From: Mumia quercus
GTDB lineage: Bacteria > Actinomycetota > Actinomycetes > Propionibacteriales > Nocardioidaceae
Reading direction: 5' to 3'
DNA: 64,000 nt
Assembly: GCF_025506335.1 (NCBI RefSeq)
Contig: NZ_JANZYO010000003.1
Coordinates: forward strand, 62,001-126,000
The notes under the pieces were generated by a model that saw only the letters and a list, made by a program, of their open reading frames with translations, was not told the origin of the DNA and made no database searches. Below are positions 1 through 64,000 of the stretch, in pieces. How positions within the stretch are numbered: the first letter of the stretch is position 1; every line of letters starts with the position of its first letter. Made by a program: the position numbers and the translations under genes.

Positions 1-64
1 GGGCTCATGGGCGTCAGGCTAGTCCAGCCGAAGCGCGCGAGACCGCCTCGCGTACGTTCGGAGG

Positions 65-1738
65 ATGAGCGACTTCACTCCTCGTACCCCCACGCCCATG
101 GACCAGCTGGCCGACGCCTGGCTCGTCGAGATGATGGAGCTCAGCCCCGAGCTGCACGTCGAGCTCGGGCGGCCGGGGCGGGAGGGGGACTACACCGACT
201 TCTCGCCCGAGGGTGCCCAGGCACGAGCGGACGCGGCGCGCCGCGCGCTCGCCCGCGTCGGCGACACGGAGGTCCGCGACCAGGCCGACGAGATCACCCG
301 CGACGAGCTCGTCCGTACGCTCGAGCTCGAGCTGGAGCAGCACGACGCCGGGTTCTGGCGCCGCGACCTCAACGTGATCGCGTCACCGGCGCAGGGCATC
401 CGCGAGATCTTCGACCTGATGCCGACCGAGACCGAGGCCGACTGGGAGCACGTCGCGAAGCGGCTCGCGCAGGTGCCGACCGCGGTCGAGGGGTACGTCG
501 CGTCGTTGCGCGCGGGCATCGCCGCCAAGGACGCCCCGGCCGTACGCCAGGCGCAGGAGGTGGCCGAGCAGGCGCGCGGCCACGCGGCACCGGACGGGTT
601 CTTCGGCACGCTCGCCGGCCACCCGGCCGCGCCCGAGGGCCTGCGTGCCGACCTCGAGCGAGGCGCGCGTGCCGCCGCCGAGGCGTACGGGGCGCTGGCG
701 CTGTTCCTCTCCGACGAGCTCGCCCCTGCGGCGCCGACGGGTGACGCCGCGGGTCGCGAGCGGTACGCGCTGGCGTCGCGCGGTTTCGTCGGGGTCGAGA
801 TCGACCTCGACGAGACGTACGAGTGGGGCGTCGAGGAGCTTGCGCGGATGGTCGCCGAGCAGGAGAAGGTCGCGGACCAGGTCTTCCCCGGCGCCAGCGT
901 CCTGGAGGCGGTCGCCTACCTCGAGGCCGACGAGTCGCGGCGCCTGCACGGCACCGACGCGCTGCAGGAGTGGATGCAGGCAGCCAGTGACCGCGCCGTC
1001 CGCGAGCTGGCGGCGACCCACTTCGACATCCCCGACCCGCTGCGCACCCTGGAGTGCCGGATCGCGCCGACGCAGGACGGCGGGATCTACTACACGGGTC
1101 CGACGGAGGACTTCTCGCGTCCCGGCCGGATGTGGTGGGCGGTCCCCGAGGGAGTCACCGACTTCGACACGTGGCGCGAGCTGACGACCGTCTACCACGA
1201 GGGCGTTCCCGGCCACCACCTCCAGGTCGGGCTGGCGACGTACAACAGCGCCGAGCTCAACGGGTGGCGTCGACTCAACTGGAACTCGGGTCACGGCGAG
1301 GGGTGGGCGCTGTACGCCGAGCGCCTGATGGCCGACCTCGGCTACCTCGACGACCCGGCGGACCGGCTCGGCATGCTCGACGGGCAGCGGATGCGTGCCG
1401 CGCGCGTCGTCGTCGACCTGGGAGTGCACCTCGGCCTGCAGAAGCCGGACGGCTCGGGTCGCTGGACGGGCGACGACGCCCTGCCGTTCATGCTCGAGCA
1501 CGTGAACATGGACGAGGCGTTCGTGCGTTTCGAGGTCAACCGCTACCTCGGCTGGCCGGGGCAGGCGCCGTCGTACAAGGTCGGGCAGCGCCTCTGGGAG
1601 CAGCTGCGCGACGACTGGGTCGCTGCCAACGGCGGAGCGGGCGCGGACCTCAAGGAGTTCCACCGCCGTGCGCTCGCCGTGGGCAGCATCGGGCTCGGCA
1701 CGCTTCGCCGGGCGCTGCTCGCCCCCGAGCGCGGCTGA
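65..1738 (+). CDS. DUF885 family metallohydrolase
   Basis: A 557-residue protein of the DUF885 family, whose members are zinc-dependent hydrolases or peptidases of mostly unknown substrate. The key signature is HEGVPGHH at residues 378-385, the HExxxGHH-type metal-binding motif typical of the family, placed in the C-terminal half as expected. There is no signal peptide or membrane segment, so the protein is probably cytosolic. The ATG is preceded closely by a GGAGG-like site. It stands alone in its orientation group and is followed by a strong hairpin. Family assignment is firm; substrate is unknown. Confidence 0.9.
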   Translation: MSDFTPRTPTPMDQLADAWLVEMMELSPELHVELGRPGREGDYTDFSPEGAQARADAARRALARVGDTEVRDQADEITRDELVRTLELELEQHDAGFWRRDLNVIASPAQGIREIFDLMPTETEADWEHVAKRLAQVPTAVEGYVASLRAGIAAKDAPAVRQAQEVAEQARGHAAPDGFFGTLAGHPAAPEGLRADLERGARAAAEAYGALALFLSDELAPAAPTGDAAGRERYALASRGFVGVEIDLDETYEWGVEELARMVAEQEKVADQVFPGASVLEAVAYLEADESRRLHGTDALQEWMQAASDRAVRELAATHFDIPDPLRTLECRIAPTQDGGIYYTGPTEDFSRPGRMWWAVPEGVTDFDTWRELTTVYHEGVPGHHLQVGLATYNSAELNGWRRLNWNSGHGEGWALYAERLMADLGYLDDPADRLGMLDGQRMRAARVVVDLGVHLGLQKPDGSGRWTGDDALPFMLEHVNMDEAFVRFEVNRYLGWPGQAPSYKVGQRLWEQLRDDWVAANGGAGADLKEFHRRALAVGSIGLGTLRRALLAPERG

Positions 1739-1753
1739 TATTTCGGGGACGCT

Positions 1754-1791
1754 GGATCGGCTGGCGGGATAGTCTCCCGCCAGCCCGATCC
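1754..1791. terminator. long hairpin between DUF885 gene and membrane protein
   Basis: Arms 1754-1769 and 1775-1791 pair over 16 bases with one bulged base, around a 5-base loop. It starts 15 bases after the stop of the upstream gene, so a rho-independent-like terminator without U-tract is the simplest reading. A TAGTCT hexamer (1770-1775) that could be a -10 element lies in the loop, so an operator role for the downstream gene is also possible. Confidence 0.55.
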
Positions 1792-1803
1792 GCGAGGAGC
1801 CCC

Positions 1804-2571
1804 ATGCCCGACGTCAGTACTCTCGACCCCGTCCCGCTGCGCCGGCGCGTCGTGGCCGCGTCGGTCGCCGCTGTCGCGGTCGCCGCCCTCCTCCTCGCAG
1901 CCCTCGCTGCTCTCGTCTACAACGGGGTGTGGACGCAGGCACGGGCAGAGGCGCTGGTGGGCGGCGAGCGGTACGTCTACGGCACGTACGCGTGGTGGGA
2001 TGAGGAGGTCGACCTCCACGACGGACCGACCCTCCCGCTGTGGCGCTCACAGAACGCGTACTGGAGTCCGGACGACGGCTCCGAGGTGGCGGTCGTGGTG
2101 TTCCCCGGCGAGGAACGCGCGTTCCTCGTGTCCGACGTGCCGATCGGCGAGGGAGCGATCGCCTGGCGCTCGTTCGACTGGGTGATCCTGTCGTTCTCGG
2201 GGACGGGGATGGCGATGACCTTCCTCCTCCTCTGGTACGGCGCGGTGCGGCTCGTGCTCGGCTTCACCCCGCTCGCTCTGCCGTCGCTGCTGCGGCAGCG
2301 CACGCCGGGGCCCGCCATGGTCGTCTCGTACGGGCCCGAGATCGGACGCACCTCGACGGTCGTGGTCCGCGTAGGAGCGGACACGTACACGTGGGAGGTG
2401 CGCCGCGACCTCGCGTCCCCGCAGCCAGGTGAGTCGGTGATGCTCGCCGGCGACCCGGCCGGGAGCGGGTGGGCCGTCGTCTGGGGGCCGACCGCGCGGC
2501 TGCGCCCCCGCACACCGGTGCGCCCGCTCGTCAGCGCGGACGTCCCGACGACGCTCGGCGAGCCCTCATGA
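1804..2571 (+). CDS. small two-TM membrane protein with VVVFPGE motif, copy 1
   Basis: A 255-residue protein with transmembrane segments at about residues 16-38 and 126-148. The roughly 85 residues between them are probably extracytoplasmic and contain VVVFPGEERAFL (97-108). A soluble tail of about 100 residues follows the second segment. The layout resembles DUF3592-like proteins, but I cannot name the family with certainty. ATG at 1804 has GAGGAG at 1794-1799. The same topology and several motifs recur in the protein at 9682-10233, so the two are paralogues. The stop overlaps the next start (ATGA), giving translational coupling to the GNAT gene. Function unknown. Confidence 0.8.
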   Translation: MPDVSTLDPVPLRRRVVAASVAAVAVAALLLAALAALVYNGVWTQARAEALVGGERYVYGTYAWWDEEVDLHDGPTLPLWRSQNAYWSPDDGSEVAVVVFPGEERAFLVSDVPIGEGAIAWRSFDWVILSFSGTGMAMTFLLLWYGAVRLVLGFTPLALPSLLRQRTPGPAMVVSYGPEIGRTSTVVVRVGADTYTWEVRRDLASPQPGESVMLAGDPAGSGWAVVWGPTARLRPRTPVRPLVSADVPTTLGEPS

Positions 2572-3482
2572 CCACGGTGCGAATCGGCGTCACCGAGGAT
2601 CGGGGCGGGGTGCTCGACCTGCTGCGCACGGCGCTCGCCGAGGAGGCGGGTGACGACGTGGTCGGCCTGGAGCACCTCCTGTGGGGCGACCCGCACCGTG
2701 ACCTGTCCGTCGTGGCCGAACGCGACGGCGAGCTCGTCGGAGCAGCGTCCGGCACCGTCGCCGAGCGCGACGGGACGCGCAGGGCGTACGTCACGGTGGT
2801 GGCCGTCGCCGACGGGCACCGGCGGCACGGGCTGGGCCGGCATCTCCTCTCGGCGCTCGAGGACGCGGTCCTCGCCCGCGGCGCCACGAGCATCCAGGCC
2901 GGCGGGAGCGCGCCGCGGTACTGGTGGCCAGGGGTCGACACCGCGGACCGTGACGCGTCCGCCTTCTTCGAGGGGTGCGGGTACGCCCGCCCGGACGACG
3001 CGGTCGCGACGAACCTCGACGTCGACCTCGCCGCGCACCGCGACCTCGTCCGTGTGCCACCGCCGGCGCAGGTGCCGATGCGCCGCCTCACCGCCGAGGA
3101 GTGGCCGGCGTTCGAAGCCTGGATGCGGGAGACGTGGGGCGACACCTGGGCCTCCGAGGCGGGCGCGGCGCTGCGCCGTCGACCGGTCAGCTGCTTCGTC
3201 GCGGTGGAGGACCAGACCTACCTCGGCTTCGCCGCGTACGACACCAACCGCGCGGGCTGGTTCGGGCCGATGGGGTCGTCGCCTGCGGAGCGCGGGCGCG
3301 GCGTCGGGTCGGCCCTGCTGCGGGCCTGCCTGTCGTCGTACCTCGACGCGGGGCGTACGGACTGCGAGATCGCGTGGGTGGGGCCGGTCGACTTCTACGC
3401 GCGGACGGTCGGCGCCGTGCCCGGGCGTACGTTCGCCGCCCTCCGCAAGCCGCTGACGCCGGCCGCCGACGCGTCAGCGTAG
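2568..3482 (+). CDS. tandem GNAT-family N-acetyltransferase
   Basis: A 304-residue protein with two GNAT folds. The N-terminal one carries an acetyl-CoA loop of the form VTVVAVADGHRRHGLGRHLL (residues about 72-91). The C-terminal one carries SSPAERGRGVGSALL, a classic (R/Q)xxGxG/A site. Double-GNAT proteins usually acetylate small molecules or aminoglycoside-like substrates with only one active half; the substrate here cannot be told. The start overlaps the previous stop. The 3' end overlaps the convergent kinase gene by 9 bases. Confidence 0.85.
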   Translation: MTTVRIGVTEDRGGVLDLLRTALAEEAGDDVVGLEHLLWGDPHRDLSVVAERDGELVGAASGTVAERDGTRRAYVTVVAVADGHRRHGLGRHLLSALEDAVLARGATSIQAGGSAPRYWWPGVDTADRDASAFFEGCGYARPDDAVATNLDVDLAAHRDLVRVPPPAQVPMRRLTAEEWPAFEAWMRETWGDTWASEAGAALRRRPVSCFVAVEDQTYLGFAAYDTNRAGWFGPMGSSPAERGRGVGSALLRACLSSYLDAGRTDCEIAWVGPVDFYARTVGAVPGRTFAALRKPLTPAADASA

Positions 3483-4475
3483 CCCGGCCAGGCTCTGCTG
3501 CACCCGCGCGAAGACGGCGTCGTCGACCTCTGTGCCCGCGTGGCGGAGCGCGAGGACGGCGGCGCCCGTCGTGCCCTCGGCGACCAGGCGGACAGGACCG
3601 GTACGGCCGTGGTCGCGCCAGGCGGACTCCACCGCCTTCGCGGTCGCCTCCTGGCGGATCAGCACGCTCCCGCCGAGCACCAACGGTCCGTCGACGTCGG
3701 GGGCGATCGCGGCGGCGACGGTGTGCGCGAGCGCGGCAGCGGTGTCGTCGACGATCGCGCGCGCGACGACGTCGTCGGGGTAGGCGAAGGCGAGCGGCGC
3801 GAACTCGGCGACCCGGACGGGAGGCCGTTCGTACAGGAGCTCCACCATGGCGTCGAGCAACGGGTGGCGCGGGCCCGTGGAGGTAGCCGTCTCCGCTGAC
3901 AGCCCCAGCATGTCGAGCATCCCGGCAGTCATCGCGGTGGCAGGCCCGCGTCCGTCGAGCGCGGCGACGACGGCGCGCGCGACCGCGTGGCCGACCGAGA
4001 ACCCCGATCCCGCGTCGCCGAGCAGCCAGCCCATCCCGTCGACCACGTGCTCGATCGCGCCTGCGCGCACCCGGATCGCCGCCGCGCCGGTGCCCGCCCC
4101 GAGGGCGTATCCGTCGAGCGCGGGCGTCCCCGCGCAGAACATCGCGAGGAGGTCGGAGCGCAGGGCGAACGCCGTGGTGACGCCGCAGCCGGCGAGGGTC
4201 TCGCCGATCACGCGGTTGCGCGCCTGTGACGGAGGGAGGTGGGTCGCCGCCCCGGCCATGGCGATCGTGGCCGAGGCGATCGTCGCGGCGTCGGTGCGCG
4301 CCTGCGCGAGCGCGTCACGGACCGCGGTGCCGAGCGACTGCGCGGCGACGGCTGGACCCGACGAGAGAGGGTTGCCGCCACCACCTCGGCCGTAGCCCAG
4401 CGCCCGGCCGGAGGGGTCGACCACGACGGCCCGCGTCGAGGTCCCGCCGGCGTCCACGGCGAGGATCAGCGACAT
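3474..4475 (-). CDS. N-acetylglucosamine kinase-like protein (BadF/BadG family)
   Basis: A 333-residue ASKHA-fold sugar kinase. The N-terminal phosphate loop AVDAGGTSTRAVVVD, a central GAGTGAAAIRVRAG and the DAGSGFSVGHAVARA stretch fit the BadF/BadG/BcrA ATPase family that includes GlcNAc kinases. It should phosphorylate imported GlcNAc, or a related amino sugar, to the 6-phosphate in the cytosol. The ATG at 4475 gives a start right at the first beta strand (MSLILAVDAGG); a GTG at 4511 would add 12 residues with no supporting similarity. It is divergent from the MurR/RpiR regulator and sits beside an NgcEFG importer, which supports an amino-sugar substrate. Exact sugar is inferred. Confidence 0.85.
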   Translation of the reverse strand: MSLILAVDAGGTSTRAVVVDPSGRALGYGRGGGGNPLSSGPAVAAQSLGTAVRDALAQARTDAATIASATIAMAGAATHLPPSQARNRVIGETLAGCGVTTAFALRSDLLAMFCAGTPALDGYALGAGTGAAAIRVRAGAIEHVVDGMGWLLGDAGSGFSVGHAVARAVVAALDGRGPATAMTAGMLDMLGLSAETATSTGPRHPLLDAMVELLYERPPVRVAEFAPLAFAYPDDVVARAIVDDTAAALAHTVAAAIAPDVDGPLVLGGSVLIRQEATAKAVESAWRDHGRTGPVRLVAEGTTGAAVLALRHAGTEVDDAVFARVQQSLAGLR

Positions 4476-4503
4476 CGTTACCGATCCGAGACCGCATGTG
4501 ATA

Positions 4504-4568
4504 TTGACCACACGCTCGCTCTGGGAATAGTTTTCAACGAATTTCCGAGTCTTTGAGATGGATTTTCA
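4504..4568 (+). promoter_or_regulatory. promoter and candidate operator of the murR-type gene
   Basis: The A+T-rich stretch in the divergent gap has TTGACC at 4504-4509 and TAGTTT at 4528-4533, an 18-base spacing that makes a good -35/-10 pair reading rightwards. TTTTCA occurs at 4531-4536, overlapping the -10, and again at 4563-4568, 32 bases apart on the same strand. The element 4524-4546 has GGAA/TTCC ends. These are candidate binding sites for the autoregulatory RpiR-type protein. Confidence 0.5.
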
Positions 4569-4580
4569 CGGAGTGGGGCC

Positions 4581-5570
4581 ATGGGCGAACGGATCGACGC
4601 CACAGCGGTCGCTCCGAGCGCGCTCGGCGTGGCCGAGCGGATCCAGGCTAGACGCCCGCAGATGTCGAGCGCCATGGCCAAGATCGCCGCGCTCCTGCTC
4701 GAGCAGCCCACGGCGCCGCTGGAGCTCTCCATCACCGAGCTCGCCGCGCGTGCAGGGACGTCGCCGGCCACCGTCACGCGGTTCTGCCGCCTCATCGGCT
4801 ACTCCGGCTACGTGCCGTTGCGCGTGGGCGTCGCCGCAGACGTCGGTCGAGGAGACGTCCACGCCTCCTGGCACACCGACATCGGCCGCGCCTTCGATCC
4901 CGAGGACTCCTCCCGCGACGTGCTCCACGCGCTGCTCCACGCCCACACGCGCTCCGTGCAGGCGACCGCCAGCTCGGTGGACCTCGAGCAGATGGACCGC
5001 ATCGCCACGGCCGTCGCCGGATGTCGGCACCTCGACATCTACGGCATCGGGGGCAGCGGGTTCATGGCCGACGAGCTGCAGTCGCGCCTCTACCGGATCG
5101 GCATCAACGTGCACGCGTGGTCGGAGGTGCACTCGGGCCTGGCCAGCGCCTCCATCCAGGACGAGAGCAGCGTCGCCATCGGGATCTCCAACACCGGGCG
5201 TACCCGCGAGACGATCCAGATGCTGAGCCAGGCCAACTCCTCCGGCGCCTACACGGTCGCCCTGACCAACAGCCCAGACTCGCCGTTGGCCGCGGTCGCC
5301 CACGATCACGTCGTCGCCGCAGCGCCGGAGGAGTACCTCCAGCCCGACGACCTGTCGGCGAAGCACTCGCAGCTCTTCCTCCTGGACCTCCTCTACCTCC
5401 TCGTGGCCCAACGGGACTTCGCGCGTACGACGACCAAGCTCGCCGCCTCGGCGATGGCCGTCCTCCCGCACCGGACGTCCCTGCGGTCGCGCCCGCGCCG
5501 TACCGCCACCGCCCCCGCAACCGCCACCGACACAGCCTCCGAACGCCCAGAGAGCGAGCCGCATGTCTGA
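4581..5570 (+). CDS. MurR/RpiR family transcriptional regulator
   Basis: A 329-residue regulator. An N-terminal helix-turn-helix of RpiR type (SITELAARAGTSPATVTRFC, about residues 54-73) is followed by a SIS sugar-phosphate-binding domain from about residue 130 (DIYGIGGSGFMADELQSRL and GISNTGRTRETI). Proteins of this family sense sugar phosphates and usually regulate adjacent uptake and catabolic genes; here those would be the kinase, the SIS-domain enzyme and NgcEFG. The C-terminal 40 residues are low-complexity and rich in Arg, Thr and Ala. The stop overlaps the next start by 8 bases. Confidence 0.92.
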   Translation: MGERIDATAVAPSALGVAERIQARRPQMSSAMAKIAALLLEQPTAPLELSITELAARAGTSPATVTRFCRLIGYSGYVPLRVGVAADVGRGDVHASWHTDIGRAFDPEDSSRDVLHALLHAHTRSVQATASSVDLEQMDRIATAVAGCRHLDIYGIGGSGFMADELQSRLYRIGINVHAWSEVHSGLASASIQDESSVAIGISNTGRTRETIQMLSQANSSGAYTVALTNSPDSPLAAVAHDHVVAAAPEEYLQPDDLSAKHSQLFLLDLLYLLVAQRDFARTTTKLAASAMAVLPHRTSLRSRPRRTATAPATATDTASERPESEPHV

Positions 5571-6318
5571 GACCACGAACGACTTCCTCCACGAGACCAC
5601 CCGCCGCCTGGAGAAGCTGGCCGCCTTCGCCGACGAGGGCGGCCTGGAGCCTGCCGTCGACCTGCTGGCCGCCGCGCTGGAGTCGGGCGGGATCATCCAG
5701 GCCTTCGGCACGGGTCACTCGCAGGCGTTCGCGATGGAGATCGCCGGACGCGCCGGTGGTCTCATCCCCACCAACAACATCGCGCTGCGCGACGTGGCGA
5801 TGTTCGGCAGCCAGGACGTGTCGATCCTGTCCGACCCCAAGCTCGAGCGGGACCCGTCGACCGTCGAGGAGCTGTGGGAGATCACGTCGCCCAGTCCCGA
5901 GGACGTCTTCGTGATCGCCTCCAACTCCGGCGTCAACGGCTCGATCGTCGGGATGGCGCTGGCGGCCAAGGACCACGGCAACCCGGTCATCGCGGTGACG
6001 AGCCTCGCCCACACGAGCCGCGTCACGCCCAAGCACCCGAGCGGGAAGCGGCTCAGCGAGGTCGCCGACGTCGTGATCGACAACCTCGCTCCGTACGGGG
6101 ACACCACCCTCACCACGGGAGACGACATCGGCATCGGCGCCGTGTCGTCGCTGACAGCGGCCTTCATCGCGCAGCTGCTGACGATCGGGGTGGCCGAGCG
6201 CCTGGCGGCCGCCGGCACGGTCCCGCCGATCTACCTCTCCGCCAACATCCCCGGCGGCGACGACCACAACCACGAGCTCGAGGCCAGGTACGGCGACCGC
6301 ATCCGCCGCCACGCCTGA
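5563..6318 (+). CDS. SIS-domain sugar-phosphate protein (UPF0309-like)
   Basis: A 251-residue single-domain SIS protein. IIQAFGTGHSQAFAMEIAGRA (about 45-65) and FVIASNSGVNGSIVGMA are the two phosphosugar-binding loops. It resembles the UPF0309/SIS_2 group of putative sugar isomerases rather than GlmS or MurQ. Its place between the regulator and the importer, with translational coupling to the regulator, suggests that it acts on the product of the neighbouring amino-sugar kinase, for example as an isomerase or deaminase-like enzyme. The exact reaction is unknown. Confidence 0.85.
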   Translation: MSETTNDFLHETTRRLEKLAAFADEGGLEPAVDLLAAALESGGIIQAFGTGHSQAFAMEIAGRAGGLIPTNNIALRDVAMFGSQDVSILSDPKLERDPSTVEELWEITSPSPEDVFVIASNSGVNGSIVGMALAAKDHGNPVIAVTSLAHTSRVTPKHPSGKRLSEVADVVIDNLAPYGDTTLTTGDDIGIGAVSSLTAAFIAQLLTIGVAERLAAAGTVPPIYLSANIPGGDDHNHELEARYGDRIRRHA

Positions 6319-6360
6319 CACGACCCCACCACCATCACCACCACAGGGAAGGCACTTCAG

Positions 6361-7776
6361 ATGAGTATCGAGAGGAAGACGGTCGACCGGCGCACCCTGC
6401 TCCGCGGTGCGCTGGCCGCCGCGGCAGTCATTCCGCTCAGCAGCACGCTGGCGGCATGCGCCGGGAGCAACAGCGACTCCGACGACGACTCGAGCAAGGG
6501 CGGCGAGAAGAGCGCGGACAACCCCTTCGGCATGGCCGCGGACTCCACCACCGACGCCGTCATCTTCGACGGCGGCTACGGCACCGACTACGTCGCGTTC
6601 GCCGCCACGATCATGCAGAAGAACCACAAGGGCTCCACGGTCAAGGTCTCGCCGACGACCGAGATCTCCCAGGAGCTCCAGCCCCGCTTCGTCGCGGGCG
6701 ACCCGCCGGACCTCATCGACAACTCCGGCGAGAACTCGATCGGGTTCGCCACGATCCTCGACCAGGTGGAGGACCTCTCCGACGTCCTGGACGCGGAGAA
6801 CCTGGAGGGGACGAAGATCCGGGACACCCTGTACGAGGGCGTCGAGGCTCCCGGCACGTTCGACGGCAAGCTCGCCGCCCTGAACTACGTGATGACGGTG
6901 TACGCGGTCTGGTACTCCTCGAGCCTCTTCGAGGAGAACGGGTGGACCCCGCCCAAGACCTGGGACGAAGCCATCGCGCTCGGCGCGGAGGCGAAGAAGG
7001 CGGGCAAGTACCTCTTCCTGTGGGGCAAGGAGGCGGCGACCTACTACCAGACGCTCGCCATCGCCTCGGCCATCAAGCAGGGCGGCGACGAGGTCCGGCT
7101 GGCGCTGGGCAACCTCGAGCCGAACTGCTGGTCCATGCCGGCGGTGCAGGCGGTCTTCGAGGCCATGGGCACGATCGTGGACCGCGGCTACATGAAGCCT
7201 GGCGGCGCGGGCACGCAGTTCACCGCCGCACAGGCCCAGTGGAGCAACAACCAGGACGCGCTCCTCTACCCGTCCGGGTCCTGGATCGAGAACGAGATGA
7301 AGGACCAGACCAAGGCCGGCTTCGACATGAAGGGCTTCCCCGAGATGATCGTCGACGACAGCTCGGCGATGCCCTGGGAGGCCTTGCACGCCGCGGCAGG
7401 CGAGCCGTTCCAGGTGCCGTCGAAGGGCAAGAACGTCCCCGGCGGCAAGGAGCTGCTCCGGACGATGCTCTCGAAGGAGGCGGCGACCAACTTCGCCAAG
7501 ACGAAGCTGGCGCCGACGATCGTCAAGGACACCGTGCCCGCGGACGGCTTCGGCTCCACCGCCCTCGTGTCGCAGACAGACATGCTCAAGGCGGCCGGAC
7601 CGAACGTCTTCACCTGGACGTTCGTCGACCTCTACGGCACCAACGTCGACCAGCTCGTCGTCTGGAACAGCTTCCTCGCGGGCAAGTCGAGCGTGAAGGA
7701 GCTGACGTCGCGCCTGCAGGACATCACGGACAAGGTGCGTGAGGACGACTCGATCAAGAAGATCCCCGTCACGTGA
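6361..7776 (+). CDS. ngcE: NgcE-type GlcNAc/chitobiose-binding lipoprotein
   Basis: A 471-residue extracellular solute-binding protein. The N terminus has a twin-arginine signal (RRTLLRG, Arg10-Arg11), a hydrophobic stretch and a lipobox LAAC with Cys33, so it should be a Tat-exported, membrane-anchored lipoprotein. The mature part begins with a Ser/Asp-rich linker. The FDGGYGTDYV stretch and overall length match the NgcE family that binds N-acetylglucosamine and N,N'-diacetylchitobiose. An AGGGAAGG site precedes the ATG. The last codon overlaps the GTG of the first permease. Substrate follows from family and from the kinase/regulator next door. Confidence 0.88.
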   Translation: MSIERKTVDRRTLLRGALAAAAVIPLSSTLAACAGSNSDSDDDSSKGGEKSADNPFGMAADSTTDAVIFDGGYGTDYVAFAATIMQKNHKGSTVKVSPTTEISQELQPRFVAGDPPDLIDNSGENSIGFATILDQVEDLSDVLDAENLEGTKIRDTLYEGVEAPGTFDGKLAALNYVMTVYAVWYSSSLFEENGWTPPKTWDEAIALGAEAKKAGKYLFLWGKEAATYYQTLAIASAIKQGGDEVRLALGNLEPNCWSMPAVQAVFEAMGTIVDRGYMKPGGAGTQFTAAQAQWSNNQDALLYPSGSWIENEMKDQTKAGFDMKGFPEMIVDDSSAMPWEALHAAAGEPFQVPSKGKNVPGGKELLRTMLSKEAATNFAKTKLAPTIVKDTVPADGFGSTALVSQTDMLKAAGPNVFTWTFVDLYGTNVDQLVVWNSFLAGKSSVKELTSRLQDITDKVREDDSIKKIPVT

Positions 7777-8768
7777 TCGAGTCCCCCCTCGTCCCCACGG
7801 ACACCGAGAAGGCGCCGCCACGCAAGAAGTCGCGGCGGTCGTGGACGTTCGACCGCATCAGCTTCGTGCTGGTGTTCCTCGTGCTGCCGCTGGCGCTCTT
7901 CTCGGTGTTCGTGGTGTGGCCGTTCGTGCAGGCCTTCTGGTATTCCCTCACCGACTGGTCGGGCTTCACCGCCGACATGAACTTCATCGGCGTGGAGAAC
8001 TACCAGAAGCTGTTCGAGGACGACATCTTCATGACCGCGCTGCGCAACAACGTGCTGCTCGCGCTCGTCGTCCCGTTCGTGACCGTCGTGCTCGCGTTCG
8101 CGCTGGCCACGATGATCACGGTCGGCGGCTCCACCTACGGGGCCACCCGCGGTCTCAAGGGATCGAGCTTCTACCGCGTCGTGTCGTTCTTCCCGTACAC
8201 GATCCCGGCGATCGTCATCGGCCTCATCTGGCTCCAGATGTTCGACCCGTCCAACGGCCTCCTCAACGGGGTCCTGACGGCGGTCGGCCTCGACGGGTTC
8301 GACTCGTTCCCGTGGCTCGGTGACGAGCGGACGGCGATGCCCGCCTCGATGTTCGTCATCATCTGGGGCTTCGTCGGGTTCTACATGGTGCTGTTCGTCG
8401 CCGCGATCAAGAGCGTCCCGGGCGAGCTGTACGACGCGGCGCGCATCGACGGCGCCGGCAGGTTCCGTACGGCCTTCTCCGTGACGCTGCCGCTGATCCG
8501 CGACAACGTCCAGACGGCGTACATCTACCTCGGCATCCTCGCGCTCGACGCGTTCGTCTACATGGTCGCCCTCAACCCCGGCGGCGGCCCGGAGAACTCG
8601 ACGCTCGTCATGCCGCAGCGCCTGCTCGTCACGGCGTTCGAGAAGGGACAGTTCGGCCTCGCGAGCGCGATGGGCGTCGTGATGGCGGTCGCGACGCTCG
8701 TCTTCGCCGCGCTCGTGTTCACCGTCAACCGCCTCGTCGGCGGCCGACCGGAAGGGGTACGCGGATGA
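7773..8768 (+). CDS. ngcF: NgcF-type sugar ABC transporter permease
   Basis: A 331-residue MalF-type inner-membrane permease with about six transmembrane segments, the first at about residues 30-52. The cytoplasmic coupling loop carries the EAA motif ELYDAARIDGAGRFRTAF (about 216-233), which contacts the ATPase. GTG start overlaps the stop of the binding-protein gene (GTGA), and its own stop overlaps the next permease. It should form the membrane channel with the following gene. No ATPase gene follows, as in other Ngc systems that share an MsiK-type ATPase encoded elsewhere. Confidence 0.88.
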   Translation: MIESPLVPTDTEKAPPRKKSRRSWTFDRISFVLVFLVLPLALFSVFVVWPFVQAFWYSLTDWSGFTADMNFIGVENYQKLFEDDIFMTALRNNVLLALVVPFVTVVLAFALATMITVGGSTYGATRGLKGSSFYRVVSFFPYTIPAIVIGLIWLQMFDPSNGLLNGVLTAVGLDGFDSFPWLGDERTAMPASMFVIIWGFVGFYMVLFVAAIKSVPGELYDAARIDGAGRFRTAFSVTLPLIRDNVQTAYIYLGILALDAFVYMVALNPGGGPENSTLVMPQRLLVTAFEKGQFGLASAMGVVMAVATLVFAALVFTVNRLVGGRPEGVRG

Positions 8769-9682
8769 CCGCGAGCACCAGCCACAGCACGGACGCGAGC
8801 GAAGAGGCGGCGGTGAGCAGCGAGGTTCACGCCCCGCGCGAGAAGACCGGGCGTGCCGGGGACCGGGCGGTCACGTCGATCTCGCACGTCGTCCTCGGCC
8901 TCTGGGCGGCGCTGGTCATCGTCCCGCTGCTGTGGACGCTGCTGTCCTCGTTCAAGACCAGCAGCGAGATCTTCTCCTCGCCGTTCACGCTGCCGGCGAG
9001 CTGGAGCTTCGACAACTACGTCTCTGCGTGGACGTCGGAGGGCATCGGCCGCTACTTCGTCAACACCGTCTTGGTGGTCGGGACCGCGCTCGTCCTCGTC
9101 ATGCTCCTGGGGTCGATGTGCGCGTACGTCCTGGCGCGGTTCTCGTTCCCGGGGAACCGGTTGATCTACTACCTGATGCTCGTCGGCCTGACGTTCCCGA
9201 TCTTCCTCGCGATCGTCCCGCTCTTCTTCGTCCTCAAGGGCTTCGGGATCCTCAACACGCTGCCGGGCCTGATCATCACCTACGTCGCGTTCGCGCTGCC
9301 GTTCACCGTCTTCTTCCTCTACCCGTTCTTCCGGGTGCTGCCGCAAGACGTGTCGGAGGCGGCGGAGATCGACGGCGCGGGGGAGTGGCGCAAGTTCTTC
9401 CAGGTGATGCTGCCGATGGCCAAGCCCGGCATCGCCTCCGTGGCGATCTTCAACTTCCTCGGGCTGTGGAACCAGTTCCTGCTCCCTGTCGCGCTCAACA
9501 CCAACAGGGACAACTACGTGCTGTCGCAGGGCATGGCCGCCTTCGCCTCGCGGGCGGGCTACAACACCGACTACGGCCGGCTGTTCGCCGCGGTCGTCAT
9601 CACGATCGTGCCGGTGCTGATCGTGTACGTCATCTTCCAGCGCCAGCTCCAGGGGTCGGTGTCGCAGGGCGCAGGGAAGTAG
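8765..9682 (+). CDS. ngcG: NgcG-type sugar ABC transporter permease
   Basis: A 305-residue MalG-type permease. After a hydrophilic N terminus of about 40 residues come six predicted transmembrane helices. The EAA loop reads VSEAAEIDGAGEWRKFFQVM (about 196-215). It overlaps the upstream permease by 4 bases. The stop TAG shares its last base with the GTG of the following small membrane-protein gene, so that unrelated-looking gene is probably co-translated with the importer. Confidence 0.88.
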   Translation: MTASTSHSTDASEEAAVSSEVHAPREKTGRAGDRAVTSISHVVLGLWAALVIVPLLWTLLSSFKTSSEIFSSPFTLPASWSFDNYVSAWTSEGIGRYFVNTVLVVGTALVLVMLLGSMCAYVLARFSFPGNRLIYYLMLVGLTFPIFLAIVPLFFVLKGFGILNTLPGLIITYVAFALPFTVFFLYPFFRVLPQDVSEAAEIDGAGEWRKFFQVMLPMAKPGIASVAIFNFLGLWNQFLLPVALNTNRDNYVLSQGMAAFASRAGYNTDYGRLFAAVVITIVPVLIVYVIFQRQLQGSVSQGAGK

Positions 9683-10233
9683 TGGCACGCGCTCTCCCGG
9701 AGGTGTCGCGTCCTCGGGTGGTGCTGGGCGCGGCCGTCGCGGCGGTGGTGGGCGTCGGTGCTCTCGGGGCCGCCGCTGTCGGCGTCCACCACAGCGTCTG
9801 GATGCAGGCGCGCGCGGAGCGCCTGGCCGTGACCGAGCCGCACGAGACGGCCACGTACCTGGGTTCCGCCGACTCGGGGACAGGCGCGGGGATCACCTTC
9901 TCTCTCGCCGACGACGAGCACGCGCGCCTGGGCGACGGGCGGGTGGTGTCGTTGTGGCAGCCGGAGTTCCCGGTCACCGAGGTCGATCCGGACCTCGGCG
10001 AGAAGGTCGAGGTCGTGGTGTTCCCCGGCCAGGACCGGGCGTTCCTCGCCGCCGAGCTCCGCGGCGCCGACGATGCGGTCTGGCAGCGCGTCGTGGACTG
10101 GGTCAGCCGGGTCCCGCGGGCGTCGTTGTTCCTCGGGGGCCTCCTCGGCATCTGGTTCGCCTCGGTCCGGCTCGCCCTCGGCGCCACTCCGCGCGCGCTG
10201 CCCTCGCTGCTGCGCGGCTCACGCCACGCCTAG
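9682..10233 (+). CDS. small two-TM membrane protein with VVVFPGQ motif, copy 2
   Basis: A 183-residue protein with transmembrane segments at about 13-36 and 146-165 and an extracytoplasmic loop ending in VVVFPGQDRAFL (111-122). The region after the second helix ends GATPRALPSLLRG. Copy 1 at 1804-2571 has the same order: first helix, (V)WxQARAE, VVVFPGExRAFL, second helix, then GFTPLALPSLLR. Copy 2 lacks the soluble tail. The GTG at 9682 has GGGAAG just upstream and overlaps the ngcG stop. Function unknown; its link to the importer may be only transcriptional. Confidence 0.8.
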   Translation: MARALPEVSRPRVVLGAAVAAVVGVGALGAAAVGVHHSVWMQARAERLAVTEPHETATYLGSADSGTGAGITFSLADDEHARLGDGRVVSLWQPEFPVTEVDPDLGEKVEVVVFPGQDRAFLAAELRGADDAVWQRVVDWVSRVPRASLFLGGLLGIWFASVRLALGATPRALPSLLRGSRHA

Positions 10234-10242
10234 AGTTCTTCC
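10231..10242 (+). promoter_or_regulatory. leaderless-type promoter of pgm
   Basis: TAGAGT at 10231-10236 ends 6 bases before the ATG at 10243, with no Shine-Dalgarno sequence between. A -10 at this distance places the transcription start on the A of the ATG. No convincing -35 is seen. Confidence 0.6.
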
Positions 10243-11871
<1,629 letters not shown>

Positions 11872-11923
11872 AGTGCGAGAGGAGCGGGCCAGGACGCTGA
11901 CCTGCGACGACGGGGGGAACGAC

Positions 11924-13168
11924 GTGAGGCTCGCGACGGACCGCAGAGCGCGCAGGGCAGCGCCCCTGCTCGCCGCGGTCGCGCTGCTGCTCGCGGGCGC
12001 CCCGGCCGTCCACGCCGACGAGACGCCGACCGCCCAGGACGTCCGCTCCGCCCAGGCGGCAGCCGCCGTCAAGGCAGACGGCGTGAACGACATCCGAGGC
12101 CGGATCGCTGCGGCCACCGCGCGCGTCGAGGCGCTCGAGGTCGAGGCAGCGCAGGCCGCCGAGACCTACAACGGTGCCGAGTACGCGCTCCAGAAGGCCA
12201 AGGCGGCCGAGCACGCGGCGGAGAAGGCCGCGAAGTCCGCCGAGTCCGCCGCCGAGGCCCAGCGGCTGGTCATCGAGCGGTTCACGGTGGCGGGCGTGAC
12301 CGCCCGTGCCCCCTACAACCGCATGCGCAGCCTCTTCTCCGAGGGCGGCCCGAGCTCGCTGCTGGGCCAGATGAGCACCTACAACGCGGTCGGCGACGCC
12401 AGCCGCGCCGCTCTCGCGACGTACGAGTCCAAGCGGACGGTCGCCACGACACGCAGGCGCGAGGCGCAGGCCGCGGTCGCGCGCCGCGAGAAGCTCGCCG
12501 CGGCCGCGGCGAAGGCCAAGCAGGACGCGGAGAAGGCCGTCGCTGGTGCGGCAGACGCACGGGCCGACCTGCGGCGCGAGCGCGACCAGCTCATCCGCGA
12601 CCTCGCCCACGCCGAGGGCATCTCCGTACGGCTGGCGGCCCGTCGGCAGAAGGCGCTCGAGCAGCTGGCGCAGCGGGCCCAGGAGGCGGCGAACCGCCCG
12701 CAGACCGGGGCCCCCACGCTTCCGCCGACCGAGACTCCCGCCCCACCGCCGGCTCCTGCCCCCGCCCCTGCGCCGCCGCCGGGTGGTACGCCGCCGAAGC
12801 AGGCCAAGGGCGTCGAGGCCGCCGTTCGTTTCGCCCTGGAGCAGGTGGGGGAGCCGTACGTGTGGGCGGGCGCCGGCCCGGACGTCTGGGACTGCTCCGG
12901 GCTCACGATGCGGGCCTGGCAGGCCGCCGGCAGGGGACTCCCTCATTTCAGCGGCGCCCAGTACGCGGTGTCGGCTGCGATCCCGGTCGCCGAGGCCCGC
13001 CGGGGCGACCTGCTGTTCTGGAGCCGCGGTGGCCCCGACTCGATCTTCCACGTCGCGCTCTACCTCGGTGACGGCTGGATGGTCGAGGCGCCGAGGCCGG
13101 GCAAGAACGTCCAGGTCGTGTCGGTCTACTCGTGGACCGCACCCGACCTCGCCGCGCGCGTGCGCTGA
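11924..13168 (+). CDS. secreted NlpC/P60 peptidoglycan endopeptidase with coiled coil
   Basis: A 414-residue RipA/RipC-like cell-wall hydrolase. GTG at 11924 is chosen because GGGGGGAA lies 4-5 bases upstream and the product then opens with a signal peptide (cleavage after AVHA, about residue 31). Residues about 40-260 are Ala/Glu/Lys-rich coiled coil, followed by a Pro-rich linker. The catalytic NlpC/P60 domain (about 300-414) has Cys324 in WDCSGL and His376 in FHVALY. It should cleave stem peptides during cell separation; the coiled coil usually serves regulation by partner proteins. The gene ends in a strong shared terminator. Confidence 0.92.
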   Translation: MRLATDRRARRAAPLLAAVALLLAGAPAVHADETPTAQDVRSAQAAAAVKADGVNDIRGRIAAATARVEALEVEAAQAAETYNGAEYALQKAKAAEHAAEKAAKSAESAAEAQRLVIERFTVAGVTARAPYNRMRSLFSEGGPSSLLGQMSTYNAVGDASRAALATYESKRTVATTRRREAQAAVARREKLAAAAAKAKQDAEKAVAGAADARADLRRERDQLIRDLAHAEGISVRLAARRQKALEQLAQRAQEAANRPQTGAPTLPPTETPAPPPAPAPAPAPPPGGTPPKQAKGVEAAVRFALEQVGEPYVWAGAGPDVWDCSGLTMRAWQAAGRGLPHFSGAQYAVSAAIPVAEARRGDLLFWSRGGPDSIFHVALYLGDGWMVEAPRPGKNVQVVSVYSWTAPDLAARVR

Positions 13169-13199
13169 GAGGCGGACACGCTCCGCGCCGAGGACGACG

Positions 13200-13228
13200 A
13201 AGGCCGCTGCCCTCAGGGCAGCGGCCTT
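13200..13228. terminator. bidirectional terminator between NlpC/P60 gene and ppa
   Basis: A perfect 13-bp stem (13200-13212 with 13216-13228) and a 3-base loop lie between two convergent genes. The ends are AA/TT-flanked, and it can serve both strands. Confidence 0.85.
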
Positions 13229-13248
13229 CGTACGGTGTCAGTGCGGGC

Positions 13249-13746
13249 TCAGTGCTCGTCGCCCTCGACGGTGTAGCGCTTGAACGACGCCTCGACCTCG
13301 TCCTCGGCCTCGCGGCGGCCGACCCACTCGGCGCCCTCGACCGACTTGCCGGGCTCGAGGTCCTTGTAGACCTCGAAGAAGTGCTGGATCTCGAGGCGGT
13401 CGAACTCCGGCACGTGGCGGATGTCCTGGAGGTGCTCCTGACGCGGGTCGTCGACCGGGACGCACAGGACCTTGTCGTCGCCACCGGCCTCGTCGGTCAT
13501 GCGGAACATGCCGATCGCGCGGCAGCGGATCAGGCAGCCGGGGAACGTGGGCTCGGACAGGAGGACCAGCGCGTCGAGCGGGTCGCCGTCCTGGCCGAGG
13601 GTGTCCTCGATGAAGCCGTAGTCGGCGGGGTACTGGGTGGAGGTGAACAGGGTGCGGTCGAGTCGGATCCGGCCCGTCTTGTGATCCACCTCGTACTTGT
13701 TGCGTACGCCCTTGGGGATCTCGACCGTCACGTCGAATTCCAGCAC
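13249..13746 (-). CDS. ppa: inorganic pyrophosphatase
   Basis: A 165-residue family I pyrophosphatase that hydrolyses pyrophosphate in the cytosol and pulls biosynthetic reactions forward. The signature [12 protein letters not shown] with its metal-binding aspartates, [15 protein letters not shown] and the [11 protein letters not shown] motif are present. GTG at 13746 is chosen: GGAGGAACA immediately precedes it, the product then begins [12 protein letters not shown] as in other Ppa proteins, and the length is standard. A longer frame up to 13809 has no support. Confidence 0.95.
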
Positions 13747-13818
13747 TGTTCCTCCATTGGTTCGTGCGAGTGGTCCGAGCAGCGCGCTCAGGGCACGTCC
13801 ACCCGGCACGCAAAGACC

Positions 13819-13891
13819 TGTCTAGTCTCTCGTACGTGGGCAAGGACGACGGACACGGGGTTGGACACTGTGACGTACGCAACAGCGTACG
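13819..13891. promoter_or_regulatory. divergent promoter region with overlapping -10 boxes and a palindrome
   Basis: TAGACA on the minus strand (13819-13824) and TAGTCT on the plus strand (13823-13828) overlap by two bases, giving possible back-to-back -10 boxes for ppa and the nucleotidase gene. CGTACGC (13874-13880) and GCGTACG (13885-13891) form a perfect 7-bp inverted repeat with a 4-base spacer just upstream of the GTG at 13898, a possible operator. Confidence 0.35.
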
Positions 13892-13897
13892 CCTGCG

Positions 13898-15580
13898 GTG
13901 AGCGCGCGCTTGACCGTGCTCGCCACCACCGACCTGCACGGGCACGTACGCGACCACGACTACGGGACGGACCGCCCGTACGAGGACGACTACGGCAACC
14001 GGATCGGCCTCGCACGCGTGGCCGACGTCGTACGGCGCCTCCGGGGGAGCGCGCCGCACGCGCTGCTCGTCGACGCCGGTGACGTTCTCGAGGGAAGCCC
14101 TCTGTCGCACCACTTCGCGCGCCGGCTCGCCGAGAGCGACGACGACACCGTGCCGCCGCACCCGATGGCGACGGTGATGAACCATCTCGGGTACGACGCG
14201 GTGGCACTGGGCAACCACGAGCTCGACTACGGCCTGCGCGCCCTGGAGCGCTTCCGCACCCAGCTCGACGCCCCGCTGCTCGCGGGCAACGTCGACGACA
14301 CCGTGACCGGCGCGCCGGCTCTGGAGGGGACCCTGCTGCGCGACGTCGTGGTCGCGGACGGAGCACCACCGGTGCGGGTGGGGATCATCGGGCTGACCAC
14401 CCCCCAGGTCACCACCTGGAACCGGGACGTGCGCGAGCACCTCAGGTTCACCGACCTCGTCGCCGCGGCTCCGCCGCTGGTCGCCCAGGTCCGGGCCGAG
14501 GGTGCCGACGTCGTCGTCGCCGTCGTGCACTCCGGTGCCGTGGATCCCGCGACCCCGGAGAACGCGGCGCTCGACCTGGCCCGTGAGGTCGCGGGTCTCG
14601 ACGTCGTGGTGGCGGGGCACGCGCACGTCGAGCTCCCCGAGCGCCACGTCACCGGGCCCGACGGGCGGCGCGTCCTCCTCACCGAGCCGTTGTGCTGGGG
14701 CATGCGGGTGGCGGTCGTCGAGGTCGACCTCGTGCGTACGGACGGGGTGTGGACGGTGGCCGAGACGTCGTCCCGTCTCGTCGACACCGCCGACGCCGAG
14801 GAGGACCCGGAGGTCGTGGCGCTGGTCGCGTCCGCGCACGACGAGGTCCGCGCGCTCGGCGAGCGGGTGGTCGGCCACGCGGCGACCCCGATCGAGACCG
14901 AGCCGGCGCGGTACCGCCCGACGTCCGCGCTCGCACTGGTCGCGGCGGCGCAGGCCGCGGGTCTGCGCGACGTGCTGCCGGAGGGTTGGCCCGTGCTCAG
15001 CATCGTGTGCCCGACGAACCGGTACGCCGCGATCCCGGCAGGCCCGGTCCGGCACCGGCAGGTCGCGGCCCTGTGCCAGTTCGACAGCGGGCTGGTCGTC
15101 GTCGAGATGACCGGCGCCCAGCTGCGCGCGCACCTCGAGCACGCGGCGGCGTTCTTCTTCGGCACCACGGGCCCGGGGCCCCATGATCCGGACGTCCTCA
15201 CCAACGCGCCGACCCCGAGGACCCCGCACGGCACCGCGGACTTCGACTACGACGTCGTCTACGGGGTCGACGCCCCGCTCACGTACGACGTCGACCTCGC
15301 GCGTCCGGTCGGCTCCCGCATCACCGGGCTCGGCTACGACGGGCAGCCGCTCCTCGACGCCCAGCGCTTCCACGTCGTCGTCAGCCGCTACCGTGCCGCC
15401 GGATCGGCTGCGTACCCGCACATCGGTGCGGCACCGGTCGTCCACGAGGTCGCCGAGCCGCTGCGCGCACGTGTCGCACGCCACCTGGCCGAAGGCCGTC
15501 CGTACGAGCAGGACCCGCACTGGCGGCTCGTCCACGACGGGCAGCCGATCACGGTCGGTGGCCTTCGCCCGCCCGGATAG
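13898..15580 (+). CDS. 5'-nucleotidase / cyclic-nucleotide phosphodiesterase family protein
   Basis: A 560-residue two-domain enzyme of the UshA/CpdB family. The N-terminal calcineurin-like domain has TTDLHGH, DAGDVLEGSP, GNHELDYG, VVVAVVHSG and GHAHVE metal ligands. The C-terminal domain (about 330-540) has the 5_nucleotid_C layout with NRYAAIPAG. Such enzymes hydrolyse nucleotides or 2',3'-cyclic nucleotides and are usually exported, but this one begins directly with the catalytic strand (MSARLTVLATTDLHGH) and has no signal peptide. It may therefore act in the cytosol. It interrupts the usual ppa-dacB neighbourhood. Confidence 0.88.
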   Translation: MSARLTVLATTDLHGHVRDHDYGTDRPYEDDYGNRIGLARVADVVRRLRGSAPHALLVDAGDVLEGSPLSHHFARRLAESDDDTVPPHPMATVMNHLGYDAVALGNHELDYGLRALERFRTQLDAPLLAGNVDDTVTGAPALEGTLLRDVVVADGAPPVRVGIIGLTTPQVTTWNRDVREHLRFTDLVAAAPPLVAQVRAEGADVVVAVVHSGAVDPATPENAALDLAREVAGLDVVVAGHAHVELPERHVTGPDGRRVLLTEPLCWGMRVAVVEVDLVRTDGVWTVAETSSRLVDTADAEEDPEVVALVASAHDEVRALGERVVGHAATPIETEPARYRPTSALALVAAAQAAGLRDVLPEGWPVLSIVCPTNRYAAIPAGPVRHRQVAALCQFDSGLVVVEMTGAQLRAHLEHAAAFFFGTTGPGPHDPDVLTNAPTPRTPHGTADFDYDVVYGVDAPLTYDVDLARPVGSRITGLGYDGQPLLDAQRFHVVVSRYRAAGSAAYPHIGAAPVVHEVAEPLRARVARHLAEGRPYEQDPHWRLVHDGQPITVGGLRPPG

Positions 15581-15589
15581 GCTCGAAGC
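15578..15589 (+). promoter_or_regulatory. leaderless-type promoter of dacB
   Basis: TAGGCT at 15578-15583 overlaps the stop of the preceding gene (TAG) and ends 6 bases before ATG 15590, with no ribosome site between them. Confidence 0.6.
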
Positions 15590-17056
15590 ATGCCTCTCCG
15601 CGCCCCCGAGCACGGCCGTGCCTGGCCGTACCTGCTCCTCGCGGTCGTCCTCCTGCTGACCGGCGGGGGCGTCGCCGCGTACAGCACGGGTGCCCTCGAC
15701 CGCTGGGTCTGCGACGGCGGGACGTGCGAGCCCGCAGAGCCGGCGGCTGCGGCGGTCCCCGACACCCCGGACGCGCCCGCGCTCGCCCCGGTCCTCGCGG
15801 CGCCGGCCTCGCGTCCCCTCGACGCCGCCAAGGTGCAGCAGGCGATCGCTCCGCTCCTCGGCCGTCCCGCGCTCGGCCGGCACGTCGGTTTCGCGGTCTC
15901 CGACCTGACGACGGGCGAGCAGGTGTGGAGCTCGGGTACGGGCACGTTCGTACCGGCGTCCACGCTGAAGCTCTTCACGTCGCTGGCGGCCATGGAGACC
16001 CTCGGGCCCGAGCACCGGTTCCGTACGACCGTGGTGCGCGACACGACCGGCGAGGAGCCGTCGGCGACCGACGCCGCACCGACGACCGGTGCGCCGGCGC
16101 CCGGCCCGGCACGACTGGTGCTCGTCGGCGGCGGGGACCCGTACCTCGCGAAGACGTCCGACGCCGACGCCCGAGCCGCCTACCCGAAGCAGTCCTCGCT
16201 CGCCCAGCTCGCCCGCAAGACGGCCGCCACCCTCAAGGCCGAGGGCGTCACCGAGGTGTCGCTCGGCTACGACGCCTCGTTGTTCACCGGCCCGGCGGCC
16301 AACCCCACGTGGGAGCCCACCTACATCTCGGGCGAGGTCACGTCGCCGGTCAGCGCCCTGTGGATCGACCAGGGGACGGACGGCGACGACCGGGTCAAGG
16401 ACCCGGCGCGCCACGCCGCCGCGACGTTCGCCGCCCAGCTGCGTGCGCGCGGCCTCACGGTGACCGGCGGCGTCACGAGCACGGGGCGTCCGGTCGAGTC
16501 CGAGGAGATCGCTGCGGTGTCCAGCGGCACGGTCGCCCAGATCGCGCAGTCGGTGATCGAGCACAGCGACAACCAGGCCGCCGAGGTGCTGCTGCGCCAC
16601 GTCGCGATCGCCGAGAAGCAGCCCGCGTCGTTCGAGGGCGGCACGATCGCCGTCCGCGACGTGCTCACCGGCCTCGGGGTCGGGTGGGACGGCAACCGCG
16701 TCTACGACGGCTCCGGCCTCTCGCGCGCCAACCGGGTGACGCTCGCGTCCATGCTGCAGGTCGTCACCATCGCCTCCGAGCTCTTCGACCGCTACCCGGT
16801 GGCGGGCTTCAACGGCTCCCTGACGACGCGCTTCGTCGCCGACGGCACGGAGCCTGCGCTCGGTGTCGTACGGGCGAAGACGGGCACGCTGACCGGCGTG
16901 CACTCCTACGCCGGCACGACCGTCACCCGCGACGGGACGCCGGTCGGCTTCGTGATCTTCACCGACCGTGTGCCCGAGCGTCGGACGCTCGACGCCCGCG
17001 CCATGCTCGACCGGATCGCGGCGCGGCTGTCCGCCTGCTCCTGCGCCACCGGCTGA
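15590..17056 (+). CDS. dacB: D-alanyl-D-alanine carboxypeptidase/endopeptidase (PBP4 type)
   Basis: A 488-residue class C penicillin-binding protein that trims or cleaves peptidoglycan cross-links outside the membrane. A signal anchor spans about residues 12-31, followed by an Ala/Pro-rich linker. The three active-site motifs are in order and intact: S124-T-L-K127, S326-D-N328 and K430-T-G432. Position beside ppa and upstream of the DUF2342, tilS and hpt genes matches the actinobacterial dacB locus. The stop codon lies in the left arm of a hairpin shared with the convergent gene. Confidence 0.93.
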   Translation: MPLRAPEHGRAWPYLLLAVVLLLTGGGVAAYSTGALDRWVCDGGTCEPAEPAAAAVPDTPDAPALAPVLAAPASRPLDAAKVQQAIAPLLGRPALGRHVGFAVSDLTTGEQVWSSGTGTFVPASTLKLFTSLAAMETLGPEHRFRTTVVRDTTGEEPSATDAAPTTGAPAPGPARLVLVGGGDPYLAKTSDADARAAYPKQSSLAQLARKTAATLKAEGVTEVSLGYDASLFTGPAANPTWEPTYISGEVTSPVSALWIDQGTDGDDRVKDPARHAAATFAAQLRARGLTVTGGVTSTGRPVESEEIAAVSSGTVAQIAQSVIEHSDNQAAEVLLRHVAIAEKQPASFEGGTIAVRDVLTGLGVGWDGNRVYDGSGLSRANRVTLASMLQVVTIASELFDRYPVAGFNGSLTTRFVADGTEPALGVVRAKTGTLTGVHSYAGTTVTRDGTPVGFVIFTDRVPERRTLDARAMLDRIAARLSACSCATG

Positions 17057-17086
17057 GCGGCGCACGAGCAGGCGGACCGCTCAGCC
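17051..17086. terminator. bidirectional terminator containing both stop codons
   Basis: GGCTGAGCGG (17051-17060) and CCGCTCAGCC (17077-17086) form a perfect 10-bp inverted repeat with a 16-base loop. The dacB TGA sits in the left arm and the complement of the convergent gene's TGA sits in the right arm. Confidence 0.7.
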
Positions 17087-18139
17087 CTTGACCTGCGCCG
17101 TGACGGCAGCGGCGACCTCCGTCGTCCGCGCCGTACCACCGAGGTCGGGCGTGCGGGTGGCGGACGAGCGGACCGTCGCGCGGACCGCGGACAGCAGGTC
17201 GTCGCCGGCCTCGGCGTGCCCGAGGTGGTCGAGCATCAAGGCGGCCGACCACAGCGTGCCGATCGGGTTGGCCTTCCCCTGGCCGGCGATGTCGGGTGCC
17301 GACCCGTGCACCGGCTCGAACATCGACGGGTAGGTCCGCGTCGGGTCGAGGTTCGCCGACGGCGCGACGCCGATGCTGCCGGCGACCGCTGCCGCGAGGT
17401 CGCTGAGGATGTCGCCGAAGAGGTTCGAGCCGACGATCACGTCGAACCGGCCCGGGTCGAGCACGAGCTTGGCCGCGAGCGCGTCGATGTGCTCGGCGTC
17501 CCAGTCCACGTCCGGGAACTCCGCCGCGCGCTCGGCCACGACCTCGTCCCAGAACGGCAGCGTGTGGACGATCCCGTTGCTCTTGGTCGCCGACGTGAGC
17601 GAGCCGCCGCGGGCTCGGGCGAGGGCGAACGCGTAGTCGACCACGCGCGTGACGCCGGCGCGGGTGAACACCGACTCCTGGACCGCCATCTCGTCGGGGA
17701 AGCCGCGGTTGAGGCGGCCGCCGATCTCGCTGTACTCGCCCTCGACGTTCTCCCGGACGACGACGAGGTCGACCTCGCCGGGGCGGGCGTCGCGCAGGGG
17801 GCTCGCGACACCCTCGAGGACCGCCACCGGGCGGAGGTTCACGTACTGCCGGAACGCCCGTCGGATCGGGATCAGCAGACCCCAGAGCGACACGTGGTCC
17901 GGCACGCCGGGCCATCCGACCGCGCCCAGCAGGATCGCGTCGTACGGCCGCAGCACGTCGAGGCCGTCCTCCGGCATCATCGCCCCGTGCTCCAGGTAGC
18001 GGCGGCACGACCAGTCGTACGTGTCGTACGCGAGGTCGAGGCCGTGGGCCTCCGCGACCGCGTCGAGCACGGTGCGGGTCGCCTCCACGACCTCCGGTCC
18101 GATCCCGTCCCCGGGGACGACGGCGATGCGTTGAGTCAT
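17081..18139 (-). CDS. tartrate/D-malate dehydrogenase (beta-decarboxylating)
   Basis: A 352-residue NAD-dependent enzyme of the isopropylmalate/isocitrate dehydrogenase family. The N-terminal VVPGDGIGPEVV, VVRENVEGEYSE, the SNLFGDILSDLAAAVAG metal/substrate loop and FEPVHGSAPDIAGQGKANP are diagnostic. LGAVGWPGVPDHVSLWGLLI and the following RRAFRQYVNLRPV place it with tartrate dehydrogenase/DmlA rather than LeuB. It would oxidise and decarboxylate D-malate or tartrate to pyruvate or glycerate-type products. The dicarboxylate transporter gene ends 4 bases upstream, so uptake and catabolism form one unit. Substrate choice between malate and tartrate is open. Confidence 0.88.
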   Translation of the reverse strand: MTQRIAVVPGDGIGPEVVEATRTVLDAVAEAHGLDLAYDTYDWSCRRYLEHGAMMPEDGLDVLRPYDAILLGAVGWPGVPDHVSLWGLLIPIRRAFRQYVNLRPVAVLEGVASPLRDARPGEVDLVVVRENVEGEYSEIGGRLNRGFPDEMAVQESVFTRAGVTRVVDYAFALARARGGSLTSATKSNGIVHTLPFWDEVVAERAAEFPDVDWDAEHIDALAAKLVLDPGRFDVIVGSNLFGDILSDLAAAVAGSIGVAPSANLDPTRTYPSMFEPVHGSAPDIAGQGKANPIGTLWSAALMLDHLGHAEAGDDLLSAVRATVRSSATRTPDLGGTARTTEVAAAVTAQVKG

Positions 18140-18143
18140 GGCG

Positions 18144-19751
18144 CTACCCGCCCAGGCCGAGGATCGAGACCATCACCGGCAGCAGGATCACGATGAGGAT
18201 CGCGCCCAGCACGTCGAAGGAGATGCCCGAGCGGATCATGCGGGTGATCGGGACGACACCGGAGCCGTAGACGATCGCGTTCTGCGGCGTCGACACGGGC
18301 AGCATGAAGCCGAACGACGCGGCGAACGTGGCCGCCAGCGCGGGGACGAACGGGTTCACGTCGGCTGCCATCGCGATCGGGATGATGATCGGGACGACGA
18401 CCGCGGCGGACGCAGTGTTGCTCGTCGTCTCCGAGACCGCGATCGCGAGCACGACCGCGAAGATCGTCAGCAGCAGCGCGCTGCTCAGGCCGAGCCAGTT
18501 GTACGCGCCCTTGCCGATCGTCTCCGCCAGTCCGGTCGAGGCGAGCAGCGAACCGAAGATGATGCCGGTGCCGAAGAGGACGACCGTCCCCCAGTCGATC
18601 TTCGTGGCGTCGCTCCAGCGCAAGGTGAACTCGCGTCGCTCCCAGTCGATCGGGAGGAGGAACAGCAGCGAGGCCCCGAGCACGGCGACGACGCCCTCGT
18701 CGAGGCGACCGGACACCGACTCGTACGTCCCCGACTCGGGCCCGGCGACCAGCGCCACGACGCCCGGCAGGATCCACAGCGTCACGGTGAACACGAACGC
18801 GACCAGCGTGTTCTTCTCTGCTCGCGAGATGCGGCCGAGCTCACGCTTCTCGGTGTCGACCCACTCCTCGACACCCTCCAGCCGCTTGATCTCTGGCCGG
18901 TTCACCAGCAGCAGGACCACCGCGAGCGCGACGAACATCAGGGCACAGACGGGGAGCGCGAGCAGCATCCAGTCGAGGAACGGGATCGTCTCACCGGTCG
19001 CCTCCTCGATCAGCCCTCGTCCGATGAGGTTCGGGGGAGACCCGACCGGGGTGAGGAGGCCGCCGACGCTCGCGCCGTACGCGAGCATGAGCATCAGCGC
19101 GGCGCCGACGCGGAGCCTCAGGGGGTCGAAGTCCTCCTCGACGACGCCCTGGCTCTGCATGAGCTTGGCGATCACGGTGAGGATCCCGATCGCGGTCGGC
19201 AGCAGCATGGCGACGGTCGCGGTGTTCGAGACGAACGCCGAGAGCAGGCAGGTGATGGCACCGAACGCGACGATCACCCGTGTCGTGGAGGTGCCGACTC
19301 CGGGCAGGTCGAGCACGAACATCGCGAAGCGCTTGGCGAGCCCGTGCTTGAGCATCGCCTGGGCGAGGATGAACGCGCCGATGAAGGTGAAGACGGTCGA
19401 CGAGCCGAAGGGCGCGAGCGCCTCGTCGGCGGGGACCACGTCGAGCAGCACGATGGCGGCGATCCCGAGGAAGCCGCCGACCGGGATGGGCACCGCCTCG
19501 GTCACCCACAGGACCACGACGCCGACGAGGACCGCGGCGAGGGTGTGCTGCTGCTGCGGGAGGTCGAAGGGGATGAGGAGCATCACGACCGTCGCGAGCG
19601 GCGCGAGGAAGAGTCCCGAGGTGCGCCGCGCCTTCTCGAAGCGCTCCTCTCGGGGGGACAACCTCTGCTCCCCGAGGCTGCGGTAGGTGGCGCTGCCGAG
19701 GAACGCCTTGTCGACATCGGTGGGACCGGGTTCTCGTTCGACCGTGCTCAT
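18144..19751 (-). CDS. SLC13/DASS family dicarboxylate:sodium symporter
   Basis: A 535-residue membrane transporter with about 11-12 hydrophobic helices. LWVTEAVPIPVGGFLGIAAI, SSTVFTFIGAFILAQAM and the C-terminal SETTSNTASAAVVVPI and FAASFGFMLPVSTPQNAIVY carry the two SNT-type substrate/sodium motifs of the divalent-anion:sodium symporter family. The ATG at 19751 has GGAG upstream and yields a cytosolic N terminus of about 50 residues. Coupled to the downstream dehydrogenase gene, it should import malate, tartrate or a similar C4-dicarboxylate. Confidence 0.9.
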   Translation of the reverse strand: MSTVEREPGPTDVDKAFLGSATYRSLGEQRLSPREERFEKARRTSGLFLAPLATVVMLLIPFDLPQQQHTLAAVLVGVVVLWVTEAVPIPVGGFLGIAAIVLLDVVPADEALAPFGSSTVFTFIGAFILAQAMLKHGLAKRFAMFVLDLPGVGTSTTRVIVAFGAITCLLSAFVSNTATVAMLLPTAIGILTVIAKLMQSQGVVEEDFDPLRLRVGAALMLMLAYGASVGGLLTPVGSPPNLIGRGLIEEATGETIPFLDWMLLALPVCALMFVALAVVLLLVNRPEIKRLEGVEEWVDTEKRELGRISRAEKNTLVAFVFTVTLWILPGVVALVAGPESGTYESVSGRLDEGVVAVLGASLLFLLPIDWERREFTLRWSDATKIDWGTVVLFGTGIIFGSLLASTGLAETIGKGAYNWLGLSSALLLTIFAVVLAIAVSETTSNTASAAVVVPIIIPIAMAADVNPFVPALAATFAASFGFMLPVSTPQNAIVYGSGVVPITRMIRSGISFDVLGAILIVILLPVMVSILGLGG

Positions 19752-19850
19752 GAGGGCCTCCGGGGCTGGAACGGGGACACGCTTGCCCTCACGGTGTCCT
19801 GGATCACCCCCTTCCACACGCGCGCAGCGTGCCGTCGTCCACCCTCCGCG

Positions 19851-19863
19851 TAGGCTCGACGGC
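19851..19863 (+). promoter_or_regulatory. leaderless-type promoter of the DUF2342 gene
   Basis: TAGGCT at 19851-19856 ends 7 bases before ATG 19864. There is no purine-rich ribosome site in the gap. Confidence 0.55.
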
Positions 19864-20946
19864 ATGACGGACAGCATGATCGACTGGGACTTCGCGCTGA
19901 CCACCGCTTCGCGGATGACGAAGCCGGGCCCCGAGATCGCCAGTGCCGAGGCTGACCAGGTCGTGGCCGAGCTGCGTGAGGGCGCCGCGCGCTCGGAAGG
20001 CCCCGTGCGCGAGTTCACCGGGCTGTCTGCCGAGTCCGCCACCGCCCCGGTGCTCGTCGTCGACCGGCCCGGGTGGGTCGCGGCCAACGTCTCGTCGTTC
20101 GAGGTCGTGCTCCGACCGATGCTCGAGAAGGTCCAGGAGTCCGCCCGCGCGAAGGGACAGTCGCCGGGACGGCTCGGACGCACCATCGGCGCCCGCGTGA
20201 CCGGCGCCGAGGTCGGAGCCGCGCTGGCGTTCATGTCGACCAAGGTCCTCGGGCAGTTCGACCCGTTCTTCACCGCGCCGGGGCCGGAGGGCGGCCTGCC
20301 GGTCGGTGGTCGCCTCCTGCTCGTCGCCCCGAACGTCGTCCACGTCGAGCGAGAGCTCGGGGTGGACACCCACGACTTCCGGCTCTGGGTCTGCCTCCAC
20401 GAGGAGACTCACCGCGTGCAGTTCACGGCGGTGCCGTGGATGCGGGCGCACGTCCAAGGGCTCGTCGACCAGCTCGTCGACGCCACCGACACCGATCCGG
20501 AGGGCATCTCGCGCTCGCTGGGCGAGGCGTCGAAGGCGGCGGGCCGGTTCGTCCGCGGTGAGCGGGTGTCGTTGATGGACGTGCTCCAGAACGACCGCCA
20601 GCGCGAGATCATCGGCCAGGTCACCGGCGTCATGTCGCTGCTCGAGGGGCACGCGGACGTCGTGATGGACGGCGTCGGCCCGTCGGTCATCCCGAGCGTG
20701 CGGCAGATCCGCCGCCGCTTCGACAAGCGCCGCCAAGGCGGCGGGCTGCTGGACAGGTTCGTCCGCCAGGTGCTCGGGCTCGACGCGAAGATCCGCCAGT
20801 ACCGCGACGGCGCCGCCTTCGTCCGCGCGGTCGAGAAGTCGGTCGGCCGCGAGGGGTTCGACGCTGTGTGGAGCTCACCGGACAACCTGCCGTCGGCAGA
20901 GGAGATCGAGAAGCCCGACCAGTGGGTCGCGCGCGTGCACGGATGA
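19864..20946 (+). CDS. zinc-dependent metalloprotease (DUF2342, F420-associated family)
   Basis: A 360-residue protein of the DUF2342 family, often labelled coenzyme F420 biosynthesis-associated. LWVCLHEETHRVQF carries an HExxH zinc motif at about residues 179-183, and a third ligand could come from the SLLEGHADVVMD stretch about 80 residues later. No signal peptide or membrane helix. It lies between the cell-wall carboxypeptidase region and tilS-hpt-ftsH, the family's usual position in actinobacteria. The substrate is not known. ATG 19864 is chosen for the leaderless -10 geometry. Confidence 0.88.
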   Translation: MTDSMIDWDFALTTASRMTKPGPEIASAEADQVVAELREGAARSEGPVREFTGLSAESATAPVLVVDRPGWVAANVSSFEVVLRPMLEKVQESARAKGQSPGRLGRTIGARVTGAEVGAALAFMSTKVLGQFDPFFTAPGPEGGLPVGGRLLLVAPNVVHVERELGVDTHDFRLWVCLHEETHRVQFTAVPWMRAHVQGLVDQLVDATDTDPEGISRSLGEASKAAGRFVRGERVSLMDVLQNDRQREIIGQVTGVMSLLEGHADVVMDGVGPSVIPSVRQIRRRFDKRRQGGGLLDRFVRQVLGLDAKIRQYRDGAAFVRAVEKSVGREGFDAVWSSPDNLPSAEEIEKPDQWVARVHG

Positions 20947-20956
20947 CGTCGACGCC

Positions 20957-21943
20957 GTGACCACCCGCCGCACGCCACCGCTCGACCCGGTGGTCGCGCG
21001 CGGGCGCCGTGCGGTCTCCGAGGCGCTCGCCGACCTCCCCGCGGACGCCACGGTCGTGCTCGGCGTCTCCGGCGGGGCCGACTCCCTGGCGCTCGCCGCG
21101 CTGACGTGCTTCGTCGTCGACGCCCGTGGAGGGCGCGTGGAGGCGCTCGTCGTCGACCACGGGCTCCAGGAGGGCTCCGCTGAGGTCGCGCAGCGCGCGG
21201 CGGAGCAGGCACGCGCCCTCGGGGCCGCGGCGCAGGTCGTACGCGTCGAGGTCGGTGCCCGGGGCGGACCGGAGGCCGCGGCTCGAGACGCCCGTCGGGA
21301 GGCGCTGCGCGCGTACGCCGAGGAGGTCGGAGCCGCTGCCGTGCTCCTCGGTCACACCCGAGACGACCAGGCGGAGACGGTGCTGCTCGGCCTGGCGCGC
21401 GGTTCGGGTGCCCGCTCGCTGGCCGGCATGGCGGCGCGTTCCGGCCTGTGGCGACGCCCGCTGCTCGCGCTCACCCGCGCCGAGACCGAACAGGTGTGCC
21501 GGGCGCTCGGTGTGACGTGGTGGGACGACCCGCACAACGACGATCCGCGTTACGCCCGGGTGCGGGTACGGCGCACCGTCCTCCCGGTCCTCGAGCGCGA
21601 GCTCGGCCCAGGGGTGGGCGCCGCCCTCGCCCGTACGGCAGCCGCGCTGCGCGACGACGCCGACGCGCTCGACGACCTCGCTCGTACGGCGACGCGGAAG
21701 GCGACGCTCGACGACGGGTCGCTCGACGTCGAGGTGCTGGCCGCGCTTCCTCGCGCCGTCCGTACGCGGGTCCTGAGGGCGTCCGCGCTCGCGGCCGGAG
21801 CGCCCGCGGGTGACCTCACCGCCGCGCACGTGGCCGGGATCGACCGCCTGGTGACCGCCTGGTGCGGACAGGGCGGCCCGACACTGCCCGGCGGCTTGAG
21901 CGTCCGCCGGCGGGGCCGGGCGCTGGTGTTCGGAGCCGCCTGA
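20957..21943 (+). CDS. tilS: tRNA(Ile)-lysidine synthetase
   Basis: A 328-residue N-type ATP pyrophosphatase. The PP-loop [17 protein letters not shown] (SGGADS at 38-43) binds ATP, and [20 protein letters not shown] is the second conserved block. It converts C34 of tRNA-Ile(CAU) to lysidine so that it reads AUA. It is the short actinobacterial form, with only a partial C-terminal domain. GTG start lies 10 bases after the preceding stop. Confidence 0.93.
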
Positions 21944-21992
21944 CGGCGAGGCCCCCGCAGCGCCGCCCAGGCCGCTGTGCGAGGCTGGTTCC

Positions 21993-22550
21993 GTGGACGC
22001 GAAGCAGATCGAGGGTGACCTCGCGCTGGACCAGACGTACATCTCCGAGGCCGACATCCAGGCCCGCCTCCGGGAGCTCGCCGCGCAGATCGCGCGCGAC
22101 TACGAGGGCGAGGACCTGCTGCTCGTCGGGGTCCTCAAGGGCGCGGTGATGGTCATGGCCGACCTCGCCCGTGCGCTCGAGCGCGACGTCGAGATGGACT
22201 GGATGGCCGTGTCGTCGTACGGCTCCGGCACGACGTCGTCCGGCGTGGTGCGGATCCTCAAGGACCTCGACACCGACCTCACCGGCCGTCACGTCCTCAT
22301 CGTCGAAGACATCATCGACTCCGGTCTCACGCTGTCGTGGCTGACGTCCAACCTGCGCTCCCGCAAGCCGGCCTCGGTCGAGATCTGCACCCTCCTGCGC
22401 AAGCCCGAGGCGCTGAAGATGGCCGTCGACGTGAAGTACGTCGGGTTCGACATCCCCAACGCGTTCGTGGTCGGCTACGGGCTCGACTACGACGAGCGCT
22501 ACCGCAACCTGCGCGACATCGCGACGCTCGCTCCGCACGTCTACTCCTGA
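21993..22550 (+). CDS. hpt: hypoxanthine phosphoribosyltransferase
   Basis: A 185-residue purine-salvage enzyme joining hypoxanthine or guanine to PRPP. The PRPP loop [17 protein letters not shown] (about 92-108), the N-terminal [17 protein letters not shown] and the C-terminal [18 protein letters not shown] are canonical. GTG start. The tilS-hpt-ftsH order is widely conserved in bacteria. Confidence 0.94.
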
Positions 22551-22564
22551 GTCCGGGCGGACGC

Positions 22565-22583
22565 CCGCACGAGATCCGTGCGG
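22565..22583 (+). terminator. short hairpin after hpt
   Basis: CCGCACG (22565-22571) and CGTGCGG (22577-22583) form a perfect 7-bp stem with a 5-base loop, 14 bases after the hpt stop. No U-tract follows, so it is a weak terminator candidate or an attenuator upstream of ftsH. Confidence 0.4.
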
Positions 22584-22693
22584 ATCCTGGGAACATGTTC
22601 GCGGGTGCCGATCGTTGAAGCACCAGGGGACAAGACTCGTCCTGCCCTCGTGGCGCGGACGTGTACCGTCGGTTCCCGTACCCATTCCTACGC

Positions 22694-22723
22694 AGGAGGA
22701 GCGAGGCGCGGCCTCGGATCATG
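22694..22723 (+). promoter_or_regulatory. ftsH ribosome site separated from the ATG by a hairpin
   Basis: A near-perfect Shine-Dalgarno AGGAGGA (22694-22700) lies 20 bases before the ATG at 22721, too far for direct use. Between them CGAGGC (22702-22707) and GCCTCG (22711-22716) make a 6-bp stem with a 3-base loop. Folding it reduces the effective spacing to about 5 bases. No other in-frame start lies in the gap. Confidence 0.55.
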
Positions 22724-24763
22724 GACGTCAAACGCATCTTCAAGGGCCCGTGGCTCTGGATCATCATCAGTGTCATCGCGGTTCTGGCCCTGCTCCAGCT
22801 GGTGTCGTCCAACAACGGCTACCAAGAGGTCAAGACCGCCACGATGGTGCGGTACTTCGAGCAGGGCAAGGTGGCCGAGGCCACGTTCGTCGGCGCCGGT
22901 GACAACGAGATCCGCGCCACGCTCGACGATGACAAGAAGGTGCGCGCCAACTGGCTGGGCGACCAGGGCAACCAGCTCCGCAAGCTCGCCGACAAGAGCG
23001 TCTCCGACAAGGAGATGAAGTCGTACGACGTCCAGATCCCCAAGCCCAGCTTCCTCGGCAACCTGCTCGGGCTCCTGCTGCCCTTCGCGCTGATCTTCCT
23101 GCTGTTCATCTTCCTCATGAACTCGATGCAGGGCGGCGGCGGCCGCGTCATGCAGTTCGCGAAGTCCAAGGCCAAGCTGATCGCCAAGGACACGCCGCAG
23201 ACCACGTTCGCCGACGTCGCGGGTGCCGACGAGGCCGTCGAGGAGCTCGGTGAGATCAAGGAGTTCCTCGCCGACCCGCAGAAGTTCCAGGCCGTCGGGG
23301 CCAAGATCCCGAAGGGCGTCCTGCTGTACGGCCCTCCGGGCACCGGCAAGACGCTGCTCGCGCGTGCCGTCGCAGGCGAGGCGGGCGTCCCGTTCTACTC
23401 GATCTCCGGCTCCGACTTCGTCGAGATGTTCGTGGGTGTCGGCGCGAGCCGTGTGCGCGACCTCTTCGAGCAGGCCAAGGAGAACGCTCCCGCGATCGTC
23501 TTCATCGACGAGATCGACGCGGTCGGCCGGCACCGCGGTGCGGGCCTCGGCGGCGGCCACGACGAGCGCGAGCAGACGCTCAACCAGCTGCTGGTCGAGA
23601 TGGACGGCTTCGACGTCCGCGGCGGTGTGATCCTCATCGCCGCGACCAACCGTCCCGACGTCCTCGATCCCGCGCTGCTGCGTCCTGGCCGCTTCGACCG
23701 CCAGATCGCCGTGGAGGCGCCCGACCTCAAGGGGCGCCTGCAGATCCTCCAGGTGCACTCGCGTGGCAAGCCGCTGGCCGCCGACGTCGACCTCGAGTCG
23801 GTCGCGCGCCGTACGCCCGGCTTCTCCGGTGCCGACCTCGCCAACGTGCTCAACGAGGCTGCGCTCCTCACCGCGCGCAGCAGCCAGGCGCTGATCGACA
23901 ACCGTACGCTCGACGAGGCGATCGACCGCGTCGTCGCCGGTCCGCAGAAGCGCACGCGTCTCATGAGCGAGCACGAGCGCAAGATCACCGCGTACCACGA
24001 GGGCGGCCACGCGCTCGTCGCCGCCGCGCTGCCCGGCAGCGACCCCGTGCACAAGATCACGATCCTGCCGCGCGGTCGCGCCCTCGGTTACACGATGGTC
24101 CTGCCGGACGAGGACAAGTACAGCCAGACCCGCGCGGAGATGCTCGACAAGCTGGCGTACATGCTGGGCGGTCGCGCCGCCGAGGAGCTGGTCTTCCACA
24201 ACCCGACGACCGGCGCCGCCAACGACATCGAGAAGGCGACCAACCTCGCGCGCGCGATGGTCACCCAGTACGGCATGACCGAGCGCATCGGTGCCGTGCG
24301 ACTGGGCGAGAACGGCTCCGAGCCGTTCCTCGGCCGTGACATCGGCCACTCGCGCAACTACTCCGAGGAGCTCGCGGCGATCGTCGACGAGGAGGTGACG
24401 AAGTTCATCGGGTACGCCCACCAGGAGGCGTTCGACATCCTCGCCGAGAACCGCGCCGTCCTCGACGACCTGGTGCTCGCGCTGCTCGAGAAGGAGACGC
24501 TCGACAAGGCCGAGGTCGCTGCGATCTTCGAGCCGCTCAAGCGCCGCTCTCCGCGTCCGGCGTGGACCGGGTCGGAGACCCGCAAGCCGTCGTCGCTGCC
24601 GCCGGTCCTCTCCCCGAAGGAGATCAACGGGCACGAGCCCGAGCGTGACGAGGACGAGGGAACGATCGTCCTCGCGCCGGGCCAGGGTGGGACCGACCTC
24701 CACGGACCCAGCTCGGGCCCCACCGGTGGGACCCCCGAGCCGCCCTCTCCTGGGGCTCGCTGA
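22721..24763 (+). CDS. ftsH: ATP-dependent zinc metalloprotease FtsH
   Basis: A 680-residue membrane protease that degrades unstable membrane and cytosolic proteins. Two transmembrane helices (about 11-29 and 111-134) flank an extracytoplasmic segment. The AAA domain has Walker A GPPGTGKT (204-211), Walker B FIDEID (261-266) and the second region of homology with RPGRFDRQ. The zinc protease motif is HEGGH (426-430). The C-terminal 80 residues are a hydrophilic, disordered-looking tail. The folE GTG begins one base after its stop. See the unusual spacing of its ribosome site. Confidence 0.96.
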
Positions 24764-24764
24764 C

Positions 24765-25358
24765 GTGGCGCAAGCCCAGGGCAAGGCGCTGCCCGAGTTC
24801 GACACGCCGCGTGCCGAGGCCGCTGTCCGTGAGCTGCTGATCGCAATCGGCGAGGACCCGGACCGCGACGGGCTCCGGGACACCCCGGAGCGGGTCGCGC
24901 GCGCGTACAAGGAGATCTTCGCCGGGATGCGTCACGACCCGCAGGAGGCGCTCTCGCGCACCTTCGAGGTCGACCACGACGAGATGATCCTGGTGAAGGA
25001 CATCGAGCTGTGGTCCATGTGCGAGCACCACCTCGTGCCGTTCACCGGTGTCGCGCACGTCGGTTACATCCCTGCCGAGGACGGACGCGTCGTCGGGCTG
25101 TCGAAGCTCGCCCGGCTGGTCGACGTGTACGCCCGGAGGCCGCAGGTGCAGGAGCGCCTGACGACGCAGATCGCCGACGCGCTGATCGAGACGCTCCGTC
25201 CGCTCGGCGTGATCGTCCAGATCGAGGCCGAGCACCTGTGCATGACCATGCGCGGCGTGCGCAAGCCTGGCGCGAAGACGGTCACCAGCGCGGTGCGAGG
25301 CCAGCTGCGCGACCCTGCGACGCGGGCCGAGGCGATGGCCCTGATCACGGGGCGCTGA
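24765..25358 (+). CDS. folE: GTP cyclohydrolase I
   Basis: A 197-residue enzyme making dihydroneopterin triphosphate from GTP, the first step of folate synthesis. [12 protein letters not shown] carries the zinc Cys-His pair, [20 protein letters not shown] supplies the third ligand Cys, and [20 protein letters not shown] is typical. GTG at 24765 follows the ftsH stop by one base; the stop overlaps the folP start (TGATG). It begins a tightly coupled folate operon. Confidence 0.95.
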
Positions 25359-26212
25359 TGTTCACGCGTCGCGGGGTGCCGCTGCTCCCCGACGCGGGCC
25401 GGTGCCAGGTGATGGGTGTCGTCAACGTCACGCCCGACTCCTTCTCAGACGGCGGACGCTGGCTCGACGTCGACGACGCCGTTCGTCATGGCTTCGCGCT
25501 CGTCGACGACGGCGCCGACATCGTCGACGTCGGAGGTGAGTCGACGCGTCCGGGCGCTCAGCGGGTGGACGCCGCCACCGAGCTGGCGCGCGTCGAGCCC
25601 GTCGTCCGCGCACTGGCCGACCGCGGTGTCGTCGTCTCGGTCGACACCATGCGCGCCGAGGTCGCCGAGCGTGCCGTCGCCGCAGGCGCCCGGGTCATCA
25701 ACGACGTCTCGGGCGGTCTCGCCGACCCCGACATCCTCGAGGTGGCGGCACGCACGGGCGTGCCGTACGTCGTCATGCACTGGCGGGGCCACTCCGCGTC
25801 GATGCTCGGCGACGACGCGACCCGCTACGACGACCTCGTGCCCGACGTCGTCACCGAGCTGGGCAGGTCCGTCGACCTCGCCCTCGCGAAGGGCGTGCGG
25901 CCCGAGCAGATCGTCGTCGACCCCGGCATCGGGTTCTCCAAGCGCGGCCCTCAGAACTGGTCCGTCCTCGCCCACCTCGAGGCCTTCGCGTCGCTGGGCT
26001 ACCCGCTGCTGGTCGCGGCGAGCCGCAAGCGGTTCCTCGGCGAGCTGCTCGCCGACGACGACGGCACCCTGCGTCCGCCGAGGGAGCGTGACGACGCGAC
26101 CGTCGCGATCACGGCGCTCGCCGCGACGGCCGGCGCGTGGTGCGTACGGGTCCACGACGTCGCAGCGAACGCCGACGCCGTACGCGTGGCGGAGCGGTGG
26201 CGCGATGGTTGA
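25358..26212 (+). CDS. folP: dihydropteroate synthase
   Basis: A 284-residue TIM-barrel enzyme condensing hydroxymethyl-dihydropterin pyrophosphate with p-aminobenzoate; it is the sulfonamide target. VMGVVNVTPDSFSDGG, DVGGESTRPGA, VINDVSGG, SRKRFLGEL and the C-terminal VRVHDVAANADAVRVAE are all present at normal spacing. The ATG overlaps the folE stop and the 3' end overlaps the next gene by 8 bases. Confidence 0.95.
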   Translation: MFTRRGVPLLPDAGRCQVMGVVNVTPDSFSDGGRWLDVDDAVRHGFALVDDGADIVDVGGESTRPGAQRVDAATELARVEPVVRALADRGVVVSVDTMRAEVAERAVAAGARVINDVSGGLADPDILEVAARTGVPYVVMHWRGHSASMLGDDATRYDDLVPDVVTELGRSVDLALAKGVRPEQIVVDPGIGFSKRGPQNWSVLAHLEAFASLGYPLLVAASRKRFLGELLADDDGTLRPPRERDDATVAITALAATAGAWCVRVHDVAANADAVRVAERWRDG

Positions 26213-26609
26213 GCGGCGCGACCCGGTCCTCGCGACCCACCAGGCGTTCTACGACGCGATCGAGCACGGTGACCTCGACCTCATGTCGTCGCTGTGGCTG
26301 CCCGGCGACGACACGGTGTGCGTGCACCCGGGCGCGGAGCCGATCCTCGGGCACGGTGCGATCCTGCGCTCGTTCGCGATGCTCATGGCCAACGTCGGCT
26401 ACATCCAGTTCATCCTCACCGACGTCGAGGTGACGCGCCGCGACGGCGTCGCGGTCGTGTCGTGCGTCGAGAACGTGCTCGCCGAGGCCGAGGGCGAGGC
26501 GCCGACCGTGTTCGCCGGCGGACGCGGCGTCGCGACCGACGTCCTGGTCGAGACCGCGTCCGGCTGGAAGCTCTGGTCACACCACTCGGGTCCGGTGATG
26601 GACGGATGA
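26205..26609 (+). CDS. NTF2/SnoaL-like protein within the folate operon
   Basis: A 134-residue protein with the small alpha+beta cone fold of nuclear transport factor 2/SnoaL-like proteins. It opens with a long helix (DPVLATHQAFYDAIEHGDLD), has a VCVHPG strand and closes with WKLWSHHSGPV. Such domains may be isomerases, cyclases or binding proteins; no specific active site is evident. It overlaps folP by 8 bases and folB by 4, so it is co-translated with folate enzymes, which suggests a role in pterin/folate metabolism. That role is an inference from context only. Confidence 0.85.
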   Translation: MVERRDPVLATHQAFYDAIEHGDLDLMSSLWLPGDDTVCVHPGAEPILGHGAILRSFAMLMANVGYIQFILTDVEVTRRDGVAVVSCVENVLAEAEGEAPTVFAGGRGVATDVLVETASGWKLWSHHSGPVMDG

Positions 26610-26983
26610 GCGCGCCGGAAGGACTCGACCGGATCACCGTGACGGGGATCGAGGCGTACGGCTACCACGGCCTCCTCGCGTTCGAGCGCGAGCAGGGGCA
26701 ACGGTTCGTCGTCGACGTGGTACTGGGGCTCGACCTGGAGCGGGCGGCTCAGACAGGGGACTTAGACGCGTCGGTTCATTACGGTACGTTGTCGGAGAGG
26801 GTCGCGGACGCCGTGGCGTCGGACCCCGTGGACCTGATCGAGACGCTCGCGCTCCGCATCCTCGGGATCTGCTTCGGTTTCGCGCCGGTGCAGTGGGCGA
26901 GCGTCACGGTCCACAAGCCGGAAGCACCGATACCGGTGGCGTTCTCGGACGTCGCCGTGACGATAGAGCGGAGTCGTACGTGA
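26606..26983 (+). CDS. folB: dihydroneopterin aldolase
   Basis: A 125-residue enzyme that splits dihydroneopterin into hydroxymethyl-dihydropterin and glycolaldehyde. GIEAYGYHGLLAFEREQGQR, the conserved LDASVHYGTLSERVADAV and the C-terminal VTVHKPEAPIP active-site lysine loop fit FolB. Length is standard. The start overlaps the stop of the NTF2-like gene and its end overlaps the folK GTG. Confidence 0.94.
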   Translation: MSAPEGLDRITVTGIEAYGYHGLLAFEREQGQRFVVDVVLGLDLERAAQTGDLDASVHYGTLSERVADAVASDPVDLIETLALRILGICFGFAPVQWASVTVHKPEAPIPVAFSDVAVTIERSRT

Positions 26984-27543
26984 CCGAGACGCCCAACCCG
27001 CACATCCCTGACGCGGACACGATGACCGGCGGCATGCGCCCGATCCGGCAGGCCGTGATCGCGATCGGGTCCAACCTGGGGGAGCGGCTCAACAACGTGC
27101 AGGGGGCTGTCGCCGCGCTCGCCGACACTCCTGAGGTCACCGTGGTGGCCGTGTCGTCGGTGTACGAGACGGCTCCGGTCGGTGCGCCTGCCGGCTCGCG
27201 CGACTTCCTCAACGCGGTCGTCCTCATCGACACGACGCTGACCGTCCACACGCTCCTCGACCGCTGCCTCGCGATCGAGGACGCCTTCGGCCGCGAGCGC
27301 GGCGAGAAGAACGCTCCGCGCACGCTCGACGTCGACCTCATCGTCGTGGGCAACCGAGTCGCGCACGACGAGCGCCTGACGCTGCCGCACCCGCGGGCGC
27401 ACGAGCGCGCGTTCGTGCTCATCCCGTGGCTCGAGCTCGACCTCGAGGGCGAGATCCCCGGCCACGGCTACGTCGTCGACCTCGCGCAGGGTCTCGACAC
27501 CTCCGGCGTCACGCGGCGCGAGGACCTCGAGATCCTCGTCTGA
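26980..27543 (+). CDS. folK: 2-amino-4-hydroxy-6-hydroxymethyldihydropteridine pyrophosphokinase
   Basis: A 187-residue HPPK that transfers pyrophosphate from ATP to the pterin, providing the FolP substrate. IAIGSNLGERLNNVQGAVAA, the signature KNAPRTLDVDLIVVGN and LPHPRAHERAFVLIPWLE are clear. GTG start overlaps folB by 4 bases. The first 20 residues are a short extra N-terminal tail. Confidence 0.94.
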   Translation: MTETPNPHIPDADTMTGGMRPIRQAVIAIGSNLGERLNNVQGAVAALADTPEVTVVAVSSVYETAPVGAPAGSRDFLNAVVLIDTTLTVHTLLDRCLAIEDAFGRERGEKNAPRTLDVDLIVVGNRVAHDERLTLPHPRAHERAFVLIPWLELDLEGEIPGHGYVVDLAQGLDTSGVTRREDLEILV

Positions 27544-27548
27544 TCTCC

Positions 27549-28031
27549 ATGGGTCACCGTCCGCTCCGCCGGTCGTCAGCCGTCCAGCTCGCCATCCTCG
27601 GCGTCGTCGGGCTGGCTGTCGGACGCGCGGTGCGTCCGTTCCTCGAGTGGCGCGACGCCGTGGTTCCCACGGTGTCCTGGGTCGCTGCCGGCACGATGCT
27701 CTTCCTTGCCGCGATCCTCGGCGTGCTCGCGTGGACGACATTCCAGGCGCTGCACCGGCAGCGTCGGACGATGCACCCGTCGCGGGCGCTGAGGTTGCTC
27801 GCGCTGGCCAAGGCGTCGGCGATCGTGACCGCGCTGATCGCCGGCTACTACGTCGGTTTCGCGCTGTCCTTCGCAGGAGATCTCGAGCTCGCGCTGCCTC
27901 GCGAGCGCGTCGTCCGGTCGGTGGCCGCGGCCGTGGCCGCCCTCCTCGCGATGGCCGCCGCGCTGGCCCTCGAACGCGCCTGCGAGGTGCCCCACGACGA
28001 GGACGATCCGGACGAGGCCGCGAAGGCTTGA
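27549..28031 (+). CDS. DUF3180 family membrane protein
   Basis: A 160-residue protein with about four transmembrane helices (roughly 12-30, 39-62, 82-105 and 122-145) and an acidic C-terminal tail. It matches DUF3180, a family found almost only in actinobacteria and normally located right after folK. The start follows the folK stop by 5 bases. Function unknown. Confidence 0.82.
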   Translation: MGHRPLRRSSAVQLAILGVVGLAVGRAVRPFLEWRDAVVPTVSWVAAGTMLFLAAILGVLAWTTFQALHRQRRTMHPSRALRLLALAKASAIVTALIAGYYVGFALSFAGDLELALPRERVVRSVAAAVAALLAMAAALALERACEVPHDEDDPDEAAKA

Positions 28032-28071
28032 ACGCCTGGTGTCGGTCAGCGGGAACGCGTTCGCCGTAGCG

Positions 28072-28084
28072 TAGGGTTCTCTCC
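28072..28084 (+). promoter_or_regulatory. leaderless-type promoter
   Basis: TAGGGT at 28072-28077 ends 7 bases before ATG 28085. The gap sequence TCTCTCC is pyrimidine-rich, so there is no ribosome site. Confidence 0.6.
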
Positions 28085-28699
28085 ATGTCGAACGATCGCC
28101 GCCGCCAGCGCTCCGTGCGCCTCCTCGTCGCCAGCGCCATGCTGGCGGCTTCTGCAGTCTTCGTCGCCGTCGCAGTCGCCACGGCTTCGCAGGGAGTGCT
28201 CGTAGCGGCGTCGGTGACAGCGGTGGTCGTGGGCGTCGCGGCGGCGCGGGTGATCGCCGACGAGGTGCTCGCCACCCGTCGTGCGTGGTACAAGGACCGC
28301 GCCGAGCAGGCCCAGGCGTACCGCGACATGACGGTCGACCGGACCCGCGAGAACATGGAGTTCATCGAGGCGGTCAACGAGACGCTCTCGATCACCACCC
28401 GTCGCATCACCGAGCTCAACGGGACGCTGCGTCTCGCCGAGGCGCGTGCCGACGAGTCCGACGCGCGGCGCGAGGAGCTGCAGCGCGAGGTCGAGGCGCT
28501 CCGCTCCGAGACCGACGACGAGGACGCACCCAGCACCATGACCCTGTGGGACGGTGCGGACGTGCCCACGATCGTCGACCTGCTCAGCTGGGAGGCCACG
28601 GCGGCCGCGCGGGCGCAGGCGGCCGACGAGGCTGCCGCGGACGCCAAGGACGCCGACTCCGGCGACGACGAGGAGCTCCCCGAGGCGAAGCAGGCCTGA
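28085..28699 (+). CDS. membrane protein with cytosolic coiled coil
   Basis: A 204-residue protein of unknown function. Two adjacent hydrophobic segments (about 12-33 and 37-56) form a hairpin in the membrane. They are followed by a helical region (about 65-145) rich in Arg and Glu with heptad-like spacing, then an acidic Ala/Asp/Glu tail. Nothing catalytic is visible. It follows the folate/DUF3180 operon but has its own leaderless-type promoter. It may correspond to the membrane protein that follows the DUF3180 gene in other actinobacteria; this is from memory. Confidence 0.75.
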   Translation: MSNDRRRQRSVRLLVASAMLAASAVFVAVAVATASQGVLVAASVTAVVVGVAAARVIADEVLATRRAWYKDRAEQAQAYRDMTVDRTRENMEFIEAVNETLSITTRRITELNGTLRLAEARADESDARREELQREVEALRSETDDEDAPSTMTLWDGADVPTIVDLLSWEATAAARAQAADEAAADAKDADSGDDEELPEAKQA

Positions 28700-28705
28700 G
28701 CCCGC

Positions 28706-29848
28706 TCACCCGATGCTGGACGGCTCCGTCGTGCGCACCGACCGGCGCAGTGCCGCGTGGAGCGACTCCGGCGTGAGGACGCCGAGGAAGCGCCGGTCGT
28801 CGTCGAGGACGGCGACCCAGCCGGCGTCGTAGCGCAGCATGACCGACCATGCGTCCTTGAGCGTGGCGGTGCGGTGCAGCGTGGCCTCCATGGGGCGCGC
28901 ACGCAGCGTGTCGGCCGAGGCCAGGTGCTCGGCGCCGATCCAGCCGACGAGACGGTCGGACGCGTCGACGACGATCGCCCAGGGCACGTCGGAGGCGGCG
29001 GCGCGGCGCCGGACCTCGTCGAGCGGCGTGTCCTCGCGGACCACAGGAGCCGTCTCGAGCTCGTCGACGTCGATCGGCGTGACGGCGAGACGTCGCAGAC
29101 CGCGGTCGGCGCCGACGAACTCCGCGACGAAGTCGTCGGCCGGTGCTCCGAGGACCGCGGCAGGGGAGTCGTACTGACGCAGGTCGCCGCCGTTGGCGAG
29201 CACCGCGACGCGGTCACCGAGACGTACGGCCTCGTCGATGTCGTGGGTGACCAGCAGGACGGTCTTGCCGAGCTCCTGCTGCAGGCGGAGGAACTCGTCC
29301 TGGAGCCGCCCGCGGACGATCGGGTCGACCGCGCCGAACGGCTCGTCCATGAGGAGGACCGGCGGGTCGGCGGCGAGCGCCCGGGCCACGCCCACACGCT
29401 GGCGCTGGCCGCCCGAGAGCTGGTGCGGATAGCGGTCGGCGTACGAGGCAGGGTCGAGACCGACCAGGTCGAGCAGCTCATCGGCACGGGCCCGCGCCTT
29501 CTTGCGTTCCCAGTGCAGCAGCGTCGGCACCGTTGCCACGTTCTCGCGGACGCTCTGGTGGGGGAACAGCCCGACCTGCTGGATGACGTAGCCGATCCCG
29601 CGCCGCAACGAGACCGGGTCGGCCTTGAGGATGTCCTGCCCGTCGAGGAGGATGCGGCCCGACGTCGGCTCGATGAGCCGGTTGACCATCTTCAGGGTCG
29701 TGGACTTGCCACAGCCGGAGGGGCCGACGAGAGCGACGAGCGACCCCCGCGGGACTGACAGCGAGAGGTCGCGCACGGCGACGGACCCGTCCTCGTAGCG
29801 CTTGCCCACGCCCTCGAGCACGATCATGGCGTCCTCGGTACGGTGCAT
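28706..29848 (-). CDS. OpuCA/ProV-type ABC transporter ATPase with CBS domains
   Basis: A 380-residue ATPase for a glycine-betaine/choline/proline-type osmoprotectant importer. Walker A GPSGCGKST (about 39-47), the Q-loop GYVIQQVGLFPHQSV, the LSGGQRQRVGVARAL signature and LLMDEPFGAVDP Walker B are intact. Two CBS domains (about 255-370) follow, which in OpuA-type systems sense ionic strength or c-di-AMP. ATG at 29848 is chosen because TAGGCT (29855-29860, minus strand) ends 6 bases upstream, giving a leaderless mRNA. An internal ATG at 29827 with GAGGA upstream is an alternative. The gene is divergent from its permeases. Confidence 0.92.
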   Translation of the reverse strand: MHRTEDAMIVLEGVGKRYEDGSVAVRDLSLSVPRGSLVALVGPSGCGKSTTLKMVNRLIEPTSGRILLDGQDILKADPVSLRRGIGYVIQQVGLFPHQSVRENVATVPTLLHWERKKARARADELLDLVGLDPASYADRYPHQLSGGQRQRVGVARALAADPPVLLMDEPFGAVDPIVRGRLQDEFLRLQQELGKTVLLVTHDIDEAVRLGDRVAVLANGGDLRQYDSPAAVLGAPADDFVAEFVGADRGLRRLAVTPIDVDELETAPVVREDTPLDEVRRRAAASDVPWAIVVDASDRLVGWIGAEHLASADTLRARPMEATLHRTATLKDAWSVMLRYDAGWVAVLDDDRRFLGVLTPESLHAALRRSVRTTEPSSIG

Positions 29849-29869
29849 GTCGTGAGCCTAGCCGCCGGC
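29849..29869. promoter_or_regulatory. minimal divergent promoter of the osmoprotectant transporter
   Basis: The gap is only about 21 bases. On the minus strand TAGGCT (29855-29860) is a leaderless -10 for the ATPase gene. On the plus strand TAGCCG (29859-29864) ends 5 bases before the GTG at 29870 and overlaps the minus-strand hexamer by two bases. Confidence 0.4.
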
Positions 29870-30571
29870 GTGACCCCGTCCCCACTCCTCGCGGCCGACC
29901 CTCCGTGCTACGCGCGCAGCGTGAACGCGTGGATCTGCCCCGAGTACGTGGAGAAGTACGCGCCGGAGCTGGTCGACGCGACGGTGCAGCACGTCTACCT
30001 CACGGTGACCTCGGTCGCGCTCGGACTCGTGCTGGCTGTCGCTCTGGCGCTGTTCGCCCGCAACCGCCCGCGGATGCGTTCGCTGCTGATGGGCAGCACC
30101 ACCATCGTGTACACGATCCCGTCGCTCGCGATGTTCTCGCTCCTCGCCCAGGCAACGGGGCTGAGCCCGACCACGGTGATCGTCGGCCTGGGGCTCTACT
30201 CGCTCGCGATCCTCGTCCGCAACGTCCTGGCCGGGCTCGATGCCGTGCCCGACGAGGTGATCGAGGCAGCGACCGGTCTCGGGTACGGACGGCTGCGGCT
30301 GCTGACGCGAGTCGAGGCGCCCTTGGCGACCCCGATCGTCATGGCCGGCCTGCGCGTCGCGACCGTCTCGACCGTCGCCATGGTGACGCTCGGCACGATC
30401 GTGGCGTACGGAGGGCTCGGCAACATGCTCGCCAACGGGATCGACGACAGCTTCAAGGCGCAGGTCCTCACGACCAGCGTCTTGTGCGTGGTGCTCGCGG
30501 TGCTGCTGGACCTGGTCCTGGTGGCGTTCACCCGGCTCGTGACACCGTGGACGCGGGGGGTGGCCACATGA
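29870..30571 (+). CDS. OpuCB-type osmoprotectant ABC permease
   Basis: A permease of about 233 residues with five to six helices. The VPDEVIEAATGLGYGRLRLL segment is the EAA loop, and STVAMVTLGTIVAYGGLGNMLANGI is typical of ProW/OpuC permeases. The start is uncertain: GTG codons at 29843, 29852, 29870 and 29921 are in frame and none has a ribosome site. The conserved CYARSVNAWIC region argues for one upstream of 29900. The end overlaps the next permease (ATGA). Confidence 0.85.
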   Translation: MTPSPLLAADPPCYARSVNAWICPEYVEKYAPELVDATVQHVYLTVTSVALGLVLAVALALFARNRPRMRSLLMGSTTIVYTIPSLAMFSLLAQATGLSPTTVIVGLGLYSLAILVRNVLAGLDAVPDEVIEAATGLGYGRLRLLTRVEAPLATPIVMAGLRVATVSTVAMVTLGTIVAYGGLGNMLANGIDDSFKAQVLTTSVLCVVLAVLLDLVLVAFTRLVTPWTRGVAT

Positions 30572-31332
30572 ACGAGCTCGGCGAGGCGGTCGCCTTCCTC
30601 CTCGACCCTGCGAGCTGGTCCGGCAACGACGGCCTCGGCAAGCAGCTGGTCGAGCAGGCGCTGCTCACCGTCACCGCGCTGCTCGTCGTCGCCCTCGTGG
30701 GGCTCCCGCTCGGCCTGTGGCTGGGGCACCGGGGGCGCGGCGGCACCTTCGCCATCAACGTCTCCAACGTCGGGCGTGCGATCCCGGTCTTCGCGGTGCT
30801 CGCGCTCTTGTCGCTCGGACCGGTCGGGACCGACGTCCTGGGCCCGTACGGGCGTGCGGGGATGGCCACGCTGATCGCGCTCGTCCTCTTCGGACTTCCG
30901 CCGGTGATCACGAACGCGTACGTGGGTGTCCGCGAGGTGGACCCGGAGGTCGTCGAGGCCGCACGCGGCACGGGGATGAGCGAGTGGCAGGTGTTCGGCA
31001 AGGTGGAGCTGCCCCTCGCTGCGCGCCTGGTCGCCAACGGTGTCCGGCTGGCGGTCGTCCAGCTGTGGGCGACCGCGACGATCGCCGCACTCGTCGCCGG
31101 TCCGGGACTCGGCAACACCATCACGTACGGGTTCAGCAACAACACGTACCGCTACGTCATCGGGGGCGCGATCCTCGTCGCGCTGGGTGCCCTTGTGCTC
31201 GAGGGGATCGCGGCGCTCGTGGAGCGCGCCGTCGACCCGATGCGCCGTGTCAGCGGGAGCGGCCATGATGGTCTGGTCCACACACCGCAGATCGCGTCAC
31301 CGTCGACAGACACCGCGACCACCGGGTCGTGA
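30568..31332 (+). CDS. OpuCD-type osmoprotectant ABC permease
   Basis: A 254-residue permease, paired with the upstream one as a heterodimer. Helices begin near residue 30; the EAA loop is EVDPEVVEAARGTGMSEWQV and AALVAGPGLGNTITYGFSNN is the conserved post-loop stretch. A Ser/Thr-rich hydrophilic tail of about 30 residues is an extra. Starts within the stop of the previous gene. Confidence 0.9.
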   Translation: MNELGEAVAFLLDPASWSGNDGLGKQLVEQALLTVTALLVVALVGLPLGLWLGHRGRGGTFAINVSNVGRAIPVFAVLALLSLGPVGTDVLGPYGRAGMATLIALVLFGLPPVITNAYVGVREVDPEVVEAARGTGMSEWQVFGKVELPLAARLVANGVRLAVVQLWATATIAALVAGPGLGNTITYGFSNNTYRYVIGGAILVALGALVLEGIAALVERAVDPMRRVSGSGHDGLVHTPQIASPSTDTATTGS

Positions 31333-31348
31333 CAACGAAAGGGACTCC

Positions 31349-32308
31349 ATGGACAGCACGACACTGCGCCGCGTCCGCCGCGTAGCAGCCACTCTCGCCT
31401 GCGGGGTCGCGCTGGTCGCGCTGCCCGCCTGTGGCGGCGACGATCCCAACCCGCAGTCGGGTGACCGGGCAAAGGGACCGGTGACCGTGTCCGGCCAGAA
31501 CTTCACCGAGATGCAGATCTTGGCCGAGCTCTACGGCCAGATGCTCGAGGACGAGGGCTACGACGTCACCCAGAAGCTCGTCGACACCCGGGCGGTCTAC
31601 ATGGACCAGCTGTCGAGCAACAAGGTGCAGGTCGTCCCCGAGTATCTCGCCGGGATCGGCGACTACCTCAACACCCAGGCCAACGGCCCCACGGCCAAGC
31701 CGGTGACGAGCAACAACGTCGAGCAGACCCTCGACGCGGTCAACACCCTGGCCGAGAGCGTGGGCGTCACCCTCCTCGAGCCTGCCGCAGCGACCGACCA
31801 GAACGCCTACGCGGTCACCAAGGAGTTCGCCGAGAAGAACGACCTGACCACGCTCTCCGACCTCGGTGCCGCCAAGCTTCCGGTGAAGCTGGCTGCTGCC
31901 CCGGACTGCAAGGACCGGCAGGACTGCGCCAAGGGGCTGCGCGAGGTCTACGGGATCGACATCACCGAGGTCCTCCCGCTCGGCTTCGGCAGCCGTGAGG
32001 GCAAGGACGCCGCGACCGGCGGCGAGGTTCAGCTGGTGCAGGTCGCCACGACCGACGGCGCGTTGGAGGACGATGGGCTCGTGCTCCTCGAGGACGACAA
32101 GGGCCTGCAGCCCGCCCAGAACCTCATCCCTGCGGTGAACTCGCAGTGGCTGGAGGACAACCCGGACGTCTCGACCGCGCTCAACGAGCTCTCGACCGCC
32201 CTCACCACCGAGGACCTTGCCGAGCTCAACGCGAAGGTCGACGTCGATCGGGAGAAGCCGGCCGACGTCGCCAAGGAGTACCTCGAGGACCAGGGCCTGC
32301 TGGGCTGA
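31349..32308 (+). CDS. osmoprotectant-binding lipoprotein (OpuCC/OsmX type)
   Basis: A 319-residue substrate-binding protein of the QAT/OpuAC family. Signal sequence ends in the lipobox LPAC with Cys28. KGPVTVSGQNFTEMQILAEL, followed by an acidic helix and YMDQLSSNKVQVVPEYLAG, matches the glycine betaine/carnitine/choline-binding fold. AAAGGGA precedes the ATG. It is the last gene of the transporter, downstream of both permeases. Confidence 0.9.
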   Translation: MDSTTLRRVRRVAATLACGVALVALPACGGDDPNPQSGDRAKGPVTVSGQNFTEMQILAELYGQMLEDEGYDVTQKLVDTRAVYMDQLSSNKVQVVPEYLAGIGDYLNTQANGPTAKPVTSNNVEQTLDAVNTLAESVGVTLLEPAAATDQNAYAVTKEFAEKNDLTTLSDLGAAKLPVKLAAAPDCKDRQDCAKGLREVYGIDITEVLPLGFGSREGKDAATGGEVQLVQVATTDGALEDDGLVLLEDDKGLQPAQNLIPAVNSQWLEDNPDVSTALNELSTALTTEDLAELNAKVDVDREKPADVAKEYLEDQGLLG

Positions 32309-32317
32309 CGGGACGGA

Positions 32318-33103
32318 TCAGTCCTGCTCGTCCAGGCGGACGAGCTGGCACGGTCCGCCCAGGTAGATGCCGCCGTCGATGTCGAGGGCGAGCCCGTCCG
32401 CGTAGAGCACGGGCTCGTCCTCGGGCGTCACCGAGCCGCCGCGGATGAGCGCGCCGATCGTGTGGCCGTGCACGATGCGACGGCCGCCGAGGGTGTCGAG
32501 CATGCGCGTCGCCGTCTCGACACCGTCCTCGCGCGCGAAGGCGTAGCGCGAGGTCAGGCGACGCCACATCTCCCACCACGTCGTCAGGTCGGGCATCTGA
32601 AGCTCGGCCCGCACCGCGTCGTTGATGTCGTCGACCTGCTCGCCCCACAGCAGGTAGGCGCTGGTGTCGGAGTGGAGCAGGAGGTGGTCCGCGTCGCTGC
32701 CGACCGCCGGAAGCGACGTCAGCCAGTCGAGGTGGCGCTGCTCCAGCCGCTCGAGGTCGCGGACGACGCCGCCGTTGCCGATCCAGTTCACCTCGAAGCT
32801 GTAGCGGGAGTCGCTCGGCACCGGCGTCGGTCCGTACCGCTGCATGCCGAGCATGAGGATCTCGTGGTTCCCGAGCAAGGCGGAGACCTGACCGCCGGAT
32901 CGCGGAGCCTCTTCTTGGAGCTGCATCGCCAGCTCGATCACGCCGATTCCGTCGGGGCCCCGGTCGACGTAGTCGCCGAGGAACCACAGCCGCGCCTCAC
33001 CGCCGGCCCAGTGCCCGTCGTCGAGGAGACCGGCGGCCGTCAGCGTCGCCTCCAGCTCCTTGCGGTGTCCATGGATGTCGCTTACGGCCCACACGCTTTC
33101 CAC
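32318..33103 (-). CDS. PPP-family metallophosphoesterase
   Basis: A 261-residue phosphatase with the full set of PPP metal ligands: VSDIHGH (7-13), FLGDYVDRGPDG (about 45-56), LLGNHEILML (about 79-88) and IVHGHTIGAL near residue 213. It could be a Ser/Thr protein phosphatase or a diadenosine-tetraphosphatase-like enzyme. GTG at 33103 with TAAGGT (33110-33115, minus strand) ending 6 bases upstream indicates leaderless translation. It is convergent with the transporter operon. Confidence 0.85.
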   Translation of the reverse strand: MESVWAVSDIHGHRKELEATLTAAGLLDDGHWAGGEARLWFLGDYVDRGPDGIGVIELAMQLQEEAPRSGGQVSALLGNHEILMLGMQRYGPTPVPSDSRYSFEVNWIGNGGVVRDLERLEQRHLDWLTSLPAVGSDADHLLLHSDTSAYLLWGEQVDDINDAVRAELQMPDLTTWWEMWRRLTSRYAFAREDGVETATRMLDTLGGRRIVHGHTIGALIRGGSVTPEDEPVLYADGLALDIDGGIYLGGPCQLVRLDEQD

Positions 33104-33115
33104 CCCCCGACCTTA
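33104..33115 (-). promoter_or_regulatory. leaderless-type promoter of the phosphatase gene
   Basis: Reading the minus strand, TAAGGT (33115-33110) is followed by 6 bases and then the GTG start at 33103. Confidence 0.5.
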
Positions 33116-33198
33116 GGGGGATCCGTGCCGGGCGGCCCGCCGAACACGCAGGCGACGGCCGAGATGGCGGGGGCGGAGCGCCGTCCACAGGCAACAAC

Positions 33199-33237
33199 GT
33201 GCGGGTTTGGTGCCGGATATGAGCACTGAACCCGCAC
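33199..33237 (-). terminator. terminator hairpin downstream of nuoD-like gene
   Basis: GTGCGGGTT (33199-33207) pairs with AACCCGCAC (33229-33237). Two TG/TG wobble pairs and GTGC/GCAC (33210-33213 with 33223-33226) extend it to about 15 bp with a 9-base loop. It sits 25 bases after the stop of the minus-strand gene at 33262. Confidence 0.65.
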
Positions 33238-33261
33238 CGAGCACCGCCACGGATGCCACAC

Positions 33262-34488
33262 TCACTTGTCGATGTCGCCGACGACGAAGAACATCGAGCC
33301 GAGGATCGAGATGAGGTCCGCCACGACGCATCCGCGGACGACCTCGGGCAGGACCGCGATGTTGTTGAACGAGGCCGAGCGCAGCTTGAGCCGCCACGGC
33401 GTCTTCTCTCCGCGCGACACGAGGTAGTAGCCGTTGATGCCGAGCGGGTTCTCGGTCCAGGCGTACGTCGACCCCTCGGGCGCTTTGAGGATCTTGGGCA
33501 GCTTGACGTTGACGGGCCCGACCGGCAGGTCGTGCATCCGCGCGACGCACGCGTCGGCGAGGTCGAGCGAGACCCGCACCTGCTCGAGCAGGCACGCGAA
33601 CCGCGCGTAGCTGTCGCCCTCGGTCCGCGTCACGACGCGCAGGTGCTTGTCGGCGGCCAGCTCGGCGTACGCGAGGTACGGCTCGTCCCGGCGCAGGTCG
33701 AAGTCGACGCCCGAGGCACGGGCGATGGGCCCCGACACCCCGTACGCGTGGACCAGCTCCGGGCTCAGCACACCCACACCCTTGGTCCGGGCGGCGAAGA
33801 TCTCGTTGTCGAGGAGCATGTCCTCGATCTGGCCGAGCCGCCCGCGTACGGCGCCGACGGCGGAGGTGACCCGCCCGAGCCATCCGGCGGGGAGATCCTC
33901 CTTGAGGCCGCCCACACGGTTGAACATGTAGTGCATCCGGCCGCCGGAGACCTCCTCCATGACCTCCTGGATCGTCTCGCGCTCGCGGGTGGCGTAGAAC
34001 AGCGGCGTGATCGCGCCGAGCTCCAGCGGATAGGAGCCGAGGAACAGCAGGTGGTTGAGGACGCGGTTGAGCTCGGCCAGCAGCGTACGGGCCCAGGTGG
34101 CGCGCTCGGGCACCTCCAGTCCGAGCATCCGCTCGACAGCGAGCACGACACCGAGCTCGGAGGAGAACGCGGACAACCAGTCGTGCCGGTTCGCAAGGAC
34201 GATGATCTGGCGGTAGTCGCGGACCTCGAAGAGCTTCTCGACGCCGCGGTGCATGTAGCCGACGATCGGCTCGCACCCGACGATCCGTTCTCCGTCCAGG
34301 GTCAGGCGCAGACGGAGCACGCCGTGGGTCGCCGGGTGCTGCGGGCCGACGTTGAGCACCATGTCGGTGGTGTCGAGGTCGACGCCACCGCCACGCTCGT
34401 GCCCGAACCCGGCAGCCCCCGCGCCGACACCGACGGTGAGCCGGGTCGGGGTGCTGGGCTGGTCGCCTCCGGCCTCGCTCGCGGACAT
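33262..34488 (-). CDS. nuoD2: stand-alone NADH-quinone oxidoreductase subunit D paralogue
   Basis: A 408-residue 49-kDa-type complex I subunit. [57 protein letters not shown] and the C-terminal [18 protein letters not shown] cover the NuoD fold at normal length. It lacks the CxxC pairs of hydrogenase large subunits. No other nuo gene is present, so it is a stray NuoD such as occurs in several actinobacteria. It may replace or regulate the main NuoD or work with another membrane complex. ATG 34488 has TAGGCT ending 7 bases upstream (leaderless). See the MidA-like gene at 39418-40335. Confidence 0.9.
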
Positions 34489-34501
34489 GCCGATCAGCCT
34501 A
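34489..34501 (-). promoter_or_regulatory. leaderless-type promoter of nuoD2
   Basis: On the minus strand TAGGCT (34501-34496) is followed by 7 bases and the ATG at 34488, with no ribosome site. Confidence 0.6.
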
Positions 34502-34603
34502 GCGGCGTACCGCCCGCCAGCGAGGCCGCCTGGGCTGACCCATGGGGTGACACAATGACGACGCGGTCGGGGGACGCGCAACCTACACCTGTCTGGAGGG
34601 TCT

Positions 34604-36046
34604 GTGCTGTCTCTTGTCTCCACGTCGTCTCGGCGCCTGCTCGCGCTGCTGACGTCTGCGCTTCTCGCCCTCGGCGTCCTCGTCGCGGCCCCGCCGGCGA
34701 ACGCCGCGACGACCCTGACGTACAACGGCTGGAGCGAGATCTTCTCCGACGGCGACCTGTGGATCTCCTTCACCGTGGGCGGTGACGAGGCATCGGGGAC
34801 CATGACCGCCTCCGTGGCCGGCAAGACGGTCGCTCTCGAGGCCGTCGCCGGCTCCAAGCCTCAGCAGTACGCGGGGAGCCTGCGTGGTCCCTTTCCCACG
34901 GGGACCCTCACGGTGACGGGGAAGCTCGTCGCGGGCGGAACCACCGTGACCGGCACAGGGCGGGTCGCGGTCCTCCCGGCACGTCGCTACGCCGCCGTCG
35001 GCTCGTCGCTGACCTGGGGTGCAGACCCGCTCCGCGCGGCCGTGGTCGCCGAAGGAGGGACCGTCACGCCGTCGGCCGGTGCGGTGGTCGATCCCAGTGA
35101 TCCGGCCAAGGTGCGATACCCGCTCACCGATCTTGTGAAGGGGGTCGGCCACGTCCAGACGGGAGGCACGGTCCGGTACGCCAGCCCGCGCCGGGACGTC
35201 ACGCTCTCCGACGTGAGCTGGATCCGGAGCGGAGACGGTGGCTCGCTGCGCGCCGACGCAACCTATCGGCACCCAGGACAGCCCGCCCGGACCGAGCGCG
35301 GCGTCGTGATCGCCACCGCCCCTGTCATCTACGGCGGCGGTGACCACCTCTCCTTCTTCAGCTCGGTCGAGCTCGCGGCCACCTCTGCAGGGTCTCGGGT
35401 GCTCGGGGTTCCGGCGAAGGCGGCGCTGGGGACCGCCCGCTGGCAGGTCACCCTGGCGGAGCAGCCGCAGGCCGTGGGTGGCCGGCTGACCCTCAGCCCG
35501 GCACGCACGACGTACGGGAGGCAGTCGCGCGTGACGGTGGCGATGACCCGCGGAGGGACGTACGCCGGGGGCAGCGTGACCTTCCGTGCGGGTTCGCGCG
35601 CGCTCGGCACGGTCCGCCTGTCTCGCGGCGGGGCGGCGGTGACCGTCCCGGCCGGCCTCGCCGTGGGCACCCACGCGATCACGGCGTCGTACAAGGCGGA
35701 CTACTCGCCCACCACCGCCGCGGCGCGGGCGAGCCTGCGGATCACCAAGGCGAGCACGGTCACGAAGGCGCGCCTGGCGAAGAAGACGGTGACGCGCACG
35801 CAGCGGGCGAAGCTGACCGCCACGGTGACGCCCCGAGGCACGTCGCTGCGCCCGACCGGACGCGTGACCGTCTTCGACGGGAAGAAGCGTCTCGTGAACG
35901 CGACGCTGACGGTGAGCAAGCGTGGCCGGGTGACGGTGCGCCTGCCGAAGCTGAAGAAGCGCGGTAAGCACGTGATCCGGGTGGTGTACGCCGGCTCGTC
36001 GTCGTACGGCGGGTCGCGCGCGAAGGTGGTCCTGCGGGTCCGCTGA
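34604..36046 (+). CDS. secreted protein with tandem Ig-like domains
   Basis: A 480-residue exported protein. A signal peptide (about 1-34, cleavage after ANA) is followed by about 250 residues rich in beta strands with no recognised family, then two bacterial Ig-like (Big_3-type) repeats, about 290-380 and 382-480. These have GRxTVxDGxK and HxIxxxYxGSSxYxxS patterns. No LPXTG or membrane anchor is present, so it is either released or bound non-covalently to the wall. GTG start has GGAGGG at good spacing. The C terminus is strongly basic (many Lys/Arg), which could bind anionic wall polymers. Confidence 0.8.
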
Positions 36047-36053
36047 CCGACTG

Positions 36054-36086
36054 CGCCCGCGTCCACCACGACGGTGGACGCGGGCG
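36054..36086. terminator. bidirectional terminator
   Basis: A perfect 14-bp stem (36054-36067 with 36073-36086) and a 5-base loop lie in the 50-base gap between convergent genes. It is the strongest hairpin in the window. Confidence 0.85.
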
Positions 36087-36096
36087 CCGCGCTGTG

Positions 36097-37476
36097 TCAG
36101 CAGCTCTCGAGCGGAGTGCCCTGGGCGAGGCGGTACTCCGACCGCTCGTCGAACATCAGCGGCACGAGCGCGCGGTTGGGCTGCGCGAGGCTCACCACGT
36201 ACGAGCCCGCGCTGCGGGTCCACGCGAGGTCGTGCAGGTTGAGCGCCCGACGGACCTGCTGGAAGACCTCCGGCGTGATCCGGTAGCCGCACATCGGCTC
36301 CGGCTCGACCTGGTCCGGGTCGGTCGGGATCATGTCGTCCTGACCGCCGAAGTAGACGACGCCGCCCTGCGACGCGCCCAGCTCGGCCTGCCGCTCCGCG
36401 GCCGCAGCGGTCTCCCGGATCAGCGTCTCGCGGTTCTCTGCGACCATCTGCGTGGATCCGACCGCGCTGGCGTAGTTCGTGTCGACCCGGCGGTTGTTGA
36501 GCACGCGGACGTCGGCCGCCTCGTCGTCGTTCAGGGGTCGGGTCGCCGTCTCGCTCAGCATCCCGACTACGTTCACGAGCCCGGCGTAGTTGCGCAGGAT
36601 GCGGACCTGCTCGTCACCGGCGACCTGGAGGAACGGCTCGCCGTCCTTGACGTAGTGGCCGTAGATGCCTGCTGTGAAGCCCTCGCCGCGAGCCTGCGCC
36701 GCGGAGTACTCCTCGCTCATCTCCTGGCTGAGGCTGTGGATGGTGTCGTCGACGTTGCGGTTGCGGGGCCACAGGTGGAGGAGGTCGGTCCGGTAGTACT
36801 GGCTCGGGCCGTACTCGTGGAGGTCGTTGAGGATGTCCGGGTTCCAGTCGCGGATCACCTTGGTCACCGCGCGCGCCTCCGGCGTCTCGAGTGCGAGGTA
36901 GTCGCGGTTGACGTCGACACCGTCGGCGTTGCCGCGCGTGTTGGCGACCCATCCGTCGGGGTTGGCGTTGAGGAACAGCACCGTGGTGCGGGACAGGAAC
37001 CGGGTGACGGCGGCGTCCTTGCTGGTCGCGAGGTCGCGGGCGAGCTTCATGCACGCCTCGCGGCCGGACGGTTCGTTGCCGTGCACCGAGCAGACGAACA
37101 TGGCGACCGAGCCGTCGGCGGCCTCGGTCTGGCTCTTCGGGGCAGGCTGCCCGACCGAGACGAGCTGGAGCGGGCGGTCCTGCGTCGTACGGCCGATGTT
37201 GCGGACCACGACGCGGTCGCTGGACCGGTCGAGCTGGCGGTAGAACGTCAAGGACTCAGGGTGGGTCGTCCAGCGGGCTCCGCCGGCGGCCTCGAACGGG
37301 GTCTGGAGTGCCGCGGGCGCGTCGTCCGCGGCGGCGGCGAGCGCCTTCTCGAGGGCGTCGTCGCGCTGGTCGGCGCCTGCTGACGTCCCGCTCGCGGCGA
37401 GGAGGGACCCGGCCAGTGCTGCCCCTGCGGCAGCGGCCAGGATCTTGGACCAGGGGGTGAGGCGATTCGAGCGCAA
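36097..37476 (-). CDS. secreted M14-family zinc carboxypeptidase
   Basis: A 459-residue exported metallocarboxypeptidase. TTG at 37476 is taken as start because AGGAAG lies just upstream and the product then begins with a basic N-region and hydrophobic signal (cleavage near TSAGA, about residue 34). SVHGNEPSGRE has the zinc His and Glu, DGVDVNRDYLALE the substrate-binding Asn-Arg, and ILNDLHEYGP the third zinc His. It should remove C-terminal residues from peptides or cell-wall peptides outside the cell. A perfect 8-bp palindrome lies upstream of its start. Confidence 0.87.
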   Translation of the reverse strand: MRSNRLTPWSKILAAAAGAALAGSLLAASGTSAGADQRDDALEKALAAAADDAPAALQTPFEAAGGARWTTHPESLTFYRQLDRSSDRVVVRNIGRTTQDRPLQLVSVGQPAPKSQTEAADGSVAMFVCSVHGNEPSGREACMKLARDLATSKDAAVTRFLSRTTVLFLNANPDGWVANTRGNADGVDVNRDYLALETPEARAVTKVIRDWNPDILNDLHEYGPSQYYRTDLLHLWPRNRNVDDTIHSLSQEMSEEYSAAQARGEGFTAGIYGHYVKDGEPFLQVAGDEQVRILRNYAGLVNVVGMLSETATRPLNDDEAADVRVLNNRRVDTNYASAVGSTQMVAENRETLIRETAAAAERQAELGASQGGVVYFGGQDDMIPTDPDQVEPEPMCGYRITPEVFQQVRRALNLHDLAWTRSAGSYVVSLAQPNRALVPLMFDERSEYRLAQGTPLESC

Positions 37477-37536
37477 GGGATCTTCCTTTCGCTGGTGGTC
37501 AACCGTTCTCGAGCGACGTCGGGTCGTCGGGTCGCC

Positions 37537-37556
37537 ACGTGAGGTGTCCCTCACGT
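37537..37556. promoter_or_regulatory. palindromic candidate operator
   Basis: ACGTGAGG (37537-37544) and CCTCACGT (37549-37556) form a perfect inverted repeat with a 4-base spacer, 60 bases upstream of the M14 peptidase start. The size and symmetry fit a dimeric regulator site; no regulator is identifiable. Confidence 0.4.
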
Positions 37557-37642
37557 TCGCGGACGCGCCGGGAGGCGGCAACCTGAGTTCGTGAAAATCG
37601 CAGACAAGTCGAAGGTGGACGTGTTAAGGGAGCGCCGAGCGA

Positions 37643-37701
37643 CGCGTTGGTGCGTGAGTGGTCACCGACGTCGCGCGCGTGACCACTGAGGAACCAACGC
37701 G
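37643..37701. repeat. long composite inverted repeat, REP-like
   Basis: CGCGTTGGT (37643-37651) pairs with ACCAACGCG (37693-37701) and AGTGGTCAC (37657-37665) pairs with GTGACCACT (37679-37687), separated by symmetric 5-base interior segments and a 13-base loop. It lies between two divergent genes, so it is not an ordinary 3' terminator. It may be a repetitive extragenic palindrome or a regulatory cruciform. Confidence 0.55.
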
Positions 37702-37767
37702 CGGGCCTGGTCGACCCCGGGCCACCTCAGGCACACTGTGCTCCAGGCCACACGCTTGGAGGTCGCG

Positions 37768-39401
<1,634 letters not shown>

Positions 39402-39405
<4 letters not shown>

Positions 39406-39421
39406 CGTGTCCGAGCGTCAC
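39402..39421. terminator. short hairpin holding two facing stop codons
   Basis: GTGACG (39402-39407) and CGTCAC (39416-39421) form a 6-bp stem with an 8-base loop. Both convergent stop codons (TGA 39403-39405; its mirror 39418-39420) are inside it. Weak as a terminator. Confidence 0.35.
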
Positions 39422-40335
39422 CCGACGCGCGTCTCGATCCACCAGAAGTCGCCGAGGCCGCCCGAGGCGGTGAGCTCGGCCGCCTCCGAGGCCGCAGCGA
39501 GGGCGCGGAGGTAGCCCTGAGGATCGGTCGACGCGAGGGAGAGCGGGGGACGGCTCCCGTCGACGCCCAGATCGCGCAGGACGCCGCCTTGTCGTGCGAG
39601 CGTCCCACCGACCGCGGCGGCCACGGCGTCGACGGCGACGTGCGCGGTGACGTCGCACGTGCCGTCGAGGCGGACCTCGACCTCCGTGCCGCCTCGGTAG
39701 GCGCGCAGGCTTCCGTACGGGGGGCGGTCCTGCCGGAGGTGCCCGTAGTCCACCGCCAGCGCCGCGCCGTGCTCGAGGCGCGACACCGCCTCACGCCAGA
39801 CCGCGTCCCGGCTGAGCCCGACCTCGGCTCGCTCGCCGGGCTCGTCGAGCGGCCACCAGGCCGCCAGCCACTCGAGGACCTCCGGGTCGCGCACGGGAGC
39901 GCCCAGCTCCTCGGCACCGCTCGCCGGGTCGACCAGCACCGTCCGGAGAGCTCCGTCCTGGTCGCGCTCGACGACCTCGCACGGGACGTTGTCGAGCAGC
40001 TCGTTGGCGAACAGCAGGCCGTCGACGTGCGCGGGCATCTCGGCGCTCCAGCCGATCGGCTCGGGCAGCTCCGCAGGGCGGGGACGCAGGTCGACCCCGA
40101 GCAGGGCCAGCTCGCCCGGCGCGGCCGCGTCCAGGGCCGTCAGCAGCTCGCCGCGGCCGGCGCCGAGGTCCACCACGGCGTGCAGGTCGTGGCGACGCGC
40201 GTACGCGAGGACGGCGGCTGCGAAGGCGGTCGACGCGTGCACCGACGTGCGGAAGTGCGCGGCAGGCGACTCGGTCCGGTAGAACCCTGCGTCGCCGTAC
40301 AGCGCCTGGTCCCATGCCGTACGCCAGTCGATCAC
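39418..40335 (-). CDS. MidA/NDUFAF7-like SAM-dependent methyltransferase
   Basis: A 305-residue class I methyltransferase. HAVVDLGAGRGELLTALD is the SAM-binding loop, and LLFANELLDNVPCEVVE matches the conserved NExxDxxP stretch of the MidA/NDUFAF7 (DUF185) family. It is shorter than usual because the N-terminal part is compact. In mitochondria NDUFAF7 methylates an arginine of NDUFS2, the NuoD homologue. A stray NuoD is encoded 5 kb away, so that subunit is the obvious candidate substrate. GTG at 40335 overlaps the upstream methyltransferase stop by 4 bases. Confidence 0.78.
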   Translation of the reverse strand: MIDWRTAWDQALYGDAGFYRTESPAAHFRTSVHASTAFAAAVLAYARRHDLHAVVDLGAGRGELLTALDAAAPGELALLGVDLRPRPAELPEPIGWSAEMPAHVDGLLFANELLDNVPCEVVERDQDGALRTVLVDPASGAEELGAPVRDPEVLEWLAAWWPLDEPGERAEVGLSRDAVWREAVSRLEHGAALAVDYGHLRQDRPPYGSLRAYRGGTEVEVRLDGTCDVTAHVAVDAVAAAVGGTLARQGGVLRDLGVDGSRPPLSLASTDPQGYLRALAAASEAAELTASGGLGDFWWIETRVG

Positions 40336-41153
40336 CCGTCGGCGTACCGGCTCTTGAGGATGGCGCGACGGCGGGTGCCCTCGCGGTTGTCGCCCTTCTC
40401 GATGATCACGAGGTTGTGGTAGCAGTGGACGGCCACGACGTGCAGGTCGGTGTACGTCGGCTCGTACGACTCGTCCACGAACTCCTCGTGGTGGAGGCCG
40501 TCGACGAGCGACTTGACCAGCGCCATCGTCGTCGTGGGGTCGTCGAGGTCCTCGCTGCCGCCGCGCTCGGGCCAGTAGGAGGTCTGGGTGTCCTCGATCG
40601 CGTAGATGCCGCCGTGGGCGAGCCGGGGGAAGAGGTACGCGAAGGTGTCGCGGATGTGGTCCGAGCGGTGGCTGCCGTCGTCGATGACGATCGTCAGCTC
40701 CCCGGTCTCGTCGATGATCCGCTGCAGGACCTCCGGGTCGGTCTGGCTGCCCTGGTACGTCCTGATCCGCGGGGCGTCGACGAACGACTTGTCCTGGATG
40801 TCGAGGCCGACGATCTGCGCGTGGCGGAAGAAGTGCTTCCACATGCGCAGCGACTTGCCGCCCCGGCCCTCGCGGGCGTAACCGCCGATGCCGATCTCGA
40901 GGACGTTGATCGCCTCGTCGCGCCACGGCGCGAAGTGGCGCTCGTAGTGCGGGGTGTAGCGGTGGCTGCCCCACTTGTCCGTCTTGAAGTGCTGCGCCAG
41001 CTGCGTGAGGTCCATGTCCGAGAGCCGCGCGGCCGGCGAGGACGGCGGGGGAGCACCTCGACGCCCCAGCGGGTCGCGCAGCCACGCCCAGGCGGTGTCG
41101 CTGAGCAACGGTTTGACCCGGGCGACGGCGAACGACTTCACCGACGGGCTCAC
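40332..41153 (-). CDS. MycE-like sugar O-methyltransferase
   Basis: A 273-residue SAM-dependent methyltransferase. LAQHFKTDKWGSHRYTPHYE (about 51-70) and NVLEIGIGGYAREGRGGKSL are hallmarks of the MycE group that O-methylates deoxysugars in antibiotics and surface glycans; TIVIDDGSHRSDHIRDT carries the metal-ligand aspartates. It probably methylates a sugar of the neighbouring rhamnose-containing glycan. GTG start with GGAGAGGGGG upstream and a minus-strand TAGAGT at 41187-41192 as -10. It overlaps the MidA-like gene. Confidence 0.82.
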   Translation of the reverse strand: MSPSVKSFAVARVKPLLSDTAWAWLRDPLGRRGAPPPSSPAARLSDMDLTQLAQHFKTDKWGSHRYTPHYERHFAPWRDEAINVLEIGIGGYAREGRGGKSLRMWKHFFRHAQIVGLDIQDKSFVDAPRIRTYQGSQTDPEVLQRIIDETGELTIVIDDGSHRSDHIRDTFAYLFPRLAHGGIYAIEDTQTSYWPERGGSEDLDDPTTTMALVKSLVDGLHHEEFVDESYEPTYTDLHVVAVHCYHNLVIIEKGDNREGTRRRAILKSRYADG

Positions 41154-41186
41154 GTGGTCCCCCTCTCCGTGGCCGGGCTGTCCTTC

Positions 41187-41192
41187 ACTCTA
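41187..41192 (-). promoter_or_regulatory. candidate -10 of the O-methyltransferase gene
   Basis: TAGAGT on the minus strand, 33 bases before the GTG start, in a 65-base gap following the rhamnose genes. The leader contains a GGAGAGGGGG ribosome site. Confidence 0.45.
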
Positions 41193-41218
41193 ACCAGACG
41201 TGCTGCCCGATCCCCGGG

Positions 41219-45380
<4,162 letters not shown>

Positions 45381-45426
45381 GCAGCCATCCTGCACGTCGG
45401 CGGGTTCTCCGCCACCCGTCACGCAG

Positions 45427-46539
45427 TCAGCCCGCGCGCGTGCTCCTGCGGCCGGTGCCAGGCGGTGCGTCGTCCTCGTCGCGGAGGAGCCACCGCGCAC
45501 GTGGATGGGTGAATGGTCCGAACACGACGTCGACCGCTCGTGTGGAGAGCACCGCCGACCACACGATCGCGATGACGACGAGCCCGACGATCGTCTCGAC
45601 GCTGTCACGGTCCACCGAGATGAGGCCCATGTCGGTGGCGACGACGATCGGGAAGAGGTGCAGCAGGTAGACGTTCATGGTGCGCGCGCCCCAGGGCGTG
45701 AAGAACGTCTGGCGGCGTGGCACGAGCGCGAGGACAGCGGCGATCATGACGAAGGACACCGCCATCACGGCGGCCCGCTCGAAGCCGGCCCACCACTCCT
45801 CGTTGCCCAGGCGGGCGTAGTTCCACTCGCCCTGGAACCACTTGCGGAGCATCAGCTCGCGCATCAGGTCGGCCCTCGTGACCGCCAGCACGGTGACCAG
45901 CACCACCAGCACCCCCGCCAGGCAGCGGACCCACCACTTCGACAGCACGTGAAGCAGCGTGGTCAGTCCGCCGCGCTCGTGGAGGCACCAGCCGGCGACG
46001 AAGAACGGGAGGAACACGAGCGTACGGCTGGTCGCCGCAAGCGTGCCGGCGCCGGGGGAGTAGCCCGCGACGCACGCCACCAGCACGCTGACGAGGAACG
46101 GGTGCCTCATCAGCGCGAAGAGCGGCAGTGTCAGCCGCCAGAGCGCGAGCGCCAGCAGGAACCACAGAATCCACCGAGGCGTGATGAAGTCGATCTGCAG
46201 CACGCCGAGCCGCCACCACGCGAAGAGCGTCCACACGCACTGGAAGATGACCAGCGGGAGGACGATGTGCGTCAGGATCCCGCGGGTCTCGCGGGAGGTC
46301 AGTGCCCCGCCGTGCGAGAAGCGCCCCGAGATGAAGGCGAACAACGGCATGTGGAACGAGTAGATGGCCAAGTACAGCCCGAACGCGAGGTCGCTGCGGT
46401 TCGGCACCTCGATCGCGTGCCCGACCACGACCAGGGTGATCGCGATCCACCGGGCGTTGTCCCACAGCGGCACCCTGACGGGCCGCGCCGGCGCCGTCGT
46501 CGCGTCCGCGGATCCGGTCTGGCGTGCCGCGTCGGTCAT
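45427..46539 (-). CDS. fucose-4-O-acetylase-like membrane acyltransferase
   Basis: A 370-residue polytopic protein with about ten helices belonging to the acyltransferase 3 family. The N-terminal LWDNARWIAITLVVVGHAIE with its conserved His in the first helix, followed by SFHMPLFAFISGRF, matches the fucose 4-O-acetylase-like group. It should transfer acetyl groups to a glycan at the membrane. The start overlaps the stop of the large polymerase gene (ATGA), tying glycan acetylation to polymer assembly. Confidence 0.87.
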   Translation of the reverse strand: MTDAARQTGSADATTAPARPVRVPLWDNARWIAITLVVVGHAIEVPNRSDLAFGLYLAIYSFHMPLFAFISGRFSHGGALTSRETRGILTHIVLPLVIFQCVWTLFAWWRLGVLQIDFITPRWILWFLLALALWRLTLPLFALMRHPFLVSVLVACVAGYSPGAGTLAATSRTLVFLPFFVAGWCLHERGGLTTLLHVLSKWWVRCLAGVLVVLVTVLAVTRADLMRELMLRKWFQGEWNYARLGNEEWWAGFERAAVMAVSFVMIAAVLALVPRRQTFFTPWGARTMNVYLLHLFPIVVATDMGLISVDRDSVETIVGLVVIAIVWSAVLSTRAVDVVFGPFTHPRARWLLRDEDDAPPGTGRRSTRAG

Positions 46540-49500
46540 CGCTCGAAGAACGCCTCGACGACGCGCTCGGTGGCGTGGCCGTCCTGGAGCCGGTTGAACC
46601 GTACGTTGAACGCCTCGATGGCCTCGGTGTACTCCATGCGGACGCCGTCGGCGTCGCGGACGGCATCGACGACCTCGGCCGTGGTCTGCAGGAGCGGACC
46701 CGGTGCCGTGGGGGCGAAGTCGAACAGCGGAGGACGGCCCTCGAAGTACGTGTCGAGGTCGGGGACGAAGAACACCGCGGGCTTGCCCGTGAGCGCCCAC
46801 TCGAAGCGCAGCGACGAGTAGTCGAGGATCGCCACGTCGGCCGCGAGGACGAGGTCGTTGATCTCCGGGTAGTCGGTGACGTCGACCACCTGACCGAAGC
46901 GACGCTCGCGGTCGAGCTCGCGCTGGTTGTTGTTGTGGCCCCGCAGGAGGAGCACGACGTCCTCGCCGACACCGGCGCAGAACTGCGCGAGGTCGAGCTC
47001 GTCGAAGAGCTTCGCGGCGAAGACGCGCGTCGTGAGGGCGTCACGGTACGTCGGCGCGTAGAGGACGACCTTCTTGGCCGGGTCGATGCCCAGCCGGGCG
47101 AGGACCTCGGTCCGACGGGCCGGGGCGTCGGCGTTGACGAGCGCGTCGGAGCGCGGGTAGCCGGTCACCAGGATCTCGCCCGCGTAGTCGTACTCGCGGC
47201 GGTAGAACTCGGCGCACTCCTCGCTGGGCACGAGGATCGCGTCCCACTCGGCGTTGCGGCGGTCGATCTCGCGGCGGATCCGGCCGGCCGAGAGGTTCTT
47301 GCCCTCCCAGAACGTGCGGCCCATGGACTTGAAGGGGTAGCCGTGGAACGTCTCGAGGAACCGCTGGTGCGCGCCCTTGCGGAAGAACGAGTCGAAGTCG
47401 ATGTTGTTGCAGAGGTAGCGCGAGCGGCCGAGCGCCTCGAACCACGCCCGCGACCCGATCAGCAACGGGACCGCGCCCTCGGGCACCTCGGTGGACCAGC
47501 TCGCCACACCCCAGTACAGCGTGAGGTCGGGCCTCACCTCGCGGAGCCGCTCGTGGATCGCGCGCTGGCTGTCGGTGGCGAACTCGCCGCGGTAGCACTG
47601 CAGGAGGACGCTGTCCTCCGGCTCGTGGGGGGTCTCCTGGTACCAGGTGCGCAGCTGACGCTGCCCGTACTTCGAGCGCTCGAGGTCGGTCAGAGGCGCG
47701 AAGACCGTGGCACGGGCGCCGCCGTCCTTGGCGACCGTGAACCGGACGCCGAGAGCGTCCGTGCGGGTCTCGACGGGACAGGACTCGAGGTACGCGGCGG
47801 TGGCCGACACCTTGGCCTCGCGTCCGTCGTCCAAGGTCAGCAGGAGCGCGTAGTGCCCCGGGTCGAGCGGCACCGCAGCGCCCCCGAAGGGCCGGTAGGA
47901 GGCGGGGATGCGCACGGTGAAGGCGTCCGCGCCCGCCGGCGTGACGTCGTCGGCGTGGAAGAGGATGCGGTCGTTGGCGAGTCTCAGCGTCGCGAGCTCG
48001 GCGGCGGACACGCCCTCGGTCTCGACGACGAGCGTGAGCGCGTCCTCGGTGAGCTCGGCGCTGCGGACGTCGGCGCGCGGGCTGTCGGCGCGCAGCAGGG
48101 TCTCGCCCCGGCTCGAGCGCTCGGCGGCGACCGAGCCCGTCGCGCGCGCTCCGACACGGGCCGGCAGGTGCTGCGCCCAGACGAGCGGCTTGCGCCCACC
48201 GGGGGTGACGACGCGCAGAGACCAGGTCGCGGCGAACGGGATCCCGTCGGCGGTCGTCGGCGGGAGCTCCAGCGAGAACGCGTAGCCCGACCCTGTCTCC
48301 GAGACGCGGGTCTGCACGTCCTTGGCAGCACCGGGCGACGACGCGACGACGTGGGTGAGCGGCGCGTCGCTGGCCACGGTCCCCACGACCGTGCGGCCGT
48401 CGACCAACACGTCGACGAGCTCGCCCACAGGCGGCTCGGCGGTGAGGACGAAGCCGTCGGTCGGGTCCCACTGCGCGACCACGAGCAGGTCGCCGAGGCG
48501 CCGGGCCGACAAGGCGTGTCCGGCGGCCGACGATCCCGGCACCGGCTGGTGGACCGGGCCGGAGCGGACGACGCCGCGGGCGTCGACCGTGATCTGGAGC
48601 GTCCACCGGCTGCCGGAGGGCAGTGCTGCTGCATCCACGACGGCACGGAAGGCCGAGGTGTCGTACGACGCGTTGAAGGTGTCGGCGGTCCGTGTGGCCT
48701 CGACGTCGACCAGCGGCTCGACGGGGAGGGGGATCTCGTCTCCGGTCTCGGAGCGCAGCACGACGCGGACGGTCGGGACGGCGTCGGCGAGGTCGACGCC
48801 GGGCACGTACGCCCACCCCTCGAGCACGAGGGAGTCTCCCTCCCACCGGGCGCGCTTGAGACGGGCGTGGAGCGCCGTCTCGTTCGCTCCGAGCTCCCTC
48901 AGGTGGAGGGGGACGTCACGGCCGACGATCTCGGCGAGGGGCACGTCCGCGAAGACCCGGCCGTCCACGACCTTCGTCGGCGGGACGTTGCCCCACTCGC
49001 GCAGGTACGCGGCGAAGTCCTCGATCGCGTCCCAGGCGCCGTCCGCGGCCAGCCACGTCCGGACCTTCTGGTGGAAACGCACCAGCGCCCACGCCTCCGG
49101 CGTCGCCTCGTCGACGTAGATGCGCATCGCGTCCTGGAGCACACGTCGGTACTCCTCGGTGGCGGCGTCGGCGTGGGAGATGAAGAGCGACAGGTCGGTG
49201 TCGAGGACGCGGGCGACCCAGCTGGCGTACACCGACGCCGAGGCCTCCTGCGAGACGATCGCCTGGGCCTGCGCCTTGACCGTGATCCGGTCGGTGAGGT
49301 TCTTGAGGACGTGCTTCTGCTGGCTGGTGGACGTGCGGTTCTCGCGCATCCGCCAGTGGTAGGTCGGGCGCTTGAGGATGTCGAAGGTCGAGGCGCGGAC
49401 GTACGCGGCGACCATCGGGACGTGGTCCTCGTAGGCGATCCCAGCCTCGAAGCCGCCGACCTTGTCGAGCCAGAACTCCCGACGGAACATCCGGTTGGCG

Positions 49501-50060
49501 GCGATGACGTCCAGCAACGCCTCGGGGAAGTCGTCGATCGTCACGCCGATCCGGTCCTGGCCGTGCACGATCTTGACCCACCAGGGGTTGCTGAGGCGGC
49601 CGTTCTTCGTACGGCGGACAGACCCCACCGAGAAGTCCGAGCCCGACTTCTCGAGCGAGCGCACCATGTACGCGAATGCGCCCGGGGGAATGGTGTCGTC
49701 GGCGTCGACGAAGGTCAGGAAAGTCCCCCGCGCGCGCGTCACCCCGTGGTTGCGGGCCGAGCCCTGGCCCTCGTTCTGCTGGTGGAGCACGCTCAGGCGC
49801 GGCTCCCGGGTGGCGTACTCGCGCAGGATCTTGAGGCTCGAGTCGGTCGAGCCGTCGTCGACCGCGATCACCTCGAGGTCGGTCAGCGACTGCCCGAAGA
49901 CGCTGTCGAGGCACTCCTCGACGTACTCCTCGACGTTGTAGACCGGGATGACGACGCTCAGGCGCGGCGGCTTGAGCCCACCCGCCCGTCCGCGTACCCC
50001 GCTGGGAAGCCAGTGCCAGGCTCTGCGTGCCGCGCGCGACAAGGCGGTGTCTCGGGCCAT
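46536..50060 (-). CDS. giant GT2 plus CDP-glycerol glycerophosphotransferase (TagF-type) protein
   Basis: A 1174-residue multidomain enzyme. Residues about 34-330 are an intact GT2 domain: LSVVIPVYNVEEYVEECLDS, VIAVDDGSTDSS and TFVDADDTIP. The middle (about 390-780) is a series of beta-sandwich-like segments. From about 795 (KYGQRQLRTWYQ) to 1174 lies a TagB/TagF-type glycerophosphotransferase with KVVLYAPTYRDAL, VAILDYSSLRFEWALTGKPA and YFEGRPPLFDFAPTAPGPLL. It probably builds a wall teichoic-acid-like polymer of sugar and glycerol- or related polyol-phosphate at the inner membrane face. ATG 50060 has GGAG and a minus-strand TACAGT upstream. Confidence 0.87.
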   Translation of the reverse strand: MARDTALSRAARRAWHWLPSGVRGRAGGLKPPRLSVVIPVYNVEEYVEECLDSVFGQSLTDLEVIAVDDGSTDSSLKILREYATREPRLSVLHQQNEGQGSARNHGVTRARGTFLTFVDADDTIPPGAFAYMVRSLEKSGSDFSVGSVRRTKNGRLSNPWWVKIVHGQDRIGVTIDDFPEALLDVIAANRMFRREFWLDKVGGFEAGIAYEDHVPMVAAYVRASTFDILKRPTYHWRMRENRTSTSQQKHVLKNLTDRITVKAQAQAIVSQEASASVYASWVARVLDTDLSLFISHADAATEEYRRVLQDAMRIYVDEATPEAWALVRFHQKVRTWLAADGAWDAIEDFAAYLREWGNVPPTKVVDGRVFADVPLAEIVGRDVPLHLRELGANETALHARLKRARWEGDSLVLEGWAYVPGVDLADAVPTVRVVLRSETGDEIPLPVEPLVDVEATRTADTFNASYDTSAFRAVVDAAALPSGSRWTLQITVDARGVVRSGPVHQPVPGSSAAGHALSARRLGDLLVVAQWDPTDGFVLTAEPPVGELVDVLVDGRTVVGTVASDAPLTHVVASSPGAAKDVQTRVSETGSGYAFSLELPPTTADGIPFAATWSLRVVTPGGRKPLVWAQHLPARVGARATGSVAAERSSRGETLLRADSPRADVRSAELTEDALTLVVETEGVSAAELATLRLANDRILFHADDVTPAGADAFTVRIPASYRPFGGAAVPLDPGHYALLLTLDDGREAKVSATAAYLESCPVETRTDALGVRFTVAKDGGARATVFAPLTDLERSKYGQRQLRTWYQETPHEPEDSVLLQCYRGEFATDSQRAIHERLREVRPDLTLYWGVASWSTEVPEGAVPLLIGSRAWFEALGRSRYLCNNIDFDSFFRKGAHQRFLETFHGYPFKSMGRTFWEGKNLSAGRIRREIDRRNAEWDAILVPSEECAEFYRREYDYAGEILVTGYPRSDALVNADAPARRTEVLARLGIDPAKKVVLYAPTYRDALTTRVFAAKLFDELDLAQFCAGVGEDVVLLLRGHNNNQRELDRERRFGQVVDVTDYPEINDLVLAADVAILDYSSLRFEWALTGKPAVFFVPDLDTYFEGRPPLFDFAPTAPGPLLQTTAEVVDAVRDADGVRMEYTEAIEAFNVRFNRLQDGHATERVVEAFFER

Positions 50061-50113
50061 GGTGTGGAGAGGCTCCTTCGTACCAGAACAGGAGGGGATC
50101 GCGCCGAGGAAAG

Positions 50114-50119
50114 ACTGTA
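50114..50119 (-). promoter_or_regulatory. candidate -10 of the polymerase operon
   Basis: TACAGT on the minus strand, 53 bases before the ATG, in the 94-base gap behind galE. The leader has an AAGGAG ribosome site. Confidence 0.4.
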
Positions 50120-50154
50120 CCCGGTGGGCGACCCCGTCCTGGCGTCAGCGCACC

Positions 50155-51156
50155 TCAGGCCGAGGTGGCGGCCCGCCAGCGACCGGCCCACTCGATCGCG
50201 CTGCGCAGCGCGTCGTCGAGGGAGGAGGTGGCCCGCCATCCGAGGAGCTTCTGGGCCTTGTCGACGTTGGCGTAGGCGCCGACGGCGTCACCGGGACGCG
50301 GTGCACCCTCCCGGACGGGCAGGGGGCGTCCGCTCACCCGCTCGAAGGTGTCCACGAGCTCGCGCACCGAGACTCCCGAGCCCGTGCCGAGGTTGAGGAC
50401 CGCGGAGGGGGCGCCCTCGGCCTCGAGCACCGCGTCGAAGCGCTCGACGGCGGCGACGTGGGCGCGGGCCAGGTCCCAGACGTGCAGGTAGTCGCGGATG
50501 CCGGTGCCGTCGGGGGTCGGAAGGTCCGTCCCGGTGATCACGAACTCGGGCAGGTCGCCCTGCGCCACCGCGAGCATCCGGCCCAGGACGTGGGTCGGAC
50601 GCGGGTCGTACGGTCCGGTCCGGCCGGTGGGGTCGGCGCCGACGGGGTTGAAGTACCGCAGCGAGATCGCCCGGAGAGCGGTCGCCGCGGCCACGTCGGT
50701 GAGCATCTGCTCGGTCATCCGCTTGGTCCACGCGTACGGCGAGGCCGGAGCCAGCGGCGACTCCTCCGTGACCTCGAACGTCTCGTTCGGCGCGTAGACC
50801 GAGGCAGAGGAGGAGAAGATCACCGAGGGCCGGCCGACCTCGAGGAGCGTCTCGAAGAACCGCAGCGACGCCGTGACGTTGCTCTCGTAGTAGGAGATCG
50901 GGTCGCTGACGCTCTCGCCCACCACGGCGAGGGCCGCGCAGTGCACCGTGCACGCGATGTCGGGGTGCTCGGAGAAGACGCGGCGGACGGTCTGCGGATC
51001 GCCCACGTCGCCCACGTACAGCGGGAGACCCGACGCGAACTCGCGGCGGCCGCGTACGAGGCTGTCGAGCAGCACGGGGGCGTGGCCGGCCTCGATCAGC
51101 GCTGTCGCGATCGTCGAGCCGATGTAGCCGGCGCCACCGGTGATGAGGACCTTCAT
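50155..51156 (-). CDS. galE: UDP-glucose 4-epimerase
   Basis: A 333-residue SDR-family epimerase. ITGGAGYIGSTIATALIEAG binds NAD, VIFSSSASVYAPNE carries the catalytic Ser and SPYAWTKRMTEQML the Tyr-Lys pair; LRYFNPVGADPTG and GIRDYLHVWDLA are GalE hallmarks. It interconverts UDP-glucose and UDP-galactose (or the N-acetyl forms), providing precursor for the glycan. TAGCCT on the minus strand (51166-51171) ends 9 bases before the ATG. Confidence 0.93.
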   Translation of the reverse strand: MKVLITGGAGYIGSTIATALIEAGHAPVLLDSLVRGRREFASGLPLYVGDVGDPQTVRRVFSEHPDIACTVHCAALAVVGESVSDPISYYESNVTASLRFFETLLEVGRPSVIFSSSASVYAPNETFEVTEESPLAPASPYAWTKRMTEQMLTDVAAATALRAISLRYFNPVGADPTGRTGPYDPRPTHVLGRMLAVAQGDLPEFVITGTDLPTPDGTGIRDYLHVWDLARAHVAAVERFDAVLEAEGAPSAVLNLGTGSGVSVRELVDTFERVSGRPLPVREGAPRPGDAVGAYANVDKAQKLLGWRATSSLDDALRSAIEWAGRWRAATSA

Positions 51157-51239
51157 GGTGGCGCCAGGCTACTCGCCGGGCCTGCGGGCGGGGGCGGGCG
51201 AGGTCGCCGCAGGGGGAGACGGGCTCCGGTTGGTACCCT
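51157..51239. promoter_or_regulatory. divergent promoters of galE and the 2-epimerase operon
   Basis: On the minus strand TAGCCT (51166-51171) serves galE, nearly leaderless. On the plus strand TACCCT (51234-51239) lies 34 bases before the TTG at 51274. Together they would split the glycan locus into left and right arms. Confidence 0.4.
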
Positions 51240-51273
51240 CGCCGAGTCGTTCGACACCGAGGTGGGGAAGAGA

Positions 51274-52374
51274 TTGAGAGTCGTCAGCGTCGTGGGCGCA
51301 CGTCCACAGCTCGTCAAGCTGGCACCCGTGGCGAAGGCGTTCGCCGCGTCCGACCACGAGCACCTCGTCGTCCACACGGGTCAGCACTACGACCCCAACC
51401 TGTCGGACGTCTTCTTCCAGGAGCTCGGCATCCCCGCGCCGGACCGTCATCTGGGCGTCGGCTCCGGCTCGCACGCCGAGCAGACTGCCGCGGCGCTCAC
51501 CGGTCTCGAGGCCTTCCTGCAGGAGACGCGCCCCGACTGGGTGCTCGTGTACGGCGACACCAACTCCACCCTGGCGGCGGCCCTCGCGGCCGTGAAGCTC
51601 CAGCTGCCCCTCGCCCACCTCGAGGCGGGCCTGCGCTCCTTCAACCGTGCGATGCCCGAGGAGCACAACCGCGTCCTCACCGATCACGCGGCCGACCTCC
51701 TGCTCGCGCCCACCGAGCTCGCCATGAAGCACCTGGCAGGCGAAGGGCTGGCCGAGCGCTCGGTGCTCGTCGGTGACGTGATGGTCGACGTCTGCCTCGG
51801 CATCCGCGACGACGTGCTCGCCGGGCGCATCCCCACGCTCACCGACGTCGCGGGCCTCGACCGCGACCAGCCGTACGTCGTCGCGACGCTCCACCGGCCG
51901 GCCAACACCGACGACCCGGCGCGGCTCGACCAGATCCTGGACGCCCTCGCCGCTCTCCCCGTCCCCGTCGCCCTGCTCGCCCACCCGCGGCTCGTCGCCG
52001 CCGCGCAGCGCCACGGCCTCGCCCTCGCCCGCGGCTCGGTGAGCGTCGGTGAGCCGCTGGCGTACGCCGCGCTCGTGCAGGCGGTCCTCGGGTCGCGTGC
52101 CGTCGTGACCGACTCGGGCGGTCTCCAGAAGGAGGCCTTCCTCCTCGGCACCCCGTGCACGACGGTCCGGACGGAGACGGAGTGGGTGGAGACGCTCGAC
52201 GACGGGTGGAACGCCCTGGTCCCCGACCCGCACCTCCTCGACCGCAAGGAGTGGGCGGACCTGGTCCTGCGTGAGCCGGGCGCTGCGCCGACCTCGATGC
52301 CGTACGGCGACGGTCGGGCCGCTCGACGCGTCGTCGACGTCCTGGCGTCGACGGCCTCGGACACGACCGCATGA
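51274..52374 (+). CDS. wecB: UDP-N-acetylglucosamine 2-epimerase (non-hydrolysing)
   Basis: A 366-residue enzyme. SVVGARPQLVKLAPVAKAF, VHTGQHYDPNLSDVFF, VYGDTNSTLAAALAAVK, HLEAGLRSFNRAMPEEHNR and TDSGGLQKEAFLLGTPC are the conserved active-site blocks of WecB/WbpI. It makes a ManNAc-type UDP-sugar, either UDP-ManNAc or, in context, UDP-ManNAc3NAcA. TTG at 51274 with GGGGAAG upstream is preferred; GTG at 51262 would add four residues. It starts a coupled operon and overlaps the next gene by 4 bases. Confidence 0.92.
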   Translation: MRVVSVVGARPQLVKLAPVAKAFAASDHEHLVVHTGQHYDPNLSDVFFQELGIPAPDRHLGVGSGSHAEQTAAALTGLEAFLQETRPDWVLVYGDTNSTLAAALAAVKLQLPLAHLEAGLRSFNRAMPEEHNRVLTDHAADLLLAPTELAMKHLAGEGLAERSVLVGDVMVDVCLGIRDDVLAGRIPTLTDVAGLDRDQPYVVATLHRPANTDDPARLDQILDALAALPVPVALLAHPRLVAAAQRHGLALARGSVSVGEPLAYAALVQAVLGSRAVVTDSGGLQKEAFLLGTPCTTVRTETEWVETLDDGWNALVPDPHLLDRKEWADLVLREPGAAPTSMPYGDGRAARRVVDVLASTASDTTA

Positions 52375-53696
52375 CGGCGCCTCACCTGCTCTTCTTCGCG
52401 ATCGGCTTCCCGCCGGCCGCCAAGAGCTCGACCTACCGGCTCCGTGAGACGGCGAACCAGTTCGCCGCGCTCGGGTGGCGGGTGACCGTGGTGAACGCCG
52501 ACGAGGCGATGTGGCGGCAGGACTTCGGAGTCGACCCCTCGTTGCTCGAGGGCCTCCACCCGGGGGTCCGTCGTGTCGAGCTGCCGCTGCGGCGCCCGGA
52601 CCTCGAGACCGACGTGCGGAGCTTCTCCGAGGAGCGGGCGCTCGACCCCGCGAAGTGGCTCAACGCCTACCGGAAGCGGTCCATGAAGCCCTTCCCCGAG
52701 CCGATCTACGGGCGCTGGAAGAAGGCTTTGGCCGCCGCGGCGGACGAGATCCATGCCGAGGACCCCGTCGACCTGGTGCTCGCCAGCTGTGCCCCGTACG
52801 TCCTGCTCTCGGCCGCACGGCACCTGTACGAGACGCACGGCGTGCCGTACGCGATCGACTTCCGCGACGGGTGGTCCATCGACGTCGTCGAGGGCGAGGT
52901 GGCGTTCGACGAGGACTCGCGTCGCGGGCGCATCGAGCGGGAGACGCTCGGGGACGCGCTGTCCGTCTGGGTCGTCAACGAGCCGATCGCCGGCCACTAC
53001 CGCACGCGCTACCCCGCGCTCGCCGACAGGATCCACGTCGTTCGCAACGGGTTCGACGCGCAGAGCCGCCCGGTGCCGTCGACAGAGGCCTCGACGGTCC
53101 CCCTCACCTTCGGCTACCTCGGCACCCTCAACTTCGGCGCCGCGATGCTGAAGACCGTCCTCGACGCGTGGCGTGAGGCGCGTGCGTCCGAGCCGCTGCT
53201 GAGCGGCGCGACTTTCGAGGTCCGCGGCCACGTCTCCTCGGGGGCGCGGCGCGAGACCAACGCCGTGGCCCAGGTGCTCTCGGAGTCCGCCGAGGACGGC
53301 GTCGTCTTCGGGGGTCCCGTCGCCAAGGGCGACGTCGCGTCCACGTACGAGCGCTGGGACGCGCTCACCCTGATCCTGATCGGCGGCGGCTACGTGACCT
53401 CCGGCAAGGTCTACGAGTACGCCGCGACCGGTCTCCCGATCGTCCCCGCCCACGACCGCGACCACGACGCGGCGCACGTCCTGCGCGGCTACCCGCTCCT
53501 CGCAGGGACGCCGTCGCTGGACGTCGAGGAGCTCGCCGAGAGCTTCCGTCAGGCCGCACGACTCGCCGTCGGTGCCTCCGAGAGCCTCCGCGCGCAGGCC
53601 CGGGCGCACGCCGCGCCGTTCGAGCGGCCTCACCAGATGGAGCCTGCGGTGAGGGCGCTGGCCGCCCTCGTGCAGCGCGAGGAGGCCACCGCATGA
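52371..53696 (+). CDS. GT4-like glycosyltransferase
   Basis: A 441-residue GT-B-fold glycosyltransferase. The N-terminal LLFFAIGFPPAAKSSTYRL with a Gly/Pro-rich loop, IDFRDGWSIDVVEG, IHVVRNGFD as interdomain hinge, FGYLGTLNFGAAM and SGKVYEYAATGLPIV fit family 4 retaining transferases. Donor and acceptor are unknown; the operon suggests a wall glycan. Start and stop overlap neighbours by 4 bases each. Confidence 0.82.
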   Translation: MTAPHLLFFAIGFPPAAKSSTYRLRETANQFAALGWRVTVVNADEAMWRQDFGVDPSLLEGLHPGVRRVELPLRRPDLETDVRSFSEERALDPAKWLNAYRKRSMKPFPEPIYGRWKKALAAAADEIHAEDPVDLVLASCAPYVLLSAARHLYETHGVPYAIDFRDGWSIDVVEGEVAFDEDSRRGRIERETLGDALSVWVVNEPIAGHYRTRYPALADRIHVVRNGFDAQSRPVPSTEASTVPLTFGYLGTLNFGAAMLKTVLDAWREARASEPLLSGATFEVRGHVSSGARRETNAVAQVLSESAEDGVVFGGPVAKGDVASTYERWDALTLILIGGGYVTSGKVYEYAATGLPIVPAHDRDHDAAHVLRGYPLLAGTPSLDVEELAESFRQAARLAVGASESLRAQARAHAAPFERPHQMEPAVRALAALVQREEATA

Positions 53697-55789
53697 GCAC
53701 GGTCGTCCTCCTCGCCGGCTACACGCCCGGCCGGGAGTCCCTGGGCCGCGTCATCGCCAAGCTCCAGGCCGAGGGCGCGCAGGTGGTGCTCGCCGGAATG
53801 ACAGACGTCGAGGCCACCCACGCCGACCTGGGTGCGGACAGCGTCCGGTCCCTCCGGCGGCACGTCGAGTCCGACCCCGAGTTCTTCCGCACCTGTCGTA
53901 CGGTCTCGGCTCCTGTCGAGACCTGGATGCACGTCGAGCGCGACGACGAGCTGATCGCGCGGTGCCGCGAGGCCGACGTCGTGGTCGCCCTGGACACCGC
54001 CGCGGTCTACTCCGCGTGGCGGATCTCCCGCCTCAATCCGAGCGCCGACGTACGCCACGGGGCGATGCCCGGCTACGAGGCCCTCCTCGCCCGGAAGGCC
54101 GCGCCGGACGCCGGACGACAGGGACGTGACGACACGGGCCGGCCCGGTCGGGCGCGAGCCCGCGCTGCCGTCGCCCGGCGTGCGCGCGCCACCGCCGCGT
54201 CGTCGGCCGTCCTGAGCCGACCCGTACGCCCGGTATGGACCCGGTTCGTCGCCTCGCGGCGCCTGTCGCCGGGGCGCCGCGCGGCGCTCGCTGCTCCGGC
54301 GGTGACCTCGCTGTACGCCTCTGGGGAGACCGAGCAGGCGCGTGCGCTCGCCGACGCCGTCCTCGCGACGCTCCCGGTCCGTCACCGCGCGAACCTGCTC
54401 GGCACGGTGGCCGAGCGGCTCATCGACCGCGGGATCACGCCGCCGATGCTTCGCGACGCGGTCGCCACCGAGCTCGACTACGCAGACAAGCTCCACCGCG
54501 CCGGGGACGCCGAGGGCGCGGCCGCCTCGGTGCTGCAAGCCGTGCGTCTGGGCTTCCACCGTGCCGTGCACCTCGACACCACGACGTCGCCTCTCGCCGA
54601 GAACCCGCGCGAGTTCACCGCTCCGCTCCGGTCGAGCGCGGCGGTCGCCGCCGTGTCCCGACGTCGTGGCCGGCAGCTGCCGGCTGCTCCGCCGCCCGCC
54701 GGACGTCCTGCGCGCATCATCGTGGCGACGCACGGCAACACCAACTTCGTCGGGCAGCTGAGCGACCACCTCGTCGAGCACCCGGACGCTGAGATCCGCG
54801 AGCTGGACCTCGCCACCGTCGGCAAGGCCGCCACCCTGCCTCGCGACCCTCGCCGCATGCTCGCCGCCCTGCTCGCGGACGAGGGGCCGGCGTTCGCGCT
54901 CGCCGAGAAGTCGCTGAGGGAGCACCTCGACTGGGCGGACGTGGTCTTCATCGACTGGGTCACGCCGTTGGTCCGGCTCCTGACGATGGTGGACCCGGGG
55001 ACGACGCGGATCGTCGTCCGCCTCCACAGCTACGAGGCGTTCACCCCCTGGCCGCACCTGCTCGACCTGTCAAGGATCGACGACTTCATCTTCGTGAGCG
55101 ACCACCTCAAGGACCTGACGATCGCCCAGGTGCCCGCTCTCGAGGCACCCGGCGGTCCGCGCGTGCACGTCGTCCCCAACGCCATGGACCTCAAGCGCTT
55201 CGTACGCCCGAAGGCCGACGACGCGCGGTTCACCGTCGGGTTGATCGGCTACCAGGTGGTGGCGAAGGACCCCCGCTGGGCCCTCGCGGTGCTGCGCGAG
55301 CTGCGCGCTCACGACCCGCGCTACCGCCTGCGGCTGGTGGGTCACCCCTTCGACCGTCGCCTGAGCGCGGCGGCGGACGCGTACGGCGAGGCGTTCGAGC
55401 GCGAGCTCGAGGCCCTGCGCGCCGAGGGCGCCATCGAGGACTACGGCTTCACCACCGACCTGCCGGAGGCGGCGGTCGGGATCGGCTCGATCCTCTGCTC
55501 GTCGGTGCGGGAGGGCTCCCCGGTGGCGCTGATCGAGGCGGCTGCGAGCGGCGCGGTCCCGGTCGTCCGCGACTGGCCGTTCTTCGCCGCGACCGAGCAC
55601 GGCCCCCGCACGCTCTACCCGTCCGAGTGGGTCGTCGAGACCCCGGCCGAGGCGGCAGCACGCATCCTCGCCGCCACGAAGGACCTGCCCTCGTGGCGTG
55701 CGACGTCGGCGGCAGTCTCCGCCGAGGTCGTCGCGCGGTGGGACATCGCCGCCACCGGTGATGCGTACGAGGCCCTTCTGCTCGGTTGA
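53693..55789 (+). CDS. large glycosyltransferase with unidentified N-terminal half
   Basis: A 698-residue protein. The C-terminal part (about 340-698) is GT4-like: IIVATHGNTNFVGQL, VVRLHSYEAFTPWP, HVVPNAMDLKRF, VGLIGYQVVAKDPRWALAVL and SVREGSPVALIEAAASGAVP, the acidic motif of the donor site. The first about 140 residues form an alpha/beta domain (VVLLAGYTPGRESLGRVIAK and VVVALDTAAVYSAW), followed by a basic Ala/Arg-rich linker and helices of TPR-like character. The N-terminal role is unknown. The stop lies inside a perfect palindrome. Confidence 0.78.
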   Translation: MSTVVLLAGYTPGRESLGRVIAKLQAEGAQVVLAGMTDVEATHADLGADSVRSLRRHVESDPEFFRTCRTVSAPVETWMHVERDDELIARCREADVVVALDTAAVYSAWRISRLNPSADVRHGAMPGYEALLARKAAPDAGRQGRDDTGRPGRARARAAVARRARATAASSAVLSRPVRPVWTRFVASRRLSPGRRAALAAPAVTSLYASGETEQARALADAVLATLPVRHRANLLGTVAERLIDRGITPPMLRDAVATELDYADKLHRAGDAEGAAASVLQAVRLGFHRAVHLDTTTSPLAENPREFTAPLRSSAAVAAVSRRRGRQLPAAPPPAGRPARIIVATHGNTNFVGQLSDHLVEHPDAEIRELDLATVGKAATLPRDPRRMLAALLADEGPAFALAEKSLREHLDWADVVFIDWVTPLVRLLTMVDPGTTRIVVRLHSYEAFTPWPHLLDLSRIDDFIFVSDHLKDLTIAQVPALEAPGGPRVHVVPNAMDLKRFVRPKADDARFTVGLIGYQVVAKDPRWALAVLRELRAHDPRYRLRLVGHPFDRRLSAAADAYGEAFERELEALRAEGAIEDYGFTTDLPEAAVGIGSILCSSVREGSPVALIEAAASGAVPVVRDWPFFAATEHGPRTLYPSEWVVETPAEAAARILAATKDLPSWRATSAAVSAEVVARWDIAATGDAYEALLLG

Positions 55790-55800
55790 TAGCATCAACC
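55784..55800. promoter_or_regulatory. palindrome at the glycosyltransferase/aminotransferase junction
   Basis: GGTTGAT (55784-55790) and ATCAACC (55794-55800) form a perfect 7-bp inverted repeat with a 3-base loop. It contains the upstream TGA and a possible -10 TAGCAT (55790-55795). It could be a short terminator or an operator for the aminotransferase gene 47 bases downstream. Confidence 0.45.
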
Positions 55801-55846
55801 CGCTCGCGTCGCTGCGGGCAGCCCGATGAGCAAGGAGGCTCAACCC

Positions 55847-56953
55847 ATGGTGGATCCGGCTTCTGCGGTGATCCCGCCGGCCAGGCCCGAGATCTCTGAG
55901 GAGGACATCGAGGCCGCGGTCCGGGTCCTCCGATCGGGGATGGTCGTCCAGGGTCCGGAGGTCGCCGCCTTCGAGGACGAGTTCTCCAAGGTCGTCGACG
56001 GTCGGCACTGCGTCGCGGTGAACTCGGGGACCTCGGCTCTGCAGGTCGCGCTGATGGCGATGGGCGTCGGCCCGGGAGACGAGGTCGTCGTCCCGTCCTT
56101 CTCGTTCGCCGCGAGCGCCAACGCCGTACGCCTGGTCGGTGCCGAGCCGGTCTTCGCCGACATCGACCCCGTCACCTTCACGCTCGATCCCGACGCGGTC
56201 GCCGCAGCGCTCGGTCCGAGGACGGCGGCGATCATGCCCGTGCACCTCTACGGGCTTCCCGCCGACATGGCCGGCCTCGGCGCGCTGGCCGACCGGCACG
56301 GCCTCGCGATCATCGAGGACGCGGCACAGGCCCACGGCGCGCAGGTCGACGGCCAAGCCGTCGGCTCCTTCGGTGCGACCGGCTGCTTCAGCTTCTACCC
56401 GACCAAGAACATGCACTCCCTCGAGGGCGGGATGGTCACGACGGGCGACGCCGAGATCGCGCGCACGCTCCGGCTCCTGCGCAACCAGGGCATGGAGCAG
56501 CGCTATGCCAACGAGATCGTCGGCGCGAACGTCCGCCTCACCGACGTCGCCGCAGCGGTGGGCCGGTCGCAGCTGACCCGGCTCGCGGAGTGGACCGAGC
56601 GGCGTCGCTCGAACGCGGCGCGCCTGTCCGCTGAGCTCGAGGGCGTCGTCGTCCCGACCGAGCCGTCCGGCTACCGGCACGTCTACCACCAGTACACGGT
56701 GCGGGTGGACGGCGACCGCGACGCCTTCCAGGAAGCGCTGCGCAGCCACGGCGTCGGCAGCGCGGTGTACTACCCGACGCCGATCCACCGGCTGCGGCCT
56801 TTCCTCGACGCCGACGGACGCCCGGACAGCCGCTGGGAGCTGCCCGAGACCGAGCGCGCCGCCCGTGAGGTCGTCTCGCTCCCGGTCTTCCCGAGCCTGA
56901 CCGACGACGACCTCGGTCGCATCGTCGCCGCCGTGAACGAGGCGGCGCGATGA
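55847..56953 (+). CDS. DegT/DnrJ/EryC1 sugar aminotransferase
   Basis: A 368-residue PLP enzyme. VNSGTSALQVALMAMGVGPG, DAAQAHGAQVDGQAVGSFG and the PLP-lysine motif FSFYPTKNMHSLEGG with Lys187 are canonical; HVYHQYTVRV lies in the C-terminal domain. It would aminate a keto-sugar nucleotide, most likely the 3-keto group made by the adjacent Gfo/Idh/MocA protein (WbpE/WlbC- or GnnB-like role). ATG 55847 with AGGAGG upstream is chosen over 55826, which would bury that ribosome site. Overlaps the next gene by 4 bases. Confidence 0.9.
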   Translation: MVDPASAVIPPARPEISEEDIEAAVRVLRSGMVVQGPEVAAFEDEFSKVVDGRHCVAVNSGTSALQVALMAMGVGPGDEVVVPSFSFAASANAVRLVGAEPVFADIDPVTFTLDPDAVAAALGPRTAAIMPVHLYGLPADMAGLGALADRHGLAIIEDAAQAHGAQVDGQAVGSFGATGCFSFYPTKNMHSLEGGMVTTGDAEIARTLRLLRNQGMEQRYANEIVGANVRLTDVAAAVGRSQLTRLAEWTERRRSNAARLSAELEGVVVPTEPSGYRHVYHQYTVRVDGDRDAFQEALRSHGVGSAVYYPTPIHRLRPFLDADGRPDSRWELPETERAAREVVSLPVFPSLTDDDLGRIVAAVNEAAR

Positions 56954-57957
56954 GTGCCGCCCTGCTCCGCGCCGGTCTCGTCGGGCTCGGGGCGATGGGG
57001 CGCAACCACGCCCGAGTCCTGTCCGGTCTCGCCGAGGTCGAGCTGGTCGGCATCGTCGACCCGGTGCCGGGCGCACGCGGCCCGAGCGGCGTGCCGGTAG
57101 TGCCTTCTCTCGACGCGCTGCTGGAGCTCGGGGTCGACTACGTCGTCGTGGCGTGCCCGACGGCCGAGCACGAGACGGTGGGCCTCGCCCTCGCCGGCGC
57201 CGGGGTGGCCGCGCTGATCGAGAAGCCGCTCGCGCACTCGGCCGACGCTGCGGCGCGCCTCGTCGAGGCGTTCGAGGCGAAGGGCCTCGTGGCCGGCGTC
57301 GGTCACATCGAGCGCTACAACCCCGCCCTGCAGAGTCTGCGGGCCAGGCTGGAGGCCGGCGAGCTCGGCGAGATCTACCAGGTCGTGACCCGGCGGCAGG
57401 GGCCGTTCCCCGCCCGTATCGCCGACGTAGGCGTCGTGAAGGACCTCGCGACCCACGACATCGACCTCACCGGTTGGGTCACTCAGCAGGACTACCGGTC
57501 CGTCGCCGCGCACACGTCGCGGCGCAGCGGGCGCGAGCACGAGGACATGGTGGTCGTGGTCGCCGAGCTGGAGGGCCAGACGATGGCGAACCACATCGTC
57601 AATTGGCTCAGCCCGCTCAAGGAACGCTGCACCATCGTGACCGGTGACCTCGGGTGCTTCGTCGCCGACACGCTCACCGCCGACCTGACGTTCTACGCGA
57701 ACGGTGCCGTCGCGTCGGAGTGGGAGATCTCGCGCAACTTCAGGGGTGTGTCCGAGGGGGACATGACCCGGTACGCGATCCCGCGCCGCGAGCCTCTCCT
57801 CGTCGAGCACGAGGCGTTCCGCGACGCGGTCCTCGGTCGCTCGGCAGACATCGTCACGCTCCGCGAAGGGCTGCGCACCGTGGAGATCTCCGAGGCGGTG
57901 CTGCGCTCGGCCGAGACCGGGTCCACGACGAAGGTCGACGGCGCGAGACGACCATGA
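56950..57957 (+). CDS. Gfo/Idh/MocA sugar-nucleotide 3-dehydrogenase
   Basis: A 335-residue NAD-dependent oxidoreductase. The Rossmann start AGLVGLGAMGRNHARVL, the EKPL catalytic lysine motif (about 92-95), GHIERYNPAL and VVKDLATHDIDL fit the family, closest in appearance to UDP-GlcNAc 3-dehydrogenases (GnnA/WbpB/WlbA). It should oxidise the C3 hydroxyl of a UDP-GlcNAc-type substrate for amination by the upstream aminotransferase. Coupled by overlaps on both sides. Confidence 0.88.
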   Translation: MSAALLRAGLVGLGAMGRNHARVLSGLAEVELVGIVDPVPGARGPSGVPVVPSLDALLELGVDYVVVACPTAEHETVGLALAGAGVAALIEKPLAHSADAAARLVEAFEAKGLVAGVGHIERYNPALQSLRARLEAGELGEIYQVVTRRQGPFPARIADVGVVKDLATHDIDLTGWVTQQDYRSVAAHTSRRSGREHEDMVVVVAELEGQTMANHIVNWLSPLKERCTIVTGDLGCFVADTLTADLTFYANGAVASEWEISRNFRGVSEGDMTRYAIPRREPLLVEHEAFRDAVLGRSADIVTLREGLRTVEISEAVLRSAETGSTTKVDGARRP

Positions 57958-59552
57958 GCACCCCCGACGTGACGGTCGTCGTACCGGTCTTCAACACCAT
58001 GCCGTACCTCGAGCGCTGCATGGACTCGCTCCTGGGGCAGACCCTCGGCACGGACCGCCTCCAGATCGTCGCCGTCGACGACGGGTCGACCGACGGGTCG
58101 GGGGAGCTGCTCGACCGGTGCGCGGCCGCGCACCCCGGCACCGTCGTCGTCGTGCACCAGGAGAACTCCGGCGGGCCGGCTGCGCCCTGCAACGCCGGGC
58201 TCGACCTCGCGACCGGTCGCTACGTCTACTTCATCGGCGCCGACGACTACCTGGGGGAGGAGGCGCTCGAGCGTCTCGTCGAGGCGGCAGACGCCTGGGA
58301 CGCCGACGTCGTCTTCGGTCGCATGGTCGGGGTCGGCGGCCGCTACGTCCACCAGGACGTCTTCGCCGAGACCCGCAAGGACCTCGACCTGTACGGCGAG
58401 GAGCTCCCGTTCGCTCTCTCGAACACGAAGCTCTTCCGCCGCAGCCTCCTCGAGGAGCACGGGATCCGGTACCCGCTCGGTCTGCGGATCGGGAGCGACC
58501 AGCCGTTCACCGTCGCCGCGATGGCCCGCGCGCGCAGGATCTCGGTCCTCGCCGACTACGACTACTACTTCGCCGTCAAGCGTGAGACCGCGAGCAACAT
58601 CTCGTACGCGACGCCGTGGCAGGAGCGGCTGAGTGGCACGGGCGCCCTGATGGACCGCATCGCCGACATCCTCCCGGCGGGCGAGCGTCGCGACGCCGTC
58701 CTCCGCCGCCACTTCGTCTGGGAGCTCAATAAGCTCCTGCGCGCCGACTTCCTCGCCCTGTCCGAGGAGGACCAGGTGAGCCTGGCCGCCGGCGTCGGCG
58801 AGCTGTGCGACCGCTACCTGACCGAGGGCATCGCGCGGTCGCTCTGGGCGAGCGCGCGCAGCCGGATGCGGCTCGCGCAGGCCGGGGACGTGGCGCGGCT
58901 CCGCCAGGTGATCGCGCTGCAGCGCGACGAGGCCGTCGTGCCGCTCCACCTCGAGCCCGAGGTCGCCTACTCCGCGTGGCCGGGCTTCCGTGACAGCGAG
59001 GTCTCCTACCCCGACTCCTGGTACGAGGTGACGCGCGAGTCCACCTGGGACCGCATCGTCCGCGGCACCTCGGTCGAAGCTGTCGCGTGGAAGGAGGGGC
59101 GGCTCCAGATCCGCGGCACCCTCAAGGTCACTCCGGGCAGCGCCCCCCAGGTCAGCGTCGTCGTCGCCGACCTCGGCGCGGACGGCTCTCCGAGGGCTTC
59201 CCGCCGCGTCGACGCCTCGACGCCGCTCGACGGCGAGGAGGCCCAGGTGTCGCTGAGCGCGAGCGACGGCGGGGCCCGCTTCGAGGCGGTCGTGGACCCG
59301 TCGAGGTTCGCGTCGCGTGCCCTCCCGTACCGCGCCGAGGTCTTCCTCCGCCTGCGGGTCGGGTCCTTCGTCTACGACCGGCCCGTCTACCCGCCGGAGC
59401 CGCGGCAGGTCGCCGACGTCCGACGACGCCTGCGTCGGCTCCGTTACGTCGCGAAGCGACAGGGTGGCGCCCTCGTCCTCGTGGTTCGACGTCCCCCCTC
59501 CGGGAAGGCGGCTGCGCGCAAGCGCTCGACCGTCCTCCCCAACGAGAAGTAA
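57954..59552 (+). CDS. GT2 glycosyltransferase with C-terminal beta-rich domain
   Basis: A 532-residue protein. Residues 1-300 are an intact GT2 fold: VTVVVPVFNTMPYLERCMDS, IVAVDDGSTDGSG, YVYFIGADDYLG and the catalytic-base region RIGSDQPFTVAAM. Residues about 375-500 are a beta-sandwich-like domain opening with AWKEGRLQIRGTLKV; the same opening pattern (RWEGDSLVLEGWAYV) occurs in the giant polymerase at 46536-50060. The C terminus is basic (KAAARKRSTV). Likely adds a sugar to the wall polymer. TAA stop. Confidence 0.85.
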   Translation: MSTPDVTVVVPVFNTMPYLERCMDSLLGQTLGTDRLQIVAVDDGSTDGSGELLDRCAAAHPGTVVVVHQENSGGPAAPCNAGLDLATGRYVYFIGADDYLGEEALERLVEAADAWDADVVFGRMVGVGGRYVHQDVFAETRKDLDLYGEELPFALSNTKLFRRSLLEEHGIRYPLGLRIGSDQPFTVAAMARARRISVLADYDYYFAVKRETASNISYATPWQERLSGTGALMDRIADILPAGERRDAVLRRHFVWELNKLLRADFLALSEEDQVSLAAGVGELCDRYLTEGIARSLWASARSRMRLAQAGDVARLRQVIALQRDEAVVPLHLEPEVAYSAWPGFRDSEVSYPDSWYEVTRESTWDRIVRGTSVEAVAWKEGRLQIRGTLKVTPGSAPQVSVVVADLGADGSPRASRRVDASTPLDGEEAQVSLSASDGGARFEAVVDPSRFASRALPYRAEVFLRLRVGSFVYDRPVYPPEPRQVADVRRRLRRLRYVAKRQGGALVLVVRRPPSGKAAARKRSTVLPNEK

Positions 59553-59565
59553 GAAGGAGCAAGCG

Positions 59566-60849
59566 ATGCAGATCTGTGTCGTCGCGCTGGGCAAGATCGG
59601 CCTGCCGCTCGCGGTGCAGTTCGCCTCGAAGGGCCACCGTGTCGTCGGAGCCGACGTCGACGAGCGCGTCGTCGACCTGGTGAACCGCGGTGTCGTGCCG
59701 TTCCCGGGTGAGGCCAACCTCGACGTCCTGCTGCAGAAGGTCGTCGCCGACGGCCTCCTCACGGCGACCACCGACACGCCGTCGGCCGTCGCCGAGTCGG
59801 ACGCGGTGGTGCTGGTCGTGCCTCTGTTCGTCGACGGCGACGGCGTCCCCGACTTCGCGTGGATGGACGCCGCCACCAGGTCGGTCGCCGAGGGTCTGCG
59901 CCCCGGCACGCTCGTGAGCTACGAGACCACGCTCCCCGTCGGCACGACGCGCAACCGTTGGGCGCCGATGCTCGAGGAGGTCTCGGGGCTGCGTGCGGGC
60001 GAGGACTTCTCGCTCGTCTTCAGCCCGGAGCGCGTGCTCACCGGTCGGGTGTTCGCCGACCTGCGCCGCTACCCCAAGCTGGTCGGCGGCATCGACGAGG
60101 CGTCGGCGCGCGCGGGGGTCACCTTCTACGGCGAGGTCCTCGACTTCGACGAGCGCCCGGACCTCGACCGCCCGAACGGCGTGTGGGACCTCGGCTCTGC
60201 CGAGGCGGCCGAGCTGGCGAAGCTCGCCGAGACGACCTACCGCGACGTCAACATCGGGCTCGCCAACCAGTTCGCGCGCTACGCCGACACGATCGGCGTG
60301 GACGTGGAGGCCGTCATCGAGGCCTGCAACACGCAGCCCTACAGCCACATCCACCGGCCGGGGATCGCCGTCGGCGGCCACTGCATCCCGGTCTACCCCC
60401 GGCTCTACCTGTGGAACGACCCGTCCGCGACGGTCGTGCGGTCGGCCCGTGAGGCGAACGCGGCGATGCCGGCGTACGCCGTCGACCTCCTCGCGGCGGC
60501 GTACGGCGACCTCGACGGCCTGGCCGTCCTCGTGCTCGGGGCGGCGTACCGCGGCGGGGTGAAGGAGACCGCGTTCTCGGGGGTGTTCGGCACGGTCGAG
60601 GAGCTGCGTGCGCGCGGCGCGGTGCCGTACGTCTCCGACCCGCTCTACATCGCCGACGAGCTGGCGGCGCTCGGCCTTCCGCCGCACCGCGGCGAGGCCG
60701 TGGGCGCGGCGGTCGTCCAGGCCGACCACGACGAGTACCGACGTCTCGCCCCTGCGGACCTGCCGGGCGTGACCGTCCTCGTCGACGGACGCCGGGTCAC
60801 CGATCCCGACCTCTGGCAGGGCGTACGCCGGGTCGTCATCGGCGGCTGA
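59566..60849 (+). CDS. UDP-HexNAc 6-dehydrogenase (WbpA/WecC type)
   Basis: A 427-residue NAD-dependent enzyme oxidising C6 of a UDP-N-acetylhexosamine to the uronic acid. VVALGKIGLPLAVQFASKGH binds NAD, ETTLPVGTTRNRW and SPERVLTGRVFADL are family motifs, and the catalytic Cys273 is in AVGGHCIPVYP. The C-terminal LGAAYRGGVKETAFS closes the active site. Whether it acts on UDP-GlcNAc (WbpA) or UDP-ManNAc (WecC) is not settled by sequence alone. AGAAGGAGC precedes the ATG. Convergent with the acetyltransferase gene. Confidence 0.9.
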   Translation: MQICVVALGKIGLPLAVQFASKGHRVVGADVDERVVDLVNRGVVPFPGEANLDVLLQKVVADGLLTATTDTPSAVAESDAVVLVVPLFVDGDGVPDFAWMDAATRSVAEGLRPGTLVSYETTLPVGTTRNRWAPMLEEVSGLRAGEDFSLVFSPERVLTGRVFADLRRYPKLVGGIDEASARAGVTFYGEVLDFDERPDLDRPNGVWDLGSAEAAELAKLAETTYRDVNIGLANQFARYADTIGVDVEAVIEACNTQPYSHIHRPGIAVGGHCIPVYPRLYLWNDPSATVVRSAREANAAMPAYAVDLLAAAYGDLDGLAVLVLGAAYRGGVKETAFSGVFGTVEELRARGAVPYVSDPLYIADELAALGLPPHRGEAVGAAVVQADHDEYRRLAPADLPGVTVLVDGRRVTDPDLWQGVRRVVIGG

Positions 60850-60865
60850 GCCGCGCCAGGCTCAG
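60846..60865. terminator. bidirectional hairpin with both stop codons
   Basis: CTGAGCC (60846-60852) and GGCTCAG (60859-60865) pair perfectly over 7 bp with a 6-base loop. The TGA of the dehydrogenase and the mirrored TGA of the convergent acetyltransferase both lie in the stem. Confidence 0.6.
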
Positions 60866-61473
60866 GCGTCCTGCTCCTCGAGCACCTGTGTGCCGTCCGG
60901 CAAGGTGACCTCCACGTACGTCCGATGGTCGTGCGCGGAGCGGAGCACGCCGTCGGCGTCGGGCTCGAGGCGTCGGCCCGTCCGGTCGACCCAGCCGATC
61001 CGGCGGGCGGGGACGCCGACGACGAGCGCGTGGTCGGGGACGTCGGTCGTGACGACCGCGCCTGCGGCGACCATCGCCCACCGGCCGATCCGGACGGGAG
61101 CGACGCAGACCGCGCGAGCCCCGATCGAGGCGCCTGTCTCGACCGTCACGCCGACCGGCTCCCAGTCGCTCGCACGCTTCAGCGCCCCGTCGGGGTCGAC
61201 GGCGCGGGGCAGGTGGTCGTTGGTGAAGACCGCCGCGGGTCCGACGAAGACACCGTCACCGAGCTGCGCCGGCTCGTACACGAGCGCATGGTTCTGGAGC
61301 TTGCACCGGTCGCCGATCCGGACACCGCTGCCGACGTACGCGCCGCGGCCGACGATGCACTGCTCGCCGAGGACCGCGTCCTCCCGGATCTGCGCGAGCT
61401 CCCAGACCGTCGTGCCGTCGCCGAGCCTGGCGGAGTCGGCGACCTGGGCGGTCGCCTTGACGGTAGCGGACAA
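60862..61473 (-). CDS. WbpD/WlbB-like hexapeptide N-acetyltransferase
   Basis: A 203-residue left-handed beta-helix acyltransferase. Hexapeptide repeats run from about residue 10 to 150 (VLGEQCIVGRGAYVGSGVRI, CKLQNHALVYEPAQLGDGVF, VGPAAVFTNDHLPRA), the arrangement of WbpD/WlbB enzymes that acetylate the 3-amino group of UDP-GlcNAc3N-uronic acid. It fits the aminotransferase and 3-dehydrogenase nearby. TTG at 61473 with GAGGAGG six bases upstream is the start. A minus-strand TAGGAT (61512-61517) is a candidate -10. Confidence 0.87.
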   Translation of the reverse strand: MSATVKATAQVADSARLGDGTTVWELAQIREDAVLGEQCIVGRGAYVGSGVRIGDRCKLQNHALVYEPAQLGDGVFVGPAAVFTNDHLPRAVDPDGALKRASDWEPVGVTVETGASIGARAVCVAPVRIGRWAMVAAGAVVTTDVPDHALVVGVPARRIGWVDRTGRRLEPDADGVLRSAHDHRTYVEVTLPDGTQVLEEQDA

Positions 61474-61511
61474 CGTGTGCCTCCTCGGCAGACCGGTGGG
61501 GGTGCCTGCGC

Positions 61512-61555
61512 ATCCTAACCGCTCGTCCCACGGCGTCAGGCGGCTGAGATAGTCT
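61512..61555. promoter_or_regulatory. divergent promoters of acetyltransferase and second polymerase
   Basis: TAGGAT on the minus strand (61512-61517) and TAGTCT on the plus strand (61550-61555) face away from each other in a 107-base gap. The plus hexamer is 25 bases before the ATG at 61581. Confidence 0.4.
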
Positions 61556-61580
61556 CCGGCGAGATGGAGAAGATGCCGTG

Positions 61581-64000
61581 ATGACGGGTGGACGGTTCCG
61601 CTCGCGCCTGCAGCGTGTCAGAGACCGGCTGCGCAGTCCCGCGACCGACGACGCGCAGGCGGACGGCGCGGGAGGTCCCCTCCTCACGGTCGTCGTCGCC
61701 ATCAAGGAGACCCAGGCTGCGTTCCTGCCCGAGGTGGTCGGTCGTGCCCTCGACCAGCCGGGGATCGACGTCGAGGTGGTCCTCGCCCCGTACGGGCCGT
61801 CGTCCACGCTCCACGACGTCGCAGCCCGGGCGGCGGCAGAGGATCCCCGCGTCCGGCAGGTGGCGGGGGAGGCCAGCGCCGCCGAGGCGTGGGAGGCCGC
61901 CGTCGCTGCGACCTCCACCCCGTACGTCGTGCTGACCGCCGGGGGCGGCCTCCCACGCGCCGGGGGTTACGCGGCGCTCGTCGCGTCGCTGGAGAAGTCC
62001 GGTGCGGGGCTCGCGGTCGGTCGTCTCGTCGGTCGCCGTGGCGTGCGCTACCCCGCGACGACGGGTCCTCGCGAGGGGTCGGCGGTCCAGGTCGCCGACG
62101 TTCCGCGGCTCCTCCACGACGACGCGCTCGAGAACAAGGTCGTCCGGACGACTGCCTGGCGTGCCGCCAGCCCGTTCCTCGACGGCGCTCTCGACCCCGA
62201 GCTGCAGACCGCCGCGCTGGAGCTTCTGTGCGGCGACGCGCCGATCGACCTCGTCGACCGCGTCGTCTACGAGCGCCACGGACGCGAGATCGGGGCGCCG
62301 ATCGGCACCCAGCCGCGCTACGCCCGCCACGCGGCCCGCTGGAGCGCGGCGGTCGACCGGGTGGCCGCGTCGGCCCCCGCCCCCCTCCGCGCGCAGCTGT
62401 GCGCCGCGGTCCTCGCGGTCGGTCTGCCCCGGCTCCTCGAGGACGTCGAGAACGCGGACGAGGAAGGGTGGGACGCCCTCGTGGCGGCCGTGGCCCGCTG
62501 GTCCGAAGCCCTGGCTGAGACGCAGCGGGCGGCGCTGCCGGTGGAGAGCCGCGCGAAGGCGTGGCTGGTCGCGCACGACCGGCGGAGCGACCTCGAGGCC
62601 TTCGTCGCGAGCCGCTGGTACGACCGGGGTCAGATCCCGACCACCGTCGTCGACGGTGAGGTGCTGGCGATCCTGGAGCTGCCCGAGGACCTGCCGGACG
62701 ACGTCCGCCGCCTCTCCCCGGAGGAGATCGTGCTGAGATCCGTGGTCCGGCGGTGCGCCTGGGACGAGGACGGCCGGCTGCTGGTCCACCTCTGGGCGTG
62801 GATCCCCTACGTCGCGACGGAGCGCGACGTCCCCCGGCTCGACGCCTGGCTCGAAGCGCCCGACGGCGACACGGTCCTGCTCCCGGTCACGCCGTACGAC
62901 GACCCGGGAGTCACCCGCCTCGCCGCCCAGCGCTACCAGAACCATGACCGTGGAGCGTTCCAGCTCACGATCGACCCGTCGACGCTCGGGGAGGCGAAGG
63001 GGCGGTACACGCTGCGCATCCGGATGGAGATCGGTGGCGTGGTCCGCGAGGACCACGTGCGTGACACCTACGCCGCCGGCTCGGCGGCCCGGATCCGCGC
63101 GCGGCGCCTCGACGAGCGCTGGGTCCGCGTCCCCCGGACGCCGGCGGGCAGCCCGTGGGCGGTCGAGCTGTGGCGTCCTGCCGCGCAGGCCGCCGCCTGC
63201 CGGGTCGTGGGGCGCGCGGTCACCGTCGAGGTCACGGGCAGGCCGCTCGAGCGCCTCCTCGCGAGCGTGGACGGGACCGAGGTGTCGGCGCCGGTGGTCG
63301 ACGGGCGAGCCACGCTGGAGCTCCCGCCGCAGCCCCAGCCCGAAGGAGCCGTCGCCCCGCTCACATGGACCGTCCGCGGCGCCGACCGCTCGGGCCGCTC
63401 GGTGCCGCTGGCGTTCGCGCCGGAGGGTCCCACGGGCTGGTCCGAAGGCGCCGACGTCGCCGCGGTCTCCACGGACGCAGGCAATCTCGGGCTCCAGGAG
63501 GTGGGCGGCCGCTTCTGCGTGACGGACGTCGAGGTGGGCGCGGGCGCGCTCGCCGTACGGGGACGCTGGCTCGCGACGGCGCCCGAGGACGCCGCGTTCT
63601 CGCTGGAGTCGGACACGACGGTCCTGCGGCCTCGGACGCAGGCCGCCGAGGGCGACGAGGTGGTCGCCACGTTCGACCGTACGAGTGGGCCGGACGGGGC
63701 ACGTGCCGTTCCGTCGGGGGCCTACCGCCTCGTCGTCCGGGCCAGCGGCACCACCTCCGTCGCGCTGGCGTCCGACGCTCTGCTCGCCCGTACGCCTTGG
63801 GTCGAGGTCGACAGCCAGCACCGGGTGGAGCTCCGCAAGGGCGCGGCACGCACCGCCTCGGTGGTGCTCGGGCCGCCGCTCGACGACGCGACGGACTCGC
63901 CGTACGGTCAGGAGCGCCTGCGGCGACGCTACGAGGACGAGGCGACGGAGGTCGACCCCGACGTCTTCTACCTGCAGTCGTACGACGGGTCCGTCGCGAC
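61581..64000 (+). CDS. second TagF-type polymerase, degenerate GT2 domain, cut by window edge
   Basis: An open frame of 806 codons without stop, truncated by the window end. After a basic start, residues about 35-290 follow the GT2 layout (LLTVVVAIKETQAAFL; DVEVVLAPYGPSS) but the usual DDGS and DAD acidic motifs are replaced by APYGPSS and LTAGGGL. Residues about 380-770 are beta-rich segments. At residue about 773 SPYGQERLRRRYEDE, then FYLQSYDG, parallels SKYGQRQLRTWYQ and LLQCYRG at about residue 795 of the giant protein at 46536-50060, just where its glycerophosphotransferase begins. It is therefore a paralogue with that domain expected beyond the edge. ATG 61581 has GGAGAAG upstream. Confidence 0.82.
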   Translation, partial: MTGGRFRSRLQRVRDRLRSPATDDAQADGAGGPLLTVVVAIKETQAAFLPEVVGRALDQPGIDVEVVLAPYGPSSTLHDVAARAAAEDPRVRQVAGEASAAEAWEAAVAATSTPYVVLTAGGGLPRAGGYAALVASLEKSGAGLAVGRLVGRRGVRYPATTGPREGSAVQVADVPRLLHDDALENKVVRTTAWRAASPFLDGALDPELQTAALELLCGDAPIDLVDRVVYERHGREIGAPIGTQPRYARHAARWSAAVDRVAASAPAPLRAQLCAAVLAVGLPRLLEDVENADEEGWDALVAAVARWSEALAETQRAALPVESRAKAWLVAHDRRSDLEAFVASRWYDRGQIPTTVVDGEVLAILELPEDLPDDVRRLSPEEIVLRSVVRRCAWDEDGRLLVHLWAWIPYVATERDVPRLDAWLEAPDGDTVLLPVTPYDDPGVTRLAAQRYQNHDRGAFQLTIDPSTLGEAKGRYTLRIRMEIGGVVREDHVRDTYAAGSAARIRARRLDERWVRVPRTPAGSPWAVELWRPAAQAAACRVVGRAVTVEVTGRPLERLLASVDGTEVSAPVVDGRATLELPPQPQPEGAVAPLTWTVRGADRSGRSVPLAFAPEGPTGWSEGADVAAVSTDAGNLGLQEVGGRFCVTDVEVGAGALAVRGRWLATAPEDAAFSLESDTTVLRPRTQAAEGDEVVATFDRTSGPDGARAVPSGAYRLVVRASGTTSVALASDALLARTPWVEVDSQHRVELRKGAARTASVVLGPPLDDATDSPYGQERLRRRYEDEATEVDPDVFYLQSYDGSVA

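Follow-up and report, generated by a model that had tools for sequence, protein, structure and literature searches.

A gene group of Mumia quercus, at positions 51274 to 61473 of the 64,000-nucleotide stretch of DNA that was analysed (the window), is predicted to be a utr-type locus that makes UDP-ManNAc3NAcA and so supplies a rare acidic sugar, ManNAc3NAcA, to a wall polymer; we give this pathway a probability of about 0.85. A 6-dehydrogenase, a 3-dehydrogenase, a 3-aminotransferase, a 3-N-acetyltransferase and a 2-epimerase would together convert UDP-GlcNAc to UDP-ManNAc3NAcA, and the glycosyltransferases interspersed among them, one of which is TarS-like, would then assemble a teichuronic acid-like chain, probably borne by a teichoic acid. 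With less assurance, we favor wall teichoic acid as the carrier of the polymer. The earlier note on this DNA had proposed the same nucleotide sugar and a teichuronic-like wall polymer, and the proposal finds support, at the level of sequence, in the placement of the epimerase and acetyltransferase, in the co-occurrence of the genes and in a gene content and order like those of the utr locus, as far as the available part of its description goes. Putative teichoic acid genes elsewhere in this genome were counted as further support for the utr-type reading. We infer the enzyme activities, the order of the steps, the polymer repeat and its anchor.

Gene content of the locus

All five of the enzymes named in the earlier note were found as open reading frames, with families far above chance in profile searches (Pfam E-values of 5.1e-88 for Epimerase_2, 6.7e-124 for DegT, 8e-18 for GFO_IDH_MocA and 3e-23 for Hexapep; the 6-dehydrogenase exceeds the cut-off of the nucleotide sugar dehydrogenase model TIGR03026, with E 9.3e-85 and 284.8 bits against 189.8). 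The residues it had singled out are also present, namely Lys187 of the aminotransferase (counted from the start at 55847), the EKPL motif of the oxidoreductase (Lys92) and Cys273 of the dehydrogenase, in GGHCIP.

The group opens on the plus strand with the gene for the 2-epimerase (51274-52374; UtrH/WbpI/WlbD role). Two glycosyltransferase genes follow on the same strand, the first of GT4 type (52371-53696; 28.3 bits with Glyco_transf_4, just missing the cut-off of 28.5, and 21.6 bits with Glyco_trans_1_4, cut-off 27) and the second recognized by Glyco_trans_1_4 at 30.2 bits, cut-off 27 (53693-55789). Next on the plus strand are a DegT/DnrJ/EryC1 sugar aminotransferase in the UtrA/WbpE role (55847-56953, alternative start 55826; Pfam PF01041, 414 bits), a Gfo/Idh/MocA oxidoreductase in the UtrB role (56950-57957), a UtrC-like GT2 glycosyltransferase with a TarS linker domain (57954-59552; Glycos_transf_2 103.9 bits and TarS_linker 42.6 bits, cut-off 27, with the reading frame taken from 57951 in the profile search) and a nucleotide-sugar 6-dehydrogenase in the UtrD/WbpA role (59566-60849). 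The gene for a hexapeptide N-acetyltransferase (UtrJ/WlbB role) has a TTG start and lies on the minus strand (60862-61473), convergent with the 6-dehydrogenase gene.

TagF-like proteins are encoded on both flanks. The minus-strand gene at 46536-50060 specifies a protein of 1174 residues with GT2 and CDP-glycerol glycerophosphotransferase-type regions (Glycos_transf_2 126.8 bits, Glyphos_transf 266.3 bits), probably a wall teichoic acid polymer enzyme adjoining the cluster. The plus-strand gene starting at 61578 (1162 residues) runs beyond the end of the window at 64000 to contig position 127066; the whole gene scores 251.5 bits with Glyphos_transf, and a Pfam search of the within-window portion alone gave no match. 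On another contig of the same genome, TagF-like and ABC-2 genes accompany a gene for an IspD-SDR fusion. The IspD part of the fusion meets no NCBIfam cut-off and is the sole strong IspD-family match in the genome, so the fusion might be a housekeeping protein. At 41219-43992, the minus strand of the window encodes a dehydratase-family protein and a protein with an RmlC/RmlD domain.

The epimerase and the acetyltransferase

The best PDB match of the 2-epimerase is 8SXY at 336 bits, compared with 133 bits for E. coli WecB (1F6D). 8SXY is the solved UDP-GlcNAc3NAcA 2-epimerase of Thermus thermophilus, whose Trp307 and Tyr96 mark the substrate, with Arg and His or Gln found at these positions in UDP-GlcNAc 2-epimerases (PMC10622841). 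Trp304 and Tyr93 are the equivalents in the Mumia enzyme. Unlike the Thermus enzyme, it has Leu16 in place of Ala18, and Leu is the state described there for UDP-GlcNAc enzymes (PMC10622841). The Trp/Tyr/Leu pattern is identical in 44 of 44 actinobacterial epimerase sequences compared, our own included, and Ala18 is perhaps a feature of one enzyme rather than a defining mark of the UDP-GlcNAc3NAcA type. A second epimerase of the same genome has a differing residue pattern. The protein also exceeds the NCBIfam wecB model TIGR00236 (261.1 bits, cut-off 210.15), which we regard as general because the second epimerase passes it too (242.2 bits). The assignment therefore rests on the PDB comparison and the residues, by which the enzyme is probably a UDP-GlcNAc3NAcA 2-epimerase.

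The acetyltransferase has 3MQG as its best PDB match (139 bits; runner-up 91.3), which we take to be Bordetella WlbB, and by this comparison it fits the WbpD/WlbB type. PDB comparison, together with the residues in the case of the epimerase, places these two enzymes in their subfamilies; the aminotransferase, oxidoreductase and dehydrogenase are not clearly placed. That the Mumia proteins carry out exactly the five Wbp and Wlb steps in the order of Pseudomonas cannot be taken as established, since by sequence the oxidoreductase is not clearly of the WbpB/WlbA type and the dehydrogenase is placed in a general family alone, with no WbpA chain recognized among its PDB matches.

Co-occurrence in relatives and the order of the steps

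Named loci were the best 80 of 574 relatives, and the aminotransferase gene is immediately upstream of the oxidoreductase gene in 74 of these 80. Neighbors were judged by set identity thresholds in the 59 loci, from the same best 80 of 574, with at least 9 kb on either side. The dehydrogenase is present in 43 of the 59, the epimerase in 33, the acetyltransferase in 29 and all five in 10, with the acetyltransferase and epimerase missing within about 10 kb in many. Homologues of the glycosyltransferases at 52371-53696 (at least 48% identity) and 53693-55789 (at least 36% identity) occur in 22 of the 59 each, and a homologue of the TarS-like glycosyltransferase in 43.

Two genome samples were also compared, one of 78 genomes (own included) and a class sample of 148 genomes with completeness of at least 97; they overlap in some genomes and comprise about 218 distinct genomes in all. 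Oxidoreductase matches of 132.2 bits or less were left out of the 78-genome sample, in which orthologues end at 385.7 bits. The epimerase count was taken as 21 rather than 23, leaving out G001 and G005 (same genus; 277-279 bits, 49-50% identity), and the acetyltransferase count as 29 rather than 31, leaving out G047 (246.3 bits) and G037 (125.3 bits), which are without an oxidoreductase orthologue. G039 has a partial acetyltransferase; a contig ends at its oxidoreductase, which accounts for the missing aminotransferase match. G127 of the class sample was counted despite identities of 47% for the dehydrogenase and 51% for the oxidoreductase.

The five genes co-occur across actinobacteria in a patchy distribution, which over the two samples is nested: the oxidoreductase is found in 61 genomes, the dehydrogenase in 58 and the epimerase in 46. 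The dehydrogenase occurs in 58 of the 61 oxidoreductase genomes and, among the genomes listed, which include only part of those lacking a match, in none without the oxidoreductase. The epimerase orthologue is confined to dehydrogenase genomes, and the oxidoreductase is present in all 46 of its genomes. The aminotransferase, oxidoreductase and acetyltransferase occur together in 28 of 28 and 29 of 29 genomes (acetyltransferase partial in one). Three genomes (G027, G043 and G153), two of them of the same genus, have these three without a dehydrogenase or epimerase orthologue, and carry distant, unlinked dehydrogenases, 28-40% identical, one of which passes a UDP-ManNAc dehydrogenase model. Six genomes, all from a single genus, have the dehydrogenase gene next to that of the epimerase and a long way from the other three. 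A close relative (G033), with oxidoreductase and dehydrogenase 77-83% identical, is without an epimerase orthologue, and the final sugar may therefore differ between relatives.

The same product could be reached in another order, in which UDP-GlcNAc is first converted to UDP-GlcNAc3NAc by the oxidoreductase (a GnnA-like start), aminotransferase and acetyltransferase, then oxidized by the 6-dehydrogenase to UDP-GlcNAc3NAcA and finally inverted at C2 by the epimerase. We consider this order possible but rather unlikely. GnnA is a UDP-GlcNAc 3-dehydrogenase, and WbpB and WlbA act on UDP-GlcNAcA. The oxidoreductase, a probable sugar 3-dehydrogenase, has GnnA (7BVJ) as its best PDB match at 78 bits versus 50 for WlbA (3Q2K), or 103 versus 79 with a profile. 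Its best NCBIfam model is that of the archaeal UDP-GlcNAc 3-dehydrogenase; assignment by this model was rejected, as its 181.3 bits are below the cut-off of 450. These scores and the nested distribution, including the three exceptional genomes, fit 3-amination before 6-oxidation without proving it, and the separate dehydrogenase-epimerase pair in one genus points the same way. Fold comparison, however, amounts to a tie between GnnA (Z 31.9, 28% identity, rmsd 2.4 over 293 residues) and WlbA (Z 31.4, 25% identity, rmsd 3.0 over 312), with other Gfo/Idh/MocA enzymes equal or above and Thermus WlbA absent among the matches listed. The exceptions are also few, and their distant dehydrogenases could act in trans. 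Moreover, the authors of the Streptomyces griseus study, in the part of it available, predict a Pseudomonas-like route (PMC13274773). Equally tentative is a modular view in which the oxidoreductase, aminotransferase and acetyltransferase would form an actinobacterial module leading to UDP-GlcNAc3NAc, with the 6-dehydrogenase and then the 2-epimerase as separable, optional additions. If so, gain and loss of the last genes would set whether the surface sugar is GlcNAc3NAc, GlcNAc3NAcA or ManNAc3NAcA.

The earlier note had also allowed for two separate sugars, UDP-ManNAcA from the dehydrogenase and epimerase and UDP-GlcNAc3NAc from the remaining enzymes, which we now judge very improbable. The 6-dehydrogenase does resemble Pyrococcus 4R16, titled hypothetical UDP-ManNAcA dehydrogenase (214 bits), and of the specific NCBIfam models those for UDP-ManNAc dehydrogenases score highest with it; the epimerase passes the wecB model, and the two genes are physically paired in several relatives. 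However, the dehydrogenase misses the cut-offs of these models (184.8 bits against 459 for NF008286, 248.1 against 750 for the archaeal NF040825) and that of TviB, passing TIGR03026 alone. The Trp and Tyr residues and score gap of the epimerase, the oxidoreductase in every epimerase genome and the S. griseus precedent, as far as available (PMC13274773), likewise favor one sugar over two.

Least probable of all is an origin of the aminotransferase and oxidoreductase in a 4-amino or 6-deoxysugar pathway: 7B0D (304.5 bits) and 2OGA (277.1) rank above WbpE (3NYU, 247.7) for the aminotransferase, its top NCBIfam models are PseC (284.5 bits) and an ArnB-type model (263.8), and dehydratase-family and RmlC/RmlD-domain genes lie in the window, but both models score far below their cut-offs (423.5 and 631), WbpE chains (ranks 3-5, 245-248 bits) stand above ArnB chains, and the two genes stay together with the acetyltransferase in a set in which deoxysugar genes were not seen.

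Comparison with known systems

The predicted UDP-ManNAc3NAcA locus contains the same five reaction types as the Wbp system of Pseudomonas aeruginosa and the Wlb system of Bordetella, all encoded together here. Those systems serve O-antigen or lipopolysaccharide. The acetyltransferase is nearest 3MQG, and WbpE is among the top PDB matches of the aminotransferase; a point of difference is that the oxidoreductase scores lower against WlbA than against GnnA. GnnA of Acidithiobacillus ferrooxidans is in turn the best sequence match of the oxidoreductase, but its own route leads to a lipid A amino sugar and has no uronic acid.

ManNAc3NAcA is part of a surface glycan that serves as umbrella toxin receptor in Streptomyces, according to the available part of the S. 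griseus study (PMC13274773). The cassette in another actinobacterial family extends where such receptor chemistry may occur, and, given the nested distribution of the genes, both the step order and the choice among GlcNAc3NAc, GlcNAc3NAcA and ManNAc3NAcA can be tested directly.

Given the utr locus recently described in S. griseus (Cell 2025), the Mumia locus is a clear case, though a largely expected one. As far as that report is available, utr directs a teichuronic-like polymer that contains ManNAc3NAcA and is carried by wall teichoic acid, its structure having been solved by NMR (PMC13274773). Relative to what it describes, the present locus differs in belonging to another family and in having the putative teichoic acid genes with the cytidylyltransferase-SDR fusion on another contig, and nothing equivalent to the 4-epimerase utrE was recognized within the gene group. 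The two are alike in their five sugar-enzyme types and TarS-like glycosyltransferase (PMC13274773), and in having TagF-like genes and a gene for a putative cytidylyltransferase-SDR fusion, the IspD-SDR protein above, somewhere in the genome. The aminotransferase, oxidoreductase, TarS-like glycosyltransferase and dehydrogenase (55847-60849) follow the order utrA-utrD, compared by lettering rather than by protein alignment, and the same set of four occurs in many named Streptomyces loci among the best 80 of 574.

Gene cluster and enzyme placement

The cluster lies in a genome of 4.10 Mb, on contig C7, of which the window covers bases 62001-126000, and opens on the plus strand with the 2-epimerase (51274-52374), followed by two glycosyltransferases (52371-55789), the aminotransferase (55847-56953), the oxidoreductase (56950-57957), a GT2 glycosyltransferase with a TarS linker domain (57954-59552) and the 6-dehydrogenase (59566-60849). 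The acetyltransferase (60862-61473) is encoded on the minus strand, and TagF-like proteins flank the cluster on both sides (46536-50060, minus strand, and 61578 to contig position 127066, plus strand). All five open reading frames described in the earlier note are real and carry the residues it named, and sequence comparison supports its reading of the enzymes as a probable route to UDP-ManNAc3NAcA for a wall glycan.

The placement of the epimerase is the most telling among the five. In the PDB it best matches entries for the UDP-GlcNAc3NAcA 2-epimerase of Thermus thermophilus (336 bits), and E. coli WecB scores 133 bits in the same search. Three substrate-fitting changes are described for the Thermus enzyme, Trp307 for Arg, Tyr96 for His/Gln and Ala18 for Leu/Met (PMC10622841). 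The cluster epimerase has Trp304 and Tyr93 at the first two sites, but Leu16 replaces Ala18. Seven compared sites read Q-K-L-Y-D-E-W in 44 of 44 epimerase sequences, all above 55% identity and including our own, and read E-R-L-L-D-E-R in the second epimerase of the genome. Counting against a clean reading, the cluster epimerase exceeds the NCBIfam wecB cut-off (261.1 versus 210.15 bits), as does the second epimerase. The latter has UDP-GlcNAc-type residues and belongs to another sugar locus (L109:735-7685, contig C1), which also encodes a WbcJ-like reductase and a DegT aminotransferase; WbcJ reductase is the top model for the adjoining gene, with a score below cut-off.

The acetyltransferase best matches PDB entry 3MQG, which we take to be WlbB (139 bits; runner-up 91.3), and the nearest matches of the aminotransferase are 7B0D, 2OGA and WbpE. 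For the dehydrogenase, the general nucleotide-sugar dehydrogenase model was the only one passed.

Elsewhere in the window, two proteins of dTDP-rhamnose type (41219-43992, minus strand), one with RmlC/RmlD domains and the other of the dehydratase family, adjoin a GT61 protein. Genes at 3474-9682, comprising a BadF/BcrAD-type gene (minus strand), an RpiR-type regulator, a SIS-domain protein and a sugar-type ABC transporter, might at a guess form an amino-sugar uptake set. GC content drops to 67% at 6001-10000 and similarly at 22001-24000.

Distribution and order of steps

Among 78 genomes, our own included, orthologues of the oxidoreductase were found in 29, the aminotransferase in 28, the dehydrogenase in 27 and the epimerase in 21, and all 29 oxidoreductase-bearing genomes have the acetyltransferase (one partial). 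The distribution of the cluster is patchy: at the thresholds used, the oxidoreductase, aminotransferase, acetyltransferase and dehydrogenase are each absent from all five remaining genomes of its genus, two of which carry an epimerase at 49-50% identity. Within the class, a further sample (148 genomes) gave 34 oxidoreductases, 33 dehydrogenases and 26 epimerases; the combined counts (61, 58 and 46) are nested, and they include relatives, which are not independent events.

An oxidoreductase profile search of public genomes found at least 574 relatives, the best 80 of which, retained as loci, came from Streptomyces, Micromonospora, Actinoplanes, Nocardioides, Pimelobacter, Glycomyces, Actinomadura, Nonomuraea and others; the nearest named match was Nocardioides lijunqiniae (75%), which points to the Nocardioidaceae as the probable family of the organism. 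The aminotransferase lies immediately upstream of the oxidoreductase in 74 of these 80. Neighbours were counted in the 59 loci spanning at least 9 kb on each side: the aminotransferase is present in all 59, the 6-dehydrogenase and a TarS-like glycosyltransferase in 43 each, the epimerase in 33 and the acetyltransferase in 29, on the strand opposite the oxidoreductase in 26 of those 29. Ten of the 59, including Pimelobacter simplex, have the full five-enzyme set.

In Euryarchaea, 3-amination comes first. For our cluster we consider 3-amination before 6-oxidation possible, though less likely than not. It fits the nested counts, a somewhat higher score of the oxidoreductase with GnnA than with WlbA, and a separable dehydrogenase-epimerase pair: in six genomes of one genus these two genes are adjacent and distant from the other three. 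Across both samples three genomes (G027, G043 and G153) lack the dehydrogenase but have the oxidoreductase; the reverse combination occurs in none. In a 20 kb region surrounding their oxidoreductase, the acetyltransferase and aminotransferase are present and no dehydrogenase or epimerase matches were found. Against this order, distant dehydrogenases could work in trans; the unlinked ones of the three genomes are 28-40% identical, and one (G043) exceeds the UDP-ManNAc dehydrogenase cut-off. Also against it, the structure model of the oxidoreductase (mean pLDDT 85.6) matches GnnA and WlbA to the same degree. The Pseudomonas route is described with 6-oxidation as its first step (PMC10622841), and a route like it was predicted in the S. 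griseus study (PMC13274773). Relatives may adjust their final sugar through gain or loss of the last two enzymes.

Minimal acetyltransferase/aminotransferase/oxidoreductase sets lacking 6-dehydrogenase and epimerase were seen at L110 (~8396-11039), L111 (~9320-11974) and L114 (~9036-11695), the first two adjoining DUF2142 membrane protein and GT2 genes.

Proposed wall polymer and the utr precedent

A probable teichoic acid locus on contig C9 (L126:7495-18609) groups TagF-like genes, an ABC-2 exporter, a pyruvyltransferase and a CDP-alcohol phosphatidyltransferase with an IspD-SDR fusion arranged like TarIJ. The IspD part reached no NCBIfam cut-off and the fusion is the sole strong IspD-family match in the genome; it may thus serve a housekeeping role. 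Directly downstream of the cluster lies an Acyltransferase_3 and SGNH protein (L016:1063-3198; contig C7 127063-129198), a candidate O-acetyltransferase for the polymer, and close by is a second GT2 with a TarS linker domain (L016:3202-5310, minus strand; 56.2 bits).

The S. griseus utr locus was compared through the published description of its genes: utrA/utrB (aminotransferase and oxidase), utrC (TarS-like), utrD (dehydrogenase), utrH (2-epimerase) and utrJ (N-acetyltransferase) (PMC13274773). No utrE counterpart was recognised within our gene group; an epimerase/dehydratase-family gene of unassigned kind lies downstream (L016:8632-9609). As reported there, the utr product is by NMR a GalNAc and ManNAc3NAcA chain on ribitol-phosphate teichoic acid, is lost upon utrC deletion and serves as receptor for an umbrella toxin lectin (PMC13274773). 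ManNAc3NAcA is also described in the Cutibacterium acnes wall polysaccharide (PMC6598116). The best 80 of the at least 574 relatives include S. anulatus, S. fimicarius, S. microflavus and S. globisporus. It is plausible that the polymer of our cluster shares the utr architecture, and as a pathway and wall-glycan locus the cluster belongs to an already known type.
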